This document shows, one piece after another, positions 1-64,000 of a stretch of 64,000 nt of DNA. The stretch spans positions 434,001-498,000 of the forward strand of contig NZ_JAJMPA010000001.1 of assembly GCF_020991475.1 (NCBI RefSeq), written 5' to 3'. Numbering within the stretch: the stretch's first letter is position 1; every line of letters begins with the position of its first letter. Under the pieces are notes generated by a model. That model saw nothing but the letters and a program-made list of their open reading frames with translations, was not told the origin of the DNA and did not search any database. The translations under genes were made by a program, and so were the position numbers. This DNA comes from Pedobacter sp. MC2016-14 (GTDB lineage Bacteria; Bacteroidota; Bacteroidia; Sphingobacteriales; Sphingobacteriaceae).

Positions 1-2
1 TT

Positions 3-113
3 TCCTCAAAAAATTACGGTTATGGATATGGCTACGGTTACGGCTATGGAAGTGATACCGAAGAGCACAATGGGGTAAAATTGTGGTGGAACAAATTAAA
101 AAATAAAGATTAG
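3..113 (+). CDS. C-terminal tail of a Wzc-like polysaccharide tyrosine autokinase (partial)
   Basis: Only the last 36 codons are inside the window; the stop is TAG at 111-113. The visible peptide has five consecutive Tyr-Gly pairs, then an acidic stretch and a basic, tryptophan-containing end (KLWWNKLKNKD). A C-terminal tyrosine cluster is the autophosphorylation site of bacterial BY-kinases (Wzc/GumC family), which control polymer length and export in Wzx/Wzy systems. The gene ends 3 bases before the rfbF start and heads an exopolysaccharide cluster, which supports the reading. The kinase domain itself is not visible, so the call rests on the tail and its position. Confidence 0.6.
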   Translation, partial: SSKNYGYGYGYGYGYGSDTEEHNGVKLWWNKLKNKD

Positions 114-116
114 CAT

Positions 117-908
117 ATGAAGGTAGTATTATTAGCGGGTGGACTTGGAACGAGGTTATCAGAAGAAACAGTTTTAAAGCCAAAGCCAATGGTTGAAGTG
201 GGCGGAATGCCAATTCTGTGGCATATTATGAAAATCTATTCCGCGCACGGGTATAATGACTTTGTCATTTGTCTGGGTTATAAAGGATATATGATTAAGG
301 AGTATTTCAGCAATTATTTCCTGCACAAATCGGATGTGACGGTTAACCTGTCAGACAATTCCCTTACTGTGCACGATTCTCAGGCTGAACCCTGGAAAAT
401 TACCCTGGTAGATACGGGAAATGAAACCTTGACCGGAGGTCGTATTAAACGCATTCAGCCGCATATTGGAGATGAGCCTTTCTTACTTACTTATGGTGAT
501 GGTGTGAGTAATGTAAACATCACGGAACTGGTAGAATTCCACAACACACATGGAAAGTTATGTACAGTAACTTCTGTGCAGCCTAGCGGACGTTTTGGTG
601 CATTGAACATTGGAGAAGACCAAAAGGTAATCTCTTTTATGGAGAAACCTAAAGGTGATGGATCATGGATTAACGGAGGCTTCTTTGTATGTGAACCTGG
701 TGTGTTCGATTACATTGAAGGTGACCAAACTACATGGGAAAAAGAGCCGATGGAAAATATTGCCAGTGAAGGACAGATGAATACCTATAAGCATGACGGT
801 TTCTGGAAACCAATGGATACCCTGCGTGACAAACAGGAACTTGAAGCTGAATGGGCTACAGGAAATGCAAAATGGAAAGTGGGTTCATTAATGGAAAAAA
901 ATGTTTAA
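117..908 (+). CDS. rfbF: Glucose-1-phosphate cytidylyltransferase
   Basis: Makes CDP-glucose from CTP and glucose 1-phosphate, the first step of CDP-deoxysugar synthesis in the cytoplasm. The 263-residue length is normal for the family. The nucleotidyltransferase signature is at the N-terminus (GGLGTRLSEETVLKPKPM, about residues 8-25), with the lid sequence LTYGDGVSN near residue 125 and EKP near 177. It overlaps rfbG by 8 bases, so the two are probably translationally coupled. The pairing with rfbG fixes the substrate as glucose rather than another hexose phosphate. Confidence 0.95.
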   Translation: MKVVLLAGGLGTRLSEETVLKPKPMVEVGGMPILWHIMKIYSAHGYNDFVICLGYKGYMIKEYFSNYFLHKSDVTVNLSDNSLTVHDSQAEPWKITLVDTGNETLTGGRIKRIQPHIGDEPFLLTYGDGVSNVNITELVEFHNTHGKLCTVTSVQPSGRFGALNIGEDQKVISFMEKPKGDGSWINGGFFVCEPGVFDYIEGDQTTWEKEPMENIASEGQMNTYKHDGFWKPMDTLRDKQELEAEWATGNAKWKVGSLMEKNV

Positions 909-2001
909 CGGGATATATAAAGACAAAAAGGTACTTGTAACGGGCCATACCGGATTTAAAGGTGGCTGGCTTTGCTTATGGCTAAAATCTATGGGTGCCG
1001 AAGTATTCGGGATTTCGGACGAAGTATATACTTCTCCATCCTTGTTTGAAGTGGCTGGCCTGGAAAGGGAAATGACCTCTCAGTTGGCAGACATCAGGGA
1101 TCTTGAGCAGATGAAGAAGCTGATTCAGGAGATTAAACCAGACTTTCTTTTTCACATGGCTGCACAGCCTATTGTTAAAAAAGCTTTTGAAGAACCTGTA
1201 GACACTTTTACAACAAACATTATTGGCACCGCCAATATTCTGGAAGCCTTGCGCGTAGCTGATTTTCCCTGTATTGCGGTGATGATTACCAGTGATAAGT
1301 GCTACGATAATGTAGAATGGGTTTGGGGATACCGGGAAACCGATCACCTTGGTGGAAAGGATCCATACTCTGCCTCTAAAGGTGCGGCAGAACTCATCAT
1401 CAAAACCTATTACCACACGTATTTTAAAAAGGATCAGCGTATAAAAATGTCATCCGTAAGAGCAGGAAATGTAATTGGCGGAGGCGACTGGGCCGACAGC
1501 CGGATTGTACCGGATTGCTTTAGGGCATGGGCATCGGGAGAAAAAGTGATCATCAGAAGCCCGGATGCGACGCGTCCATGGCAACATGTACTGGAGCCTT
1601 TAAGTGGTTATCTGAGAACAGGTGAATTGCTTGCAGCAACGGAGGGAAAGATAAATGGGGAAGCTTACAACTTTGGCCCCCCAACAGATCAAAATTATAC
1701 GGTACTGGATCTGCTGAAGGAACTGGCGCTAAACTGGAATGAAGAAGACAAGGACATCTTACAAATTGAAGATGCCAAATTTCCGGAATCGGGCTTATTG
1801 AAACTGAATATTGACAAAGCACTGTACGATCAGCAATGGACCCCTACCCTGAATTTTAAAGAAACTGCTGCTTTTACCAGTGACTGGTATAAACACTATT
1901 ACCAGGAAGGACCGGAAAGTATGTTGGATTTTACGGGCAAACAGATTGATGCTTACATTAAAGTAGCTGAAGAGAAAGGACTGTTATGGGCGAAGAATTA
2001 A
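901..2001 (+). CDS. rfbG: CDP-glucose 4,6-dehydratase
   Basis: Short-chain dehydrogenase of the extended type, converting CDP-glucose to CDP-4-keto-6-deoxyglucose. The NAD-binding motif GHTGFKG lies at residues 15-21 and the catalytic YSASK at 156-160, with a serine/threonine-rich ITSDKCYDN stretch at about 129-137 as expected for 4,6-dehydratases. Length 366 residues is typical. It overlaps rfbF upstream by 8 bases and the epimerase-like gene downstream by 16. The product is the branch point for the next two genes. Confidence 0.95.
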   Translation: MFNGIYKDKKVLVTGHTGFKGGWLCLWLKSMGAEVFGISDEVYTSPSLFEVAGLEREMTSQLADIRDLEQMKKLIQEIKPDFLFHMAAQPIVKKAFEEPVDTFTTNIIGTANILEALRVADFPCIAVMITSDKCYDNVEWVWGYRETDHLGGKDPYSASKGAAELIIKTYYHTYFKKDQRIKMSSVRAGNVIGGGDWADSRIVPDCFRAWASGEKVIIRSPDATRPWQHVLEPLSGYLRTGELLAATEGKINGEAYNFGPPTDQNYTVLDLLKELALNWNEEDKDILQIEDAKFPESGLLKLNIDKALYDQQWTPTLNFKETAAFTSDWYKHYYQEGPESMLDFTGKQIDAYIKVAEEKGLLWAKN

Positions 2002-2441
2002 TTGCTGGCGTTTTCTTTTATCCACTTAGCCCAATTGAAACCACGGGTGGCAAAGTAATGCATGCCGTAAAAGGGCTGGATATTGATTTACCTGCCTTTG
2101 GAGAATGTTATTTTTCTACAGCAGTTTTTCATGATCCAAAGGCATGGAAAAAACATACTCAAATGGTATGCAACCTTTTTGTACCGAAAGGGGCTGTGCG
2201 CTTTGTGTTCTATGACGACAGGGAAGGCAGTGCAGATTATGGAAAGATCCAAGAATTTGAGCTCTCCGAAAATGCTTATGGTCGCCTGGTTATCCATCCC
2301 GGCATATGGTTCGGCTTTGCCAGTCTTGCCGGTGATGGCGACAGCATTGTGATGAACGTAGCCAGCATGCCTCATAGCCGCGAAGAGAGCATGAGACTGG
2401 AACCCGGCAGCAATACTATTCCTTACCAGTGGAAATTTTAA
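1986..2441 (+). CDS. RmlC-like cupin, 4-keto-6-deoxysugar 3,5-epimerase family
   Basis: A 151-residue protein resembling dTDP-4-dehydrorhamnose 3,5-epimerase (RmlC) in its core: a KKHTQM stretch holding the candidate catalytic histidine, then VPKGAVRFVFYDDREGS, then an HPGIWFGF segment matching the RmlC PPG-hydrophobic turn. It is shorter than classical RmlC (about 180). Placed directly after rfbFG, it most likely epimerises the CDP-4-keto-6-deoxyhexose rather than a dTDP sugar; that substrate is inferred from context only. It overlaps rfbG by 16 bases and is followed 9 bases later by a reductase gene. Confidence 0.75.
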   Translation: MGEELIAGVFFYPLSPIETTGGKVMHAVKGLDIDLPAFGECYFSTAVFHDPKAWKKHTQMVCNLFVPKGAVRFVFYDDREGSADYGKIQEFELSENAYGRLVIHPGIWFGFASLAGDGDSIVMNVASMPHSREESMRLEPGSNTIPYQWKF

Positions 2442-2450
2442 CCCTTCGCG

Positions 2451-3302
2451 ATGAAAGTATTTTTAACAGGCGCTTCAGGCATATTGGGTACAGACCTGAT
2501 GAAGCAATTTCAGGAAAACAACCACGAAGTTTTGGGTTTTAGCTCTGCAGACATCAACCTTACTGATTTAAACGATGTAGGCCGAAAAATGGAGGCTTTT
2601 AAACCCGATCTGGTGATTCATAGCGCAGCAATGACAGCAGTGGACCTCTGTGAAACAGCGCCTGAACTGGCGTATGCCATTAACGTAAAAGGTACTGCCC
2701 ATATGGCTCTGGCAGCACGGGCAGCAGGTTCAAAACTGGTTTACATTAGCAGTTGCGGCGTGTATGGCAATGGCAAAACCACTCCCTACCACGAAATGGA
2801 TGCTACGCGTCCTTTAAATTACCACCACCAAACAAAACTGGAAGCTGAAAAGCAGGTAAAGGAAAACCATGAAAATTACCTGATTGTGAGGCCAGGCTGG
2901 TTATTTGGGGGCAGCAGGCAGCACAAGAAAAACTTTGTAGAAGCCCGCAGACAGGAGGCCCTTAGTAACCCAGTACTTAAAAGTGCTTTCGACAAACAGG
3001 GTTCGCCGACTTACACCAAAGATCTGGCCCAACAGCTATTGAGGGTACTTAATGACGGGCATACCGGGCTTTTTAATATGGTGAACGAAGGAGAGGCGAC
3101 CCGATTTAGTTATGTAGCGGAACTGATCCACGCCTTAGGCATGGATAACCGTGTAGAACCGGTAGATTCCAGTCGATTTGTGCGCGCCGCCAGAATGCCT
3201 GATAACGAAAGCCTGGAAAACAGGAACCTTAACCTCAACAACTGCAACCAGATGCGACATTGGAAACTTGCGTTGAGGGACTACATCAATACTAATTATT
3301 AA
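2451..3302 (+). CDS. RmlD-like NAD(P)-dependent sugar-nucleotide reductase
   Basis: Short-chain dehydrogenase of 283 residues, most like dTDP-4-dehydrorhamnose reductase (RmlD). The Rossmann motif GASGILG is at residues 7-13; HSAAMTAVD and YISSCGVYG follow in family order. It probably reduces the C4 keto group of the product of the preceding enzymes, giving a CDP-6-deoxyhexose. One oddity is directly visible: where RmlD has Y-x3-K, this protein reads PLNYHHQTKL, so a histidine sits four residues before the lysine and the tyrosine is displaced by one. It lies 9 bases after the epimerase and 3 before the next gene. Confidence 0.8.
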   Translation: MKVFLTGASGILGTDLMKQFQENNHEVLGFSSADINLTDLNDVGRKMEAFKPDLVIHSAAMTAVDLCETAPELAYAINVKGTAHMALAARAAGSKLVYISSCGVYGNGKTTPYHEMDATRPLNYHHQTKLEAEKQVKENHENYLIVRPGWLFGGSRQHKKNFVEARRQEALSNPVLKSAFDKQGSPTYTKDLAQQLLRVLNDGHTGLFNMVNEGEATRFSYVAELIHALGMDNRVEPVDSSRFVRAARMPDNESLENRNLNLNNCNQMRHWKLALRDYINTNY

Positions 3303-3305
3303 GCA

Positions 3306-4670
3306 ATGTATACAATACTGGGGGCAGGATTAAGCGGCATAAGCATAGCCGATCACCTTGCAAAAAAAAATATGCCATATGTAGTAATTGAAGCGAAAGC
3401 TCATGGCGGAGGTCACATTTACAGTGAGCTGGTAGATGGCTTTGTTTGGGATGAAGGGCCACATGTCTCTTTTACAGCACACGAATATGTAAAAACATGG
3501 TTGGAAAAGAATGCTGAAGATCAATATCTGGAATACGCCCCAAAACCGGCGAATTACCACCAGCAAAGCTGGATCCCACATCCTGCACAAGCCAATTTAT
3601 ATGCCATCCCGCAACAACTGAGGGAGCAATGTATTGCTGATTTGATTAGCGTGAGGGATGCATTTCCTGCAGATTTTAGCCCTAAAAACTACAAAGAATG
3701 GATAGACTACGCCTTTGGGGAGACTTTTGCCAATGTTTTTGCCGCAGTGTACACGAAAAAATACTGGACTATGGAGGCCGAACAGCTGTCGACAGACTGG
3801 ATTGGAAAACGGGTGTACTTTCCTGAAGTTAAAGACATGGTAGAAAGTGCACATGGTCCGTTGCAAAAGCAAACCCATTACATCTCTACCGTACGCTACC
3901 CTAGCCATGGCGGATTTTATACCTACGTTAAAAAAATAGAAAAGCAACTGAACATCCAATACAATAAGAAACTAAGGTTCATCTCCTTTGAGAAAAAGGA
4001 ACTGCAATTTTGTGATGGCAGTAGCGGTACCTACGAAAACTTGATTTCTACGCTTCCCTTACCCTTGCTGATTGCGAACAGTGATGCGCCGGAGCACATC
4101 AAAGTACAGGCGAAGAAATTAAAATGCTCACAGGTTTTGCTGATCAATGTAGTGGTAAACCACCCGGCACCGGTAGACAACCACTGGATTTATGTATACG
4201 ATGAGCAATATTACAGCACAAGGATCAATTTTACCGAATTGCTATCGCCCACTAACGGTGTTGAAGGCAAATCGGGCATTCAGGTGGAAGTATATTTTTC
4301 AGATTATCATCCACTTCAGCGGGCGGTAGAAGATATAGAATGCGAAGTACTGAACGAGCTGGTAGAAATGAAATTAATCCGTGCTGCAGAAGACATCTCC
4401 TCCTCACACCGCAAATGGATTGATTGGGCCAATGTGATTTTTGACACGCAACGCAGGGCTGCACAGGAACAAGTATTGAACTGGCTGGAAAGCAAAGGTT
4501 TGGCCAGAGAAGCGGATGACCTTTTGCCAATGACCGAGTGGACAGAAAAGGCGCCGCAGGCACTGGGCAGTATCATTTTAGCAGGCAGGTTTGCCCAATG
4601 GAAGTACTACTGGACGGATGACTGCATTATGCGTGGAAAATATATAAGCGAACAATTATGCCTGAAGTAA
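3306..4670 (+). CDS. FAD-dependent oxidoreductase/mutase-like protein of the UGM-amine oxidase fold
   Basis: A 454-residue flavoprotein. The dinucleotide-binding motif GAGLSGISIADHL is at the very N-terminus, followed by the acidic end of strand 2 (VVIEA) and the GGGHIYSE segment typical of UDP-galactopyranose mutase and protoporphyrinogen-oxidase-like enzymes. It is longer than the canonical mutase encoded at 9778-10890 and lacks that protein's AYGAHIFHT block, having GPHVSFTAHEY instead. A sugar-nucleotide isomerase or oxidase role in making one of the polymer's unusual sugars is likely but not proven. It overlaps the following glycosyltransferase gene by 13 bases. Confidence 0.65.
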   Translation: MYTILGAGLSGISIADHLAKKNMPYVVIEAKAHGGGHIYSELVDGFVWDEGPHVSFTAHEYVKTWLEKNAEDQYLEYAPKPANYHQQSWIPHPAQANLYAIPQQLREQCIADLISVRDAFPADFSPKNYKEWIDYAFGETFANVFAAVYTKKYWTMEAEQLSTDWIGKRVYFPEVKDMVESAHGPLQKQTHYISTVRYPSHGGFYTYVKKIEKQLNIQYNKKLRFISFEKKELQFCDGSSGTYENLISTLPLPLLIANSDAPEHIKVQAKKLKCSQVLLINVVVNHPAPVDNHWIYVYDEQYYSTRINFTELLSPTNGVEGKSGIQVEVYFSDYHPLQRAVEDIECEVLNELVEMKLIRAAEDISSSHRKWIDWANVIFDTQRRAAQEQVLNWLESKGLAREADDLLPMTEWTEKAPQALGSIILAGRFAQWKYYWTDDCIMRGKYISEQLCLK

Positions 4671-5590
4671 CTGTAATTATACCCAATTATAACCATGCCC
4701 GGTTTCTGAACAAACGCATCAGCACCGTTTTAAACCAGACTTATACTGACTTTGAACTCATTTTAATGGATGATTGTTCTACAGACAACAGCAGGGAAAT
4801 ACTTGAAAGTTTTAGGAGGCATGAAAAAGTGTGTACCATTATTTACAACGAAAGTAACAGTGGATCTACTTTTAAACAATGGAAAAAAGGCATGGCACAG
4901 GCTTCGGGAAAATACATCTGGATTGCCGAAAGCGATGACTATGCGGAGCCGGATTTTCTGGAGACTTTGATGGCGCCATTACTCCATGACCCAAAAGTAA
5001 TGATTTCCTATTGCCGCTGTATAGATGTAGATGAGCATGACCATGTGCTGGGTTTAACCTTACATGCCGACCAACTGGATCCTGTTAAATGGACGCAAAG
5101 TCACGTTGAAAAAGCTTCCGTTGAGCTGGATAAGTACATTAAATACAGAAATACCATTCCAAATGCCAGTGCAGTGGTCTTTCAAAAGCCTCGGAATGTA
5201 GATGAAGTGCTGCAAACCAATATGAGGTTTTGTGGCGACTGGTTGTTTTGGCAGAATATCCTGAAAGGACCGGGTTATAAAATCGCCTATTCGAATCGTC
5301 CGCTCAATTATTTTCGGTCGCACGCGCAATCTACACGCTCTTTTTCCACTCCTTCCATCGAGGTAGAGCTGAAAAGATTTACAGAATATAAAAGTTTTGT
5401 GCCTAAATATTATTTCAATCCGCTAAGCAATAAATTCAGGTGGATGATGGCCGAATGGATAGATAGAGGCATGAGCAAAATAGTAACAGGCAGTAAGTAT
5501 GCCTACCTGCCGCTGCTTCACCCCTCGCTGGTGGTTAGGTACTATCTCTACCTGTTAAAACAGCTAATCCTGCCAACAAAGAAGCGCTAA
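4658..5590 (+). CDS. Glycosyltransferase family 2
   Basis: A 310-residue GT-A fold transferase. The N-terminus VTVIIPNYNHARFL and the metal-binding region (LMDDCSTDNS, then IAESDD near residues 88-93) are typical of GT2. A C-terminal basic, aromatic segment (residues about 250-305) may be a membrane-surface anchor. It should add one sugar to the lipid-linked repeat unit on the cytoplasmic face. The donor cannot be read from the sequence. It starts inside the flavoprotein gene and ends 1 base before the flippase gene. Confidence 0.88.
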   Translation: MPEVTVIIPNYNHARFLNKRISTVLNQTYTDFELILMDDCSTDNSREILESFRRHEKVCTIIYNESNSGSTFKQWKKGMAQASGKYIWIAESDDYAEPDFLETLMAPLLHDPKVMISYCRCIDVDEHDHVLGLTLHADQLDPVKWTQSHVEKASVELDKYIKYRNTIPNASAVVFQKPRNVDEVLQTNMRFCGDWLFWQNILKGPGYKIAYSNRPLNYFRSHAQSTRSFSTPSIEVELKRFTEYKSFVPKYYFNPLSNKFRWMMAEWIDRGMSKIVTGSKYAYLPLLHPSLVVRYYLYLLKQLILPTKKR

Positions 5591-5591
5591 C

Positions 5592-7028
5592 ATGTTAAAA
5601 AAGAACCTGCTATACAATTACTTATTGGCCATCAGTCAATTCATTTTTCCTCTGGTCACCTTCCCCTATTCTTCAAGAATTTTGGGTCCTGAAGGCATAG
5701 GAAGTGTGAATTTCATTGATAGCTTTACGCAGTATGCCATTTTATTTGCTGCTTTAGGTATACCATTGTATGGCGTAAGGGAAATTTCTAAACTCAAAGA
5801 CCATCCAGAAAAACTGAGCAAAACCTTTAGCGAAATATTTCTGATCCACATTTGTTCAGCGTTGCTCTTTTCACTGATCTACCTGATTGCCGCGCATTTT
5901 GTACCCGCCTTAAAAAATCATTATGACCTGGTTTGGGTGGGAATTGCTATTGTTGTATCAGGAGTATTATCTGCTGAGTGGTTGTTCCAGGGACTTGAAC
6001 AGTTTGCGTATGTAACCATCAGGACCCTATTGGTGCGCTGTCTTTCGGTACTGCTGCTGTTTATATTTTTGAAACCAGCCTCCGATCCAATTGTCTATTA
6101 CCTTTTACTGGCCAGCGGCGGCATCCTCAATGGCCTTGTAAATGTCTATTATTTAAGAAAGCTGGTTAAAATTCGATTTAACAATCTTGACCTTAAAAGA
6201 CACATGCGCCCGCTCATGGTCATTTTAGGATCTACATTGGCGGTAAGTGTATACGTGTTAATGGACACGGTTATTTTGGGCTTCCTGAAAGGAGATAAAG
6301 CTGTAGGTATTTATGCTACGGCCTTACGCGTGGTGCGTTTGCCTTTGGCAATGGTAGCTGCGGTTACGGCCGTAATTGTTCCTGGGGTAAGCAGGGCTTT
6401 TGAACAAAAAGATTTTGAAGGCATTCGTTTGCTCATCCACAAATCATTTAGCTTAATTTGCCTCATCGGGTTTCCCGTAGCAATGGGTTTATATGTTTCG
6501 GCTGATTTTTTAATACACCTGTTTGCAGGAGATCAATTTGCAGAAGCCAGCCTGCCACTAAAAATCATGTCGGCCATGGTGCTGCTGAATGGCATGGCAA
6601 GCATCCTTTTTTTACAATTGCTTGCACCATTGGGCAAGGAGAAATACCTGCTAAAATCATATTTCATCGGCATGCTGTTTAGCATTTCCAGTAATATTTT
6701 ATTGATCCATTTTTATTCTTACACAGGCGCAGCAATTGGCATTATGCTTACAGAAGGCTTAACCACAGCATTGGCCTATTATTTCTTAACCAAAACATTT
6801 AAGATCAGTTTTGACCGTAAAATCATGCTGCAATGTTTAATAGGTGCGCTATTCTTTTTCCCAATCGCCATTTTATTAAAACACCTGCCGTTCAATACAG
6901 TGATCAATGAGCTGTCTGTTATCGTTACCTGCATCCTTTTTTATGCCTGCTATATCAGCTTGTACATCAAAAACCCATATGTGCAGGCCTTTAAACAAAG
7001 TATTCTCATCAAATTTTCCCGATCATGA
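5592..7028 (+). CDS. wzx: Wzx-type O-unit flippase (polysaccharide biosynthesis protein)
   Basis: A 478-residue, very hydrophobic protein with about 12-14 predicted membrane helices. The start (KKNLLYNYLLAISQFIFPLVTFPYSSRILGPEGIG) is the conserved first helix and loop of RfbX/Wzx flippases of the MOP superfamily. It would move undecaprenyl-linked repeat units across the inner membrane. It touches the preceding gene (1-base gap) and overlaps the next by 4 bases. It is the only flippase in the visible cluster, in keeping with one repeat unit. Confidence 0.9.
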   Translation: MLKKNLLYNYLLAISQFIFPLVTFPYSSRILGPEGIGSVNFIDSFTQYAILFAALGIPLYGVREISKLKDHPEKLSKTFSEIFLIHICSALLFSLIYLIAAHFVPALKNHYDLVWVGIAIVVSGVLSAEWLFQGLEQFAYVTIRTLLVRCLSVLLLFIFLKPASDPIVYYLLLASGGILNGLVNVYYLRKLVKIRFNNLDLKRHMRPLMVILGSTLAVSVYVLMDTVILGFLKGDKAVGIYATALRVVRLPLAMVAAVTAVIVPGVSRAFEQKDFEGIRLLIHKSFSLICLIGFPVAMGLYVSADFLIHLFAGDQFAEASLPLKIMSAMVLLNGMASILFLQLLAPLGKEKYLLKSYFIGMLFSISSNILLIHFYSYTGAAIGIMLTEGLTTALAYYFLTKTFKISFDRKIMLQCLIGALFFFPIAILLKHLPFNTVINELSVIVTCILFYACYISLYIKNPYVQAFKQSILIKFSRS

Positions 7029-7975
7029 TTGTAAACACGTATCCAAGAAGAGTGCTAAATGTGTTTTATGCCACCAGCAAATATTTTATCCCTTATTTTT
7101 CAGTTTCCCTGATATCTTTGCTCGAAAACAACAGGCAGATAGACCTGCGGATTTTCCTGATCTACGATTTTAAAGAGCACCAACTCCTTTTACCCATTAT
7201 AGACTTGTGCAGGAAGCAATATGGCATTACCGTACAGCCTATATACCAGGACACTTCAATATTTGAGGGATACAAAACGGGTGAACACGTTACCGTTCAT
7301 ACCTACCTGAGGTTATTGCTTGCAGATGTCATTCCAGAAGATGTAGATGCAGGCCTGTTCATCGATTCTGACACCATAGTTACCGGCTCGCTGCAAGCGT
7401 TTACAGAACTGGAATTTGCCGCTTACAATGACACCAGCCAACCCGAATCAATGAAATACCTCTATGCTGTTAAGGAGACAAGGGAGCACAATGCTGTAAA
7501 CGCAGAAAGGATCACCAGTCTTGGTTACCCTACAACGCAGTACTTTAATGCCGGTGTTTTGTTCATCAACCTGAAAAACTGGCGTTCAAATCAAAGTACA
7601 ACGGCACTGCTAAAACTGGCAGAAGAGCGAATGGATGACCTTGTTTACCTGGACCAGGATACGCTGAACATGTATTTTGCCGGAAAATGGAAAGCATTGA
7701 GTGCAACCTATAATGGACTGCACCTTAGGGTTAAGGTAGCTAAGAAACCTGTTATTGTACATTTTGCAGGAAAAACAAAACCATGGAATTACCTGAACTG
7801 GCATCCTTACAGAAACGAATATTATAAGTACCTAAAAATCCTGCCCTTTCGTGGAAACAAATATGAGGACTTCTCTTACCGCGCTATACCTAAAAAAATA
7901 GCCGGTAATGCCATTGAGATATTGAGGATTATCAAACATTTTATTTTAAACCGTGGCAAGGCCAATATACACTAA
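7025..7975 (+). CDS. Glycosyltransferase family 8
   Basis: A 316-residue GT8 retaining transferase. The metal-binding DSD is at residues 114-116 within LFIDSDTIV, preceded by the conserved TYLRLLLADVIP block, and the C-terminal HFAGKTKPW motif of the family is present. FNAGVLFINLKNWR is also diagnostic. GT8 members transfer glucose or galactose from UDP-sugars. It overlaps wzx by 4 bases. The last 40 residues are basic and may bind the membrane. Confidence 0.92.
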   Translation: MIVNTYPRRVLNVFYATSKYFIPYFSVSLISLLENNRQIDLRIFLIYDFKEHQLLLPIIDLCRKQYGITVQPIYQDTSIFEGYKTGEHVTVHTYLRLLLADVIPEDVDAGLFIDSDTIVTGSLQAFTELEFAAYNDTSQPESMKYLYAVKETREHNAVNAERITSLGYPTTQYFNAGVLFINLKNWRSNQSTTALLKLAEERMDDLVYLDQDTLNMYFAGKWKALSATYNGLHLRVKVAKKPVIVHFAGKTKPWNYLNWHPYRNEYYKYLKILPFRGNKYEDFSYRAIPKKIAGNAIEILRIIKHFILNRGKANIH

Positions 7976-7983
7976 ACATACCT

Positions 7984-8889
7984 ATGGTTTCTGCAATTAT
8001 TCTTTCTTACAACAGACGCGATGAGGTGCTGTACACTGTTGAAAAGCTTAAAGCTTTACGGAGAAACTTAGCATTTCCGTTAGAAATCATTGTGGTTGAC
8101 AATGCTTCTGCAGACGATACTTCTCTAAAAATTGCGCAAAGCCACCCCGATATCACTTTAATTACGAAGGAATTAAACAACGGAATAGCAGGCTGGAACG
8201 AAGGCTTTAAAGTTGCGACATACCAATACCTGCTGGTACTGGATGATGACAGCCACATTGAAAGCGGTTTAGCTGAAGCGGTAAGCTATCTGGAGCAAAG
8301 CCCCAGCTTTGGCATTTTAGCACTGAACATTACTGGTGGCAGTTACGAAACCGGCGATTGGCCTGAACATACCGATATAATTGGTTTTATAGGTTGCGGG
8401 GCACTGATCCGAAAGGAAGTTTACGAAAAAATAGGGGGCTTTGCAGCATGGATGCATGTATATGGGCATGAATGGGAATACGGAATACGGGTAATTGATG
8501 CCGGCTATAAGATCAGGTATTTTAAGAGCAGCAGTATAATCCATAGAACCAGTGCGCTTAACCGGACCAATAAAAGGCTCCGGATGTATTCAACCCGTAA
8601 TGAAATGGGAATTGTATACAAGCATTTCCGGAACAACAGGTTAAAATATATACTTCGAGTATGGCTTAACAGCATGAAAGTAATTAAAAAGGAAGGCTTC
8701 ATGGCCGCCTTTTACTGCTTTATGGGTGGCTTTAAATTTCTGCAACTCAAGAGTCGGCTACCACATACCCCTGTTTCCCAGCAAACACAGGATTTTTTTG
8801 CCAACATGTTCTGGGGTACACAACCGTCATTTGATTTTATTAAAAAGGGCTTTGGCATAAGTACCGCAAGGAAGGAAGACAAAGTATGA
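7984..8889 (+). CDS. Glycosyltransferase family 2 (first of a tandem pair)
   Basis: A 301-residue GT2 enzyme with SAIILSYNRRDEV at the N-terminus, IIVVDNASADDTS as the nucleotide-binding loop and VLDDDSHIE as the metal site (about residues 82-90). The segment NNGIAGWNEGFK is shared with its neighbour. It resembles rhamnosyl/galactofuranosyl-type GT2 proteins by its C-terminal HRTSALNRTNKRLRMYSTRNE region, though the donor is not determinable. It overlaps the next gene by 4 bases. That gene is a close paralogue, so the two probably arose by tandem duplication. Confidence 0.9.
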   Translation: MVSAIILSYNRRDEVLYTVEKLKALRRNLAFPLEIIVVDNASADDTSLKIAQSHPDITLITKELNNGIAGWNEGFKVATYQYLLVLDDDSHIESGLAEAVSYLEQSPSFGILALNITGGSYETGDWPEHTDIIGFIGCGALIRKEVYEKIGGFAAWMHVYGHEWEYGIRVIDAGYKIRYFKSSSIIHRTSALNRTNKRLRMYSTRNEMGIVYKHFRNNRLKYILRVWLNSMKVIKKEGFMAAFYCFMGGFKFLQLKSRLPHTPVSQQTQDFFANMFWGTQPSFDFIKKGFGISTARKEDKV

Positions 8890-9767
8890 TATCAATAGTA
8901 ATCCTGGCGTATAACAGGAGCGATGAAGTCCTGATTACGATAGAGAAATTGAAAAAGTTAAGCAGTAGCTGCATCTATACCATGGAAATCATTGTGGTAG
9001 ACAATGCTTCTGCAGATGATACTTCCGAATTGTTGCGCGCACATCATCCGGAAGTGGTATTGGTTACAAAACCAGTAAATAATGGCATTGCAGGATGGAA
9101 TGAAGGCTTTAAAATTGCGAAATACAAGTATATATTGGTACTGGACGACGACAGCCATATTGAAAGCGGGCTTAATGAAGCCATTGACTACCTGGAGCAG
9201 CATGCCGATATCGGAATTCTGGCGCTTCAGATCTTGCCTGAAAAAACTGTACCAGAAGCTGAACTACCTGCCGATGCCTGGCAGCATAAACAAGACATTG
9301 TAGGTTTCATTGGCTGCGGTGCAATCATCCGCAGGGAGCTTTTTGAAAAAATAGGTGGCTACGCCGAATGGATTTATCTGTATACCCATGAGTTTGAATA
9401 TGCGCTGCGCTGCATGGATGCGGGGTACCGGGTTAACTTTTTTGGGCAGGCCATTGTGATTCACCGGGCCAGTACCATTAACAGGAGCAGCAAACGCATG
9501 CGCCTTTACAGCGCCAGAAACGAAATGGCCATTATCTACAAATATTTCGAAAAAGACAGGCCTAAATATATCTTCCGCACCTTAATCAACAATTTAAAAT
9601 TTATAAAAAAAGAAGGTATGGCTTCGGGCTGGTACATTTTGCAGGGCTTTTTCCACTTCTTAAAATTGAGCAGCAAACTCCAGCACACGCCGGTTTCCAC
9701 AAAAGTACAACAATTCTATGCCGATCAGTTTTGGTCGGCCAGGCCAGTAATAAGACCTAAAAAATAA
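8886..9767 (+). CDS. Glycosyltransferase family 2 (second of a tandem pair)
   Basis: A 293-residue paralogue of the preceding protein, sharing IIVVDNASADDTS, NNGIAGWNEGFK, VLDDDSHIESGL and the FIGCGA-IRRE block. It differs by a short insertion (LPEKTVPEAELPADAW) in the middle, a place where acceptor loops usually lie. The similarity extends to DNA: bases 8985-9026 match 8083-8124 at 39 of 42 positions. It probably adds a related sugar or the next residue of the repeat. It is followed after 10 bases by glf. Confidence 0.9.
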   Translation: MISIVILAYNRSDEVLITIEKLKKLSSSCIYTMEIIVVDNASADDTSELLRAHHPEVVLVTKPVNNGIAGWNEGFKIAKYKYILVLDDDSHIESGLNEAIDYLEQHADIGILALQILPEKTVPEAELPADAWQHKQDIVGFIGCGAIIRRELFEKIGGYAEWIYLYTHEFEYALRCMDAGYRVNFFGQAIVIHRASTINRSSKRMRLYSARNEMAIIYKYFEKDRPKYIFRTLINNLKFIKKEGMASGWYILQGFFHFLKLSSKLQHTPVSTKVQQFYADQFWSARPVIRPKK

Positions 9768-9777
9768 ACACACACCT

Positions 9778-10890
9778 ATGAAACAACAATATGATTATTT
9801 AATTGTGGGCAGCGGCTTATTCGGAGCTGTATTTGCACATGAAGCCACTAAACGCGGCAAGAAGTGCCTGGTCATCGACAAAAGAAAACACGCGGGCGGC
9901 AATGTGTATTGCAACGAAATAGAAGGCATTAATGTACATGCCTACGGTGCCCATATTTTTCATACCAATGATGTAGAGATATGGAATTATGTGAATTCAT
10001 TTGTAGAATTTAACCGATATACCAACGCTCCGGTGGCGGACTATAAAGGCGAACTTTTTAACCTTCCTTTTAACATGAATACCTTTTACCAGCTCTGGAA
10101 AGTAAAAACACCTGCTGAAGCAAAGGAAAAAATAAAGTCGCAGATAGATCAGCTTAAAATCAGCGAACCTGCCAACCTGGAGGAGCAGGCCTTATCACTG
10201 GTGGGTAAAGACATTTACGAGAAACTCATTAAGGAATATACAGAGAAACAATGGGGAAGACCTGCAAAGGAACTTCCTGCATTTATCATTAAAAGACTAC
10301 CGGTGAGGTTTACGTATGATAACAACTACTTTAATGACCGTTACCAGGGCATTCCTATTGGTGGATATAACAAACTCACGGAAGGCTTGTTACAAGATAT
10401 AGAAATACGACTAAATGTAGACTATTTTGAAAAAAGGGATGAATGGGATGAAATTGCTGAATACACTGTATTTACTGGCCACATAGACAAGTTTTACAAC
10501 AACCGGTTTGGTACCCTGGAATACAGGAGCCTGCGGTTTGAACATGAGTTAAAGGACGAGGAAAATTTTCAGGGCAATGCAGTAGTGAACTATACGGCAG
10601 CAGAGGTTCCCTATACCCGGATTATAGAGCATAAGCACTTTGAATTTGGGACCCAGCCGAAAACTGTTGTTACCAGGGAGTACCCTGAAGAATGGACCCT
10701 GGGAAAGGAATCTTACTACCCAATTAACGACCATAAAAATAACAGGATATATAAAGAATATAAGGTCCTGGCAGATGCTGAAACAAAAGTTTTGTTTGGC
10801 GGCAGACTAGCAGAATATAAATATTACGACATGCACCAGATCATTGGATCAGCCCTTAAAAAGGTACGTGATCATTTTAAAGACCAATAG
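9778..10890 (+). CDS. glf: UDP-galactopyranose mutase
   Basis: Interconverts UDP-galactopyranose and UDP-galactofuranose with reduced FAD. At 370 residues it has the standard length. The FAD motif VGSGLFGAVFAHE is at about residues 10-22, KRKHAGGNVY at 37-46 and the diagnostic AYGAHIFHTND near 58-68; YTEKQWGRPAKELP and the C-terminal GGRLAEYKYYDM are also canonical. The following two genes are of types used for galactofuranose transfer, so the polymer almost certainly contains galactofuranose. The stop codon directly abuts the next ATG. Confidence 0.96.
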   Translation: MKQQYDYLIVGSGLFGAVFAHEATKRGKKCLVIDKRKHAGGNVYCNEIEGINVHAYGAHIFHTNDVEIWNYVNSFVEFNRYTNAPVADYKGELFNLPFNMNTFYQLWKVKTPAEAKEKIKSQIDQLKISEPANLEEQALSLVGKDIYEKLIKEYTEKQWGRPAKELPAFIIKRLPVRFTYDNNYFNDRYQGIPIGGYNKLTEGLLQDIEIRLNVDYFEKRDEWDEIAEYTVFTGHIDKFYNNRFGTLEYRSLRFEHELKDEENFQGNAVVNYTAAEVPYTRIIEHKHFEFGTQPKTVVTREYPEEWTLGKESYYPINDHKNNRIYKEYKVLADAETKVLFGGRLAEYKYYDMHQIIGSALKKVRDHFKDQ

Positions 10891-11793
10891 ATGAGCCCTT
10901 ATATTGTAGCCTTAATTGTTACCAATAACCGTTTAGCGTTGTTAAAAGAAGCTGTATTTGCCGTGAAAATACAACAGTACCCCCTGTTGAACATTATTGT
11001 AGTCAACAATGGGAGTACAGATGGTACGGAAGCCTGGCTAAATGAACAACAGGGACTATTGGTGATCCATCAGGAAAACTCAGGTGGATCAGGGGGATTT
11101 TACACGGGCATTAAAAAAGCGGCAGAACTGAATGCAGATTGGGTTTGGGTGATGGACGATGACACCATTTGTTTTCCCGATACCCTGAGCAACCTGGTAA
11201 AGAAAACATCCTTGCCGAAAAAACCTGTAGGGTTTATTGGCAGTAAATGCATATGGACAGACAGGAGCCCGCATTTGATGAACATTCCAGAGATAAAACC
11301 AGCCTTTAACACCAAAATTCCATTTAACTTTTACGATGAACAAGATATTCTGCTGGTAGAAAATAGCTCTTTTGTATCACTTTTGATTAATATTGCCACT
11401 ATTAGAGCGGTGGGCCTACCGTATCGGGAGTTTTTTATTTGGGGCGACGACCAGGAATATACAAGGCGGATTACTAAAGCAGGATTTTTAGGCTTATACT
11501 GCAAAGACAGCATTGCCTTGCACAAGACACCTGTTAATTATGCCCCGGATTTTTACAGGGATATACCTGCCAACCTTTGGAAGCATAAATATGGTTTTAG
11601 AAATGAGTTTTTTATGGTTAAAAAGAACCGGGGATTTGCCTATTATTTCATTTGGTTGCTATTTAAGGTTAGCTATACCTCCTTTAAATTGCTGAGCATA
11701 AGAACGCAAAACAGATTCCAGTTTATCAGTGTGCTCTTAGGTTCGGCCTGGGCTTCTCTATTCTTTAATCCTAAAATAACACGGGTCTTATGA
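10891..11793 (+). CDS. Glycosyltransferase family 2, GlfT-like (putative galactofuranosyltransferase)
   Basis: A 300-residue GT2 enzyme. The N-terminus VALIVTNNRLALLKEAV, the loop VVNNGSTDGTEAWL, NSGGSGGFYTGIK and the metal site VWVMDDDT are the motif set of the GlfT1/GlfT2-related galactofuranosyltransferases, which use UDP-galactofuranose. It starts at the base after the glf stop codon, which strengthens that assignment. It ends with a 4-base overlap into the next transferase. Acceptor and linkage are unknown. Confidence 0.8.
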   Translation: MSPYIVALIVTNNRLALLKEAVFAVKIQQYPLLNIIVVNNGSTDGTEAWLNEQQGLLVIHQENSGGSGGFYTGIKKAAELNADWVWVMDDDTICFPDTLSNLVKKTSLPKKPVGFIGSKCIWTDRSPHLMNIPEIKPAFNTKIPFNFYDEQDILLVENSSFVSLLINIATIRAVGLPYREFFIWGDDQEYTRRITKAGFLGLYCKDSIALHKTPVNYAPDFYRDIPANLWKHKYGFRNEFFMVKKNRGFAYYFIWLLFKVSYTSFKLLSIRTQNRFQFISVLLGSAWASLFFNPKITRVL

Positions 11794-12839
11794 TCAAACA
11801 CAAATATCAGTTTTGTATCCGATTTGAAGATATAGATGCCAATTCTGCAGCAAGTAAAGCGGTGATGGACTGCAACCGTATATTTTCGGCACAGGGCTAT
11901 AAAGATTACACTTTAACCGTTGGCAATAACGCAAACAGGCCCAAATATTATTTTAAACTGCTTAAGGAGCTACTCTCTTTTTTTTTATCGGTAAAAAACG
12001 ATGCCATCATTGGCATTCAATACCCATTACTCAGCATCAACAGTGTATTCAAACATTTTATAAAGCTGCTGAAGTTTAAAAAGATTCATTTTTTTTGTGT
12101 GGTCCATGACCTGGAATCTTTGCGGAATGGTGGAAAAGACCTCAATTTGATCAAAGCGGAAGTAAACAACCTGAATGCTTACAGTTCGTTGATTGTACAC
12201 AACGAACAAATGATGGGCTGGCTTCGAAAATATGGCGTAACCGTACCGATGATATCGCTTCATCTATTTGATTACCTTACAGATGATTTCGCGGTACCGG
12301 CCGGTAGTCTTCCAGCATTCAACATTGTTTACGCCGGGAACCTTCAAAAAAGTACCTTTATTTATGATTTACCTAAACTGGACAAATGCAGGTTTAATTT
12401 ATACGGCCCTGGATTTAGGAATGAGGACAATAAGGAAGGCAGCAATCTGTTCTGGGAGGGGAGCTATTCACCAGAACAAATAGCCAGGGAGTTAAAAGGA
12501 AATTTTGGTCTGATATGGGATGGCAGCAGCATTGAGCATTGCGACGAAATATTAGGCAATTATCTAAGATACAACAACCCACACAAATGTTCCTTATACA
12601 TTGCTGCAGGTCTTCCGTTAATTGCACCACGCAGCTCGGCGATTGGCGTTTTGATTCAACAACTAAAGATCGGTTTCCTTATAGACAATTTACAGGAGTT
12701 GCAAACAAAAATCATAACCGCAGCGGACTATAAAGAAATGAACAACAACGTCCTTAAGCTTAGGGAAGCTGTAATTAAGGGAAAACATTTTAAACTGGCT
12801 ATTGGTGCCGTAGAAAATCACTATGATGCAAAGCAATAA
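11790..12839 (+). CDS. Gtf3/WbbI-like glycosyltransferase (putative galactofuranosyltransferase)
   Basis: A 349-residue GT-B fold protein. The opening (FEDIDANSAASKAVMDCNRIF, from about residue 9) and the C-terminal YNNPHKCSLYIAAGLPLIAP block match the Gtf3/WbbI group, which includes beta-1,6-galactofuranosyltransferases. Being two genes from glf fits that activity, but Gtf3 members using glucose also exist. It overlaps the preceding gene by 4 bases and the following by 17. Confidence 0.72.
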   Translation: MIKHKYQFCIRFEDIDANSAASKAVMDCNRIFSAQGYKDYTLTVGNNANRPKYYFKLLKELLSFFLSVKNDAIIGIQYPLLSINSVFKHFIKLLKFKKIHFFCVVHDLESLRNGGKDLNLIKAEVNNLNAYSSLIVHNEQMMGWLRKYGVTVPMISLHLFDYLTDDFAVPAGSLPAFNIVYAGNLQKSTFIYDLPKLDKCRFNLYGPGFRNEDNKEGSNLFWEGSYSPEQIARELKGNFGLIWDGSSIEHCDEILGNYLRYNNPHKCSLYIAAGLPLIAPRSSAIGVLIQQLKIGFLIDNLQELQTKIITAADYKEMNNNVLKLREAVIKGKHFKLAIGAVENHYDAKQ

Positions 12840-14022
12840 AAAGCCGGTAATTTTATATGTTTTTGGTGGGGAGAAAGCCCAGGGTGCGGAGATTGTAATT
12901 GAGCGTTTAATGCGCTACAATACCGCTTCTGCTGATGCTCATTTACTGCTCTCGCCCGGAAACTTTGCTACACAGCTGCTCCAGGAAAAACCGCCTTATA
13001 AAATTAGCACAAGTAACAATTTAAAGAAACTTAACCGTGGCGCAGGGGGCAGTATTTCCTTTTACCTTAAAGCAATCAAAAATTATTTTGCCCTATCTTT
13101 TCAAGTGTACGTCTATATCAAAAAGCACCAGATTGATGTAGTGCACGCCAATACCATTGTGCCCGCAACCTATTTGCTACCGTTGATGTATTGTGCGCCT
13201 TTATTGTGCAGACAAGTAAAATGGGTTTGGAGCGACCATGACCTTCAGTATTTTTCTAAAATTGAGCATAGGCTTTCCAGATTATGTTTAAAAAAATATG
13301 ATCGCACCCTGGTGGTGTCTGCCGCTGTTAAGGAAAAATATCGGGAGCATAAAAAATGCGTGGTTTTATACAATGGGCTGGATCCGGAAGTATTTAAACC
13401 AGAGTTGACTAAACGCGCAAGCCTCAGGGCCAGTTTGCGTTACAAAACCGAGGAAATTGTAATTGGCTTTCCTGGTGTGGTAGCCCCCAGAAAAGGGCAG
13501 CTTGAATTTATCAAAGTATTTAATAAGCTGCAGCAATCTTTTCCGGCAATCAGGTTGTTGCTGGCCGGTGGCTATGAACAATCAACCCTGCGTTATGCCG
13601 CCGCCGTAAAAAGGGAAATTTCAGAATCTGCAAATATTGACCATGCTGGTTTCATCAAGGATATGTGTGCTTTTTATAATGCATGCGACATTGTCATCAA
13701 CAATAGTGACTGTTTGGGTAGCGAACCTCTTGGGACAACCATTTACGAAGCCATGGCCTGTAAAAAATTAGTCATTGCCTCTGATACCGGAGGCACAAAA
13801 GAAATCATCAGCGATCAAAAGGATGGATTATTATTTAAGGCAGAAGATGCAGAAGCCTTATATATCATTATGATCATGGCCTTAAAGGAAAAGGAAAAGA
13901 GTCAAAGGATCGCTGAAGCGGCAAGAGATACAGTGCTTGGAAAATTTAACATTAGCCATATGTCAGAAAAATATAACGACATACTGAAACAATTGCAAAC
14001 CAAGAAAGGACAGCATGGATAA
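12823..14022 (+). CDS. Glycosyltransferase family 4
   Basis: A 399-residue GT-B retaining transferase. The N-terminal nucleotide-free domain starts at VILYVFGGEKAQGAEIVIERL. The C-terminal donor-binding domain carries GVVAPRKGQLEFIKVF, then EPLGTTIYEAMACKKLVIASDTGGTKEI, the E-x7-E motif of GT4. Two consecutive ATG codons (12823 and 12826) are available as starts. It overlaps both neighbours, by 17 and 8 bases, so it is part of the same coupled operon. The sugar donor is unknown. Confidence 0.9.
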   Translation: MMQSNKKPVILYVFGGEKAQGAEIVIERLMRYNTASADAHLLLSPGNFATQLLQEKPPYKISTSNNLKKLNRGAGGSISFYLKAIKNYFALSFQVYVYIKKHQIDVVHANTIVPATYLLPLMYCAPLLCRQVKWVWSDHDLQYFSKIEHRLSRLCLKKYDRTLVVSAAVKEKYREHKKCVVLYNGLDPEVFKPELTKRASLRASLRYKTEEIVIGFPGVVAPRKGQLEFIKVFNKLQQSFPAIRLLLAGGYEQSTLRYAAAVKREISESANIDHAGFIKDMCAFYNACDIVINNSDCLGSEPLGTTIYEAMACKKLVIASDTGGTKEIISDQKDGLLFKAEDAEALYIIMIMALKEKEKSQRIAEAARDTVLGKFNISHMSEKYNDILKQLQTKKGQHG

Positions 14023-15253
14023 TTTTCTAATTTTTAGTTCACTAATAGTTTTTACATTTTGTGGTTATATGGTATGGCCAAGTCGGTTAAATGTGGTTTC
14101 TCATTTAACGGCAGGCGGCAGTTTCATTTCCATCTTTGTCCCCTCAATTGTGGTAGATGTTTCCAGGTTTTATCCCAAACCCGTAGTAGACCTGTACGTG
14201 AATGTGCTGGTTGTAGGCATGCTCTCTTTTTTACCTTTATTTATCCTTGGTTTCAGAGCTGGCAGAGGCTATTATACCCGGTTTTCTTTTGAACTGATGA
14301 ATGAAGAACAGTATGAGCAGCGGGCCATAAAAATTACAAAGTACTTAATGATTGGAGGCGTGGCAGGCTTAATCATTAGCTATATTGGAATGGGCTTTAT
14401 CCCTGTTTTTGCTCAGGACCCCATATCTGCCAAACTATTTAGGGGAGCTTATCAGGAGCCTTACAGAAGGGTAGCCATACTGTTCCGCAGCTCCTTTTTT
14501 ATTCTGGCAACTATTATGCCTATTGCCTGCATCATCTGGTATAAATATCGTTATACCTTCTTTTTATACCTAACCGTGATTGCCTTTTCCCTCATGATCA
14601 TGTCGCTGGTTAGGTCTTCTGCTTTTGGTGGTGTGGCACTTGCAGTAACTATTGTAATGGCGACCAAAAGCAGAAGGCATTTTGCATTACTGATGATTGG
14701 GATTGTAGGCATGTTTATTTGCAGTGCTTTCTTTTATCATATTGTGGGTGCCAGAACCTTATCTGGAAAAGAAGATTTTTGGCAGGTAGTTGCCGCGAGT
14801 TCGCCTGATATTGATGATCAGTTACAATTTTTGGTTAAGTTCCGGGACCATCCTGTATACACTTATGGAAAGACCATTTACGGCGGTTTAATTCCCGGAC
14901 ATTATAAATGGAACCCTTCTGTATATACCTTAAATGTAACCGCGCCGACAGAAGACATCAACAATGTAAGTTCAGGAGGTATCAGGCTACCCTTACCTTT
15001 ATGGGGATACGTTTCGTTTCAATGGGTAGGCGTGGTGTTATTTTCAGGCATCACGGCATTTTTGAGCGGGTTTTCTTTGAGAATTTTAAAGAATTGGTTT
15101 GAGAAATTCCCATCCCTGCTAACACGAACCATCTGTGTGGTCATTTTTGGAACTTTGTTTGGCTTCCTTGTGGGATTTACCTCACTTAACATGTATAACA
15201 TTCCCCCATTACTTATTTCACTATTGTACATCTACAGATTTAAATGGAATTAA
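14015..15253 (+). CDS. wzy: Wzy-like O-unit polymerase
   Basis: A 412-residue integral membrane protein with about 10-11 hydrophobic segments and one long soluble loop (about residues 245-320, from the SGKEDFWQV region to the TAPTEDIN region) before the last helices. That layout is the mark of Wzy polymerases, which join repeat units in the periplasm; sequence conservation in this family is low. It is the only candidate polymerase in the visible cluster. The stop is followed 4 bases later by a GT4 start. Confidence 0.75.
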   Translation: MDNFLIFSSLIVFTFCGYMVWPSRLNVVSHLTAGGSFISIFVPSIVVDVSRFYPKPVVDLYVNVLVVGMLSFLPLFILGFRAGRGYYTRFSFELMNEEQYEQRAIKITKYLMIGGVAGLIISYIGMGFIPVFAQDPISAKLFRGAYQEPYRRVAILFRSSFFILATIMPIACIIWYKYRYTFFLYLTVIAFSLMIMSLVRSSAFGGVALAVTIVMATKSRRHFALLMIGIVGMFICSAFFYHIVGARTLSGKEDFWQVVAASSPDIDDQLQFLVKFRDHPVYTYGKTIYGGLIPGHYKWNPSVYTLNVTAPTEDINNVSSGGIRLPLPLWGYVSFQWVGVVLFSGITAFLSGFSLRILKNWFEKFPSLLTRTICVVIFGTLFGFLVGFTSLNMYNIPPLLISLLYIYRFKWN

Positions 15254-15257
15254 GGCC

Positions 15258-16337
15258 ATGAAACAAACGATATATTTAAATGGCCGCTTTACTACCCAAG
15301 CGCTTACCGGAGTGCAGCGAACTGCCTATGAATTGGTAAAAGGGTTGGACAAGATGCTGGAAAACGGGGAGATTGACAAAGATAAGTTTTGTTACCGCCT
15401 CATTTATTCGGGAGAAATGGTAACACCGATAGCATTAAAGCACATCGACATTGTAAAAAAAGGTGTGTTGAAGGGTAATTTATGGGAGCAACTGGAATTG
15501 CCTCTTTATACCTTCGGCAACTTACTGATCAGCATGTGCTCTGTTTCTACCTTGTTTAAAAGGAAACAATTGTTGATGGTACATGATGCATCCTTTATGG
15601 TAAACCCCAGATTTTTCCCATTTATATTCAGGACCTGGTATAAGCTGGCGATTCCATTACTGAGCAAAATAGCACAAAGATTGGTTACCGTTTCTGCGTT
15701 CTCAAAGCAACAGCTGGTAAAATTTGCCGGCTTTGAAGAAAATAAATTAGAGATCATTTACAACGCTGCAGATCATCTGTCACGTTTTCAAGAACCAGAT
15801 GAGGACTTTAAAACAAAAATATCAGCGTTAAAACCATTTGTTTTGGCGGTAAGCAGCCTCAGCGTTAATAAAAATTTCCCTGTAATTGGCGAGGCCATTG
15901 AAAAAATTGATTTTAAGCCTTATCAAATGCTCATTGCAGGTGGTGCATCTGCCACGCTACAGCAGTCGGCGCCTTCTTCTTTTGTAAAATATCTGGGTTA
16001 TGTTTCTAATGCAGAGCTTAAATACCTTTACCAAAATGCCTCGCTTTTTATTTTCCCTTCGCTTTACGAAGGTTTCGGCATCCCGCCTTTGGAAGCCATG
16101 TATAGTGGTTGTCCGGTAATTTCATCCAATACCTCTTCTCTTCCCGAAGTACTTGGCGATGCCTGTGTATATTTTAACCCGAATGATGCGCAGGATCTGG
16201 CAAATCAGCTTCAGCGTTTGCTGAAAGATGAAATCATGCTTGAACTGCTTAGAAAAAAAGGGCTGCAGCGGGCTAAGCTATATAGTTGGCAACAGAGTGC
16301 AAGGAAACTTCATGCCCTGATAATTACGTTAAACTAA
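15258..16337 (+). CDS. Glycosyltransferase family 4
   Basis: A 359-residue GT4 enzyme. The start ATG at 15258 was chosen because the protein then begins MKQTIYLNGRFTTQALTGVQRTA, the conserved family N-terminus; upstream in-frame codons would lie inside wzy. The donor site reads SLYEGFGIPPLEAMYSGCPVISS followed by SLPEVLGDAC. This resembles the mannosyltransferase-like GT4 group with the TGVQR motif. It is the last gene of the polysaccharide cluster in this window; a new promoter-like box lies just downstream. Confidence 0.9.
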   Translation: MKQTIYLNGRFTTQALTGVQRTAYELVKGLDKMLENGEIDKDKFCYRLIYSGEMVTPIALKHIDIVKKGVLKGNLWEQLELPLYTFGNLLISMCSVSTLFKRKQLLMVHDASFMVNPRFFPFIFRTWYKLAIPLLSKIAQRLVTVSAFSKQQLVKFAGFEENKLEIIYNAADHLSRFQEPDEDFKTKISALKPFVLAVSSLSVNKNFPVIGEAIEKIDFKPYQMLIAGGASATLQQSAPSSFVKYLGYVSNAELKYLYQNASLFIFPSLYEGFGIPPLEAMYSGCPVISSNTSSLPEVLGDACVYFNPNDAQDLANQLQRLLKDEIMLELLRKKGLQRAKLYSWQQSARKLHALIITLN

Positions 16338-16352
16338 CCCAGATTGATTTAC

Positions 16353-16360
16353 TATATTTG
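16353..16360 (+). promoter_or_regulatory. -7 promoter box of the histidine kinase gene
   Basis: TATATTTG matches the Bacteroidota -7 consensus TAnnTTTG exactly. It sits 21 bases before the ATG at 16382. No clear TTTG -33 element was seen at the usual distance. Confidence 0.45.
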
Positions 16361-16381
16361 ACAATTAACCAAAGATACCAC

Positions 16382-17638
16382 ATGAAATGGTTTAGACGTT
16401 TGTTAGCTACTGGCATACGTCACGAAATGGCGTACAGGGAGCGCCGCAAGGTTAAAGTAATTAATTTTGCAGGCCTTTTAGGAGGATTTTCATCTTTTAT
16501 ATTTCTGCTGAACAATAGTTTAGCAGGATATGGCATTCTTATGCTCTTAAATTGCATCACATTGATAGCAGGATTTGGCATTTTGTACTTTCATAAATGC
16601 GGCATTTACAAATACCCTCCTATAGTCGCCGGGTTCATCTATTCGCTCTGCTGCTCTGCAAGTGCCATGCTTTACGACAATAACATGGAATTTTACCTCC
16701 TGATTTTTATTGGTGTATATTTTATGCTCATGGATGATTTTAAGTTTAGCATCACCTTTAGTCTGTTCAATGCTACATTGTTCCTTTTCATTTATCATAA
16801 CCCAAACCTTTTTCCGGAATATCCATCAGTCTCTCCCACCCACCGCTTTATTGTGCTGTTTAACGGCATTGTACTATTCCTTTTCTTTCTTTACTTTTTT
16901 AAGAAGCAAAACCTTGCCTATCAGCAGAGAATTGAACTGCAGAACCAGGAGCTGAACCTGCAGAACTTAAATAAGGAAAAACTTTTTGCCATCATTGCGC
17001 ACGACATCCGCAGTCCGATTGCCAGCACCGGTAATGCCCTGCAGATGCTAAAACAGGATATCTTTAGCCCTGAAGAATTTGCAGAACTGAGCAGCAAACT
17101 CGCCGACCAGGTAAACAACGTGCAGGAAAACATTGACACCATTCTGCTATGGAGCCAAAGTCAGCTCAACGGCATTGAGGTTAAACCCAAAACTATTGAT
17201 CTATTGCCTGTGGTAACAAGAGTACTGGCTGGTGCAGAGATTGCCATGGCAGCGAAGTCCATTAAAGCCGACCTCACAGGCATCGTTCATACCGCCATAA
17301 CCGCAGATCCAAACCATTTGCAGCTTATTTTAAGAAACTTGCTGAGTAATGCCATCAAATTTAGCTATGAGGGTAGCAGCATTAAAATTTCTGCTGTCCG
17401 CAAATTGGATCAGACTGAAATTACCATACAGGATTTTGGAACAGGGATTTCTGAAGAAAACCTGAAATTAATCTTTGCCAACCACACTTTTTATTCCAGT
17501 CAGGGTACCAATAGAGAAAAAGGCACAGGTCTTGGTCTCAAGTTGTGTAAAGAGTTTGCCGAGAAAAACCATGGAAAGATGTGGGTAGAAAGCCTTCCCG
17601 GACTGGGCAGTTCTTTTACACTAAGCTTGCCAGGCTAG
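16382..17638 (+). CDS. Membrane sensor histidine kinase
   Basis: A 418-residue kinase. The start at 16382 gives MKWFRRLLATGIRHEM; upstream codons overlap the GT4 gene. Residues about 30-190 hold six hydrophobic segments with no large periplasmic loop, then a short coiled linker and the catalytic core: H-box IIAHDIRSP, N-box LRNLLSNAIKF, G1 DFGTGIS and G2 GTGLGLKLC. It should sense a membrane or intracellular signal and phosphorylate a response regulator that is not encoded next to it. Its own -7 box suggests separate transcription from the polysaccharide operon. Confidence 0.92.
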   Translation: MKWFRRLLATGIRHEMAYRERRKVKVINFAGLLGGFSSFIFLLNNSLAGYGILMLLNCITLIAGFGILYFHKCGIYKYPPIVAGFIYSLCCSASAMLYDNNMEFYLLIFIGVYFMLMDDFKFSITFSLFNATLFLFIYHNPNLFPEYPSVSPTHRFIVLFNGIVLFLFFLYFFKKQNLAYQQRIELQNQELNLQNLNKEKLFAIIAHDIRSPIASTGNALQMLKQDIFSPEEFAELSSKLADQVNNVQENIDTILLWSQSQLNGIEVKPKTIDLLPVVTRVLAGAEIAMAAKSIKADLTGIVHTAITADPNHLQLILRNLLSNAIKFSYEGSSIKISAVRKLDQTEITIQDFGTGISEENLKLIFANHTFYSSQGTNREKGTGLGLKLCKEFAEKNHGKMWVESLPGLGSSFTLSLPG

Positions 17639-17965
17639 TGCTTCGGGACTTCTCTATAACTGCTCTGGGGGAAGAAAAGGCAAACCTATACGTTAGTGGA
17701 TGACTAAGTTAGCAGGAAGTTTCAGCGTTCTTCGGCTGTCCTAGGGCTCTTCTATACCGCTTTGCCGAAGATGAACCCTAAACATCTTATCGTTCAGTTT
17801 ATATTTATCAAAATTCTTCTGGTCTTAACCTAACAGACACTACACAGCGGCTTTCTATAAGGGCTAATTTGTTCAGCAAGTCTGCAAATTAATTATTCAT
17901 TTTTATCCTTTTTACCGGATTTAATGCCGATTCCGTTTTTTGAAGTTCCGATTAATCTATCGGGC
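17639..17965 (+). other. Non-coding gap after the histidine kinase gene
   Basis: No open reading frame with a recognisable product was seen. Two perfect 7-bp inverted repeats are present: 17730-17736 with 17764-17770 (27-base loop) and 17865-17871 with 17885-17891. Neither is followed by a T-run, so neither is a convincing terminator. The region may be ancestral debris or a regulatory leader. Confidence 0.4.
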
Positions 17966-17973
17966 TATGTTTG
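17966..17973 (+). promoter_or_regulatory. -7 promoter box before the first DUF6266 gene
   Basis: TATGTTTG fits TAnnTTTG exactly, with a TTTG at 17939-17942 as possible -33 element (spacer 23, somewhat long). The predicted transcript would begin near 17980, downstream of the more upstream in-frame start at 17940, which supports translation from 18036. The same box, followed by TA, precedes the third DUF6266 gene. Confidence 0.5.
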
Positions 17974-17980
17974 TATCACA

Positions 17981-18011
17981 CCCGGATCATCAGTGGATGG
18001 AAAAATCCGGG
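17981..18011 (+). promoter_or_regulatory. Hairpin in the 5' leader of the first DUF6266 gene
   Basis: CCCGGAT (17981-17987) is perfectly complementary to ATCCGGG (18005-18011) with a 17-base loop. It would lie at the extreme 5' end of the mRNA and could stabilise it. No function is known. Confidence 0.35.
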
Positions 18012-18035
18012 GCAATCACAATTAAAGCAAACAAG

Positions 18036-18680
18036 ATGGCAATACTAAAAAATGGAATTTTCGGAGGATTTACCGGCAAGGTAGGAAATATGGTGGGTTA
18101 CGAGGCTGGAGGAAAGTTTTTGGTAAAAAGCGCACCAAAGAAATCTACGCTCCCCCCCACAGAAAAACAAATCAATCACCGTGCAAAGTTTAAGCTCATG
18201 ATTGGCTTTTTAACAATCATCAGGGATTTTATTTCTGTAGGCTTCAATACGGCGAAACGGGAACATACAGCAATGAACATGGCTATGAGGCACAATTTAA
18301 AAAATGCAGTGACCGGCTTGGGACCCGATTTTGCAATTGATTATCCCCTTTTAATGATCAGTATGGGCAACCTGCCAATTGCCAGCTTTCCGACTGCGGA
18401 ATATACCGGGGACAGCCAGCTGCAGTTTAGCTGGGTAAATGATCAAAGCAATCAACATTGCAGCTGGCTGGATGAGTTGAATATAATGGTTTACAATGAA
18501 GCTAAAAACGAATTCTTAATATGGAAGGGAGAGGCCAGGCGCAAAGATCAAATTTGCAAACTTAAACTGCCAGAAGATTTTATTGGAGATGAATTGCATT
18601 GCTACTTCTATTTTATCAATGAAAACGGAATGACCAGCAACAGTATGTACGCAGGGCTGGTTCAATTAAAAAACATTTAA
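18036..18680 (+). CDS. DUF6266 family protein (first copy)
   Basis: A 214-residue protein of unknown function typical of Bacteroidota. The start at 18036 gives MAILKNGIFGGFTGKVGNMVGYE, the family N-terminus rich in glycine. A TEKQxxxRxKFKLMIGFL block follows (about residues 48-66), then a helical region, and the C-terminal half looks beta-rich (MVYNEAKNEFLIWKGEARR, then a CYFYFINENGMTSNSMYAGLV ending that recurs in the other copies). No signal peptide or membrane helix is seen. It is followed 10 bases later by a second, diverged copy. Function is not known. Confidence 0.8.
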   Translation: MAILKNGIFGGFTGKVGNMVGYEAGGKFLVKSAPKKSTLPPTEKQINHRAKFKLMIGFLTIIRDFISVGFNTAKREHTAMNMAMRHNLKNAVTGLGPDFAIDYPLLMISMGNLPIASFPTAEYTGDSQLQFSWVNDQSNQHCSWLDELNIMVYNEAKNEFLIWKGEARRKDQICKLKLPEDFIGDELHCYFYFINENGMTSNSMYAGLVQLKNI

Positions 18681-18690
18681 ACTTAATGAT

Positions 18691-19326
18691 ATGGCGATTT
18701 TAAAACATTCAGATCAAGGTTCGATAACCGGAGCTATTGGCCCGGTAACAGTTTACCAGTCTAAAGGACAATCCATTGTCCGGAAACGACGAAACATCGG
18801 GGGTAAACCTTCCACTGAAAAACAACTGAGCAGGCAACAGCGCATAAAACTGGTTGTGGATTTTTTGCGGCCGATAAAAGAATTTACTTATGCAGGCTTT
18901 AGGGATGTAGATAGAGCAGCCGGCGTTTCCATCTACAATGTAGTGACCTCAGAGCTGCTACGTAATGCCATTACAGGAACCTATCCTGCACAGGAAATTG
19001 ATTACAAAAATGTGATTTTGAGTAAAGGAGCTTTGAAAACAGCCATTGGCGCCAGCGTTTCTGCCATAGATGGCGAGCTGATATTTCACTGGATCAGGAC
19101 AGCAGGCGACTTCAATTCTACTGACCGTGTGATGCTGATGGCCTATTGCCCGGAATTAAAAGAAGCTGCTTACGAAATAAGTGGTGCGAAGAGAATGGTG
19201 GGTACAGCTATATTAACATTAGAAAAATCATGGCAGGGAAAATATGTAGAGACTTACATCTCGTTTAGGTCTGAAGGAAAAAAAATATCGGCAAATAGTT
19301 TTTATACAGGAAATTTGAAGATATAA
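18691..19326 (+). CDS. DUF6266 family protein (second copy, diverged)
   Basis: A 211-residue relative of the preceding gene product. It keeps MAILK, the TGAIGPVTVYQSKGQSIVR segment, the PSTEKQLSRQQRIKLVVDFL block and the SANSFYTGNLKI ending, but has lost the GGFxGK glycines of the other two copies. It starts 10 bases after the first copy and is probably co-transcribed. No terminator with a convincing T-run follows. Function unknown. Confidence 0.75.
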   Translation: MAILKHSDQGSITGAIGPVTVYQSKGQSIVRKRRNIGGKPSTEKQLSRQQRIKLVVDFLRPIKEFTYAGFRDVDRAAGVSIYNVVTSELLRNAITGTYPAQEIDYKNVILSKGALKTAIGASVSAIDGELIFHWIRTAGDFNSTDRVMLMAYCPELKEAAYEISGAKRMVGTAILTLEKSWQGKYVETYISFRSEGKKISANSFYTGNLKI

Positions 19327-19455
19327 ACGAACGATCAGGACTGATTTTGCCATAAACAAGAAGAAAAAATAGCGCATTAAGCCAGGATTGCTGAAAAAGA
19401 AATTAACATTTTAAGATTTCCTGAGATTTAATATGCTGGAGAACTGAACGCTAAG

Positions 19456-19471
19456 CTTCACATATGTGAAG
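19456..19471. promoter_or_regulatory. 16-bp perfect palindrome, possible operator
   Basis: CTTCACATATGTGAAG reads identically on both strands. The arms TTCAC/GTGAA have the size of a dimeric regulator site. A Crp/Fnr-type regulator is encoded about 0.6 kb away, but any link is only a suggestion. Confidence 0.35.
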
Positions 19472-19725
19472 GAAACGTAATCAGGCGCAAATTTATTTTC
19501 TTTTGGATTTTACAGCCCTAAGATATTATATGTTCTTTAAGATTAACATCGGGATTTTTTTATTTTCTCATTCGCAAATTTTCGCATTAATTAAGAGGTA
19601 AAAAACATAAAATGTTGATAAGTTACAGGGCAGATCCCGTATAAAAAACATGCATTTTCCAGAAAATCTGTAGCTTTAAGAATGGAGTGACAAGAGCAAT
19701 TAACCGGTTGTCAACCAGCTTAGAA

Positions 19726-19731
19726 AGGAGG
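19726..19731 (+). promoter_or_regulatory. Strong Shine-Dalgarno site (AGGAGG)
   Basis: AGGAGG lies 8 bases before the ATG at 19740. Such a site is unusual in Bacteroidota, where most genes here lack one, and it supports the small gene downstream as real and well translated. Confidence 0.6.
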
Positions 19732-19739
19732 TATTTGAA

Positions 19740-19952
19740 ATGACAAGGAGAGAAAAAACAAGAAGATTAGTGATTGATGTTAGAGACGTAATGGGCATGC
19801 TCCGTTTGGAAATATCCGCTTCCTATAAGGCACTTCAGAACATGAAGGCATTTTTTAACAAGTCCAAACACCAGTATATAGGCCTGAGAGATTTTTCTGA
19901 GTACACAGGATTAGCCCTCGACGACATTGAAGCCTACATTGATGCCAATTAA
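19740..19952 (+). CDS. Small protein, possible helix-turn-helix fold
   Basis: A 70-residue, basic protein that I do not recognise with certainty. The arrangement VRDVMGMLRLEISASYKALQNMK, then HQYIGLRDFSEYTGLALDDIEAYI, looks like two helical hairpins, the second resembling the small Bacteroidota DNA-binding or excisionase-like proteins that begin with a DVM helix. Reality of the gene is supported by AGGAGG at 8 bases spacing and by an intrinsic terminator downstream (20087-20116). No phage integrase is near. A regulatory role is a guess. Confidence 0.6.
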   Translation: MTRREKTRRLVIDVRDVMGMLRLEISASYKALQNMKAFFNKSKHQYIGLRDFSEYTGLALDDIEAYIDAN

Positions 19953-20078
19953 AACCGATTATCAACTAAACATTAAGCAAAATTATGCAGTACAAGTCAA
20001 GCTATTTCCTTTCGATGATCATTGTTCAAGTCTGGTGGTTATTAAGACAAAAACAAATTTACTGGCTTTAATTAAAAC

Positions 20079-20723
20079 TCATTTGGGACCAGCCTTTAGG
20101 TGGCTGGTTCTTTTTTCTTTATATAACCTACTCAGAGATCCGGGCGTAATGTGAAGAAAACTGGCTATGATCCATTTATGTAGCTGTATCGAAAAAGACT
20201 GGAACATATCGACATATTGTGTCTCGAAATCCGCGAGTTTTTCTTTTCCTGGTTTCCTGGTCATCATATCTTTAAGCGTATGTTTCTGCGACTTTTTAGC
20301 AATTATCCTGTTCCATAAAGGAATAACTTCAGGACAATTTGTGCTGATGCGCTCATAAACAGCATAGCTAATTTCAATCACATGGGTGTTGCGACCGGCT
20401 ACCAGACTGTATAAAGAGGCGTCATTACCTAACCAACCAGCAGGCACGATGACTACTTCGCCAGCAACAAAAATCAAGTGAACATCGTCGGTTTCATGGA
20501 AAGCCACAACACAACCCTCATTTACAAACCAGCATTTGCGGCAAATATCTCCATAAGGATGCAACATAGATGCTTGCTCACTCAAATACCCCACTCCTCC
20601 ACGTCTTAATTCCTGCTCGGCAGCCAGGTCAAACGCCTTCAATAATCTGAGTTCATTTATAAATTGATCTTCAAAATCCTGCCTTATTTTGGGTACCCTG
20701 GTTAATGAGTGCGCTATGGTCAT
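20079..20723 (-). CDS. Crp/Fnr-type regulator (cyclic-nucleotide-binding fold)
   Basis: A 214-residue protein with an N-terminal beta-roll (about residues 50-130, containing VNEGCVVAFH and IFVAGEVVIVPAGWLG) and a C-terminal helical segment ending in IIASFLHITPGSLSRLYKEK, which resembles the Crp winged helix recognition region. Cysteines in DICRKC occur within the roll but not in an Fnr cluster pattern. It is transcribed alone towards the small gene, and its last codons form the terminator hairpin on the opposite strand. Targets and ligand are unknown. Confidence 0.75.
   Translation of the reverse strand: MTIAHSLTRVPKIRQDFEDQFINELRLLKAFDLAAEQELRRGGVGYLSEQASMLHPYGDICRKCWFVNEGCVVAFHETDDVHLIFVAGEVVIVPAGWLGNDASLYSLVAGRNTHVIEISYAVYERISTNCPEVIPLWNRIIAKKSQKHTLKDMMTRKPGKEKLADFETQYVDMFQSFSIQLHKWIIASFLHITPGSLSRLYKEKRTSHLKAGPK
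20087..20116 (+). terminator. Intrinsic terminator for the small gene
   Basis: GACCAGCC (20087-20094) pairs with GGCTGGTT (20102-20109) over a 7-base loop and is followed by TTTTTT. The T-run is only on the + strand. The stem lies within the last codons of the convergent Crp/Fnr-type gene. Confidence 0.75.
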
Positions 20724-20749
20724 TTTCTTTTACAATATTAAGTTAATGG

Positions 20750-20757
20750 CAAAGCTA
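20750..20757 (-). promoter_or_regulatory. -7 promoter box of the Crp/Fnr-type gene
   Basis: On the - strand this reads TAGCTTTG, an exact TAnnTTTG match, 26 bases before the start codon. A TTTG at 20777-20774 could be the -33 element with a short 16-base spacer. Confidence 0.5.
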
Positions 20758-21033
20758 CAGTTTGGTAGTTCAACAAAACTTCACAAATGTTAAAGAAATA
20801 GAAAAATCGCGTTTTTAGCTCCTTCATCATGACAACCAGCGGAAAAAATACCAACGATTATTGGTTCAATATTTTACACAGGACTACTTTTTTTGATAGT
20901 TTTTGACAAAAAATACTAGCAATTCCTTGCTTTACAAGGCATTAAAAAAGCTACCCTTATGTTTGTACTGTTGGTTAAGCAAACCTGTTGAGCGGCCAAC
21001 TTTAACAATTATTTTACACTTAATCTCAAAATT
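20758..21033 (+). other. Intergenic region before the third DUF6266 gene
   Basis: With the promoter boxes it separates two divergent genes by about 310 bases. No gene was recognised. It includes the + strand -7 box at 20958-20965 and a short GTTGG/CCAAC inverted repeat (20970-20974 with 20996-21000) in the predicted leader. Confidence 0.4.
20958..20965 (+). promoter_or_regulatory. -7 promoter box before the third DUF6266 gene
   Basis: TATGTTTG, an exact TAnnTTTG match, is 68 bases before the ATG at 21034. The first DUF6266 gene has the same octamer, also followed by TA, 62 bases before its ATG, suggesting common regulation or a shared origin. Confidence 0.5.
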
Positions 21034-21678
21034 ATGGGAACACAACCAAAAGGAGCCTTTGGAGGCTTCATCGGAAAAGCAGGCCCGCTTATCGGCTACA
21101 ACCTTAAGGGGCAAAATGTGATTACCGGCTTGCACAACAAATCAAGCAAGCCCGCCACACAAAAACAAAAAGATCAACGCTACAAATTTGGAATGATCAC
21201 TTCATTCCTGGCGCACATTGGCGACCTGATCGAAATCGGCTTTGCGAGAAAAGCAAAAGCAACAGAGACGGCAATGAATGCTGCTGTTTCTTATAACCTA
21301 ACACATGCTACAATGGGGCTCTCACCCAATTTTGAGATTGACTTTACCACGCTCAAAACCAGCTTAGGTTCAGTTACCCAGGCAAAAAACCTGCTGGTTG
21401 TACCGACAGCGGGTAACAACATCAATTTTACCTGGGATTTGGCCAGCGGCGGCCCCAGCACCCAAAGCGATCCTACTGATCAGCTGATGTTGCTGATCTA
21501 CAATCCAGAACTGGACGAATTCCTGCCCGTAGTTGGCGCAGCACCACGTTCAGCTTTAACTTACAGTCTGCATGTACCATCAGATTTTTCTGGAGCAGAA
21601 ATCCATTGTTACTGTAGTTTTGTAGGAAAAGAGGGTCGTGTGAGCGACAGTATTTACCGAAACGTAGTACTCCTGTAA
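21034..21678 (+). CDS. DUF6266 family protein (third copy)
   Basis: A 214-residue member with the full family N-terminus GAFGGFIGKAGPLIGYNLKGQ, the KPATQKQKDQRYKFGMITSFL block and the C-terminal MLLIYNPELDEFLPVVGAAPRS and SDSIYRNVVLL elements. It is closer in motif content to the first copy than to the second. A long perfect stem follows its stop codon, yet three genes on the same strand continue closely behind. No function is known for the family; here it heads a run that looks like a lysis module. Confidence 0.8.
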   Translation: MGTQPKGAFGGFIGKAGPLIGYNLKGQNVITGLHNKSSKPATQKQKDQRYKFGMITSFLAHIGDLIEIGFARKAKATETAMNAAVSYNLTHATMGLSPNFEIDFTTLKTSLGSVTQAKNLLVVPTAGNNINFTWDLASGGPSTQSDPTDQLMLLIYNPELDEFLPVVGAAPRSALTYSLHVPSDFSGAEIHCYCSFVGKEGRVSDSIYRNVVLL

Positions 21679-21689
21679 ATTAACCCGGC

Positions 21690-21735
21690 AATGCACACCT
21701 TGTTGAACAGGACCAGCAGGTGTGCATTCACTTTT
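21690..21735 (+). terminator. Stem-loop after the third DUF6266 gene, weak terminator or processing site
   Basis: AATGCACACCT (21690-21700) is perfectly complementary to AGGTGTGCATT (21718-21728), an 11-bp stem with a 17-base loop. Only TTTT follows, after CAC, so termination may be partial. It would reduce rather than abolish expression of the membrane protein, hydrolase and lipoprotein genes downstream. Confidence 0.5.
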
Positions 21736-21754
21736 AACATTAACACAGACGATT

Positions 21755-22126
21755 ATGACAAGTTTAGCAATTAAGTTCCCCCGGAATTGGGGCTTCAACG
21801 GTTACACAGGGCATTTGGCCTTCGGCTTTATTCTTTTCCTATACCTGGCTGTCAGGTTTCAAATGAACAGCACTGATCCCGCTGCCGTAGCAGGGATAGA
21901 AAGTATTTGGCTATTGATAGCCTGCAGCGGCCTTGTATTTATGGCAGTAATTGCCTTATGCAAAACTCTATTAACAAAATTCTGGTCGGCCTTAGACTTG
22001 CCTGATTTAGAATTTATGGTTTTACATTTTAAAAGTTTAGAATTATGGAAACAACTAAGTTTTTACTTGTCTTTATTTGGCTTGCTGCTGCTGGCGGCAA
22101 CAGGCTGCCTGATGGCAATTTGCTAG
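21755..22126 (+). CDS. Small three-helix membrane protein, holin-like
   Basis: A 123-residue protein of unknown family with three hydrophobic segments (about residues 20-36, 48-73 and 101-123) and a short N-terminal soluble part. The ATG at 21755 was chosen because upstream in-frame codons lie in the preceding stem-loop. The last 82 bases overlap the start of the hydrolase gene in another frame. Size, topology and overlap with a peptidoglycan hydrolase gene are like those of phage holins, but no holin family motif was recognised, so this is inference from context. Confidence 0.6.
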   Translation: MTSLAIKFPRNWGFNGYTGHLAFGFILFLYLAVRFQMNSTDPAAVAGIESIWLLIACSGLVFMAVIALCKTLLTKFWSALDLPDLEFMVLHFKSLELWKQLSFYLSLFGLLLLAATGCLMAIC

Positions 22127-22551
22127 CAGGGATTGCTAAAGCAGAAATCGGTGTACGCGAGCTGAGCGGACACAATGACGGGCAAAGGGTTGCAGCGTAC
22201 CAAAAAGCTGGTGATTGTACTAAGGGTGATCCCTGGTGTGCTGCCTTTATCAGCTGGGTTTTTAAACAAGCAGGATATCCAGCTCCACGAACGGGCTGGT
22301 CTCCCAATTTATTTCCATCTTCCAGAGTAGTAAAAGTGCCTGAAAGGGGCACCGTACTTGGAATTTATTTCCCGGCCTTAAAGCGAATTGCACATTGCGG
22401 ACTGGTAACAGGGGTACACAACAACTGGGTATATTCTGTAGAAGGAAATACGAATGTGGCAGGCAGCAGAGAGGGTGATGGTGTGTATGCACGCATACGC
22501 CACAGGAAAAGCATCAGCCGATATGCGGATTGGATGAAAAAGAAAATTTAA
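22045..22551 (+). CDS. NlpC/P60-CHAP-like cysteine peptidoglycan hydrolase (endolysin-like)
   Basis: A 168-residue protein. After a short hydrophobic N-terminus (FLLVFIWLAAAGG), which may act as a signal or signal-arrest sequence, comes the catalytic domain: IAKAEIGVRELSG, then GDPWCAAFISWVFKQAG with candidate nucleophile Cys65, AHCGLV with His117, and VEGNTN with Glu133 or Asn135 as third residue. This motif set belongs to the TIGR02594-type CHAP-like hydrolases that cut peptide bonds in the cell wall. It begins inside the holin-like gene and is followed after 10 bases by a lipoprotein gene. Confidence 0.82.
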   Translation: METTKFLLVFIWLAAAGGNRLPDGNLLAGIAKAEIGVRELSGHNDGQRVAAYQKAGDCTKGDPWCAAFISWVFKQAGYPAPRTGWSPNLFPSSRVVKVPERGTVLGIYFPALKRIAHCGLVTGVHNNWVYSVEGNTNVAGSREGDGVYARIRHRKSISRYADWMKKKI

Positions 22552-22561
22552 CGACGCGTTT

Positions 22562-23071
22562 ATGGAATTATTAAAATTTAATGCCACCTGTTTGGCGACA
22601 CTGACTTGCATGGGTTGCAGTTCGGTTAAAAATCAAGAATTGAGCACTGCTCAGCAAAAAAGGAAGTTGCAACTGCAGATGATTTCGAAATATCTTAGTG
22701 TAAATGAAGACAGCACCAGTAACAGCAGCTTATTTCTGAAACACGATTCGGCAGGAACTGAATTTACGGTAGAGATCTGGCCAAGCGGGCCCTTCGATTT
22801 CTCGCCTTATAAAGGCTTTGAAGGTACAGCTCAAAAAATTATTTACCATGGAAAAACCGCACAGCTTTTTAACACTTTCCAAAATCAGGAGCAAAATGGG
22901 CACAGCAGGAGCATGGAAATGAACAGTATCAAAACTAAACTTGAAGAAAGCAGGGAGGAAAAACAATTGAATAAAACACTGGAGGTTAAACGCAGCAGCA
23001 GCTGGAAACGGTGGCTCCTGCTTTCCATAGGTTTGCTGTTTGCCGCGCTTGCTTATAAATTTTTGAAATAA
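22562..23071 (+). CDS. Lipoprotein with C-terminal membrane helix, unimolecular-spanin-like
   Basis: A 169-residue protein with an N-terminal hydrophobic stretch ending in TCMGCSS, a plausible though non-canonical lipobox with Cys19 as lipidated residue. The middle is hydrophilic, with a charged, probably helical part (residues about 118-148), and the end is a single membrane helix (about 150-167, WLLLSIGLLFAALAYKFL). An outer-membrane lipid anchor plus a C-terminal inner-membrane helix in one chain is the topology of phage u-spanins such as T1 gp11. No sequence similarity was recognised. It converges with the next gene, overlapping it by 19 bases. Confidence 0.6.
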   Translation: MELLKFNATCLATLTCMGCSSVKNQELSTAQQKRKLQLQMISKYLSVNEDSTSNSSLFLKHDSAGTEFTVEIWPSGPFDFSPYKGFEGTAQKIIYHGKTAQLFNTFQNQEQNGHSRSMEMNSIKTKLEESREEKQLNKTLEVKRSSSWKRWLLLSIGLLFAALAYKFLK

Positions 23072-24042
23072 GCCGGTTTATCTTTATCAAACAGCAGCTT
23101 CAGCTTTTCGGAGGTAAGGGGTTTTGTGACAAAATCTTTCACAAAGCTGAAAGCCCGGGCTCTTGAACGCTCTAACGGATCTATAGAGGAAGAAACAATA
23201 ATAACGTCTACCAGGATCCCTTGCTCCTGCATCATGCCCAGGAATGCCCAGCCATCAATTTCGGGCATATGCAAGTCAAGGAACAGGAGGTCCGGGTTTT
23301 GTGCTTTAACGTAGTCAAATGCCTTTTTAGGCTCGTCAAAAGTAACGAGGCATTTTTCTACATCTAAGCCAGAAAGCAACATTTCATGCATCCTGTTTGT
23401 TAGCTTGTCATCGTCAAGCAATACAATATGCTTACTATCCGGATTAACAGACTCTGGCTGAAAGAATACGATGTGCTCGTTATTGTGCAGGAGGTCATTG
23501 AGCAGTTTGATAATTTCATCCAGCTTCTCTGCCTGTGCATTAATGTCGGACAGCAAACCGCTAAGTCTAATTACATCGTAGGCTTCCAGCTTTTTATTTT
23601 TGATGCTGCCGGATAAACTGAGGATATTGGAAATTGGCGCCCTTAATTCGTGCGAAGCCACATGTGAATATTCATTGAGTAGTTTGAGCTGTCGCTTAAT
23701 TCTATTGCTGCTCACCACTGTACAGCTCACATACTGAACTTCATTTTGAATAAAAATTGGTGTGAAAGTGACCTGAAATACAACATCTCCTTCTTCGGCC
23801 AGCGCCACCTTCTTTTCCAGGCTAAAACACTGTCCGGCGAAGCAATTTTCTACCCTGCTGATAAAGTTTTCGCGGTAACGTTGTGTAAGCAATTCCTCAA
23901 TTTGTTGCCCCAGAGCTAAGTTGCCCGATACAAAAACAGATAGCTTATCCATTGGATGAACAGAAAAAGAAGCAAGCTGAAATTTTTTATCGATCAAAAA
24001 ATAGGAGCTGTTGTAGCTGTCGCATACAAGGTTAGTTCTCAT
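23053..24042 (-). CDS. PAS-like/HisKA/REC protein lacking an ATPase domain
   Basis: A 329-residue cytoplasmic signalling protein. Residues 1-115 look like a PAS sensor fold; 120-190 form a HisKA dimerisation helix pair with the histidine in YSHVASHELRAPISN; 200-325 is a receiver domain with the acidic pocket LLDDDK, phospho-acceptor aspartate in LFLDLHMPEIDG, switch serine in VSSS and the lysine in TKPL. The HATPase_c domain normally between HisKA and REC is absent: after LLNDLLHNNEH the sequence passes directly into the receiver. It therefore cannot autophosphorylate and probably receives phosphate from another kinase, or binds a partner as a scaffold. Confidence 0.85.
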   Translation of the reverse strand: MRTNLVCDSYNSSYFLIDKKFQLASFSVHPMDKLSVFVSGNLALGQQIEELLTQRYRENFISRVENCFAGQCFSLEKKVALAEEGDVVFQVTFTPIFIQNEVQYVSCTVVSSNRIKRQLKLLNEYSHVASHELRAPISNILSLSGSIKNKKLEAYDVIRLSGLLSDINAQAEKLDEIIKLLNDLLHNNEHIVFFQPESVNPDSKHIVLLDDDKLTNRMHEMLLSGLDVEKCLVTFDEPKKAFDYVKAQNPDLLFLDLHMPEIDGWAFLGMMQEQGILVDVIIVSSSIDPLERSRARAFSFVKDFVTKPLTSEKLKLLFDKDKPAYFKNL

Positions 24043-24176
24043 ACAGGGCGTTTTATTGACATTTATTTTTGCTTTTGTACAGTTTATGGGTTAATTTATA
24101 GCAAAAACCAAATCTCGTTATTTTTAGTATATAGCTTAAGATGGGGGTTTTGGAGCTTAAATTGCAAGATTAAGGT

Positions 24177-24184
24177 TACATTTC
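24177..24184 (+). promoter_or_regulatory. Possible -7 promoter box of the XRE regulator gene
   Basis: TACATTTC matches TAnnTTTG at 7 of 8 positions, 42 bases before the ATG at 24227, with TTTG at 24149-24152. An exact match TATTTTTG also occurs further upstream at 24064-24071. Confidence 0.3.
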
Positions 24185-24226
24185 ACCGTTAATCTCGTAT
24201 ACAAATCAACAAATTTAAAACTACTT

Positions 24227-25042
24227 ATGCAAGAAATACTGTCCAAAAAGGCGATCGGCGAGAGAATCAAAAAACTTAGAGTTGAAAATGGACTTTCACA
24301 GTCTTTTTTAGCCAATATCCTTAAGCTTTCCAGAAGCAATTATTCGCAAATTGAAATCGGGAACCAATTTCCTTCCTATCAAACGCTTCTGGCCATATCA
24401 AAATATTTTCAGAAAAGTTACGAATGGCTGTTGCACGGAATAGGTGAACATGAAGTCCTGATACCAATTGATTTATTAAAAAAAACGCCTGAACTTCAAC
24501 AGCCCACTATCGTGCTGAACAAGGATGGTTATGCCGCCACCTTATTCGTTAAGGCAGAGGATACCAAAAAATATGCAAAGTTATTAAATGATGAAGCCTT
24601 TATAGGCAGTTTAGCCCCACTGGAAGTCCCACTGCAGGCCGGGGAAAGATACCGAAGGGCTTTTAGTGTAAAGAACAAAGTATTACCTGCCCCACTTTTG
24701 CAAAATGACCTGCTGATTGCTGAGCATGTTTCAACCTATGCAGAGGTTGTAGTAAACAATTTATACATCATTATTACGAAGAAAGAACTGATTGTAGCCA
24801 GACTGCTTTCTGTAGCCCTCCCTTTTAAGACCCTGTTTTGCGCGCTTAATGAAAACGAAGCTAGTTTTGAAGTAAATACAGATGATGTAAAGGAACTGTG
24901 GGAAATTACCGGAAAATACACCAGCAGCCTAAACCCTACTGCCACTGAGTTAGAAAAGAACCTTAAGAAGGTCGAAAATGCACTGAAAGCACTTGAGCAA
25001 GACCTCTTAAGGATCAAATCTATTCAACTGAGTAAAAACTAA
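24227..25042 (+). CDS. XRE-family regulator with degenerate LexA/S24-like C-terminal domain
   Basis: A 271-residue protein. The N-terminal Cro/C1-type helix-turn-helix is at about residues 10-65 (IKKLRVENGLSQSFLANIL, SRSNYSQIEIG). The C-terminal part (about 130-210) follows the LexA/S24 plan, but where peptidases have GDSM it reads KNKVLPAPLLQNDLLIAEHV, and the catalytic lysine region reads IVARL. Both catalytic residues therefore appear lost and self-cleavage is not expected. A lysine- and glutamate-rich coiled helix ends the protein. Such regulators are common in Bacteroidota; the target is unknown. It converges with the symporter gene, 6 bases apart. Confidence 0.88.
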   Translation: MQEILSKKAIGERIKKLRVENGLSQSFLANILKLSRSNYSQIEIGNQFPSYQTLLAISKYFQKSYEWLLHGIGEHEVLIPIDLLKKTPELQQPTIVLNKDGYAATLFVKAEDTKKYAKLLNDEAFIGSLAPLEVPLQAGERYRRAFSVKNKVLPAPLLQNDLLIAEHVSTYAEVVVNNLYIIITKKELIVARLLSVALPFKTLFCALNENEASFEVNTDDVKELWEITGKYTSSLNPTATELEKNLKKVENALKALEQDLLRIKSIQLSKN

Positions 25043-25048
25043 CCGCAA

Positions 25049-26731
25049 CTAAAACACCACTTTTTTAGACGCCCGCAGCGGGATCAAAGCACTTAGTAAA
25101 ATAAGGGTAGCAATCCCGATGACCATATTGGTTCCTTTTGCCGTAAATAAACAAAGGATGTACAGCAGAAATGCGATAAAGGCCAGGGAAAAAGAAATCA
25201 CTTGCAGACCAAATTTATTTTGCCTTTTAATTTCCAGCGCTTCCTTTTCATCAACCCCCTGAAAACTGGTTTTGCGAATGGCTTTACGCTCCTGCAAATC
25301 AAGGTACTCTTTGCTGATCCAACCTTTAGAAGCTGCATAGACTTCGTAAGCAAGCAATAATATACAGGGCAGGATAACACCAAGTAACATTTCATTGGCA
25401 CGGCTAAGTTTGAAATGCATTAGCACGGGCAGTAGGATTTTGAAAAGCAGATTGACCCCCAAACTGATGGTGGTGATGTAAATGGTGGCCTTACCTGTAA
25501 TGCGTTTGGAAAATAAGGCCCAGATAGGTGGTGCAAGCAATGGTCCGCCGGTAATGGCACCCACACTTAACGTAAATTCTACTATGCCACCAATGTAGGG
25601 TACAATGAGGGCAATTACAATCATGCCGAGCCCGAAAGCCCAGGAAGAGCGGCGGGCGATTTTCATGAGCTTTTCATCCGAAGCAGCAGGGTTGATGCTC
25701 CCTTTATAAATATCGTTGGTAAAGACTGCTGATACCACATTTAAAGCGGTATTTGCAGAAGCAGAGGTAGAGAAATACATGCCGGTAAGAATTAATCCCA
25801 TCAAACCTGCCGGTAAAACCTGCTTGCAAACCATTAAGTAGGCATTTTCTGTGGCCAAGCCAGTTAATCCGGGATTAATGGTTTGGTAAATCATGGGTGG
25901 CAACATCCACAGTACCGGACTTAGAATGTAAAGGCCCGCGAAAAGGAAAGCTACTTTAGCGGCAGATTTTGGTGTATCTACACTGGTATACCTTTGTACA
26001 AAGGTCCAGTTGCCGCCGATGTAAAAAATGTGGTACAAGGCAAAAGCCAGGATAAAGCCCCAGGTGTATTCACCATTTACAAGCTGAAAGAAATCATCCG
26101 GCATTTTATTCAATACGTTTTGTACACCTCCGGCTTCGCCAAAGGCTAATGGAATGATAAGCAATACCGAGGCGGTAAGGATAACAAATTGCAGGATATC
26201 AGTAACCATCACAGCCCAAAGACCACCAACAGCGGTATAGGCAATCATAAAGAAACCCAGCACTATGGTAACCGGAATTAAAGGAAACTCTAAGGAGGAA
26301 CCCACCAATCGCGCTACGGAATATAATACCGAACCTTTGATAAACAACGACACCAACATAAAGATGTAGATAAAGCTTTTTTGAACTTTAGGACCAAGGC
26401 GGTCTTTGATAAATTCTGCTGCGGTAAGGTTACCTGTAGCTTTCCATTTTGGCGCAAGGTAAATGCCGGTAACCAGGCCGCCGATACACATGGTCCACTG
26501 AATGGTGACCGCCACCCAGCCGTACTTGTAAGCAATAGAACCCCAGGCCACAAAAGTACCCGCAGAGAAAAAACTCATGAAAAGCGACAAACCACCAATA
26601 AACCATGGTACGGCTTCGCCACCGGCAAAAAATGACTTTAAATTACGCCCTGTGCGGGAGAACAGTAAACCGATGATCATGATGAACACCGAGAAAACGA
26701 CAATAACGGAGGTATCTATGATAGAATTCAT
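25049..26731 (-). CDS. Sodium:solute symporter (SSS family)
   Basis: A 560-residue inner-membrane transporter with about 13-14 hydrophobic helices. FIGGLSLFMSFFSAGTFVAWGS near the N-terminus and the AYTAVGGLWAVMVTDILQ block are hallmarks of the SSS family (sodium-coupled sugar, sialic acid or solute uptake). The start at 26731 was chosen because the upstream gene's TAA ends one base earlier, giving a TAATATG junction and probable coupling. As the last gene of the polysaccharide utilisation locus it probably imports the released, processed sugar. The precise substrate cannot be read. Confidence 0.92.
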   Translation of the reverse strand: MNSIIDTSVIVVFSVFIMIIGLLFSRTGRNLKSFFAGGEAVPWFIGGLSLFMSFFSAGTFVAWGSIAYKYGWVAVTIQWTMCIGGLVTGIYLAPKWKATGNLTAAEFIKDRLGPKVQKSFIYIFMLVSLFIKGSVLYSVARLVGSSLEFPLIPVTIVLGFFMIAYTAVGGLWAVMVTDILQFVILTASVLLIIPLAFGEAGGVQNVLNKMPDDFFQLVNGEYTWGFILAFALYHIFYIGGNWTFVQRYTSVDTPKSAAKVAFLFAGLYILSPVLWMLPPMIYQTINPGLTGLATENAYLMVCKQVLPAGLMGLILTGMYFSTSASANTALNVVSAVFTNDIYKGSINPAASDEKLMKIARRSSWAFGLGMIVIALIVPYIGGIVEFTLSVGAITGGPLLAPPIWALFSKRITGKATIYITTISLGVNLLFKILLPVLMHFKLSRANEMLLGVILPCILLLAYEVYAASKGWISKEYLDLQERKAIRKTSFQGVDEKEALEIKRQNKFGLQVISFSLAFIAFLLYILCLFTAKGTNMVIGIATLILLSALIPLRASKKVVF

Positions 26732-26732
26732 A

Positions 26733-27677
26733 TTAGCGAATTGGATGATTGACAACTTGATCTGCCACTTTCTTTAGGTACTTGGCCAAATCAGCAGATA
26801 CCTGTTCTGGCACAAATTGTACGGTTTCGGCAGCATCTTTAAATAGAAAAGCATACCAGATTAAGGAACCTAAATACCTGCCGGCCTCATTGGCATGATT
26901 AGCGTCAAATGCGAATCCTTTTTTTGCATTCCAGTAATAGCCTACATTTAAAGAATTGGTTTGATCTGGAAGATTAGGATAAACAGGGCTCAGGTAATTA
27001 AAACCTTCATCCTTTTTGTAGGTATGGGCAGGATCTGAAGCGACAAGATTAAAAGCATCGCCAACCGGAATGATCCTCGTTTTTAGCTGTTTTGCAATGG
27101 CATGGTAGGCCTCGCGTGATTTTTGCCACATTTCTGTTTGGTCTTTGGCCAATTGCCCCACCTTAACCCTGCCAAATTTCTTTGCATCGCTCCGGTATGC
27201 CCAGGTTTGGTGTAGAATAATTTCTGCATTGGGCTGGAGCGTTTTGATGTAATTATAAAGCTTTGAAGCATAGGGCTGATAACTCTCCAGATCTGCAGAC
27301 AGATAAGAGTATTGCTGAAGGGTTACCATATCCCAGGTTCCGGATGACAATAACATCCTTAAAGATTTACCTCTGTATGGTTTTCCAACGCTGTCTTCCG
27401 GATTTGCCTCAGCTGCTTCCACATATTTCCAGTGCTGTTCTAAAGAGTGTCCGCCAAGCTCAGCACTTCCGATCACCAATTTTTTACCTTTTTCTTTTGT
27501 GATGGCTTGCAAGTATGAAGTCGCATTTCGGGAAAAACTATTGCCAATAACCAATACCCTCAGCGCTTTATTATTGTCCTGGCCAAATACATGGCTGCTT
27601 AGACTCAGCAATACAAATAGCATTAAGGTCCTTTTTTCATTCCTGATCTTCTTCAGGAAGATGCTGATATTTTTCAT
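26733..27677 (-). CDS. DUF4886 SGNH-type secreted hydrolase
   Basis: A 314-residue protein with a signal peptide (MLFVLLSLSSHVFGQ, cleavage near residue 33). The DUF4886 domain follows: VLVIGNSFS with candidate nucleophile Ser47, LQQYS in the middle, and the C-terminal FDANHANEAGRYL holding the Asp-x2-His pair. This is the SGNH esterase/lipase arrangement; family members in such loci are thought to remove acyl groups from glycans. Its stop codon is one base from the symporter start. Substrate unknown. Confidence 0.8.
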   Translation of the reverse strand: MKNISIFLKKIRNEKRTLMLFVLLSLSSHVFGQDNNKALRVLVIGNSFSRNATSYLQAITKEKGKKLVIGSAELGGHSLEQHWKYVEAAEANPEDSVGKPYRGKSLRMLLSSGTWDMVTLQQYSYLSADLESYQPYASKLYNYIKTLQPNAEIILHQTWAYRSDAKKFGRVKVGQLAKDQTEMWQKSREAYHAIAKQLKTRIIPVGDAFNLVASDPAHTYKKDEGFNYLSPVYPNLPDQTNSLNVGYYWNAKKGFAFDANHANEAGRYLGSLIWYAFLFKDAAETVQFVPEQVSADLAKYLKKVADQVVNHPIR

Positions 27678-27715
27678 ATGTCTTTGTTTAATTTTTTAAC
27701 AGAATTAAGAATTGG

Positions 27716-29995
27716 TTATTTGTAACACCTTACTGAAAATACCGCAGCTGGTACATTAGCAGAAGGATGGCTGACTTCAATGTACAGTTTTTTGGTTTGT
27801 AAAGGTTGGGACAGTTGAATGGTGTTATTGCTTTGGTAGTTGTTCTTTTGTTCAAACACCACAGTGCCCTGATCATCCTTGATTTTATAATTCCTGATGC
27901 AGAAAGGCATTACATCTTCAGGATGCCCCATTAATACAGTCTCCATCGGATGGTCAAAATCGGTATCAAAGGAGAGTTCAATACTGCGGATTTGCTGGGT
28001 TTCCGCCCATTCAATCTCTAATACGGGTTGCTCATCTTTGAGATCAGCCACCCATGCATTGGGTGCTGTAGTGGGACGAAAGAAGCCGTTTTGGATGTTT
28101 TCAACGCCAAATTGATTGATCGGTTGTGCCAATTCAAAGGCCAGGTTATGACCAGCAGGACGCCGTTGCGGGCACCAGAATTCAAACTCATCTACACCAA
28201 TATCAGCTGGCGGGGTCTGTTTACCATAATTAGACACGGCTTTATTGACCAGGTTAAAAACGGAGAGCACACCCGTAAGGCGCTGCTCAGAACAATAAAC
28301 CTGCACTTCAGGATTTTTATGAATGGTGACGAAGGCATAACTCGTTGCCGGATTTACCGCATTAAAGGCCACCGTTGAAATGTTTTTTCCTTTTTTAAGG
28401 TTAAGCGTCTGCTTTTCCAGAATGACATCGGGCGTATAATTTTCTATTTTACTGCTGATGCGCAACTCAATTTGAAGCGTGGCATTTTCCTGGGCTTCTG
28501 TGCAGAAGGACAACTGAAGTGGTTCTCCTTGTTTTAAAGGAAGCATTTGAGCCGTTGATACATCCAGGGGTTTAAGGAAATCTAAAGGCAATGCTTTTAG
28601 GGAATATTTGCTGGAGGCAGAAAGCTGTGCAGATTGGACCAGATCTTCCTCGTCCTGCAGTTCAAAGCCTGGAATATGATGCCCGGTTTTGAGCAGTTCC
28701 TTTTGAAGGCTGGCTATTCTGTTTTCCTGAAGCAGCTGCGCCGGGTTTAAGCCTTTTTCTTTAGCAATGAATGCAGCCATGCCTACCGCCTGCCCAACGT
28801 GTGCGGCAGTGGCCATCACCCTTGTAGAGGCAAATGCTACGTGTGTGGCACTGATGATGCGGCCCGCGAGGAATAAGTTTTTAATACTCCTGCTGTAAAG
28901 GCAACGATACGGAATTTGATAGACACCCTTACTGTGCCATTGGTTACAGCCAGGTTTTTCGCTAAAAACCCCATCTGCCGGGTGCAGGTCTATAGACCAT
29001 CCACCGTAGGCAACGGCATCATGATGTGTCCTTTGTTCTACAATATCTTTTTGATGCAACATGTAGTCTCCTTCAAACCTGCGGCTTTCCCGTTTTCCAG
29101 GAATAGTACCCACCCATTCCAGCGTCATGGTTTCTGCTTCAGGAAATTCACCGGAATTTTTAATGTAATTCCATGCACCATACACAACTTTCCAAAGTTC
29201 CCATTTGATTTTCTCCGTATCATGTACGGTGTCCATCCGGCCACCGTATTCCAGCCACCAAAGTTTACAACCGTATTCTTTAGCATTAAAACTCTTAAAT
29301 CTTGGGATTTCTTTGGTAATGTCTTGTAATGCGAAATCAGGTGGCGTAAATTTAACCGGTTTACCCGTATCCTTACTGTAAAAGTATAAACTGTGCCCCA
29401 GCAATTCACCGTATTCACTGCTTGGTGCAAATTTTTCGTCAAATTCATCCATTCTTTCCGCACCCATTCTGAATGGGGCACCAGATAAGAAGCCTACAAT
29501 TCCATCTCCGGAGGCATCACAAAATAAAGGCGCCTTAACGTGATAAGCCGTAGCATTTTGACTGCAAAATGCTTTTACTGCCGAAATTAGATCTGCTGAT
29601 GATTTATCAACTTCATGAACGGCAGTATTCAACAACAAAGTAATGTTGGCCTCTGCAATGACCTTATCCAATAAAATGGTGTCAAAGATTAAAGGGTTTC
29701 CTTCCTTATTCTTGTAGGTGTTTTCTACCAGGATCTCATCTATTACACCTCCTTCCCTGCTCCATCTGTTGTTATTGCCGAGATGTGAGGTGGCGCCGAG
29801 CACCCATAAACGAACTTCGCTGGAGGAGTTGCCACCGAGAACAGGCCGGTCCTGGATTAAAATTACTTTTAGGCCTTTGCGGGCAGCAGTAATTGCAGCA
29901 CAAACACCTGAAAGGCCTCCGCCTGTAACAACAAGATCTGCGCTTAAATTTTCTGTTCTTAAATCTCTTTTACTGTTAAATTCTTCTTTGATCAT
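27716..29995 (-). CDS. FAD-dependent oxidoreductase with C-terminal accessory domain
   Basis: A 759-residue protein. The N-terminus carries the FAD-binding DLVVTGGGLSGVCAAITAARKGLKV and the RPVLGGNSSSEVR loop of the FAD_oxidored (PF12831) family; DASGDGIVGFLSGA and RCLYSRSIKNLFLAGRIISATHVA complete the flavin domain, which ends near residue 435. The rest (about 470-759) looks beta-rich and may bind carbohydrate or another ligand. No signal peptide is visible, so it is probably cytoplasmic. In this locus it may oxidise a released sugar before further breakdown, an inference from position only. Confidence 0.8.
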   Translation of the reverse strand: MIKEEFNSKRDLRTENLSADLVVTGGGLSGVCAAITAARKGLKVILIQDRPVLGGNSSSEVRLWVLGATSHLGNNNRWSREGGVIDEILVENTYKNKEGNPLIFDTILLDKVIAEANITLLLNTAVHEVDKSSADLISAVKAFCSQNATAYHVKAPLFCDASGDGIVGFLSGAPFRMGAERMDEFDEKFAPSSEYGELLGHSLYFYSKDTGKPVKFTPPDFALQDITKEIPRFKSFNAKEYGCKLWWLEYGGRMDTVHDTEKIKWELWKVVYGAWNYIKNSGEFPEAETMTLEWVGTIPGKRESRRFEGDYMLHQKDIVEQRTHHDAVAYGGWSIDLHPADGVFSEKPGCNQWHSKGVYQIPYRCLYSRSIKNLFLAGRIISATHVAFASTRVMATAAHVGQAVGMAAFIAKEKGLNPAQLLQENRIASLQKELLKTGHHIPGFELQDEEDLVQSAQLSASSKYSLKALPLDFLKPLDVSTAQMLPLKQGEPLQLSFCTEAQENATLQIELRISSKIENYTPDVILEKQTLNLKKGKNISTVAFNAVNPATSYAFVTIHKNPEVQVYCSEQRLTGVLSVFNLVNKAVSNYGKQTPPADIGVDEFEFWCPQRRPAGHNLAFELAQPINQFGVENIQNGFFRPTTAPNAWVADLKDEQPVLEIEWAETQQIRSIELSFDTDFDHPMETVLMGHPEDVMPFCIRNYKIKDDQGTVVFEQKNNYQSNNTIQLSQPLQTKKLYIEVSHPSANVPAAVFSVRCYK

Positions 29996-30081
29996 TGTTA
30001 TTCAAATTTAGCTGCCCTACCCTCTTCTGAAGGCCTCAGCTGTTTCATAATGGATTGTATAATGGTTCCCTAATATTTATT

Positions 30082-33000
30082 TTAAAATCCTTCAAATTCC
30101 AGCTTGATCTGACGACTTTCGTTTGTTATTTTATTTTTCAACTTTAAACTCATGCTTACTGGTTGTAGCGGATCTACTTTAATAAATGACCACTCAAATG
30201 GATAGGCCACAAGTTTTTTGCTGGCATTTTTGTCCCCATTTACCATCAGTTCTGCTTCCACACCAGCTGCTGATGCGGTGCCCAGGTAGGCATAAATAGA
30301 ATCCCAGCCAAATGGCGAACGGATGCGAAATGCATATACGGTACCCCATGGCGCACCTGCATCTATTTCCAAAAGACCATTTTTAACCGGGGGAAGTTCT
30401 TTTTTGACAATTGGGGAAGCGAGGGGAAAAGAATATGCGGTTAAGCCTTTTCCAGCAATGACACCATTCATTTTATTTTGGATGAGGGTTAAACTTTCAG
30501 GTTCGGCAGATTTACCTTTATACAGCTTAATCCCATTATTTTTTACCCCGGTTTCTGGACTTAGCACTACATCAAAGCCTTGCTCCTGATCAGATTCATT
30601 TAACAAGACCAACCAAAAGTGATCATTAGATATCCCGGACAGATAGTTGATTTGTGGATTATTGAGGGTGACCAGGTCTTTTTTTAACCATAGTTTTACC
30701 TGTGCATCACCAAAAACAGTACCCTCGCCCGCGCCGTAAATCCTGTTGTTAAACCAGACAAATCCTTCTTGTTTTCCCCAGGGAAAGCTGATATTCCCTG
30801 CAGCTCTTTGAACGGCTTCTGTAACCAAAAAATCAAATGTAAAGGCTAAATGAGGAGAAATGTGATGGTAATAGATTGAATTGACATCTGGACCTTTTAA
30901 AGGATAATCTGCATGATAAGTAAGATCGGTAAAACCTGTAGCATAATAACCGGGATAATTGGTAAAACGACCAATAATAGAATTTCTGGCATAAATTTCA
31001 AAGATATTTGATGGGTTGGGCGCAGATAAACGCAATAAATGCGGTGCCCAGGAAGACATGAAAATATGTCTTACGTTTTTATTGGGCAGAAAAAAAGTAA
31101 CCGGCTGTTCCAGACCAAGTCCCACTGGCGACACCAGAGATTGTGGAACTTCTTTTTCCAGCACGTCGCCAGCTTTACGTGGAAATCCCAACCTGAACTT
31201 TTCGCCATTTTTCCACCATAAGTTGGTGTTTCCTTCAAACTCATTTCCCGGATGGATCAACTGCTGTTTATTTTCTACAAGCGGGTAAGCACGAATACCA
31301 GCGATGGTAAAATAAGAAGCATAGGTAGCCGCCTCCAGGAAAATTTTGTTTTTACTGACTTCATAAAGATCCATAAGATCCCACCAGTAAGGATAAAATG
31401 AGGTGTTATAAAATGGCTGAGCAGTAAGTGCTACAGTCTTTTGTCCGTATACCTCATTTTGAACAAAGGTTGTGGCATGCAAAATTGCGAGATCAAGCCA
31501 CTTCTTATCCAATGTAAGTCTATAGGCCGCCAGTTCCTGTGTCCATGAGGGTACATTTACGGAATATCCCGCTGACTTACGCGGTAATTTACCAGGCATT
31601 GCGACTTCAACTAACCAGGGATTTTTTTTATCCAGCAGCTGGTTTAATGCTTCAAAATAGGCCGTATTGAACTGAATGTTGGTGTAAGGATTTAGTTGCA
31701 GCGAAGCAATTCCCTGATTGTAGGGTGTACCCGCACTTTTAGCCCATCTAAAGGCACTGCGGGATAAAGTATACTCAATGGAAGGCAAGGCACGGGAAAC
31801 ATACAGGTCTTCATCTTTACCGATCACTGCGGCAGAAATGATGGCCAAAGGGGCGGATTGCGCAACTGTAGGTGCTATTTTTGGATCTGCCTCTATGTCG
31901 TAAAAACCTTTAAGTTCCGGGCTCCAGCCAGATGCATCCTCATTTTTTATAAGATCGATGATATTGAATGCTGCGTTGGTTAAAGAACCTTCTTTTTGCG
32001 AACGGTAGTCTTTAACCCGGTAAATGTTTTCAGAAATATAGCCCAGCGCGCTATTCCAGTCGCCCGCAACCGCGCCAATAGTAAAGTTTCTTTTTAAAGT
32101 TTGTCCGCTAGCTAGCTTTGAATCTTCCAGGCCTAAGACTGGTGCAAACGCTACAGGCTGCACTTCATTCAATTCATTTTTCAGGGAAAAACCAATACGT
32201 GAGCTTAAATCCTTGCCCCAGTCTAACGGGAAATCATGGAGCGCGCCGGCAACAAACAAACTTAAAGGCCGACCATGATGATTGGCCGTTACAATACTAA
32301 GCGGCTGTGGCGTCATTGCGCCCGGTATAAACACTGGGCTTTGTGGAATACGTTGATAGTTAAACATAGGCGGAAGCTGCACGCTTTTTACTTCATTTTC
32401 TGGAATAGATTGAAATGCAGAAACCACAAAGCTGTAATACCCCTCTGTTTGAGCTTGATGGGACAAACTGAGTTCATAGTGTGAGGCCTGGGGATTCAAT
32501 CGCCATATGCCTTCCACTATTGTTCCATCTTCAGCACGATAGTTTACGTTCAAAGCTTCTGGCGAAAGCCGTTGCACTGAAACAGGCCGGCAGAGCAGGA
32601 GTTCTCCGGAAAGAAAAGGGTTTTTAGCACTGGTTTGATCTAAAGTCTTGTACATTTTCCCTTTCACAGAAAAATCACTTAAACTGGAGGAATTGCTCCA
32701 AAGTGCATAGAAGGGCCCAAATTTAAGACCCGGATTTTTGGCCCTTAATAAAAAAATCCTGTGCTCTTCTGTTCCCGGTTTAATGTTAACCCAACGGTTT
32801 TCCTGAAAAGATGCTGTAATGGAAACAATGTGCTTTTTTGCCCTTTGCTTGTCGGTAACTTCCTCAAAACTCAACCTTATTTTGTCATTTGACAACACAG
32901 CCAGGAGTTTATCCCTTTTTGTAAAAACTGATGCTGCGGCTACATTTACTTTGGTATGATTTTCTTTTACCTGTAAGGGTTTTATGGCATAATTATTTAA

Positions 33001-33525
33001 GGTTAAATGACTATTCGGATTTAGGGATGCATCAGTTGTGAAAAATAATGCGTCGCATCTTGCATAATTACGACTGGTATTTTTTAAACGCAATAGGTTT
33101 TCGCCAGCTTCAAAATTTACAGCACCAACTTTTTCCCATGCATAACCCTCACTAAGATGTGTGCCAGATTCTTTTTGCAAGGGCTGGTCATTACAAATCA
33201 ACAGGTATTTTCTTGATCCGGGTTTATTTGTAGCGTAATCCCTGGAGCGGGTCCAGGCAAAAAAGTTCCCTTTGGCCTTGATATTTAAAACCGTAAAGGC
33301 ATCTGATGTTTCTGCTGTAGAGTGATTGCCCATTAATGCGCCTTTGCCCAATACGTTAGTGCCGGCTTCCTTTTCTAAAACCCATGCACCTGGAAATTGA
33401 AAATCTTCTGCTTCTATAAAATAATGCGCTTGCTGCTGTGCGTACAGTTTGGCCGAACAAAACATGCAACACATTAGCACAGTACACAGCACATATAAAC
33501 GATTTACTTTACAGGATCTTTTCAT
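30082..33525 (-). CDS. Very large secreted protein with N-terminal CBM-like domain, function unknown
   Basis: A 1147-residue protein that I do not recognise as a known enzyme family. It has a signal peptide (LYVLCTVLMCCMFCSAKLYAQ). Residues about 33-170 start HYFIEAEDF and show a jelly-roll pattern like carbohydrate-binding modules of the CBM6/35 type. The central part (about 530-900) is rich in helix-forming and aromatic residues, for example NIQFNTAYFEALNQLL, YPYWWDLMDLYEVSK and FTNYPGYYATGF, in keeping with an alpha/alpha toroid; the end appears beta-rich. A polysaccharide lyase or glycoside hydrolase role is possible. It ends 2 bases after the next gene's stop region begins the operon-like series. 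Confidence 0.6.
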   Translation of the reverse strand: MKRSCKVNRLYVLCTVLMCCMFCSAKLYAQQQAHYFIEAEDFQFPGAWVLEKEAGTNVLGKGALMGNHSTAETSDAFTVLNIKAKGNFFAWTRSRDYATNKPGSRKYLLICNDQPLQKESGTHLSEGYAWEKVGAVNFEAGENLLRLKNTSRNYARCDALFFTTDASLNPNSHLTLNNYAIKPLQVKENHTKVNVAAASVFTKRDKLLAVLSNDKIRLSFEEVTDKQRAKKHIVSITASFQENRWVNIKPGTEEHRIFLLRAKNPGLKFGPFYALWSNSSSLSDFSVKGKMYKTLDQTSAKNPFLSGELLLCRPVSVQRLSPEALNVNYRAEDGTIVEGIWRLNPQASHYELSLSHQAQTEGYYSFVVSAFQSIPENEVKSVQLPPMFNYQRIPQSPVFIPGAMTPQPLSIVTANHHGRPLSLFVAGALHDFPLDWGKDLSSRIGFSLKNELNEVQPVAFAPVLGLEDSKLASGQTLKRNFTIGAVAGDWNSALGYISENIYRVKDYRSQKEGSLTNAAFNIIDLIKNEDASGWSPELKGFYDIEADPKIAPTVAQSAPLAIISAAVIGKDEDLYVSRALPSIEYTLSRSAFRWAKSAGTPYNQGIASLQLNPYTNIQFNTAYFEALNQLLDKKNPWLVEVAMPGKLPRKSAGYSVNVPSWTQELAAYRLTLDKKWLDLAILHATTFVQNEVYGQKTVALTAQPFYNTSFYPYWWDLMDLYEVSKNKIFLEAATYASYFTIAGIRAYPLVENKQQLIHPGNEFEGNTNLWWKNGEKFRLGFPRKAGDVLEKEVPQSLVSPVGLGLEQPVTFFLPNKNVRHIFMSSWAPHLLRLSAPNPSNIFEIYARNSIIGRFTNYPGYYATGFTDLTYHADYPLKGPDVNSIYYHHISPHLAFTFDFLVTEAVQRAAGNISFPWGKQEGFVWFNNRIYGAGEGTVFGDAQVKLWLKKDLVTLNNPQINYLSGISNDHFWLVLLNESDQEQGFDVVLSPETGVKNNGIKLYKGKSAEPESLTLIQNKMNGVIAGKGLTAYSFPLASPIVKKELPPVKNGLLEIDAGAPWGTVYAFRIRSPFGWDSIYAYLGTASAAGVEAELMVNGDKNASKKLVAYPFEWSFIKVDPLQPVSMSLKLKNKITNESRQIKLEFEGF

Positions 33526-33527
33526 GT

Positions 33528-36149
33528 TTAATATTCAATTTCTATAACTTTTAAACCATAGGCTGCAATTTCAACTGGCCAGGATGTGGAAGAAGTTGAG
33601 AGGCTTCCTGTTTTACCAGTCGCGGTTAGCCAATTCGCATTTTTCACTTTAGCTGAAGGACTACCGGGGATTTTATTCGGGTTAAAATGCACCTGGGTTT
33701 TTAATGTTTTCCCACTATTGTTCAACAGCGTCAGGAAGCATTTCTTTTGGTCTGAATTGATGGCTTGCGTATAATCTAAATAAGGATTGTCTGCTTTAAT
33801 TAAGCCATCTACAAGCATCAGGGATGCCGGAATTCCATACACCTGACCGGGGGCAAAACCATAACTTTGGTGCGGACCTACCTTAGGGGTAATGAATCCT
33901 CTGGGAAATTTAATTCCTCCCTCAGAGCGCAATTCGGTTTCTGACAAGAGGTAATCGGTGATCCAGCCAATTTGCCACCAGGCATGGTGCGGGAATGAGC
34001 CTGGGCCTGCGTCCATTTTAGTCCAGTAATAAGAAGCGACGCTGGTTTTTTTATCCACAAAAGCATCCCTTCCAAGCGCAGCCGCACGGGCCATGTCTAC
34101 ATAGATGGAATCTTTTGTAAGCTGAAAAAGCCTGACAAACAAGCCAGCGTGGCTGGCCAGTAAAATTGGGCCCAAAGAATTTGCAGAGCCTATGCTGCCG
34201 CCATGCTCAAAGCTTAAACCCACCTGGCTGATTTCCCAATCCTGCAGGCTTTTTCCCTTAACCATCTTTAAAGTTTGATCTGGAATTGGATGGGTATACA
34301 CTGAGGTGGTGTAAAAACGGGCAGTTTTTATTGCCGCAGCAAGGTAAGCCTTGTTTTTTGTGACTTCATGAAGTGTTAACAAGGCCTGGATACTTTGGCC
34401 TGTGGCAAAGTCGGGCACAAACCTGGTATCACCACAAACTCCAAGAAAATGCCCTTTGTTTACAGCGTGCTCAATATACCAGTCTGCACCCTTACAGGCT
34501 GCTTGCAAGTATTTTTCGTCGCCCAAAATCTGGTAGGCCACCAGCATTCCATAAAATGTGGGCCTTAAATCTTCCAGTTCAGTAAATAATTTCTTTTCAG
34601 AAGCATGGTCATATGCGATTGCCCAGCCGCCATGCTGTTGTTGCCAGCTCAACAAGCGGTCTGCACCTTTTCTTAGCCCTGCTTTAAGTGCAGCATCATT
34701 TGGTTGAAACAACAGGATGTTGCCAATATCCATCAAGGTATAATAAGTAAGCCCTATGGGCTCTACGTATGGCCCCCATTCTTCTGTAAACTTTTTACTT
34801 TTAGACAAATAGTACTGACCTGTAGCCGCGCCTTCAAAAAATCCGGGTGCTGCCTGTTGCTGAAGCAGCTTAAAATTACGAGCAAAGGGCAGCCGTTCTT
34901 GCTGTAAGACAGAATCTTTCATGATGTTGGCGAGCATCCACATGGCTCCATAATCAGAGTTTTTCATGGCATCCTTATCCGAACCCAAAACACCGCCAAG
35001 ATAGGCCTGTGCACCGATAGACAAATCTTTGAAGGTTTCTGTACGCCACATTGAAGTCTTATCGTCGGTTACATATTTATGCATCGCCAAAATGCGGTCG
35101 GTAAGCGACTGAGCGGTTTGTTTTAACGCTAAAAAATCTTTGAAATGATAAATATCATAAACAGCGTGCTTAAAAACCGGGTACCAGTCTGTAGCCTGTA
35201 GGGAATACCTGAATGTAAAACTGCTGCTCTCGCCGGTTTTAAGATATGACCCCTTTTGACCCAAAACAGGATGATAAACCGTTGGAGTAAGTGCAGCCTT
35301 TCTGTTCATGAGGGAAAGGCCGAGCAACCATTCGTTGTGTGTATTTTTATCTTTATCCCAGGGGTTGCGACCAGTACCAGGCTGTGGAATAACGGCCATA
35401 GTCAGGCCATTTTTGGAACTTATTAAAGGAGAAAGCGTGCTGGCAGTTCTCTCTCTAACCACCACAGGTTGATCAGGTATCCCTTGTCCGTAGGCATATG
35501 CTTTGACAAAATCTTTTTCTATTGCTGCACCCTGAAAATAGCCTGGCATTAAACCCCAGGCCAGTTCCTTTTCCAGCACGGTAGCCAAGGACGGACTTGC
35601 GATGGAAAAGTAGCCGCTTTTTTTGGCTTTGATATTTATGATCACCAGAACATCCTGGGCATAAACTGGATCAATTTGCCAGCTGGCATTTACACTTGCC
35701 ACTGCCGTTTCTTCTGAAAACCGGAGTTCTTTACCGGAGTTTTGGACACCATGTTTAGGGTAAAAATGATAGGCTTTTCCGGCGGTGTTAAGCTGTACAG
35801 GTTGTGTAACCTGGGCCCAGTGCGAGGTAATGTAACGGTAAACTGGTTCAGGAAAGTTTATTTTCTGGTTATCTCTGTAAAGCGGGACAGCCGCGGTATC
35901 GGGCTGATAGGCCGAATAGAGCAGGGTATAGTTGCCATCAGGATGAGGCATTTTTATCCAGCTGTTTTTACTTTTAACCATAATCCCGGCAAGGTGCCAG
36001 CCATCTCCGCTTTTCTCCCAACGCAAATCAAGGCCAGATCCATTCAGTACAATAGAATTGATGTTTTGCCAACCAATATTTAGCGCGCAGGTTATGGCAA
36101 GGCCGCTAAACACTATCATAAAAACTAAGATTCTCCTTTTCAAAAACAT
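33528..36149 (-). CDS. Large secreted protein with predicted alpha/alpha-toroid region, function unknown
   Basis: An 873-residue protein with an N-terminal membrane or signal segment (ILVFMIVFSGLAITCAL). Residues about 400-780 contain repeated helical stretches with the motifs HGGWAIAYDHAS, FATGQSIQALLTLHEVTKNKAYL and FPHHAWWQIGWITDYLL, which resemble the helical repeats of (alpha/alpha)6-barrel glycosidases and lyases. I cannot name a family. It lies 2 bases from the 1147-residue gene and 35 from the DUF5017 gene, so it is in the same operon and probably acts on the same glycan outside the cytoplasm. Confidence 0.6.
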   Translation of the reverse strand: MFLKRRILVFMIVFSGLAITCALNIGWQNINSIVLNGSGLDLRWEKSGDGWHLAGIMVKSKNSWIKMPHPDGNYTLLYSAYQPDTAAVPLYRDNQKINFPEPVYRYITSHWAQVTQPVQLNTAGKAYHFYPKHGVQNSGKELRFSEETAVASVNASWQIDPVYAQDVLVIINIKAKKSGYFSIASPSLATVLEKELAWGLMPGYFQGAAIEKDFVKAYAYGQGIPDQPVVVRERTASTLSPLISSKNGLTMAVIPQPGTGRNPWDKDKNTHNEWLLGLSLMNRKAALTPTVYHPVLGQKGSYLKTGESSSFTFRYSLQATDWYPVFKHAVYDIYHFKDFLALKQTAQSLTDRILAMHKYVTDDKTSMWRTETFKDLSIGAQAYLGGVLGSDKDAMKNSDYGAMWMLANIMKDSVLQQERLPFARNFKLLQQQAAPGFFEGAATGQYYLSKSKKFTEEWGPYVEPIGLTYYTLMDIGNILLFQPNDAALKAGLRKGADRLLSWQQQHGGWAIAYDHASEKKLFTELEDLRPTFYGMLVAYQILGDEKYLQAACKGADWYIEHAVNKGHFLGVCGDTRFVPDFATGQSIQALLTLHEVTKNKAYLAAAIKTARFYTTSVYTHPIPDQTLKMVKGKSLQDWEISQVGLSFEHGGSIGSANSLGPILLASHAGLFVRLFQLTKDSIYVDMARAAALGRDAFVDKKTSVASYYWTKMDAGPGSFPHHAWWQIGWITDYLLSETELRSEGGIKFPRGFITPKVGPHQSYGFAPGQVYGIPASLMLVDGLIKADNPYLDYTQAINSDQKKCFLTLLNNSGKTLKTQVHFNPNKIPGSPSAKVKNANWLTATGKTGSLSTSSTSWPVEIAAYGLKVIEIEY

Positions 36150-36184
36150 AATGATGCCTGATTGCTTGTGTAAATAGGGTGTGA

Positions 36185-37063
36185 TTACGGAACTATGGTA
36201 AGCACAATTTCTTTGACTACTTCTTTATACTCCGTTCCAATTCTGTTAGAAGCCAGGAAGGTGACTTTATATACGCCTGCCGCAGCGTAGCTATAACTAA
36301 AATCTGAAGGCCGTGTGCTAATATCTTTAAGCACATATCCGATGTCTGACTTGATAAAATTCGGATCAAGTTGTTTAGAAATCACCCAATCTTCGTTGTC
36401 ATCCAGCCCTACGGCACCACCATACATCAACAATTGAGCAGTGGTAATGGTCCAGGTGATGGCAGGATTTTTAAAACTTATACCTACCCAACCGGCATCG
36501 GCCATAACAGCAAGCGGAGTAGCCTGTCCGTTGCGCACCGAACTGGCACTAAAGGTTCGGATTACCCATCTGTTTTGTTGTACGGTACTTTTTACGTCTG
36601 TATATTTAAAAGCGACGGTTACAGGTTTTCCCTGATCCGAAAAATCAGACAGATCTACTACGCCAGAAGGGGTATTGTCTGCACCAGTTGAAAATACGGC
36701 ACGGCTGGAAACATCTGTCCACTTTACGGTTTCAACAATGCCAGAGTTAATTGTTCCGCTAATATCATTGGTAACCATGAGCGACAAGTTGTTTCGAACG
36801 CCGCGGTCTACCAATGAACTGAATTGGATTTGTAATTTACCGGGCAGGGAAGTACGGTTGCGGTACGTGTAGTCTTTCCCGGCTTCGCCCGAGTAAAAGG
36901 TGATATTGTCTGGGTTACCTGAAAATTTGAATGTAATTTCCTCGCCCTTTTTATAAGTTAACGCAGTGGTTTGCACTTCAAATTCAGGTTGTTGGATCTT
37001 ATCTTTTGAACATGCAGCTAATAAAATGAGGTTTATGCTGATGATAAAAATTAATGGTTTCAT
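36185..37063 (-). CDS. DUF5017 surface lipoprotein
   Basis: A 292-residue lipoprotein: the signal segment LIFIISINLILLAAC ends at a lipobox cysteine (Cys19), followed by SKDK. The beginning FKFSGNPDNITFYSGEAGKDY is the DUF5017 hallmark, and the C-terminal part has a PKD-like beta pattern (FSYSYAAAGVYKVTFLASN). Such proteins follow susD in many utilisation loci and probably bind glycan at the cell surface, as SusE/F do. The gene starts 26 bases after the susD stop. Confidence 0.82.
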   Translation of the reverse strand: MKPLIFIISINLILLAACSKDKIQQPEFEVQTTALTYKKGEEITFKFSGNPDNITFYSGEAGKDYTYRNRTSLPGKLQIQFSSLVDRGVRNNLSLMVTNDISGTINSGIVETVKWTDVSSRAVFSTGADNTPSGVVDLSDFSDQGKPVTVAFKYTDVKSTVQQNRWVIRTFSASSVRNGQATPLAVMADAGWVGISFKNPAITWTITTAQLLMYGGAVGLDDNEDWVISKQLDPNFIKSDIGYVLKDISTRPSDFSYSYAAAGVYKVTFLASNRIGTEYKEVVKEIVLTIVP

Positions 37064-37089
37064 TCTTTTAATATTTAGTGTAAATACAA

Positions 37090-38697
37090 TTACCAGCCCG
37101 GATTTTGATCCCGAACCCCAATTTCAGGATTCAGTACGACCTCTGAATTTGGAATTGGCAAAAGGAGGTTTCTGCTGCTGGTATTTTTACCCGCAGACCC
37201 AGCATATCGCCAGGTGGAAGGTGCAGAGGCTGTAATTTCGGCAGCCAGGGTATTCATTTTAGATACATAAATACCCCAGCGTTTTAAATCGTGCTGTCGC
37301 ATTCCTTCAAATGCAAACTCCCTTGCCCTTTCATTCTGAAGCTCTTCCAGAAAGCGGGTTCCGGACAAACCAGGGGTAACATCTACCGTAGCATCAGGGA
37401 TGCCTACAGGTTTATTATGTCCTCTTCTCCGCACCTGGTTCAGGTAAGTTTCGGCCACCAGGTTTGGCGAGCCATGCATTCCATTTACCGCTTCAGCGTA
37501 CATCAATAATACATCTGAATACCGCAAAACAGGAAAATTTACGGCATTATAGTCCTTGGTTTTAGGGACTAAAGTTTCATATTGCCTGCGCCATTTGCCG
37601 ATATTACGGTCGTAAATCTGTGTGCTTGTCCAGGGTGTTGTAGTGGTTACGTTATTGGTTGTGGTGTATTTAAAAGGGGCGATGCACCAATCTCTTCTTA
37701 CATCCGTTGCATCATATAAATTATATAACCTTGCAGTAGTGTTGATACTGCCTGTAGAGTAACCTGGATCATTCAATTCTGTACTGGTAATGCCGTTACT
37801 GATTCCGAGGGTACCGCCCTGCAAAAGATTACCGGTATTATTTCCGGAAAAACCAATTTCCCAAATGCACTCCTTTGGATCTTCTATATCTTTGGCCGCA
37901 TTGATAAAAATCTGTTTATAATCAGGGTTCAGCGAATGTGCTCCTGAATTGATTATTAGTTCGGACCATTTCAGGGCATCAGCATATTTTGCAACATCAT
38001 TTAAAGGCGCACCGGCCATGCTGAGGCAGACCTTAGCAAGGATGCCCCCTACTGCAGATTTTGTAATCCTTTCACTGTATTCCAAGCCAGTATCTGTTTG
38101 ATCTAAAGGATTTTTTTTAATGCTGGGCACCAGGTCATAAGCGGCAGTCATATCTTCTAATATTTGTTGATATACTACATTTACAGCAGATCTTGGCAGC
38201 GGTGCTTCTGCAGGGTTTTTTGTGGAGCTTAATTTTAGAGGCACAGCCCCAAAATTATCAACCAGCAAAAAGTAAAAGTAAGCTCGTAAAAATAAGGCTT
38301 CTCCCTTAATTTCATTTCTCTTAAGTTCGTTCATTATAGGCTTGTTCATATGCTCCAACAGTGCATTGGCACGATCAATTCCCTGGTAGCAGGTTTCCCA
38401 GAACCGGCCAATATCAATGTGTGCCGCATCAAAATCCAGCACATAAATGGAATTGGTAGAAACGTTTCTGTAAAAGAACTCATCGCTGATGGCCAGGTAA
38501 GTAAAAAGTCCCCTGCGGTAGGTTCTTTCGTCTGCCAGCCTATTGTAAACGCCAATCAGCGCCGTATTCAATTCACTTTCTGTGTTGAAATAATTTTCAG
38601 GGGTTTTAAAATCAGTCGGCTCGCGGTCCAGAAATTTCTTACAGGAGATAGAGGAAGCAATGAGCACAATAAACATCAAATAGATAATAGGTTTCAT
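37090..38697 (-). CDS. susD: SusD/RagB outer-membrane nutrient-binding lipoprotein
   Basis: A 535-residue SusD-like lipoprotein. The start at 38697 was chosen because it directly precedes the lipoprotein signal IIYLMFIVLIASSISC; a more upstream ATG at 38778 adds 27 residues unlike a signal. Helical TPR-like parts follow (ELNTALIGVYNRLADERTYRR), then the conserved C-terminal FLEELQNERAREFAFEGMRQHDLKRWG. It caps the barrel of the SusC protein encoded upstream and binds glycan at the cell surface. Confidence 0.92.
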   Translation of the reverse strand: MKPIIYLMFIVLIASSISCKKFLDREPTDFKTPENYFNTESELNTALIGVYNRLADERTYRRGLFTYLAISDEFFYRNVSTNSIYVLDFDAAHIDIGRFWETCYQGIDRANALLEHMNKPIMNELKRNEIKGEALFLRAYFYFLLVDNFGAVPLKLSSTKNPAEAPLPRSAVNVVYQQILEDMTAAYDLVPSIKKNPLDQTDTGLEYSERITKSAVGGILAKVCLSMAGAPLNDVAKYADALKWSELIINSGAHSLNPDYKQIFINAAKDIEDPKECIWEIGFSGNNTGNLLQGGTLGISNGITSTELNDPGYSTGSINTTARLYNLYDATDVRRDWCIAPFKYTTTNNVTTTTPWTSTQIYDRNIGKWRRQYETLVPKTKDYNAVNFPVLRYSDVLLMYAEAVNGMHGSPNLVAETYLNQVRRRGHNKPVGIPDATVDVTPGLSGTRFLEELQNERAREFAFEGMRQHDLKRWGIYVSKMNTLAAEITASAPSTWRYAGSAGKNTSSRNLLLPIPNSEVVLNPEIGVRDQNPGW

Positions 38698-38799
38698 CGG
38701 TATAAATTTTTCTTTATTTGTGATGAAGCGATCATGATTCATTACAATAGGTGATTTTGATAATAATGATGGTTTCATAGTCGGATCTATTGGTTATGA

Positions 38800-41700
38800 T
38801 TATAAAGTAAGGTTAATACCGAAAGTGATGGTTCTTGCTTTTGGATAAGCAGACCAGTCAAACCCTGGTGTTAAAGCCGTAGGATTAGTGGACACGTCCG
38901 GATCAAGCCCTGAGTAGTTGGTCCAGGTGTATAAATTTTGCGCGGATGCGTAGATCCTTAAGCTGGTAACATTTAATCGTTTCAGTAACAATGGGCTGAT
39001 GGAATAGCCCAAAGCGACTGTTCGTAACTTAAGGTAAGAGCCATCTTCAATTGTCCTGGATGAATAGACCAGAGGACCTTGACCATACACTTTGTATAGG
39101 TTGTTGGTTTGATTTTCTGGTGTCCACCTATCGGCGTAAGCGGCAAACATATTCAAGGAATTCCGGTTCTCTCCCCCTTCAAATTCAATGCGGTTTGCAT
39201 TGAGGAGATCGTTACCGTAAGACCATTGCAGAAATACATTGAGATCAAATCCTTTGTAGGTAAAATTATTAGAAAGACCGCCGGTATGCAAAGGATTAGG
39301 ATTCCCGATAATGGTTTGATCAAATCCATTCACTTCTCCATCGCCATTAATGTCTTTATATTTGATGAAGCCTGGCTGAACAGTTGCCCTGGACTGGCCA
39401 TTGTTTGGGATGTTGTCTTTGAGCACGTAACTTCCGTTAGACAGCTGGTTGAAGTCGGCATATTGGTACACCCCATCCCAAACGTAACCAAAATACTGTG
39501 CAATGGGATGGCCGGGAATGGCGATATAAGGATAGGCATTGTTAAAGTTGCCCCAGTTTACCCTTGATAAGATTGAGGGATCTTCTTCTGCAAGTTCCAA
39601 TACTTTATTTTTATTGAACGATATATTAAAATTGGTATTCCAGGAGAAGTTTTTGTTTTTAATATTTAGCGTATTGACTGTAAATTCGAATCCTTTGTTT
39701 TGTACTTTACCAACATTTCGAAGTCCATTTAGAAAACCCTGGGAAGGTGCCAGTGATGAATTTAAGAGCAGATCATAGGTTTTTTTGTGGTAGTAATCTG
39801 CGGTCAAGGTAATGCGTTCGTTAAAAAAACCGAGGTCGAGACCAAGATCAGTCTGGGCCGTACTTTCCCACATTAAATCTTTATTTCCCAGTGTATTTGG
39901 GATCAAACCATTCATTGCGTTGTTGTTGATGGGATAACCCGAGGCGGGGGTAATTTGCAAAGAAGAGAGGTAAGCATAATCAGACACCCGGTTGTTTCCT
40001 GTTACACCATGGCTGATCCTAAATTTAGCATTTGAAATAGGCGTGATGCCTTTCATAAATTTCTCGTTGCTTAACAGCCAGGCAAAAGAGCCGGATGGGA
40101 AATAAGCCCAACGGTTAGCAGGCGCAAATTTAGAAGATCCATCTGCCCTGAATGAAGCTGTAAACAGGTACCTGGATTTATAACCATAGGTTAGCCGGCT
40201 TAAAAAGGACATCAGGGCAGAACTAGAGCTGCTGCTATATAGTCGGCTGGGTGTGCCTTCTTCCAATCCGCTAATTCCGAGTGATTCATTAGGTAACTGG
40301 GTAGCCGCAAAACCAGAACTTATGCCCGAAATTTCCTGAAGTGTAAAACCTGCCAGTGCATTAAAATTGTGTACTTTGTTTACGGTCTTTTTGAATGTTA
40401 GCGTATTCTCATTTAGAAGATTGGTAACGTCATAATTCATAATGGAACCATTGATCCCGATACTGCTGGACAGCGGGTTTCCGGAACGTGTATTGGAATT
40501 GTTGAAGATCTCCTTTCTGGTTGTTCTTTTTGTAATGCCTCCCGATGTGCGAAAGGTGAAAGACTTCAAAAACTTATACTCGGCAAAAGCATTGGCCAGT
40601 AGGGCGTTAACAAAAGACGGATTGTACTCATTTTGCGTAGAGATGGCAGGGTTAATCCTATACTCGGCAGTAGGGTTTACATCCGGGTCAAAAGGAAGTT
40701 CCAGCAGTTGCTCATCCTTTAAATTATCTCCTGTTACCGGGCGATATCCCCAAACGCTGTACATTAAACTGGCGGTTGCGCCCCCATTTTGCTCTGCAGC
40801 AATGGTACCGTAAGTTTTTGTTGCAGAATAATTGAGGTTAATACCCACCTTTAAATTTGGATTGATGGTTTGATCGAGTATGACCCTTCCCTGATACCTC
40901 CTAAATCCACTATTGATGATAATTCCATCCTGATTTAGAAGAGATCCGGAGATAGCGTACCGGGTTTTATCTGTGCCGCCGTTTACAGACATAAAATGAT
41001 TTTGCATCGGGGCAGTTCTGAATATTTTGTCCTGCCAGTTTATCCCTTCCACATCTTTATAAAAATCCAGGGTACGACCATCTTTGAGATATATTGGTGT
41101 ATATACCGCATTGTTAAATTCGAGTTGATATTTTACAAAATCATAAGCACTCATGACCTCTTGCTGCCTGAGATTTTTCTGTATTCCGAAATAATTTTGA
41201 TAGGTAATTACAGGAATTCCAGCTTTCCCTCTTTTAGTAGTAATGATGATGACACCGTTTGCCCCTCTTGCGCCATAGATTGCTGTGGCAGATGCATCTT
41301 TAAGCACATCCATCGTTTCTATTTCTGCAGGATTAATGATGTTATTGGTTGGATCTTCAATAGGAAAGCCATCAATTACAAATAGAGGGGAATTACTTTG
41401 GGTAACGGAATTGTTTCCACGGATGGAGATTTGCATGGCTGAGCCGGGCTGCCCGTCTGATGCAGATACCTGGACCCCTGCAACCCTGCCTGCCAGGGCA
41501 TCTTCAAAAGAAGCGACAGGTGCTTTTTGTAAATCAACAACATTTACCTGACTTACCGATCCCGTGAGGTCTCTTTTTTGAACCGCACCGTAGCCTATGA
41601 CCACTACGTCATCTAAAGTTTTTCTGTCTTCCAGCAATGTTACCGGATAAACAGACGCCCCTTTTAAGGGAAGCTCCTGGGTGATAAAACCGGTGTAAGA

Positions 41701-41958
41701 GAAGATTAAAATGCCAGTGTTTTTTGGAACAGAAATTCTAAATGCGCCCCTATTATTGGTCTGCGTGGCCACATTTGTACCTTTTAATTTAATGGTTACA
41801 CCGGGCATCAGGTTGCCATTGATATCAGTTACCGTTCCTGTAATAGTAAGCTGGGATTGCTTCTGCAAGCCGGCAGAAAAGTATGTTTTCGAAGATTTGG
41901 CTGCATTTGCCTGCAGACAAAAGAAAATTGAATAAAGTAATATAACGTAGAATTTCAT
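38800..41958 (-). CDS. susC: SusC/RagA TonB-linked outer-membrane transporter
   Basis: A 1052-residue TonB-dependent transporter. After a signal peptide (about residues 1-19) it has a carboxypeptidase-regulatory-like domain (ITGTVTDINGNLMPGVTIKLKG), a TonB box region, a plug (DVVVIGYGAVQKRDLTGSV, FVIDGFPI, DASATAIYGARGANGVIIITTK) and a barrel ending LTFGINLTL-like. It lacks an STN domain, in keeping with control by the divergent GntR-type regulator instead of ECF sigma/FecR. It sits 28 bases after the GH3 gene. Confidence 0.95.
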   Translation of the reverse strand: MKFYVILLYSIFFCLQANAAKSSKTYFSAGLQKQSQLTITGTVTDINGNLMPGVTIKLKGTNVATQTNNRGAFRISVPKNTGILIFSYTGFITQELPLKGASVYPVTLLEDRKTLDDVVVIGYGAVQKRDLTGSVSQVNVVDLQKAPVASFEDALAGRVAGVQVSASDGQPGSAMQISIRGNNSVTQSNSPLFVIDGFPIEDPTNNIINPAEIETMDVLKDASATAIYGARGANGVIIITTKRGKAGIPVITYQNYFGIQKNLRQQEVMSAYDFVKYQLEFNNAVYTPIYLKDGRTLDFYKDVEGINWQDKIFRTAPMQNHFMSVNGGTDKTRYAISGSLLNQDGIIINSGFRRYQGRVILDQTINPNLKVGINLNYSATKTYGTIAAEQNGGATASLMYSVWGYRPVTGDNLKDEQLLELPFDPDVNPTAEYRINPAISTQNEYNPSFVNALLANAFAEYKFLKSFTFRTSGGITKRTTRKEIFNNSNTRSGNPLSSSIGINGSIMNYDVTNLLNENTLTFKKTVNKVHNFNALAGFTLQEISGISSGFAATQLPNESLGISGLEEGTPSRLYSSSSSSALMSFLSRLTYGYKSRYLFTASFRADGSSKFAPANRWAYFPSGSFAWLLSNEKFMKGITPISNAKFRISHGVTGNNRVSDYAYLSSLQITPASGYPINNNAMNGLIPNTLGNKDLMWESTAQTDLGLDLGFFNERITLTADYYHKKTYDLLLNSSLAPSQGFLNGLRNVGKVQNKGFEFTVNTLNIKNKNFSWNTNFNISFNKNKVLELAEEDPSILSRVNWGNFNNAYPYIAIPGHPIAQYFGYVWDGVYQYADFNQLSNGSYVLKDNIPNNGQSRATVQPGFIKYKDINGDGEVNGFDQTIIGNPNPLHTGGLSNNFTYKGFDLNVFLQWSYGNDLLNANRIEFEGGENRNSLNMFAAYADRWTPENQTNNLYKVYGQGPLVYSSRTIEDGSYLKLRTVALGYSISPLLLKRLNVTSLRIYASAQNLYTWTNYSGLDPDVSTNPTALTPGFDWSAYPKARTITFGINLTL

Positions 41959-41986
41959 TGCATATATATTTGGTTAGTGTAATCGA

Positions 41987-44506
41987 TTACTTTAATTGAA
42001 TGCCCGCTTTTAGATGAATGTCTTTGGAAGAAGAGCCGATTAAAATCTCAAATGCTCCGGGATCATAGCCAAATCTCTTTAGCTCAGTTTTGTAATAAGA
42101 AAATGTAGATTTATCCAGTTTGATGGCAACTGTTTTCTGCTCATTGCGTTTCAAAAATACTTTTGAAAAACCTTTCAATTCTTTATAGGGCCTTGGTACA
42201 GGACACTCCAGATCCCTTACGTAAAGTTGTGGGACTTCGGCACCATCATATTTTCCAGTGTTTTTTATTTTAAAGCTGACCATAAATGCTGTTGACTTTC
42301 CTTGTTGCGGGCTTATTTTTAAGTCTGAATATTCAAACGTGGAGTAAGACAAACCAAATCCAAAAGGGAAGAGGGGCGCAACTTTATTTGAGTCATAATA
42401 CCTGTACCCGGTAAATAAACCTTCGCTATATTTTACGCGTTTTGTATTTTCAGGATCGTAATAACAGTTGAAGGAAGGGTTATCTTCCCAGCGTTTTTCA
42501 AAACTTACAGGTAATTTCCCACTTGGATTTGTTTTTCCGAAGAGTATTTCTGCAATTGCAGTTCCACCCTCCTGCCCGGGATACCAGGCATGCAATACAC
42601 CAGCTACATTGTTCAGCCATTTTTCCATAGACAGGTTTCCCCCTGCGTTTAACACTACAATTGTGTTGGGGTTTATGCTGGCAATAGCATTGATTAGACT
42701 ATCCTGATGATCAGAAAGTTCAAATGCCCGGTCATTTCCTTCACGCTCGGTACTTTCATTAAAACCGACGCAAACAATGGCCGCATCTGCCTGAGCAGCC
42801 GCACGCGCTGCTTCAGAAAAATCCAATGCATCAGCATGCCAGGCAAAACTGATGTCCACTGGATGGGGACCAGCGTAATATTCTAATTTAACAGCATATT
42901 CTTTGCCACCGGACAGGTCTAAAGAAATGCTTTTGGTGGTAATTCCCTGGTCTTTCCACAGATCTATAACTTTATCCTCTCCTATCCATAACCTGAATCC
43001 GTCAAAACCCCTCACCGTAAACTTGTATTTCCCTGTATGATCTGGCTTTACGAAACCAGTCCAGCGGATAGAACAATGATCAAAGGGAATGCCCCGGCCT
43101 TCTGAAGCAACATGCCAGCCATTGTTGATGCTTACAATGGTATCAACGGCGGTAATGGCGGGGCTCCCGCTTAGTTTGGTATTGTTGAAATATTCCGCTT
43201 TCAATCCTGGCTGAGCGGGACCAGTGCCTGTTGAGAATTTTGACTGACGCACAAGATCGGATAGTACTGGTAATCCGGGAGCATAAGCAACCTGAACGCC
43301 TTTTGCCACATTTTGTATGCCTTTAACTGTACTTACCGAATGAAAGGGAAAGGTATAAGAGCTTCCGCCGCCTGAAATGTAGGCATTGGCATTCGGTCCG
43401 ATTACGGCCAGGGTTTTAATTGAGCTCGACAAAGGCAGGAGCTGGCCTTTGTTTTTTAACAAAACAATACCTCCTCTGGCAAGTTCAAGAGCTACCTTTG
43501 CAGCATCTGGATTATCTGCAGGGATTGATTTATCGAGCTGTTGTTGATCGTAAAAACCAAACCTAAAAATTATCCTTAAAATTCTGCGGACTTTATCATC
43601 TATAACCTGTGTGCTAAGTTTGCCTTTGTTTATGGCTTCATTTAAATCTTTTTTGTTCATCCGGGTTGCCCTTGGCATTTCAATATCTAAGCCACCTTTA
43701 GCCGCTTCAAGCCCATCGTAAGTGGAGGACCAATCTGACATTACAAAACCATCAAAGCCCCATTGCCCTTTTAGCACGTCATTGTTGAGGTAATTATGCT
43801 GAGTGGCATGAATGCCATTGACAGGGTTATAGCTGTTCATGACAGAACCTGTTTTTGCCTCCTGAACAGCGGCTTTAAAAGCCGGCAAATAAATTTCATG
43901 GAGTGTACGTTCATCGATATCGGAGCTCACATGGTTACGGTCCCATTCCTGGTTGTTTGCGGCATAATGTTTTACGGTGGCCACCACCCTTTGCTCCTGC
44001 AAACCTGTAATGTAATTTACTGCAATCCTGGAGTTGAGAAATGGATCTTCACTAAAATATTCGAAGTTCCGCCCTCCCATAGGTGCCCTGACAATATTTA
44101 CACCTGGCGCAAGCAGAATGTGTACCCCTCTGGATCTCGAATCCCTCCCCAGTTCTTTACCCAGTTTTTTAACCAGAGTGGTATCCCAGGTGGCTGCCGA
44201 TAAAATACTTGCAGGATAGGCTGTTGATTTACCATCTTTATGGGTACCAACGGGTCCGTCGGTCATTTTTATTTCAGGCAGGCCTAACCTTTCAATTGCT
44301 CTAATGTAAAATCCCTTTGTTCCACCAATATATTCTAGTTTCTCGTCTAAAGTCATTTGGGATAGAAGCGCGTTTACCCGATCTTCCACTTTGGCTTTCT
44401 TATCTCTATAAACCTGTGCTTTGGCTGTGTTAAAGGTAACTGCAAGCAAAAGAAAACAAATTTTACACCAACGGAATATTGAGGATGATTGGAAACGGTT
44501 TAACAT
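41987..44506 (-). CDS. Glycoside hydrolase family 3 with PA14 insert
   Basis: An 839-residue secreted enzyme, probably a beta-glycosidase of the beta-glucosidase type. The signal peptide ends near AKAQ (residue 31). The GH3 N-terminal barrel contains KHYAANNQEWDR and the nucleophile Asp258 in GFVMSDWSST. A PA14 domain (about residues 425-560) begins GLKAEYFNNTKLSG; the GH3 C-terminal domain and a fibronectin-like end (EVPQLYVRDLECPVPRP, KELKGFSKVFL) follow. It is the first gene of the locus, directly downstream of a promoter and a repeat shared with the divergent regulator gene. It is the only confidently assigned glycosidase in the locus. Confidence 0.94.
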   Translation of the reverse strand: MLNRFQSSSIFRWCKICFLLLAVTFNTAKAQVYRDKKAKVEDRVNALLSQMTLDEKLEYIGGTKGFYIRAIERLGLPEIKMTDGPVGTHKDGKSTAYPASILSAATWDTTLVKKLGKELGRDSRSRGVHILLAPGVNIVRAPMGGRNFEYFSEDPFLNSRIAVNYITGLQEQRVVATVKHYAANNQEWDRNHVSSDIDERTLHEIYLPAFKAAVQEAKTGSVMNSYNPVNGIHATQHNYLNNDVLKGQWGFDGFVMSDWSSTYDGLEAAKGGLDIEMPRATRMNKKDLNEAINKGKLSTQVIDDKVRRILRIIFRFGFYDQQQLDKSIPADNPDAAKVALELARGGIVLLKNKGQLLPLSSSIKTLAVIGPNANAYISGGGSSYTFPFHSVSTVKGIQNVAKGVQVAYAPGLPVLSDLVRQSKFSTGTGPAQPGLKAEYFNNTKLSGSPAITAVDTIVSINNGWHVASEGRGIPFDHCSIRWTGFVKPDHTGKYKFTVRGFDGFRLWIGEDKVIDLWKDQGITTKSISLDLSGGKEYAVKLEYYAGPHPVDISFAWHADALDFSEAARAAAQADAAIVCVGFNESTEREGNDRAFELSDHQDSLINAIASINPNTIVVLNAGGNLSMEKWLNNVAGVLHAWYPGQEGGTAIAEILFGKTNPSGKLPVSFEKRWEDNPSFNCYYDPENTKRVKYSEGLFTGYRYYDSNKVAPLFPFGFGLSYSTFEYSDLKISPQQGKSTAFMVSFKIKNTGKYDGAEVPQLYVRDLECPVPRPYKELKGFSKVFLKRNEQKTVAIKLDKSTFSYYKTELKRFGYDPGAFEILIGSSSKDIHLKAGIQLK

Positions 44507-44516
44507 AGCTTATACT

Positions 44517-44530
44517 TGGTTTGGTCTGGT
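44517..44530 (+). promoter_or_regulatory. Putative operator copy 1 (TGGTTTGGTCTGGT)
   Basis: A 14-base sequence repeated exactly at 44683-44696 in the same intergenic region. This copy lies just downstream of the predicted transcription start of the GH3-susCD operon, between it and the GH3 start codon, a place suited to repression. Confidence 0.55.
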
Positions 44531-44548
44531 TTGGTTTAAAACCAAAAG

Positions 44549-44578
44549 CAAAAATAGCAATTATTTTCATTATCCAAA
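44549..44578 (-). promoter_or_regulatory. Promoter of the GH3-susCD operon
   Basis: Read on the - strand: a TTTG -33 element (44578-44575), an 18-base spacer and TATTTTTG (44556-44549), an exact match to TAnnTTTG. The start codon at 44506 is about 43 bases downstream. Both elements and the spacing fit Bacteroidota promoters. Confidence 0.6.
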
Positions 44579-44682
44579 TTTTTAAGGCATTTGAACCGTA
44601 ATAAAATGATTACAAACCCAAGCCAGAGCAGGACAAAATATCGCAATAAGCTGACTAATAACATGTTAAATAAATTCAAAAC

Positions 44683-44696
44683 TGGTTTGGTCTGGT
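44683..44696 (+). promoter_or_regulatory. Putative operator copy 2 (TGGTTTGGTCTGGT)
   Basis: Identical to 44517-44530 at all 14 bases and in the same orientation, 166 bases away. It sits about 23 bases upstream of the regulator gene's -7 box, overlapping the place of a -33 element (TTTG at 44686-44689), so binding here could autoregulate the gene. Confidence 0.55.
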
Positions 44697-44719
44697 ATTA
44701 TTTATTCAATAATATCTCT

Positions 44720-44727
44720 TAGTTTTG
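44720..44727 (+). promoter_or_regulatory. -7 promoter box of the GntR-type regulator gene
   Basis: TAGTTTTG is an exact match to TAnnTTTG, 29 bases before the ATG at 44756. Confidence 0.55.
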
Positions 44728-44755
44728 TACATCAACTTATAAACGCAAATATTTT

Positions 44756-45805
44756 ATGGATATAAATTCAACAGCCGCCCATCAAACTGCAGCTGAAGAG
44801 GAACAAAAGCTCAATACCTCCTTACATCGGATGAAATATCTTAAGGTAGCTGAACACATTAACCACTTAATTGAAACCGAGCAATTGAAGATAAATGACA
44901 GGCTTCCTTCTCTGAATCAATTGATTGATCAGCTAAAAATAAGTAAAGAAACCGCTTTAAAGGGATTGAATTACCTTACAGAAAAAGGCATTATAGAAGC
45001 AGAATATAGAAAAGGCTATTATGTAAAGAAAAAGACACAGTACCAACCTTATCGCATTTGTTTGATTTTAGACAAGATGAATGTACTAAGAGATAGGATG
45101 TATCAGTCTTTTCTGGAAACCATACAAGGGCATGCAGAAGTAGACGTTTATTTCCATAACCACAATTTTAAAGTGTTTGAAAAATTGGTGGAGGAAAACC
45201 TGCCCAGCTATACGCATTTTGTGGTCACCACTTTTCTTCATGGCAATACTGCCGGGGTATTGAACAGTATTCCTGCTCAGAAGAGGGTTATCCTTGATTT
45301 TAATGAAAAAAACCTAACGGGTGATTACACCTGTATTTACCAGGATTACAAAAATGACATTGCAGAGTGTCTTACAGAATTACTGCCCCAACTGGAAAAG
45401 TATAGGAGAATCATACTTGTTGCACCCAAAGAGGCTTTTCATTCTGCTGAAGTGATTAAGGGCTTTGAGGCCTTTTCCAAACTTCATAAAAAGGAGCACT
45501 ACATTTTTAGTACAGTTGATGAAGCTCTTGTTTTAAAAGGTGATGCCTTCATTACTTTTAGCAGGTACGATCAGGACGATGTTGACATCATAAAATTGGC
45601 ACGTAAAAATAACTGGGTACTTGGAAAGGACATTGGACTCATCTCTTACAATGATACAGCGGTGAAGGAAGTTTTAGAAAACGGCATTACCGTAATTGGT
45701 ACCGATTTTAATAAAATGGGGGAAGAGGCCGCGAAAGCTATTTTGAATAAAGAGGTTGTAGTGATGCGTGACCCGGCTAAAGTGATCCTGAGAAATTCCT
45801 TATAA
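44756..45805 (+). CDS. GntR-family regulator with LacI-type sensor domain
   Basis: A 349-residue transcription factor. The winged helix lies at about residues 28-100 (YLKVAEHINHLIETEQLKINDRLPS, then ETALKGLNYLTEKGIIEAEYRKGYYV). The C-terminal 240 residues follow the periplasmic-binding-protein-like sensor of LacI regulators (DIGLISYNDTAVKEVLENGITVIGTDFNKMGEEAAKAIL). In Bacteroidota such proteins regulate sugar-utilisation loci by binding a sugar. It is divergent from the GH3-susCD operon, with one copy of a 14-bp repeat at each promoter, so it most likely controls that operon and itself. Whether it activates or represses cannot be read. Confidence 0.9.
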   Translation: MDINSTAAHQTAAEEEQKLNTSLHRMKYLKVAEHINHLIETEQLKINDRLPSLNQLIDQLKISKETALKGLNYLTEKGIIEAEYRKGYYVKKKTQYQPYRICLILDKMNVLRDRMYQSFLETIQGHAEVDVYFHNHNFKVFEKLVEENLPSYTHFVVTTFLHGNTAGVLNSIPAQKRVILDFNEKNLTGDYTCIYQDYKNDIAECLTELLPQLEKYRRIILVAPKEAFHSAEVIKGFEAFSKLHKKEHYIFSTVDEALVLKGDAFITFSRYDQDDVDIIKLARKNNWVLGKDIGLISYNDTAVKEVLENGITVIGTDFNKMGEEAAKAILNKEVVVMRDPAKVILRNSL

Positions 45806-45841
45806 AAAAAGAAGCGGAAATACTTCGAAAAGTATTCCCGC
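45803..45841 (-). terminator. Intrinsic terminator of the operon ending at 45917
   Basis: A 12-bp stem with one mismatch (45814-45825 with 45830-45841, loop CGAA) is followed on the - strand by TTCTTTTTTTAT. The T-run overlaps the stop codon of the convergent regulator gene. The + strand has no T-run after the stem. Confidence 0.65.
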
Positions 45842-45916
45842 CATCTAAATTAACGCTCTCGCAACAAAAGTAGGAAAAATATTGGAACCTCCAAATTATT
45901 TTTAAAAATAGTTTGA

Positions 45917-48577
45917 TTATTGAGGCAGATCTATAATGACACCGGGGTTTTGCTCATATGAGCTGCCAAATTTATCCAGCCTGTAGCGCAAGCCCAAAAG
46001 AAAAACCCGTTTTACCTGATTGGTCCGGATATCTGATGTTACATTGCCTGCGATATTACGCTGTTGGTTGTTACGTTGATTGAACAAGTCATCAACACTC
46101 AAACCCAGAATGAGGGTCTTTTTAAAAAAACTCTTATCAACGCCAAGTCCTACTACAAACGGACTGGGATTTTCAAAGTTATATCCAGTATTTATGGTTT
46201 TATCAAATGAGAAAGTGGTATTGATTGACTCGGTAAGCACAATACGACCAGTGGCGTTTAGCGACCAGGTTTGAATGCTGCTGGGATTAATATTACCTGT
46301 GCTATACGTATTTTTAATTAGGCGATAACCCATTATAGACTGCAGCATAAAATTCTTTAAATTGACCTGACTACCCAAACCTTGTGAGAATGAAATTGTA
46401 CGATTAAAACCTTTGACATTTTCTGAGAAATAAAGATTATTTGCATAATCCAACTGCCCAGACATGCTGAATATAATCTTTTTTATGGTTTTGAATGCCA
46501 TAAACATTCCTGTAAAATTAAGATCGCCGTTTGCATTCAGGTACCTGATCTCTTGCCTGAGGCTATTTAAGGTATCCTTAACAATTAAGGTATTGGTGGC
46601 GACCCTATTTTGAATAATGCTTGTTGTTAAATTACTCTGTAGGGAAATGCCCCTGAGCGTAGTCTTATTAAAATTTAATGATAAGTTTTGGCTTATTTCA
46701 GGTTTCAATTCAGGATTACCGATTACAATCCGCTGCAAATTTCTTGCTTCAGGTATGGGCTGTAATTGACTAAAAGTTGGCGGGGTAATGGTTTGATTGA
46801 GGTTTAAGCTAATGCTGGATTTACCTCGAAGGACCAAAACATTGAATACGGGACTTAAATTAAACAGCGAAAGGTTAACACCTGAGGTATTATTTTGATA
46901 CTCGCCTTTTAAGGTGGATAACGCAGATTTCATCCCGAAGGAATACCTGAGGCCTTTTCTACTGAATAGATAACTAAGTCTGAGTTCCTGCTGTGTAAAA
47001 GAAGTGACAAAGGCATTACTTAAGGAATCTACAAGAGCAAATTGGCCTTGGCGATCTGCAAAAGTAGAAAGATGGTTTTTATTTTTAGTTTGCGAAAACG
47101 CATAACTTACAGATACATTTTTTTTGGATTTGAGGATGTTATTGCTTTTTAAGGGCTCAGAAAACGTTAACTTTCCAGATAGAAGCCCATTTCTTTTCCC
47201 TTCCTCTATGCGCCGATTAAGAATGGAGTCTTTTTCTTTGAGACCTGTTTCAATATCATAATAAGTAGTTTGATCAGTCCGGCTTTCAGTTAAAGCATTG
47301 TTTCCCCATAAAGACTCTAATTCATATTGAAATAACCGTCCAGGTTTGGCTAGCTTAATGCTATGATTTAATTTCAATGATAAAGATGGCTGGCTACCAT
47401 CAGTTACATTTTGATTGTGCTGATCTTGCCTGTTTAAGCCACTCTGAAGAGATTGCCGGAAGCCATTAACGCTTTCCTGTGAGAGATTTGCAAGCATGAC
47501 AAACCTAATCAGCTCTGAATTAGTTTTTCTCTCTAATGTCCCGGAAAGGGCATGTTTTTGAAGGTTATTATAGTTTTCAGCACTGTCTTTGTTGATTAAG
47601 ACTTCCTGATTTATAACCGTATTGATATCGCTTAATGTTCTACTATTTGTAGCAGATCCATCATAATCATAGCTGGTTTTTAGGGTGGTGGTTTTATTGA
47701 TCCTATTGTTAAAACTGGTCTTCGCTACGGCAGAATTCGCTTTACCTACACCGTTGTTCTGTGTGCTCAACCTGGCACTGGCAGAGATTTGTTTATCTCC
47801 TTTCCAATAGCTGCCATCGCCCCATAACCCTAGCCTATCATTTGATGCGGATTCCGCATACAAACTTCCAAATTTTCCACTGTCTATGTTTCCATTGGTC
47901 ACGATATTCAGTATTTTTTTTGGTGTACCTGTTTTCATTCCTGTAAAATTAGCCTCATCTCCGTAATCCTCAACCACCTGAACTTTGGAAACGATGCTTG
48001 CAGGCAATTTACTGACAAATTCCTTTACATTGCCAGTAAAGAAATCTTTACCATTTACACGAATCCGGGTCAAGGTTTGCCCCATAGAAGTTACGTTTCC
48101 ATCATGATCTACCTGCAAGCCCGGCATCAACTTTAACATTTCAGTTAGCCGATCTTTTTCCTGTACCTGAAAGGCCCGTGCATCATACTCCAGGGTATCT
48201 TCCTTAATGCGTATTGGGATTACCTTTCCTTTGATATCTACATTTTTGAGCTGAAGTGTTTCCTCGTTAAGAATTATAGGATCAAGTTTAATGTTTGAAG
48301 CAGCGCGCAGACTAAAGTTTTGCTGCTGGGTGATGTAGCCCAGGCTACGTACTTTGATACTGAATACAGCAGTAGTTACCGTTTTGAAATAAAAATTGCC
48401 AGCCGTATCTGTAACCGTTTTCAAAGTATCCTTATTGTTAAACAAAAACACCCCCGCGCCAGGCACAGGGGTATTTTTGTTTTCGAGCACTTTACCAGTG
48501 ACTGCAATATTGCTTTGCGCAAGAGCCAGGCTTTTAAGCACCAACAAAAGGAATAAGAGCGCGAATTTTTTCATCAT
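45917..48577 (-). CDS. TonB-dependent-receptor-like outer-membrane beta-barrel protein
   Basis: An 886-residue protein. The start at 48577 (MMKKFALLFLLLVLKSLALAQ) gives a signal peptide and has GGAG about 8 bases upstream; an ATG at 48658 would put 27 basic residues before it and overlap the upstream gene. A carboxypeptidase-regulatory-like domain (residues about 24-100) is followed by a plug (DRLTEMLKLMPGLQVDHDGNVTSMG, RIRVNGKDFF, VVEDYGDEANFTG) and a long barrel of the OMP_b-brl_3 type. It does not pair with a SusD protein. It is last in an operon after ABC exporter genes, 41 bases behind the second permease fusion. It may import or export a peptide or other non-glycan compound. Confidence 0.85.
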   Translation of the reverse strand: MMKKFALLFLLLVLKSLALAQSNIAVTGKVLENKNTPVPGAGVFLFNNKDTLKTVTDTAGNFYFKTVTTAVFSIKVRSLGYITQQQNFSLRAASNIKLDPIILNEETLQLKNVDIKGKVIPIRIKEDTLEYDARAFQVQEKDRLTEMLKLMPGLQVDHDGNVTSMGQTLTRIRVNGKDFFTGNVKEFVSKLPASIVSKVQVVEDYGDEANFTGMKTGTPKKILNIVTNGNIDSGKFGSLYAESASNDRLGLWGDGSYWKGDKQISASARLSTQNNGVGKANSAVAKTSFNNRINKTTTLKTSYDYDGSATNSRTLSDINTVINQEVLINKDSAENYNNLQKHALSGTLERKTNSELIRFVMLANLSQESVNGFRQSLQSGLNRQDQHNQNVTDGSQPSLSLKLNHSIKLAKPGRLFQYELESLWGNNALTESRTDQTTYYDIETGLKEKDSILNRRIEEGKRNGLLSGKLTFSEPLKSNNILKSKKNVSVSYAFSQTKNKNHLSTFADRQGQFALVDSLSNAFVTSFTQQELRLSYLFSRKGLRYSFGMKSALSTLKGEYQNNTSGVNLSLFNLSPVFNVLVLRGKSSISLNLNQTITPPTFSQLQPIPEARNLQRIVIGNPELKPEISQNLSLNFNKTTLRGISLQSNLTTSIIQNRVATNTLIVKDTLNSLRQEIRYLNANGDLNFTGMFMAFKTIKKIIFSMSGQLDYANNLYFSENVKGFNRTISFSQGLGSQVNLKNFMLQSIMGYRLIKNTYSTGNINPSSIQTWSLNATGRIVLTESINTTFSFDKTINTGYNFENPSPFVVGLGVDKSFFKKTLILGLSVDDLFNQRNNQQRNIAGNVTSDIRTNQVKRVFLLGLRYRLDKFGSSYEQNPGVIIDLPQ

Positions 48578-48618
48578 CAATTTTCTCCGGATACAAAACA
48601 AAGGTGATATCCTTGGCA

Positions 48619-50880
48619 CTATTTTCTTTTTCTTCTGATTAACAAGACGCCACCCCATACGGCAATAAGTAATGGCACAATTCCCAATAAAAACATCTTT
48701 TGCATATTGATTCCTGCCCTGCTGATTAATATGACCGTATCAATGGCCTTAGGTCTGGGATTTGAAATAGGGTATACCCCATTACTGAACCATTTCATGG
48801 TTTTAATAACGAAGTTTGCATTGACAATACCAGGGCTGCTTCTGGAAACTTCCTGGTTACTCATAAAGTCCGCATCGCCAAGTACCATAATACGTTGCTG
48901 CCGTTTGCCTAGAGCTCTTGTAACGGCTAGTGCCAATGGATAACTTTTCTTTTGGTCTTTAGCGGCGTCAAAAACGATTTTATCTTTAAGGTTAAAATTA
49001 CCCGTTTTGTTCCAGGTCAGGTTTTCATTGCTTATCAGTATGGGTTGTTTTTTGTAAAGTCCTGATGGTTCATAAGCCAGGCTTGCAACCCCAGACAAAC
49101 TTACTTTGGCATCATCATACACAGATAATTTATACTCATCTGCTTGTTTGGTAAATAGTGCCTGTACAAAATCAGGCTCATTATTGTCGCTTTCTTCCAG
49201 CACTGTTCCCGCTATCATGTTGATACCCAATTTTGCCAATACGGGATTTAGAATATGCTGCCGACCAGGCTCCCCTGCAATCAGCATATTTCCTCCTGTC
49301 TCCAGATAGTGATTTATTTTCTGCAACTTCATAGGACTAAGTTCCACGGTGGGATCGGCAAGGATGAGCACGGTAAGACTATCAGGTATTTGATCAGATT
49401 TATTCAAGTCTATATCAATAACATTAAAGCCCTGATTTATTAATGAAGCCCTTACATCTAAGCCTTTTGTAATGGCCTTATAACCTCGTTCAGTACTATT
49501 ATCTGCACTTCGCTCGTCATTTCCGGTAACCATACCCACTACAGCCGGCTGATCAAGCAATCTTTTAAGCGCAGCATTAATCTCTGGTTCCAATGGATAA
49601 GTAAACAAGTCGCTAAACATCCGCAAAGGGGCTGTTTTACCATCATAAACGATGAAGCGTACGAAGCCATTTTCTTCAGGAATTAAATTTACCTTCTTTT
49701 TAATTTGCTGCGGTGTAAGCAATTCATTAAAATCAAATCCCTGTGCATCCGAAGCTTGCTTTGCTTTTTCAAGTAATGTCTTAGTGGTATCGTTATAATG
49801 TATCAGCGTATCATAATATGCTATGTACTCCATCTTCATTCCAGGAAGAAAACGTTGGTACATTTCGAAACGGTCCATATCACCAATTCTATTCTTAGGT
49901 ACGCCAAATATAGCGTTGGAATGAATTACGTTGGTATAGGAGACGATTTTAACTGGTTTACTAAAGCGCTTTACCAATTCCTGGCTTTTTTCTGTCAGTG
50001 TACGATCTTTGAACCTGGTGGTATCAAAATAACCAGTTAGCAAGGGCAGGGAACTTAGGTACCCCAATCCAATAAATACCAGTATAATTACCGCATATCG
50101 CATTAATTTAAAGCCGAAACTTCTGATTTTCCTCCCCGAATTTAATTTTATAATGGTTAGTGATAAAAAGAGCAGTACGACCAGAATAAAATAAATGGTG
50201 TCTTTACTGGTAATCATTCCGTTTATCATCTGTTCAGTACGACCAGCGATAGAAAGCCAGTGAGTCAAATCTCGTAAGATGTCCGTGCCCTGTCCAAGCT
50301 CAGCCATAAAGTTTAGGCAGGCCAATACCGCGAGAGTACTGATTGCAGCGACAACCTGGTATGGCGTTAAGCCCGACATGAACAGACCGATGGCTGCATA
50401 AGCTAAAATAAGCATATAGACGCCAAAGATTCCGCCAATTACAAATGGCACATCTAATGACTGCACAGAAAAATATCCTACAATTGTAAAACCAAGCAGC
50501 ACAGCTACCAGGATAAGACCATAGACCATCATGGCAAGGAACTTTCCCAAAACAATTTCCCGAATCATAACTGGCGAAGACAAGAGCAATTTAATTGATC
50601 CGCTACTGGTTTCCCTGCTCAGCAGCCCCATTGTTAACAATGGGATATAGAGGTACAAATTTTCCTGAACTACGGTAAGCATACCTTTCTCGCCGGCAAA
50701 AAGCACCTTTGACATCGGACCAAGAGCTCGTTCCAGCTGCTGATAGGTTTCCTGACTATACAGCAATTCTGTAAAGGCAATACCGTTTTGTATGGTAAAG
50801 ATGATGAGCACCAACCAGGCTATAGGAGAATAAAATAGTATACTGAGTTCCAGTCGGGCTATCCTTAAAATTTTTTGCAT
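48619..50880 (-). CDS. GldF-GldG fusion ABC permease (second copy)
   Basis: A 753-residue inner-membrane protein. The first 245 residues have six helices of the ABC-2/GldF permease type (ELSILFYSPIAWLVLIIF, SRETSSGSIKLLLSSPV). From about 265 on it is GldG-like: a helix, a periplasmic ABC-auxiliary domain (VKIVSYTNVIHSNAIFG, LAVLILADPTVELSP-like, VLGDADFMSN) and a last helix before RRKRK. In gliding bacteria GldF and GldG are separate proteins working with the ATPase GldA; here they are fused. It is a paralogue of the product of 51867-54131 and flanks the same ATPase gene, so the two may form a heterodimeric exporter. Confidence 0.85.
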   Translation of the reverse strand: MQKILRIARLELSILFYSPIAWLVLIIFTIQNGIAFTELLYSQETYQQLERALGPMSKVLFAGEKGMLTVVQENLYLYIPLLTMGLLSRETSSGSIKLLLSSPVMIREIVLGKFLAMMVYGLILVAVLLGFTIVGYFSVQSLDVPFVIGGIFGVYMLILAYAAIGLFMSGLTPYQVVAAISTLAVLACLNFMAELGQGTDILRDLTHWLSIAGRTEQMINGMITSKDTIYFILVVLLFLSLTIIKLNSGRKIRSFGFKLMRYAVIILVFIGLGYLSSLPLLTGYFDTTRFKDRTLTEKSQELVKRFSKPVKIVSYTNVIHSNAIFGVPKNRIGDMDRFEMYQRFLPGMKMEYIAYYDTLIHYNDTTKTLLEKAKQASDAQGFDFNELLTPQQIKKKVNLIPEENGFVRFIVYDGKTAPLRMFSDLFTYPLEPEINAALKRLLDQPAVVGMVTGNDERSADNSTERGYKAITKGLDVRASLINQGFNVIDIDLNKSDQIPDSLTVLILADPTVELSPMKLQKINHYLETGGNMLIAGEPGRQHILNPVLAKLGINMIAGTVLEESDNNEPDFVQALFTKQADEYKLSVYDDAKVSLSGVASLAYEPSGLYKKQPILISNENLTWNKTGNFNLKDKIVFDAAKDQKKSYPLALAVTRALGKRQQRIMVLGDADFMSNQEVSRSSPGIVNANFVIKTMKWFSNGVYPISNPRPKAIDTVILISRAGINMQKMFLLGIVPLLIAVWGGVLLIRRKRK

Positions 50881-50899
50881 TTCCTGATGTTCTTAAGTG

Positions 50900-51826
50900 T
50901 TAACCGTTTTTCTTAGATAACTGGGCAAAAATGCCATCCAATGAGCTTTTTTCCAGGTATATTTCTGCTAAAGCCCAATCCTTTTCAATGCAGGTAGCAA
51001 TAATTTTTTTGGTTATTGCTGCCCCGGAATTAAAATGCAGCCTATACTGGTTGCTGTGAAACAATTCTGCCTTGGTTACACCGGGTATGGCCTCCATCTC
51101 TTCGATTTCGGGTGGATTATCCAATATCAGGATTAATGAATTTGGCTCAATATAATTGTTAAATGCATGCATGGTATCGGCAAATACGATGTGTCCATGC
51201 TCAATCATGATGATGTTGTCGCAAGTTGCCTGCACTTCAGACAAAATGTGTGTAGACAAGATTACTGAACGGTCTTCTGCAATTTCCTTAATGAGTTTCC
51301 GCACTTCCAAAATCTGGTTTGGATCTAATCCATTGGTTGGCTCATCTAATACCACTAATTTTGGATTGTGGATGATGGCCTGTGCAATGCCTACACGCTG
51401 CTGATAGCCACCAGAAAGATTGCTCAATACCCTATTACTGAAATGTGAAATGCCGCATTTTGCCTTTGCAATTTCCAGAGCGTTTTTTATTTCTGCGGAA
51501 GGAATAGAGCGCATGTGCGCGCAGTGTGTAAGGTACTCATCTACCGTTAACTCCAGATGTAAGGGTGCTTTTTGAGGTAAAAAACCGATTAGCTTTTTAG
51601 CCTCTACCGGGTTATTGCGGACATTGATACCATCGATAAACACGTCACCTTCAGTTTGGTTGATTACACCACAAAGAATATTCATTGTAGTAGACTTACC
51701 TGCACCATTTGATCCAAGTAAGCCTAAAATTCCTTTTTCAGTAATTTCGAAACTAATGTCTTTAATTGCCCAGTCCCTACTATAACGGTGCGAAAGGTGT
51801 GCTATTTTAGCGATGCTCTGCTTCAT
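50900..51826 (-). CDS. ABC transporter ATP-binding protein (GldA-like)
   Basis: A 308-residue ATPase. Start at 51826 gives MKQSIAKIAHLSHRYSRDWAIKD, the normal N-terminus; a few upstream codons would be atypical. Walker A is GSNGAGKST (residues 38-46), the signature NLSGGYQQRVGIAQ, Walker B KLVVLDEPTNGLDP, followed by LSTHIL with the switch histidine. It lies between the two permease fusions, 19 bases before the second and 40 after the first, so one ATPase serves both. Confidence 0.93.
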   Translation of the reverse strand: MKQSIAKIAHLSHRYSRDWAIKDISFEITEKGILGLLGSNGAGKSTTMNILCGVINQTEGDVFIDGINVRNNPVEAKKLIGFLPQKAPLHLELTVDEYLTHCAHMRSIPSAEIKNALEIAKAKCGISHFSNRVLSNLSGGYQQRVGIAQAIIHNPKLVVLDEPTNGLDPNQILEVRKLIKEIAEDRSVILSTHILSEVQATCDNIIMIEHGHIVFADTMHAFNNYIEPNSLILILDNPPEIEEMEAIPGVTKAELFHSNQYRLHFNSGAAITKKIIATCIEKDWALAEIYLEKSSLDGIFAQLSKKNG

Positions 51827-51866
51827 ATTGTATTTCTTATTGCAAATCAGCATAGGCTGATTGCTG

Positions 51867-54131
51867 TTATTTTCTTTTACGTGATATTAAAATATAGGCT
51901 GCTGATGAGGCCAAAACCAGAGGTAGAATTCCTAAGCACAAAATTTTTAGCCAGGAGATCTGTTTATGAGACATCAGGATGTGGTTATCGGTACTTTTTG
52001 GTCTGGTAATGTCAATCGGAAACTCACCATTACTAAACCATTTAAAAAGATTAACGGCAAAATCTACATTTGCACTTTGAGGTTTATATCTTGATCCCTC
52101 TGCATTACTCATAAAATCTGCATCGCCGATAACAATGATTTTCTGATCCTTTTGTTGTAATTTACGCGTTACGGCGAGTGCGACCGGCACATTGACCCTC
52201 GTATCTTTCAGGGGATTAAAAGGAATTTTAACTCCAGAGTCATCAAAGGTCCCCAGCTTATTCCATACGTATTTCTGATCTGTAGTTAGCAGTGGAAGAT
52301 AATTATAGCCGGCAACTTTTTTATATGTTATGCCTACAGTGCCTGGCATCGTGATAAAATATTGATCATCAATTTTAATATCTAATGGCCCGGAGATCTT
52401 ATTGGGTTTTAAATGTATCAGGTTAACATCCAGGTCTGGACTTTCCTGTAGCAAAGCGCCTTGCATAAGTTGTACGCCGAAGGGCTTTAGCAAAACATTG
52501 AGTTCGCTTTGACGGCCTGGTTCTGCAGCAACAAGTGCGTTACCGCCATTTTGAATATAGAGCGCTATTTTTTGCAGCTGCGCTGTGCTATAAGGAACCT
52601 TAGGATCTGCAATAATTAGGACGGCGAGGTCGGCGGGTATTTCACCTGAAGCAGATAAGTCTATCCGTTTCAGATCAAAACCCTGGTTAATGAGCGATTT
52701 ACGGGTGTTCATAGAATTAAGGATATTCTTATAGGCCTTATCACCGGTTTTATCTAGACTTCTTTCCTCATTCTGGTTTAGAATTCCGACCACAGGTGGC
52801 TTAAACAAAAGCCTTTTTAAAGCTGCAGAAATTTCCGCTTCTTCAGGATATCCTATCATGTCAAAATACATGCGTAAAAAGGTATGCTTGCCGTTGTAAT
52901 TGATGGTACGGACGAAGATATTTTCTTCTGGGCCAAGGTCGATCACCTTTTTAATCTCCACAGGACTTAATAACTTACTAAAATCGTAACCATGTGCAGT
53001 TGCAGCACGAATTGCCCTCTCTTCAAGCGATTTTGTTTTATCCCTGCTATAAATTGTAGTATCATAGTAGGAAACGTAGTTAAACTTGATACCCGGCAAA
53101 AAGCGCCTGTATTTTTCAAATGCCCTTAGTTCAAAATTCCTCATTTTGGGTGCGCCGATATTTGCAAATGCACTCAGCACATTAGGATAAGTTGTAATAC
53201 TTACCGGATGATCTAACTTTTTTATAATGGCCAGGCTTTTATCTGTAAGGGTATTTGTCTTTAAACGTGTAGTATCATAATAAGCGATAAGCCAGGGCAT
53301 AGAAGTTAAATACCCAACAAACAGCACGGCAACAACAACCAGGGTATATCTTGCGATCGTTGATGTTTGGCTTCTTAGTTCACGACCCGCATTTAACCTC
53401 ATGATACTTAAGGTAAGAAATGCTACAATTACCAGGAGGAAGTATATAACATCATTACTACCTATCATTCCGTTGATAAAGTTATTGGCCCTGCCGGAAA
53501 TGGAAACCCAGTAGGTAATGTCTCTGACAAAATCATAGGTCTGACCAACACTGCCTACAAAATTAAGTGCAGCCAACACCGCCAGCGTACTGATGGCAGC
53601 AACGACCTGATAAGAAGTAAGGGAGGACATAAACACACCGATTGCAGCATATGCGCAAATGAGTAAGTATAAACCTAAAATACCACCCAACACATGTGTA
53701 ACATCTAAATTTTCGATAGCAAAAAAGCCTGATATTGTTACACCCAATAGCACCAGCATTAGCAAAGCTCCATATGCCATCATGGCAACAAACTTTCCAA
53801 GGATAATTTGTAGATTAGTTAACGGTGAGGAGAGTAATAGTTTAATTGATCCGCTGCTGATTTCCCTACTCATAAGACCCATGGTTAACAATGGGATGTA
53901 TAAATATAATTTCTTCTGGACGGCGGCAAAAAAACCATTCAGACCAGCAAAAATCTCTGCTGTTAAAAACTCAAAATTGGCGCCAAGCTGTTGTTTTGAT
54001 TCCAGCACATTTAGCATGGAGGTAAATGTAACCCCGGATTGTATGATGAAAATAATCAGGATCAGCCATGCAATGGGGGAGTAAAATAAGATACTTAGCT
54101 CCAATCGGGCTATTTTCAGTATTTTCTTCAT
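51867..54131 (-). CDS. GldF-GldG fusion ABC permease (first copy)
   Basis: A 754-residue paralogue of the product at 48619-50880, with the same plan: ELSILFYSPIAWLILIIFIIQ, six permease helices including SREISSGSIKLLLSSPL, then a GldG-like auxiliary domain (VSITTYPNVLSAFANIGAPK, DLAVLIIADPKVPYSTAQLQKIA, VIGDADFMSN) and a C-terminal helix. The fused layout in both copies means the fusion preceded the duplication. It follows the PKD-like lipoprotein gene after a 98-base gap. Confidence 0.85.
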   Translation of the reverse strand: MKKILKIARLELSILFYSPIAWLILIIFIIQSGVTFTSMLNVLESKQQLGANFEFLTAEIFAGLNGFFAAVQKKLYLYIPLLTMGLMSREISSGSIKLLLSSPLTNLQIILGKFVAMMAYGALLMLVLLGVTISGFFAIENLDVTHVLGGILGLYLLICAYAAIGVFMSSLTSYQVVAAISTLAVLAALNFVGSVGQTYDFVRDITYWVSISGRANNFINGMIGSNDVIYFLLVIVAFLTLSIMRLNAGRELRSQTSTIARYTLVVVAVLFVGYLTSMPWLIAYYDTTRLKTNTLTDKSLAIIKKLDHPVSITTYPNVLSAFANIGAPKMRNFELRAFEKYRRFLPGIKFNYVSYYDTTIYSRDKTKSLEERAIRAATAHGYDFSKLLSPVEIKKVIDLGPEENIFVRTINYNGKHTFLRMYFDMIGYPEEAEISAALKRLLFKPPVVGILNQNEERSLDKTGDKAYKNILNSMNTRKSLINQGFDLKRIDLSASGEIPADLAVLIIADPKVPYSTAQLQKIALYIQNGGNALVAAEPGRQSELNVLLKPFGVQLMQGALLQESPDLDVNLIHLKPNKISGPLDIKIDDQYFITMPGTVGITYKKVAGYNYLPLLTTDQKYVWNKLGTFDDSGVKIPFNPLKDTRVNVPVALAVTRKLQQKDQKIIVIGDADFMSNAEGSRYKPQSANVDFAVNLFKWFSNGEFPIDITRPKSTDNHILMSHKQISWLKILCLGILPLVLASSAAYILISRKRK

Positions 54132-54229
54132 TAGTTAATGTTGTAGTTTATCATTGTCCAATTTTTGGGGCTGAATAATGTTTAAAAGGGAATGGAAAGC
54201 CTAATGGCCACCATCCGCTGAATACCAGA

Positions 54230-55738
54230 TTATTTTTGTGTAGTAATTGCGGTGATTTTCTTAAAGCCACCATAGGTTTTAACATTAGGCAGATCAATAT
54301 TACCCGCCCCCAAATTTTTCAATGGCAGGATATAAAGCTTACCTTCAGTATTGTAGGTGCTTAAAATTAATTGGTTATTGTTAGAAGACAAATAAGTTGA
54401 ACCGATTGGGTAATCAGCTTGCTGATAGATATCTAAAGTGGTAATTTTCTCGCCAGCGGGCACAGTGTAACGTTCTTCGTAAATTGGCGTAGTACCAGCA
54501 TATAATACCGCATAGATTTTAGTTTCTGTGGCATAATACAACACTTTTTGATTATCCATCAATACAAATTTAGATGCCGTTGCGATGTTTGGTGCGGCAG
54601 AAAGATCATAGAATGCTTTAGGCGCTCCACCTGGAACATCACCATTAAAAATGTACAAACCAACATTCCCACTTGTTTTATCTTTCAACAAGTGAAGTAT
54701 ATCATAGTTCGTATCAAAAATAGCGGCTAAATTTATTTTATTAGGCAAGCTATTTGGATTAAAAGGTGTGGCTGATACTGGATAGCGGTACACGGTTCTG
54801 TCACCAAAAGAGTTGAAAAAACCCTGATAGGCAAAATAGCCATTTACCTCATCATAAAAACTAAGTATGGTAGGTGGATTAGAATTTCTATTCACGGCCA
54901 CTATCGCAGGCACTTTAAATGCGTTATCGTATGCTAATCCAAATTTTCTATTGGCACCCAAATAGGTAAAGGTAAAAGTGTTCTTCTCTATATAAATATC
55001 ACCCTGATAAGCGCCATACAAGCTTTCGGGTGCAAATGTACCTGTATGACCAAAGAACAAGTCTTCATTTGTGCCGGCCAGGGTGTAGTCTAACGTATTG
55101 ATTTTAATAATGCTATTGTTTGTAATAGCCATAATAGTGTTTACGCCGAAGATATTGGTGTATCGCATCTGTTTGATAATACCGGGAATTGTTTTAAGAT
55201 TAATACCGGAGTATAGGCCACGTTTAATGCTTTCACCGGTAAAGCCAGCAGTTACCAGTGGAGACATGAAATGGCTAATGTCGCTGGATAACCCGTCCGT
55301 TGCCGTTTCTGCAATTACCAGACCTTCGCCAATGGCATTTCTAACGTTCACTCTCCAGGTAGTAATATACTTTAACCCGGTGCTTTTGTCCGTCACTTCA
55401 TACCATAGTTGATAGTATTTTTCAAAATCATTAGGTTTAAGCTTAATCTCTGTATCTAAGGTTTTAGTAGTCGCAATAACCTGGCTAAGTGTATCACTTG
55501 GTTTTAAATTGATTCGCCATTGATAACTCAGGTTTGCCTCAGCTATAGTAGTAGTGGTTTTGGGGTTTAGCACGAGATGCTCAAACTGCAACACATCTAA
55601 TATGCCATCTGCCTGGGTATCTACAGTTAAACTACCGACATCCTTGATATCTAAAGAACTTAAATCTTTTTTACAGGATTGGATAATCAATGCTCCAAAT
55701 AAGAACATCAATAAGAATACATATTTTATGGTTTTCAT
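54230..55738 (-). CDS. PKD-like family surface lipoprotein
   Basis: A 502-residue lipoprotein with a signal peptide ending FGALIIQSC (lipobox Cys22, then KKD). Early residues (about 60-140) have a PKD-like beta pattern (LSYQWRINLKPSD, YYQLWYEVTDKSTGLKYITTWRVNV), and the rest looks like a propeller-type beta structure. It belongs to the PKD-like family (PF16407) found behind susC, susD and DUF4843 genes in loci without glycosidases. It is a candidate surface ligand-binding or assembly factor for the SusCD complex. Confidence 0.82.
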   Translation of the reverse strand: MKTIKYVFLLMFLFGALIIQSCKKDLSSLDIKDVGSLTVDTQADGILDVLQFEHLVLNPKTTTTIAEANLSYQWRINLKPSDTLSQVIATTKTLDTEIKLKPNDFEKYYQLWYEVTDKSTGLKYITTWRVNVRNAIGEGLVIAETATDGLSSDISHFMSPLVTAGFTGESIKRGLYSGINLKTIPGIIKQMRYTNIFGVNTIMAITNNSIIKINTLDYTLAGTNEDLFFGHTGTFAPESLYGAYQGDIYIEKNTFTFTYLGANRKFGLAYDNAFKVPAIVAVNRNSNPPTILSFYDEVNGYFAYQGFFNSFGDRTVYRYPVSATPFNPNSLPNKINLAAIFDTNYDILHLLKDKTSGNVGLYIFNGDVPGGAPKAFYDLSAAPNIATASKFVLMDNQKVLYYATETKIYAVLYAGTTPIYEERYTVPAGEKITTLDIYQQADYPIGSTYLSSNNNQLILSTYNTEGKLYILPLKNLGAGNIDLPNVKTYGGFKKITAITTQK

Positions 55739-55740
55739 AT

Positions 55741-56490
55741 TTAGTTATATTTAGATTTTGTGTAGTAAAGCGGGACAATATCTTGTCCGGCTTTTGTGCC
55801 ATCATCATGTTTGAGATGATCATTTGGATGATCTAAATTCCATTGTTTAACATAGTCTCCAAATTTAGTTCCCAATACAATTGCACCCTGCTCGCCAATT
55901 CCACGATAATCTGTTGCTGTAAATGTGACTAAACCAACAGTTTGCAATATAATCCTGTAAACCGCTGTACTTTTTGTGGCAAAAAAGATATTATAATAGG
56001 TCCATGAAGCAGGTACTAATATTTGATTGGTCCATCCAATTGTGTATTCAGCAGATTCCTTATTGCCGGCTTTGAAATCTTCAGAATCTACCAATCTTAA
56101 TTTTAAAACGACTTTGGTGGTATTTAATTCTGCAGAATTTTTAAGTTTTACATTAAGCTTTCCAATGAATTCGCCCGCTTTTACCTTACCATCTAAAATT
56201 TCATATTGGCTATCTTTTGCAGTAGTAGTGGCATCTTTTACAGCTACTGCTTTTAAAACCCTATCCCGGGGCTCAGTGTTGCCAATTATTTTTACCTCAA
56301 TTTCTTGTATGTATTCGGGTTGAGGGTTAGTCATAAAAGAATACTCTGTAGAATATAAAGGCTTAGCAGGCGTAACCAGGAAGTTTATTGCCGGCTCTGC
56401 TGTAAATGAACCAACTTCATCTTTTTTACAAGCGCTTAATATTAACGTCATTGCGATAATTAAGCTGAACTGATTTCTTAAATTTTTCAT
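55741..56490 (-). CDS. DUF4843 surface lipoprotein
   Basis: A 249-residue lipoprotein with signal segment LIIAMTLILSAC (lipobox Cys21) and KKDEVGSF following. The body has the DUF4843 beta pattern (IEVKIIGNTEPRDRVLKAVAV, ELNTTKVVLKLRLVDSEDF). The family regularly lies between susD and the PKD-like lipoprotein gene, as here (22 bases after susD, 2 before the PKD-like gene). Role unknown; presumably ligand binding at the cell surface. Confidence 0.85.
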   Translation of the reverse strand: MKNLRNQFSLIIAMTLILSACKKDEVGSFTAEPAINFLVTPAKPLYSTEYSFMTNPQPEYIQEIEVKIIGNTEPRDRVLKAVAVKDATTTAKDSQYEILDGKVKAGEFIGKLNVKLKNSAELNTTKVVLKLRLVDSEDFKAGNKESAEYTIGWTNQILVPASWTYYNIFFATKSTAVYRIILQTVGLVTFTATDYRGIGEQGAIVLGTKFGDYVKQWNLDHPNDHLKHDDGTKAGQDIVPLYYTKSKYN

Positions 56491-56512
56491 AATTATATCG
56501 TTAACATGTTAA

Positions 56513-57988
56513 TTATTGTACCCTGTTTCCAAACTCAATTTCGCTAGCCGGGTAAGGAAACAGGTAGATTTTATCATTAGCCGTTATGGTGGTAGCTAAA
56601 CCTGGAAAAGTAGTTTTACCCAATCTTTTATAGAAATAAAACAACTGGCCTTCACTCACATATTCCTTCTGATATTCTTTCATAATTTCCGCGGTAACGG
56701 TAGCCATATCGGCAGTAGGCAGTATATTTTGAATAATTCCCCGACTGGACCTTACCAGGTTTAAATATTCTATCGCTTTTGGCAAGTTAGCAGTTACATA
56801 GTGCTCAGCTGCGATATAATACATTTCCGGAACTTTGATTAAAGGCATCACATTCCGGGTAGCTGAATTGGTTTTTTGGAAATATTTCTGAGAAATGTAA
56901 CCTTTAGTTTGCAGAGACAATAAGGTATTAAACCTAACATCAACAGCGCCAATATTGGCGTTATTTGTTTCGTATATTTCCTGTGCTCTGGTGGTTGGAA
57001 TGAATAATGCATTGTAGTTAGTAAGAGAACTTCCATCTAAAAATGGGTTAACAATGTCTGCAAAAGCATTTACGTTCAGGTTAAACAGGTGCTCTGGGTA
57101 TAGTGTTGGGTCGGCAACTGCCACATTAGGGCTGTTGATCAATTTAGCCGGGGCATCTTTAATTACTTCTTCAGCAGCTATGGCTGCATTGGCTAAATTA
57201 GTAACTCCGCCTTGCCATTGCAACACCCTTGCCTGAAGCGCTTTAACTGCATAATAGTTCATCCTTTGTTCCCTTTTATTATAAAAACCATCTCTATTGA
57301 TCGCTGTATAATAGGCCGTAGGTTTTCTAGGGTTGTTAAAAATTGGATCCTCTTTAAGCAAAACAGCTGCTTCATTTAAATCTTTGTTCAACAGCTCGAA
57401 GGTATTGGCATAAGACAACTGAGGAGTTACGCTTTTATCAAAGTTAACCACATAAGGAATCGCGAATTTACCCGCTAAATCAGTACGGTTCGCGATATTA
57501 CCGTAACCGTATAACCTCATTAAATCAAAGTGCAAAAATGCACGTAAACCCAATAACTCGCCTTTTATAATAGCATAACTAATTGGGTTTAATACCGCTT
57601 TATTTTTATCAATATTAGTTAATGCATTATTTACGTTGGCAATTACACTGTAAGTTTTGTTCCAAACTGCTTCTATTCTTGGTACGGTACGAACGGAGGT
57701 ATAATTATACGTTTGAAATTCACCGTATTGACTAAGTGTTGTCATGACCCCGTATTGTTGACTCAAAAGATCAACAATGTTGTATGTTAAATCTCTGGAA
57801 TATAGGGCAGGATCAGTCATTCCAATATATGCTCCAATAAGCGCATCTTTAAAACCCGATTCTGATTTAAATTGATCGTCAGACCTCACTTCAGAACCGG
57901 ATGTAACATCCAGCCAGTCTTTAGTACAAGAACTGGATATAAGTACTACCAGGAGCACCATTATTATATTTTTATATTTTGTATTCAT
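56513..57988 (-). CDS. SusD/RagB-like outer-membrane lipoprotein
   Basis: A 491-residue SusD-family lipoprotein with signal segment MVLLVVLISSSC (lipobox Cys21) and TKDWLDVTSGSEVR, the typical SusD start. FKDALIGAYIGMTDPALY and the helical repeats follow; the C-terminal YQKEYVSEGQLFYFYKRLGK block matches the family. It pairs with the SusC protein encoded 11 bases upstream. With no glycosidase near, its ligand may be a peptide or metal complex and not a glycan; that is inference. Confidence 0.9.
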   Translation of the reverse strand: MNTKYKNIIMVLLVVLISSSCTKDWLDVTSGSEVRSDDQFKSESGFKDALIGAYIGMTDPALYSRDLTYNIVDLLSQQYGVMTTLSQYGEFQTYNYTSVRTVPRIEAVWNKTYSVIANVNNALTNIDKNKAVLNPISYAIIKGELLGLRAFLHFDLMRLYGYGNIANRTDLAGKFAIPYVVNFDKSVTPQLSYANTFELLNKDLNEAAVLLKEDPIFNNPRKPTAYYTAINRDGFYNKREQRMNYYAVKALQARVLQWQGGVTNLANAAIAAEEVIKDAPAKLINSPNVAVADPTLYPEHLFNLNVNAFADIVNPFLDGSSLTNYNALFIPTTRAQEIYETNNANIGAVDVRFNTLLSLQTKGYISQKYFQKTNSATRNVMPLIKVPEMYYIAAEHYVTANLPKAIEYLNLVRSSRGIIQNILPTADMATVTAEIMKEYQKEYVSEGQLFYFYKRLGKTTFPGLATTITANDKIYLFPYPASEIEFGNRVQ

Positions 57989-57999
57989 AAAAATTATAT

Positions 58000-60900
58000 T
58001 TAGAATGTTGCAGATAAGTTAAATGAAAGTGTTTTTGCAAATGGGTTGGTTAAGCCACGTTCTATAGTAATGGAAGAAAAGGTTGCCAATTCGTTCATAT
58101 TAAACCCAATTTTTACGCGTTGCAATCCAATGTGCTTGGTTAAACTATTACTAAGGATATAATAAAGATTTACCGCTGCAATTGTAAATTCGTTTCTATC
58201 CTGTACAAACCGTGAAGTAGCACGTGTTTTTTCTTGTGCCGGAGAGGTTGTGTTATTTTCGTTTTGGATGGAGTATTCCCCTAAACGCTTAAACAAGGCA
58301 TTTTGTCCGGGGGTAGTCCATCTTCCTGTTAATACTCTTCTGTCTACATTGTAATTCATATCAACGTTTTCAACCTTATCAACAAGGGTCTGGTTATACA
58401 ACTGTCCGCCAAACAAATACCTGCCGGTTACACTAAGGCCGATACCTTTGTGCTCCGCACTAAAGCCTACGATACCTTGGTAAGGAGAATAAGAATTACC
58501 CACAACTACCATATCTTGTGCATCGTAGATGGTGGTGGTTGCACCATTGCGATCTACATAGATTTCGCTTCCTGTAGCTGGATCAATACCTAAAGAAGGC
58601 ACTGCCCAAATTGCATTCATGGACATCCCATCAACATATTTTTTTACTGGTACATTATTTCCCCGGTCTGCAGCTTGTTTATCCATATTGGCATTAAAGG
58701 CTTTCATTGAATTGGAGAGTTCAATGATTTTGTTTTTATTAGTTTCCAGACCAACATTTACATTAAAAAAGCTGCTGTTTTTAGACCATACAAGATAGGT
58801 AGCATACACCTCGAATCCAGAATTACTTACTTTACCAAGATTATCTTTTACGGTAGCGAAACCGGTAGAATTAGGCACTGTGATATCAGTAATTAAATTT
58901 TCAGTTATCCCTCTGTAATAATCAAATTTGATATTCAATTTATTGTTCAAGTTGGCATCAAATCCGGCATTATAATCAAATTTTGACTCCCACTGCAAAC
59001 CAGAGTTAGCCAGATTTGTAAGAAACGAACCGGGAAAACCTTGATAGAATGATTGCTGATAGTATTGATACGTGGCTAAAGATGCATTGGTTTGGAAGTT
59101 GGAGTTACCCGTAGAACCAATTGAAGCTCTTAACTTCAACTGTTTAAGGGCCTGAAAACCTTTCATAAAGTTTTCATTGTGCAGGTTCCATCCTATACCA
59201 GCACTCCAAAATTCAGCCCAGCGTTTGTCTGTACCGAACTGAGAAGAAGCACTTAGTCTGCCTGTTAAATCCAACAAGAAGCGATTATCATACATGTAAG
59301 AGAAAGCACCAAGAAAGCCCAAATCCCTAACAATTGAAGAATTACCTACAGGTTTAGAATCGATCAAATAACCACGACCGAATAAGAGATTATCTAACTT
59401 ATCACTAGAAAACCCTTCAACAGTATGCGCAACTTCACTAAAAGTGCGCTCGCTGATGTTAAAACCTGCATTGCTAAAAAATACATTTTTACCGATTTCT
59501 TTAGAATAATTGATATTTAAATCGCCAGACAAGTTTTGGGCTTTCCCATTATTTACCTGATATAATCCTTTCCTATTCGCATCATCAACAGAATAATTAT
59601 CAAACCTGGTGTGTGAACCCGGATAAAATTCGTCAGCATCATTAGTAATCAGGTCGATTCCCAAACGGGTAGTGGCTTTCAAACCTGGCAGCATGGTCCA
59701 CTCTAAATAAAAGTTATTGGTGAAATTAAAATAGCTTTCTACATTTTTAGAATTTAAAGCAGCATTATAGAGTGGATTAGTTACCCTAAATCCATTCATG
59801 CCAACTTCTGCGTAAAATGGGATACTACCATCTATGTTTTCTGCTCTCCAATAGGGGTTCATCCTTGCATACTCGCTAAACTCGCCATATGGAGATTCTG
59901 CGGCATTAGTTTTATTGGCACTGGTGATGTTTCTAAACAATAAGTTGTTCAGCCTGTAAGAGGTGGTTAAATTTCCAGAAATCTTTTTACGGTCGTTGCC
60001 AATCATTACTCCTTTGACATCCATATAAGAAACATCTGCAAGTATTCTTAAATCTGAACCACCAAGCTCCACATTTAAATTGTGTTTCTGACCCACACCA
60101 TTTCTTAATGGTTTTGCTAACCAATAAGTATCCAGACCTTCCATAGTCAACTTTTTTCTGGCATTGTAAAGTTGTTGCAGGGCTGCATAAGTGGCTGCAT
60201 CTGTTGTTCGGCTATACATTCCATCAATCACTTCGGCTTGTAATTTTTCAGTTGAATTGGTTAAATTATAACTTCGCAAATCTGGCAAATCTAAATCCAG
60301 ACTACTGTTATAAGTTACCAATGGTTTACCAGAAGTATTTCTTTTGGTTTCAATTATAATTACACCATTTGCTGCTTTGGAACCGTAAATAGCTTTAGAA
60401 GCTGCATCTTTCAGAATCGTTACTCCTGCAATTCTATTGATGTCTAAATCAAAAATGCGTTCTAAACTTGCTTCAAAACCATCCAATATAAACAATGGCT
60501 GATTAGGACTGCGTTCATAATTACCTTTCAAATTTGCAGAGGATGCCTCAGCAGGAAAAGTCGAAGTTCCCCTCAGCTGAATATCAGGTAATGCATTCGG
60601 GTTAGAGCCTACATCAAAATTATCCAGCACCATCGAAGGCGAGATATTTTTAAGTGCCTGAAAGAAATTGGCATTACCCACTTTTTTCAACTGCTCTCCA
60701 GTGATCACCAGCGTAGATCCGGTGAAGCTATTGGCTTTACGGGTATAAATCCCCGTATTGATGGTCACTTCAGTTAGGCCTGTCACTTGTTGCCTCAATT
60801 CTACATCAATTACCTTGGCAGATCTCAATATGTTGAAATCAGAAAGCTTAACAGCCTTAGTAACATATCCTAAAGCAGAGAACACAACATTACCCTGATC

Positions 60901-61461
60901 CGGCACACCGGTAAGCAGGTAGACACCTTTGTCGTTTGTAACAGCTGTCCGCACAGAGCCACGTGATACCGTAGGCTTTTTTGTTCCTTCCAATTTTACA
61001 GTAACCCCGGCTAATGGCTTACCCAATGAATCACGCACTGTTCCGCTTACATTGATCAGTTCTTGTTGCAGCACCACAAGGTTCATTCGCCCCCAGAAAA
61101 GTGGGTCTCTTTTTAAGGTAATATTTTTATTGATGATTTGGTAATTGATACCAATACTTTTTAACCCTAAGTTTAAAGTTTCAGTAATAGAAGCATCCTT
61201 AACGTTTAGGGTGATTGTACTTGAAGGCAACTTACTTTCATCATATAAAAACACATAACCAGACTGCTTTTCTATTGATGCAAGTACCTGGCTGAGGGAC
61301 GCATCCTTAACATCCAGTGTAATTTGACTGTATCCTCTGGCACTGACTTGCAGAAACGCCAAGATCAATAACAACGTGGTTAATTTCATGACCAGAAAAA
61401 GTTTTTTGAGGGTGAGACTACCGCGCATGCGACAGCCCCTGTCATTCGTATTAAATTTCAT
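58000..61461 (-). CDS. SusC/RagA TonB-linked transporter with STN domain
   Basis: A 1153-residue TonB-dependent transducer-transporter. A hydrophobic signal segment (about residues 24-42) precedes the STN domain (about 47-120: ITLDVKDASLSQVLASIEKQSGYVF, SITETLNLGLKSIGINYQI), which relays ligand occupancy to FecR. A carboxypeptidase-regulatory-like domain (VSGTVRDSLGKPLAGVTVKLEG), a plug (TLVITGEQLKKVGNANFFQALKNI-type, FILDGFEASLERI, DAASKAIYGSKAANGVIIIETK) and barrel follow. The STN domain and the upstream fecR and sigma genes make this a trans-envelope regulated transporter. Confidence 0.95.
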   Translation of the reverse strand: MKFNTNDRGCRMRGSLTLKKLFLVMKLTTLLLILAFLQVSARGYSQITLDVKDASLSQVLASIEKQSGYVFLYDESKLPSSTITLNVKDASITETLNLGLKSIGINYQIINKNITLKRDPLFWGRMNLVVLQQELINVSGTVRDSLGKPLAGVTVKLEGTKKPTVSRGSVRTAVTNDKGVYLLTGVPDQGNVVFSALGYVTKAVKLSDFNILRSAKVIDVELRQQVTGLTEVTINTGIYTRKANSFTGSTLVITGEQLKKVGNANFFQALKNISPSMVLDNFDVGSNPNALPDIQLRGTSTFPAEASSANLKGNYERSPNQPLFILDGFEASLERIFDLDINRIAGVTILKDAASKAIYGSKAANGVIIIETKRNTSGKPLVTYNSSLDLDLPDLRSYNLTNSTEKLQAEVIDGMYSRTTDAATYAALQQLYNARKKLTMEGLDTYWLAKPLRNGVGQKHNLNVELGGSDLRILADVSYMDVKGVMIGNDRKKISGNLTTSYRLNNLLFRNITSANKTNAAESPYGEFSEYARMNPYWRAENIDGSIPFYAEVGMNGFRVTNPLYNAALNSKNVESYFNFTNNFYLEWTMLPGLKATTRLGIDLITNDADEFYPGSHTRFDNYSVDDANRKGLYQVNNGKAQNLSGDLNINYSKEIGKNVFFSNAGFNISERTFSEVAHTVEGFSSDKLDNLLFGRGYLIDSKPVGNSSIVRDLGFLGAFSYMYDNRFLLDLTGRLSASSQFGTDKRWAEFWSAGIGWNLHNENFMKGFQALKQLKLRASIGSTGNSNFQTNASLATYQYYQQSFYQGFPGSFLTNLANSGLQWESKFDYNAGFDANLNNKLNIKFDYYRGITENLITDITVPNSTGFATVKDNLGKVSNSGFEVYATYLVWSKNSSFFNVNVGLETNKNKIIELSNSMKAFNANMDKQAADRGNNVPVKKYVDGMSMNAIWAVPSLGIDPATGSEIYVDRNGATTTIYDAQDMVVVGNSYSPYQGIVGFSAEHKGIGLSVTGRYLFGGQLYNQTLVDKVENVDMNYNVDRRVLTGRWTTPGQNALFKRLGEYSIQNENNTTSPAQEKTRATSRFVQDRNEFTIAAVNLYYILSNSLTKHIGLQRVKIGFNMNELATFSSITIERGLTNPFAKTLSFNLSATF

Positions 61462-61583
61462 TACATTTGTAAAAGTTGGGTTAAATACACTAGATCAATC
61501 GCAAATTGTTTGTCCCGGTTTACCGGGAGGGATTAACTCAATAGTATCCGCGGCAGTGCTTGCAACACTTCCGCGGTTTTTTT
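61462..61583 (+). ncRNA. Candidate cis-antisense RNA of the susC leader
   Basis: On the strand opposite to susC, TACATTTG (61462-61469) exactly matches the TAnnTTTG -7 box, directly beside the susC start codon. A transcript from about 61476 would run through hairpin 61513-61528 (TCCCGG/CCGGGA) to an intrinsic terminator at 61548-61583, about 110 nt, fully antisense to the susC 5' leader. Antisense RNAs in this exact place, between an anti-sigma gene and susC, are known in Bacteroides (DonS type), where they repress the locus. No TTTG -33 element was found and transcription is not shown. Confidence 0.4.
61548..61583 (+). terminator. Intrinsic terminator facing away from susC
   Basis: Stem 61548-61558 (CCGCGGCAGTG) pairs with 61566-61576 (CACTTCCGCGG) with one mismatch and a 7-base loop, followed by TTTTTTT. 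The T-run exists only on the + strand, where no protein gene precedes it. Confidence 0.7.
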
Positions 61584-61671
61584 GGTTATCCCAGTGGTCT
61601 TAGCTTTTCTGTCGTATAGGTTTCATCATAATTTTTGGTTGGTTAGGTTTATTGATTCGTTTTATTATCGT

Positions 61672-62811
61672 TTATGGTGCTGGTTTCACAAATACCTTTT
61701 TTCCTTTAACAGAGAAGTTAACATCCAGATAACTAATGCTCTTCAGCGCCTCCTGCAGATTAACATTCCGGTAAATTTTCCCTGTGAAGGAAATTTCAGG
61801 CATCTCCTCCTGGTATTCTACCTCAACGTCATACCATCTTGAAATTTGGCGCATTACGGTTTTTAAATCTGCTCTCTTAAAATTAAAAACGCCATTTTTC
61901 CAGGCAATAACTTGTTCTGTATCTATGTTAACCACTTTAATGTCGCCAGAAGGCTGTAGTTGCGCCTGCTCTCCGGGTGCGAGTATTGTACTTCCCGGTC
62001 GCTGGCCCATTGAAGTACGGCTTGTAAGTTTAACACTACCTTCTAAGAGCGTGGTTTTTATGTCCGGCTCATCTTTATAGTGGTTAACATTAAAGTGAGT
62101 ACCCAGCACTTCTATAGTCTGACCACCAGAAATTACCTTGAATGGTTTGGATTTATCTTTGGCAATTTCAAAGTACGCCTCACCGGACAACCTAACCGTC
62201 CGGTCTTTACCTGTAAAACCAGTCGGGAAGATTAATCTTGAAGCCGCATTTAACCAAACTGATGAACCATCGGGCAATTTAATTTGGTAAGTACCAGACC
62301 TGGGAGTCTCAATAGCATTTACCTGATTGCCTGGATCGTACCCGGCTCCTGCAGAGCTTAGATCGTAAACAACCTGTCCGTCTTTTGATTTTTTAATGAT
62401 GACATTTCCTGATTTCGCCAGTTCTCCTGATTTTGCACTTTCCAGGTCAATTCGCTTTCCATTTGAAAGGATCAAGACTGCTTTATTGCCACCAGGGCGA
62501 ATAATTGGGGCTACCTGCACGATTGAATCTTGCCTAAGTTCTGATCTCATATAATAAAAACTGATACTGAGAAAAACCAACACAACAGCTGCCGCAGCAA
62601 CTTTAGTCCATAATTTGTATACTTTAGGACTACTTAGACCGAGGGCAAGCATCATTTCATTTTCTACTTCCCTTAACTCCCTCTCCGAGGGCTGAAGGCG
62701 CTCATCTGTATTGAGCTTTAAATACCAACTCTCCAGCCAGGCCATTTCCTCCGGAGTACAATTCCCCGTCTTATATTTTAGTAATAATTCTTTAGCTTTA
62801 TTTTTCTGCAT
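61672..62811 (-). CDS. fecR: FecR-family anti-sigma factor
   Basis: A 379-residue membrane protein. The ATG at 62811 was chosen over a TTG five codons upstream. The N-terminal cytoplasmic part (about 1-65) binds the sigma factor; a single membrane helix (about 69-88, VAAAAVVLVFLSISFYYM) and the periplasmic FecR domain (VWLNAASRLIFPTGFTGKDRTVRLSGEAYFEI-type, residues about 185-280) follow, with a C-terminal DUF4974 domain (VMRQISRWYDVEVEYQEE, LQEALKSISYLDVNFSV). It keeps the adjacent ECF sigma factor inactive until the STN domain of SusC signals. It follows the sigma gene after 81 bases. Confidence 0.94.
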   Translation of the reverse strand: MQKNKAKELLLKYKTGNCTPEEMAWLESWYLKLNTDERLQPSERELREVENEMMLALGLSSPKVYKLWTKVAAAAVVLVFLSISFYYMRSELRQDSIVQVAPIIRPGGNKAVLILSNGKRIDLESAKSGELAKSGNVIIKKSKDGQVVYDLSSAGAGYDPGNQVNAIETPRSGTYQIKLPDGSSVWLNAASRLIFPTGFTGKDRTVRLSGEAYFEIAKDKSKPFKVISGGQTIEVLGTHFNVNHYKDEPDIKTTLLEGSVKLTSRTSMGQRPGSTILAPGEQAQLQPSGDIKVVNIDTEQVIAWKNGVFNFKRADLKTVMRQISRWYDVEVEYQEEMPEISFTGKIYRNVNLQEALKSISYLDVNFSVKGKKVFVKPAP

Positions 62812-62892
62812 ACTTACAAGGGACAATTTCTACCCTTAACACTATACATGACGGGAAAGAATAAGCCAGGGGGGATATAATTTTAAATTATT

Positions 62893-63471
62893 TTAATAAT
62901 TTGTCAGAAAAACAAAAAAGACAACCAATCCCATTCGTTTTCTAAGAATTTTAAGCGCCTTTTTGATTTGATCAGTTACAGTTTGCTCGGATATGCCCAG
63001 ATTTTCTGCAATTTCTTTATGACTCATGTAATTCTTGCGACTCAACTCAAAAACCACCCGCATTTTGGGAGGAAGTAATGAGATTTCTTTTTCTATGATC
63101 TCCCTAATTTGTTTTTCCCTGATCAGGTGATCTGTAATGGCTTCTCCATGATTGAGGAAATCCTGCAATGAATCGATGTATCGCGTAGCCACATCCTGAT
63201 GAGCGATAAAATCAAATATTCGATTCCTTACTGCGGTAAAGAGGTAACCAGATAAGCTTGTGGTAACGTTAAGTTCAAGTCGTTTGGACCAAAGAACGGC
63301 AAAAATTTCCTGTACAATATCCTTTGCCTCCTCTCTGCTGCCCAATTTTTTGTAGGCATGGGCATAAAGAAGAGAATTGTAACGTTTAAAGACTTGAGTA
63401 AAGGCTTTTTCATCATCTTTTACCAAAAGATGAGTTAGCTGATGATCGGTATACTCATGATACAATGCCAT
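62893..63471 (-). CDS. ECF RNA polymerase sigma-70 factor
   Basis: A 192-residue sigma factor. The ATG at 63471 has GGGAGA just upstream; an alternative TTG lies 10 codons earlier. Region 2 ([39 protein letters not shown]) and region 4 ([42 protein letters not shown]) are standard for the Bacteroidota FecI-like group. The hydrophobic tail [10 protein letters not shown] is a little unusual. It should switch on the susC-susD operon downstream when released by FecR. A -7 box lies 31 bases upstream. Confidence 0.93.
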
Positions 63472-63502
63472 TCTCCCAAATAAGGTTAAAGTCAAAACCA
63501 AC

Positions 63503-63510
63503 CAAACTTA
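63503..63510 (-). promoter_or_regulatory. -7 promoter box of the sigma factor gene
   Basis: On the - strand this reads TAAGTTTG, an exact TAnnTTTG match, 31 bases before the ATG at 63471. No -33 element is clear. Confidence 0.45.
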
Positions 63511-63557
63511 CTAATAAAGTTATAAAAACCCTTACATTTACCAAAAACAACAATGTT

Positions 63558-64000
63558 ATGTTCCCATCTGTAAATTTTACTGAAACTGAAGCCTACAAAT
63601 ACCTGGCAGACCATTTTATTGACATCAATGAAAAAAGCTTAAAGGACCTTTTTGCTGAGGATCCGGCTAGATTTGAAAAATTCTCATTGGTATTTGAAGA
63701 CATTTTACTGGATTTTTCTAAAAACAGAATTGACGATACTACTTTTGCTTTGCTATTGCAACTGGCTAAAGAATGTAAACTTGATGAAGCCATTAAGGCC
63801 ATGTTTGGCGCTGAAATCATTAACCAGACGGAGGGCCGTGCAGTGCTCCATACCGCTTTGCGCAACCAAAGTAATACACCCATATTGGTTGAGGGCAAAA
63901 ATGTGATGGATGATGTGAATGAGGTACTTGCTAAGATGGAGAAATTTAGTGGGCAAATCATTTCAGGTGAATGGAAAGGATATACAGGGAAAGCCATTAC
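63558..64000 (+). CDS. pgi: Glucose-6-phosphate isomerase (partial, N-terminal part)
   Basis: The first 147 residues are present; the gene runs past the window end. The N-terminal [26 protein letters not shown] and the block [23 protein letters not shown], conserved in phosphoglucose isomerases, identify it. The enzyme interconverts glucose 6-phosphate and fructose 6-phosphate in glycolysis. ATG at 63558 was chosen; an ATG at 63553 is followed by a stop after six codons. It is divergent from the sigma factor gene and is probably an unrelated housekeeping gene. Confidence 0.93.

What the first reader, a model, noticed from the sequence alone, without database searches (positions are those of the whole stretch)
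21034..23071. Phage-like lysis cassette without a phage, headed by a DUF6266 gene
Four consecutive + strand genes give a DUF6266 protein, a three-helix small membrane protein, a CHAP/NlpC-like wall hydrolase starting 82 bases inside it, and a lipoprotein with C-terminal membrane helix. The last three match holin, endolysin and spanin in order, size, topology and overlap. There is no integrase, capsid or tail gene in the window. This could be a domesticated lysis module that releases a product (DUF6266 proteins themselves are candidates), or a remnant.
Basis: partly seen in the sequence, partly recalled or inferred. Interest (0 to 1): 0.72.

Follow-up and report, generated by a model that had tools for sequence, protein, structure and literature searches.

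The report
Phage-derived lysis module releasing DUF6266
Pedobacter-like bacteria keep several copies of a cell-bursting gene set borrowed from phages, nearly always placed right behind a gene for an unstudied protein, DUF6266, which looks like the product that the burst lets out.

Summary
In detail: DUF6266 (21034-21678), a holin-like protein (21755-22126), a CHAP hydrolase starting 82 nt inside it (22045-22551), and a lipoprotein with a C-terminal membrane helix (22562-23071). It is not a chance remnant. The genome has six such modules. Of 80 named hydrolase loci (75 titled Pedobacter), 69 have DUF6266 within 420 nt before the holin and 74 hold one in the locus. The 82-nt overlap is exact in 76 of 77 pairs. 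All four genes are under purifying selection and diverge in step. The hydrolases form one clade apart from phage-contig homologues; 55 of 80 phage contigs carry holin and hydrolase, none DUF6266. So phage lysis genes were captured, domesticated and multiplied as a chromosomal module resembling a type 10 secretion system. In another order of the class, DUF6266 also stands before other, partly unrelated lysis genes (5 of 78 fetched non-congeneric loci), which argues for a functional link. DUF6266 shows no signal peptide, so lysis is its plausible exit. A stem-loop between DUF6266 and holin recurs (52 of 66), perhaps damping lysis. Not shown: lysis, release, or what DUF6266 does; only 6 of 26 DUF6266 genes here stand before lysis genes.

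The parts
21034..21678 (+). DUF6266 protein, 214 aa, candidate cargo; N-terminal part of unknown fold plus C-terminal FN3-like domain; no signal peptide seen
   Evidence: PF19781 123.8 bits; model pLDDT 93.4; FN3 fold for about residues 112-214; no strongly hydrophobic N-terminus in 65 of 65 linked relatives after trimming to the likely start, 64 of 65 before
21690..21728 (.). 11-bp stem-loop between DUF6266 and the holin gene, possible attenuator or terminator
   Evidence: similar stem after 52 of 66 linked DUF6266 genes, against 25 of 53 unlinked ones, 103 of 470 other genes and 12 of 76 coding controls; not listed by the simple terminator scan
21755..22126 (+). holin-like membrane protein, 123 aa, about three membrane helices by eye
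   Evidence: family found in 21 of 21 loci by an iterated profile; homologues before the endolysin in 55 of 80 phage contigs; no Pfam or PHROG match
22045..22126 (+). 82-nt overlap, read in two frames by holin and hydrolase
   Evidence: exact in 76 of 77 chromosomal pairs and 20 of 55 phage-contig pairs
22045..22551 (+). CHAP-type endolysin, 168 aa; C65, H117, E133 and N135 invariant
22562..23071 (+). u-spanin-like lipoprotein, 169 aa: lipobox C19 and C-terminal membrane helix
   Evidence: found after the hydrolase by profile or topology in 62 of 80 loci; topology alone 54 of 80 against 19 of 674 control frames
17940..18680 (+). second DUF6266 gene nearby, not directly before lysis genes; likely start about 18036
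   Evidence: PF19781 122.1 bits
18691..19326 (+). third DUF6266 gene nearby, not directly before lysis genes
   Evidence: PF19781 111.8 bits
20079..20723 (-). Crp-like regulator divergent from the module; possible regulator, weak evidence
   Evidence: cNMP_binding E 0.024, below cut-off; a cluster of genes that I take for Crp-like by eye occurs in the fetched flanks of 16 of 80 loci

Best explanation
This is a phage lysis cassette (holin, endolysin, single-molecule spanin) that an ancestor of these Pedobacter-like bacteria captured beside a DUF6266 gene. It has been kept, duplicated and spread as a four-gene chromosomal module. It most likely works like a lytic type 10 secretion system. Under some regulated cue, perhaps in few cells, DUF6266 accumulates in the cytoplasm; the holin then opens the inner membrane, the CHAP enzyme cuts the wall, the spanin joins the two membranes, and the cell bursts and frees DUF6266 as a public good, weapon or structural protein. 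A stem-loop between DUF6266 and holin may keep lysis expression low until needed. Shown by sequence: the four genes, order, overlap, selection, shared history, phage relationship, no recognised virion or integrase genes around apart from two single tail-type matches. Inferred: lysis, release, regulation, cargo role.
For: Six modules in this genome. Order DUF6266-holin-hydrolase in 21 of 21 loci; in 80 named loci DUF6266 ends within 420 nt before the holin in 69 and is somewhere in the locus in 74. Exact 82-nt overlap in 76 of 77 pairs. dN/dS medians 0.11, 0.25, 0.18 and 0.31 (DUF6266, holin, hydrolase, lipoprotein), Mantel r 0.54-0.71 between genes. Hydrolase at E 1e-15 or better in 26 of 39 congeners with DUF6266 and 1 of 14 without (p 1.2e-4; counted by hand, test); the exception has another protein in the slot. 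Phage contigs: holin and hydrolase in 55 of 80, DUF6266 in 0 of 80. 83 of 84 chromosomal hydrolases form one clade. DUF6266 before other lysis genes in 5 of 78 non-congeneric loci. No hydrophobic N-terminus in DUF6266. Lytic precedent: PMC10847048 (two sections read).
Against: Only 6 of 26 DUF6266 genes here stand directly before lysis genes, and 73 of 78 non-congeneric loci show no recognised lysis gene, so DUF6266 has a life outside lysis. 18 of 80 loci show no spanin. The hydrolase has a hydrophobic N-terminus in 75 of 76, so it may reach the periplasm without a hole. In the own-genome tree the linked DUF6266 genes are not one clade (3 changes, at least 2 forced). Mantel values and clustering partly reflect common descent; one dN/dS pair exceeds 1 in each of DUF6266, holin and lipoprotein. 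No lysis, expression or release data exist.
Confidence: 0.6

Rival explanations
1. Non-lytic holin-dependent export: the same parts leak out the hydrolase and DUF6266 without killing the cell, as reported for Salmonella T10SS.
For: Non-lytic T10SS is argued in PMC13284979 (passages); spanin is not found in 18 of 80 loci.
Against: Most modules (62 of 80) keep a spanin, whose proposed role is membrane fusion and lysis. The same passages say that no lysis was detected in a Serratia strain that has spanins, so this argument is not strong.
Confidence: 0.15
2. A prophage remnant: DUF6266 is a phage structural or tail gene left together with the neighbouring lysis genes.
For: Holin and hydrolase are phage-related. 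One 8-kb phage record has a full-length DUF6266 relative (hhalign E 2e-15; Pfam 23.1 bits, just under the cut-off of 23.4) with a rolling-circle Rep and a CHAP enzyme. FN3 folds occur in phage tail proteins. Among 113 flanking proteins one matches 'minor tail protein with lysin activity' and one 'tail fiber protein'.
Against: The window's DUF6266 has no match in 50,697 phage records at E 0.01, and DUF6266 is absent from 80 of 80 hydrolase-bearing viral contigs. No capsid, portal, terminase or integrase family in 60 of 61 PHROG families listed for the 113 flanking proteins. Purifying selection and repeated copies.
Confidence: 0.1
3. DUF6266 is a regulator or chaperone of lysis (for instance a lysis timer) and not the cargo.
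For: It is upstream and close (median gap 73 nt); FN3 domains often bind proteins (recalled).
Against: It also stands before holins and endolysins that the window-derived profiles do not match and mostly occurs without any recognised lysis gene.
Confidence: 0.15
4. A wall-hydrolase toxin with immunity genes (the membrane protein or lipoprotein) used in competition, like T6SS amidase effectors.
For: Small CHAP/NlpC-like hydrolase followed by a faster-changing lipoprotein (dN/dS 0.31).
Against: The lipoprotein has a C-terminal membrane helix, and the holin/hydrolase pair with the same overlap exists in viral contigs.
Confidence: 0.05

Closest known systems
Type 10 secretion systems (Serratia ChiWXYZ, Yersinia entomophaga YenLC, Salmonella ChiH/ChiP; as described in PMC10847048 and PMC13284979)
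   Same: Holin, wall hydrolase and (mostly) spanin outside a phage, next to a protein that shows no signal peptide; phage-derived
   Different: Other phylum; spanin is a single lipoprotein with a membrane helix instead of an Rz/Rz1 pair; up to six copies in one genome; cargo candidate is the unstudied DUF6266; secretion not shown
Lysis genes of viral contigs in IMG/VR (L184-L263)
   Same: Homologous holin followed by homologous endolysin in 55 of 80, with the same 82-nt overlap in 20 of 55
   Different: No DUF6266, a spanin matching the window's profile in 1 of 80, separate hydrolase clade
Colicin operons (recalled, not from a call)
   Same: Product gene followed by a stem-loop and then a lysis gene
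   Different: No immunity gene recognised, full holin-endolysin-spanin set, no killing activity known
DUF6266 + holin + transglycosylase-type endolysin + u-spanin sets (L264, L315; L318 with a different small membrane protein)
   Same: Same functional order
   Different: Holin (PF05105 in L264) and endolysin (phrog_873 in L264) are of other families than in the window

Membership tests
Type 10 secretion system | Holin next to a peptidoglycan hydrolase | tested here: met
   (by homology and topology, not activity)
Type 10 secretion system | Cluster lies outside a phage | tested here: met
   No capsid, portal, terminase or integrase family in the window (complete to about 9e-11) or among 113 flanking proteins (60 of 61 families shown); two single tail-type matches there
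Type 10 secretion system | Spanin (present in some, not all) | tested here: met
   62 of 80 loci by profile or topology
Type 10 secretion system | Coupled cargo protein exported by the system | not testable with these tools
   DUF6266 linkage is shown; export needs an experiment
u-spanin | Lipobox and C-terminal membrane helix in one protein | tested here: met
   16 of 16 with the Cys; both features in 54 of 80 loci
u-spanin | Fuses inner and outer membranes | not testable with these tools
   -
CHAP endolysin | Cys, His and Asn/Glu catalytic residues (roles recalled) | tested here: met
   C65, H117, E133, N135 invariant in 21 of 21
CHAP endolysin | Pfam CHAP curated cut-off | tested here: not met
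   21.2 bits against 26; PHROG endolysin 6e-17
DUF6266 (PF19781) | Score over curated cut-off | tested here: met
   123.8 against 23.4 bits
Active or recent prophage | Integrase, capsid, portal or terminase genes nearby | tested here: not met
   many PHROG families have no description, so unrecognised phage genes remain possible
FN3 domain | FN3 fold in the C-terminal part of DUF6266 | tested here: met
   5kf4_A Z 8.8, rmsd 2.3 over 98 residues; by sequence only one weak hit, an FN3 chain at E 0.066
T6SS amidase effector with immunity | Linked secretion genes and protective partner | not tested
   -

The most novel reading that the evidence does not exclude
Bacteroidota possess a widespread, repeatedly invented, population-level release system in which cells burst themselves to set free DUF6266-type proteins (or, in the same slot, a second 250-aa family). 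DUF6266 would be a new class of released effector or particle-forming protein, possibly taken from small phages that replicate by rolling circle.
Probability: 0.3. Interest if true: 0.85.

Novelty: new variant of a known kind. Interest (0 to 1): 0.62.

Why it matters
It would extend lysis-cassette release (T10SS) to Bacteroidota, where the searches made here found no report, with several modules in one genome. It gives a first functional lead for DUF6266, a name that no paper in the held library contains. It also offers a clean test: delete one module in a laboratory Pedobacter and look at lysis and the supernatant.

Tried and rejected
Chance overlap and remnant: rejected by conservation and selection. 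Phage nearby: no capsid, portal, terminase or integrase recognised. Recent insertion with a clean empty site: in 13 relatives with the neighbouring response-regulator gene (L363-L375) no module lies in the roughly 1.5 kb fetched on either side, but the other flank differs too, so the locus is rearranged and no boundary could be defined. Fold of the DUF6266 N-terminal 112 residues: no PDB match (best E 2.9; best Z 2.2, rmsd 3.8 over 54 residues among 65 chains); this does not show a new fold. PDB sequence search with the hydrolase profile: nothing at E 0.01. Rfam at gathering scores: nothing at 17000-25100. Plasmids: no match to the L264 DUF6266. Kin of the 8-kb phage L265: none found in viral contigs by its Rep and one DUF6266-like protein, nor in phage records. 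Homology between DUF6266 and the alternative slot protein: not supported (hhalign E 0.2).

Weak spots of my own counts. The order of the non-congeneric genomes is unnamed; I take it for Bacteroidales. My frame caller is a greedy ORF picker, not a gene finder. The profiles were iterated on the same 21 loci, and most of these are the same places as loci among the 80, so the two counts are not independent. One search returned the best 80 of 230 relatives and the best 80 of 533. The 78 non-congeneric loci are those I chose to fetch, include several per genome and some cut by contig ends; only lysis types resembling known ones could be recognised, and the transglycosylase profile was built from three of them. 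The Fisher table was counted by hand. One of six rows in the profile of the alternative slot family was read out of frame (L100). In the hydrolase tree 3 of 80 genome loci and 1 of 80 viral loci dropped out because their matched stretch was under 110 aa or missing; it is a FastTree with local supports. The viral-contig scan for DUF6266 used patterns from other lineages. For the flank scans I gave 113 of the 126 proteins listed. One search measures hydrophobicity and is no signal-peptide predictor.

Full report
What is there. The four genes are real and at the stated places. DUF6266 scores 123.8 bits on PF19781 (cut-off 23.4). The hydrolase is a CHAP-type endolysin (PHROG endolysin 6e-17; Pfam CHAP 21.2 bits, below its cut-off of 26) whose Cys, His, Glu and Asn are invariant in 21 of 21 relatives. 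The membrane protein matches no Pfam or PHROG family but belongs to a conserved family. The lipoprotein has an invariant lipobox Cys in 16 of 16 relatives and a C-terminal membrane helix, the layout of a u-spanin.

It is a repeated unit. Six full hydrolase genes and six lipoprotein genes lie at the same six places, each set headed by a DUF6266 and holin gene. In one of them (L065) a further DUF6266 gene sits between hydrolase and lipoprotein and another behind the lipoprotein. Among 148 genomes searched, 56 including the own one have a hydrolase match; 51 of these reach E 1e-15 and all 51 are in the own genus.

It is conserved. In 20 loci picked among the best hydrolase matches plus the window, DUF6266, holin and hydrolase come in this order in 21 of 21 and the lipoprotein is found in 16 of 21. 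A scan of named genomes found 230 relatives and kept the best 80, of which 75 are titled Pedobacter. 74 of 80 loci hold DUF6266, holin and hydrolase; 56 of 80 hold all four by profile. By profile or topology the spanin is there in 62 of 80; by topology alone in 54 of 80, against 19 of 674 control frames. The slot directly before the holin (frame ending within 420 nt) is DUF6266 in 69 loci, a weak DUF6266 match in 1, another protein family in 2, a contig end in 1, something else in 5 (DUF6266 lies further upstream in 4 of these), and 2 loci have no holin hit. The hydrolase ATG lies exactly 82 nt before the holin stop in 76 of 77 pairs.

It is under selection and shares one history. Nei-Gojobori dN/dS medians for pairs with dS 0.1-1.2 are 0.11 (DUF6266, 35 pairs), 0.25 (holin without the overlap, 84), 0.18 (hydrolase without the overlap, 42) and 0.31 (lipoprotein, 34); one pair exceeds 1 in each of DUF6266, holin and lipoprotein, and the pairs are not independent. 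Distance matrices of the genes agree (Mantel r 0.54-0.71; 0 of 500 permutations as high for every gene pair). DUF6266 goes with the hydrolase (0.60) about as well as the holin does (0.66) (all). In the own genome the six linked DUF6266 genes fall within one 11-member part of the tree (support 93/92) but are not one clade; the label needs 3 changes against 5.5 in shuffles, with 5 of 500 as low. In 53 congeners the hydrolase is present at E 1e-15 in 26 of 39 with DUF6266 and 1 of 14 without (p 1.2e-4; counted by hand, test). The exception, L377, has the other slot family before its holin.

It came from phages. Viral contigs hold hydrolase homologues (up to 49% identical in the best segment); 55 of 80 have both holin and hydrolase, the 82-nt overlap occurs in 20 of 55 pairs, and 0 of 80 have DUF6266. 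So the Pedobacter-type modules most simply go back to one capture, and the other case is a separate one.

Surroundings. In the window no capsid, portal, terminase, tail or integrase family was listed. Among 113 flanking proteins of the 20 loci, 60 of 61 PHROG families were shown: none is a capsid, portal, terminase or integrase; one protein matches 'minor tail protein with lysin activity' and one 'tail fiber protein', and four transposase families and two UmuD-like ones have one match each. Pfam shows regulators of the AraC and LytTR kinds most often. In 13 of 13 relatives with the neighbouring response-regulator gene, the module is not beside it.

The link recurs. Among 78 fetched loci with DUF6266 from outside the genus, five have recognised lysis genes right behind it. 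L264 and L315 have a holin (PF05105 in L264), a transglycosylase-type endolysin (phrog_873 in L264) and a u-spanin; L318 has a different small membrane protein with the same endolysin and spanin types; L317 and L331, both from one genome, have a CHAP hydrolase that the window's profile finds, starting 79 nt (L317) inside a membrane protein that resembles the window's holin by eye only. L264 comes from a viral-contig collection and carries an integrase; the other four lie in genome assemblies of another order of the class, unnamed and probably Bacteroidales. The majority, 73 of 78, have no recognised lysis gene.

DUF6266 itself. The model is confident (pLDDT 93.4). About residues 112-214 have an FN3 fold (5kf4_A Z 8.8, rmsd 2.3, 98 residues). 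The N-terminal 112 residues, modelled alone (pLDDT 88.8), found no match. After trimming to the likely start, none of 65 linked proteins has a strongly hydrophobic N-terminus, whereas 75 of 76 hydrolases and 52 of 56 lipoproteins do. One 8-kb phage record has a full-length relative (hhalign E 2e-15; Pfam just under cut-off) with a rolling-circle Rep and a CHAP enzyme. No paper in the held library uses the name DUF6266.

A possible control element. Between DUF6266 and holin lies a stem-loop (21690-21728, 11 pairs). Similar stems occur in 4 of 6 own modules (0.8 expected) and in 52 of 67 others (5.6 expected). In a second count the rates were 52 of 66 linked DUF6266 genes, 34 of these with a T-rich tail; 25 of 53 unlinked ones; 31 of 56 module ends; 6 of 20 ends without spanin; 103 of 470 other genes; 12 of 76 coding controls. 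The simple terminator scan does not list the window's stem-loop. An attenuator that lets DUF6266 be made in excess over lysis proteins is a reading, not a result.

Comparison. Holin/endolysin/spanin clusters outside phages are what Sitsel et al. call T10SS and show to be lytic in Yersinia (PMC10847048, sections Main and Discussion read); a 2026 paper argues for non-lytic action in Salmonella (PMC13284979, passages only). The module here fits the gene content but not yet the function. The literature searches made (listings, besides passages of two papers and two sections of one) showed no report of such a system in Bacteroidota; the listings are ranked and cut, and most subscription papers are not held.

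Verdict. A domesticated, multi-copy, phage-derived lysis module of Pedobacter-like bacteria, very likely functional; release of DUF6266 is the best but unproven reason for its existence.

Noticed in passing
Function unknown.
   Followed up: partly
L265 (OP209177.1), 403-3499: 8-kb phage record with three DUF6266-like genes (the first by eye only), a G2P-type Rep and a CHAP enzyme, and no other obvious capsid gene.
   Followed up: partly
L115:2160-2918, L149:4670-5428, L377:about 2755-3513: A different 250-aa family takes the DUF6266 slot before the holin; similar proteins stand near DUF6266 in L088, L099 and L100.
   Followed up: partly
L104-L183 flanks: Recurrent neighbours, named by eye or by weak Pfam matches: small helix-turn-helix gene in 34 of 80 loci, LytTR-type membrane protein in 20, Crp-like regulator in 16, GDP-mannose-dehydratase-like gene in 10.
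   Followed up: no
L084, L085, L087, L089, L309, L315 upstream of DUF6266: A small conserved gene with the motif NSGKPL..PCPNCF (DUF6943, name recalled) lies before DUF6266 in unrelated families.
   Followed up: no
window 23053-25042: In 13 relatives the response-regulator gene lies without the module nearby, in 11 of them close to genes that I read by eye as ribosomal proteins L21 and L27; the locus is rearranged in this genome.
   Followed up: partly
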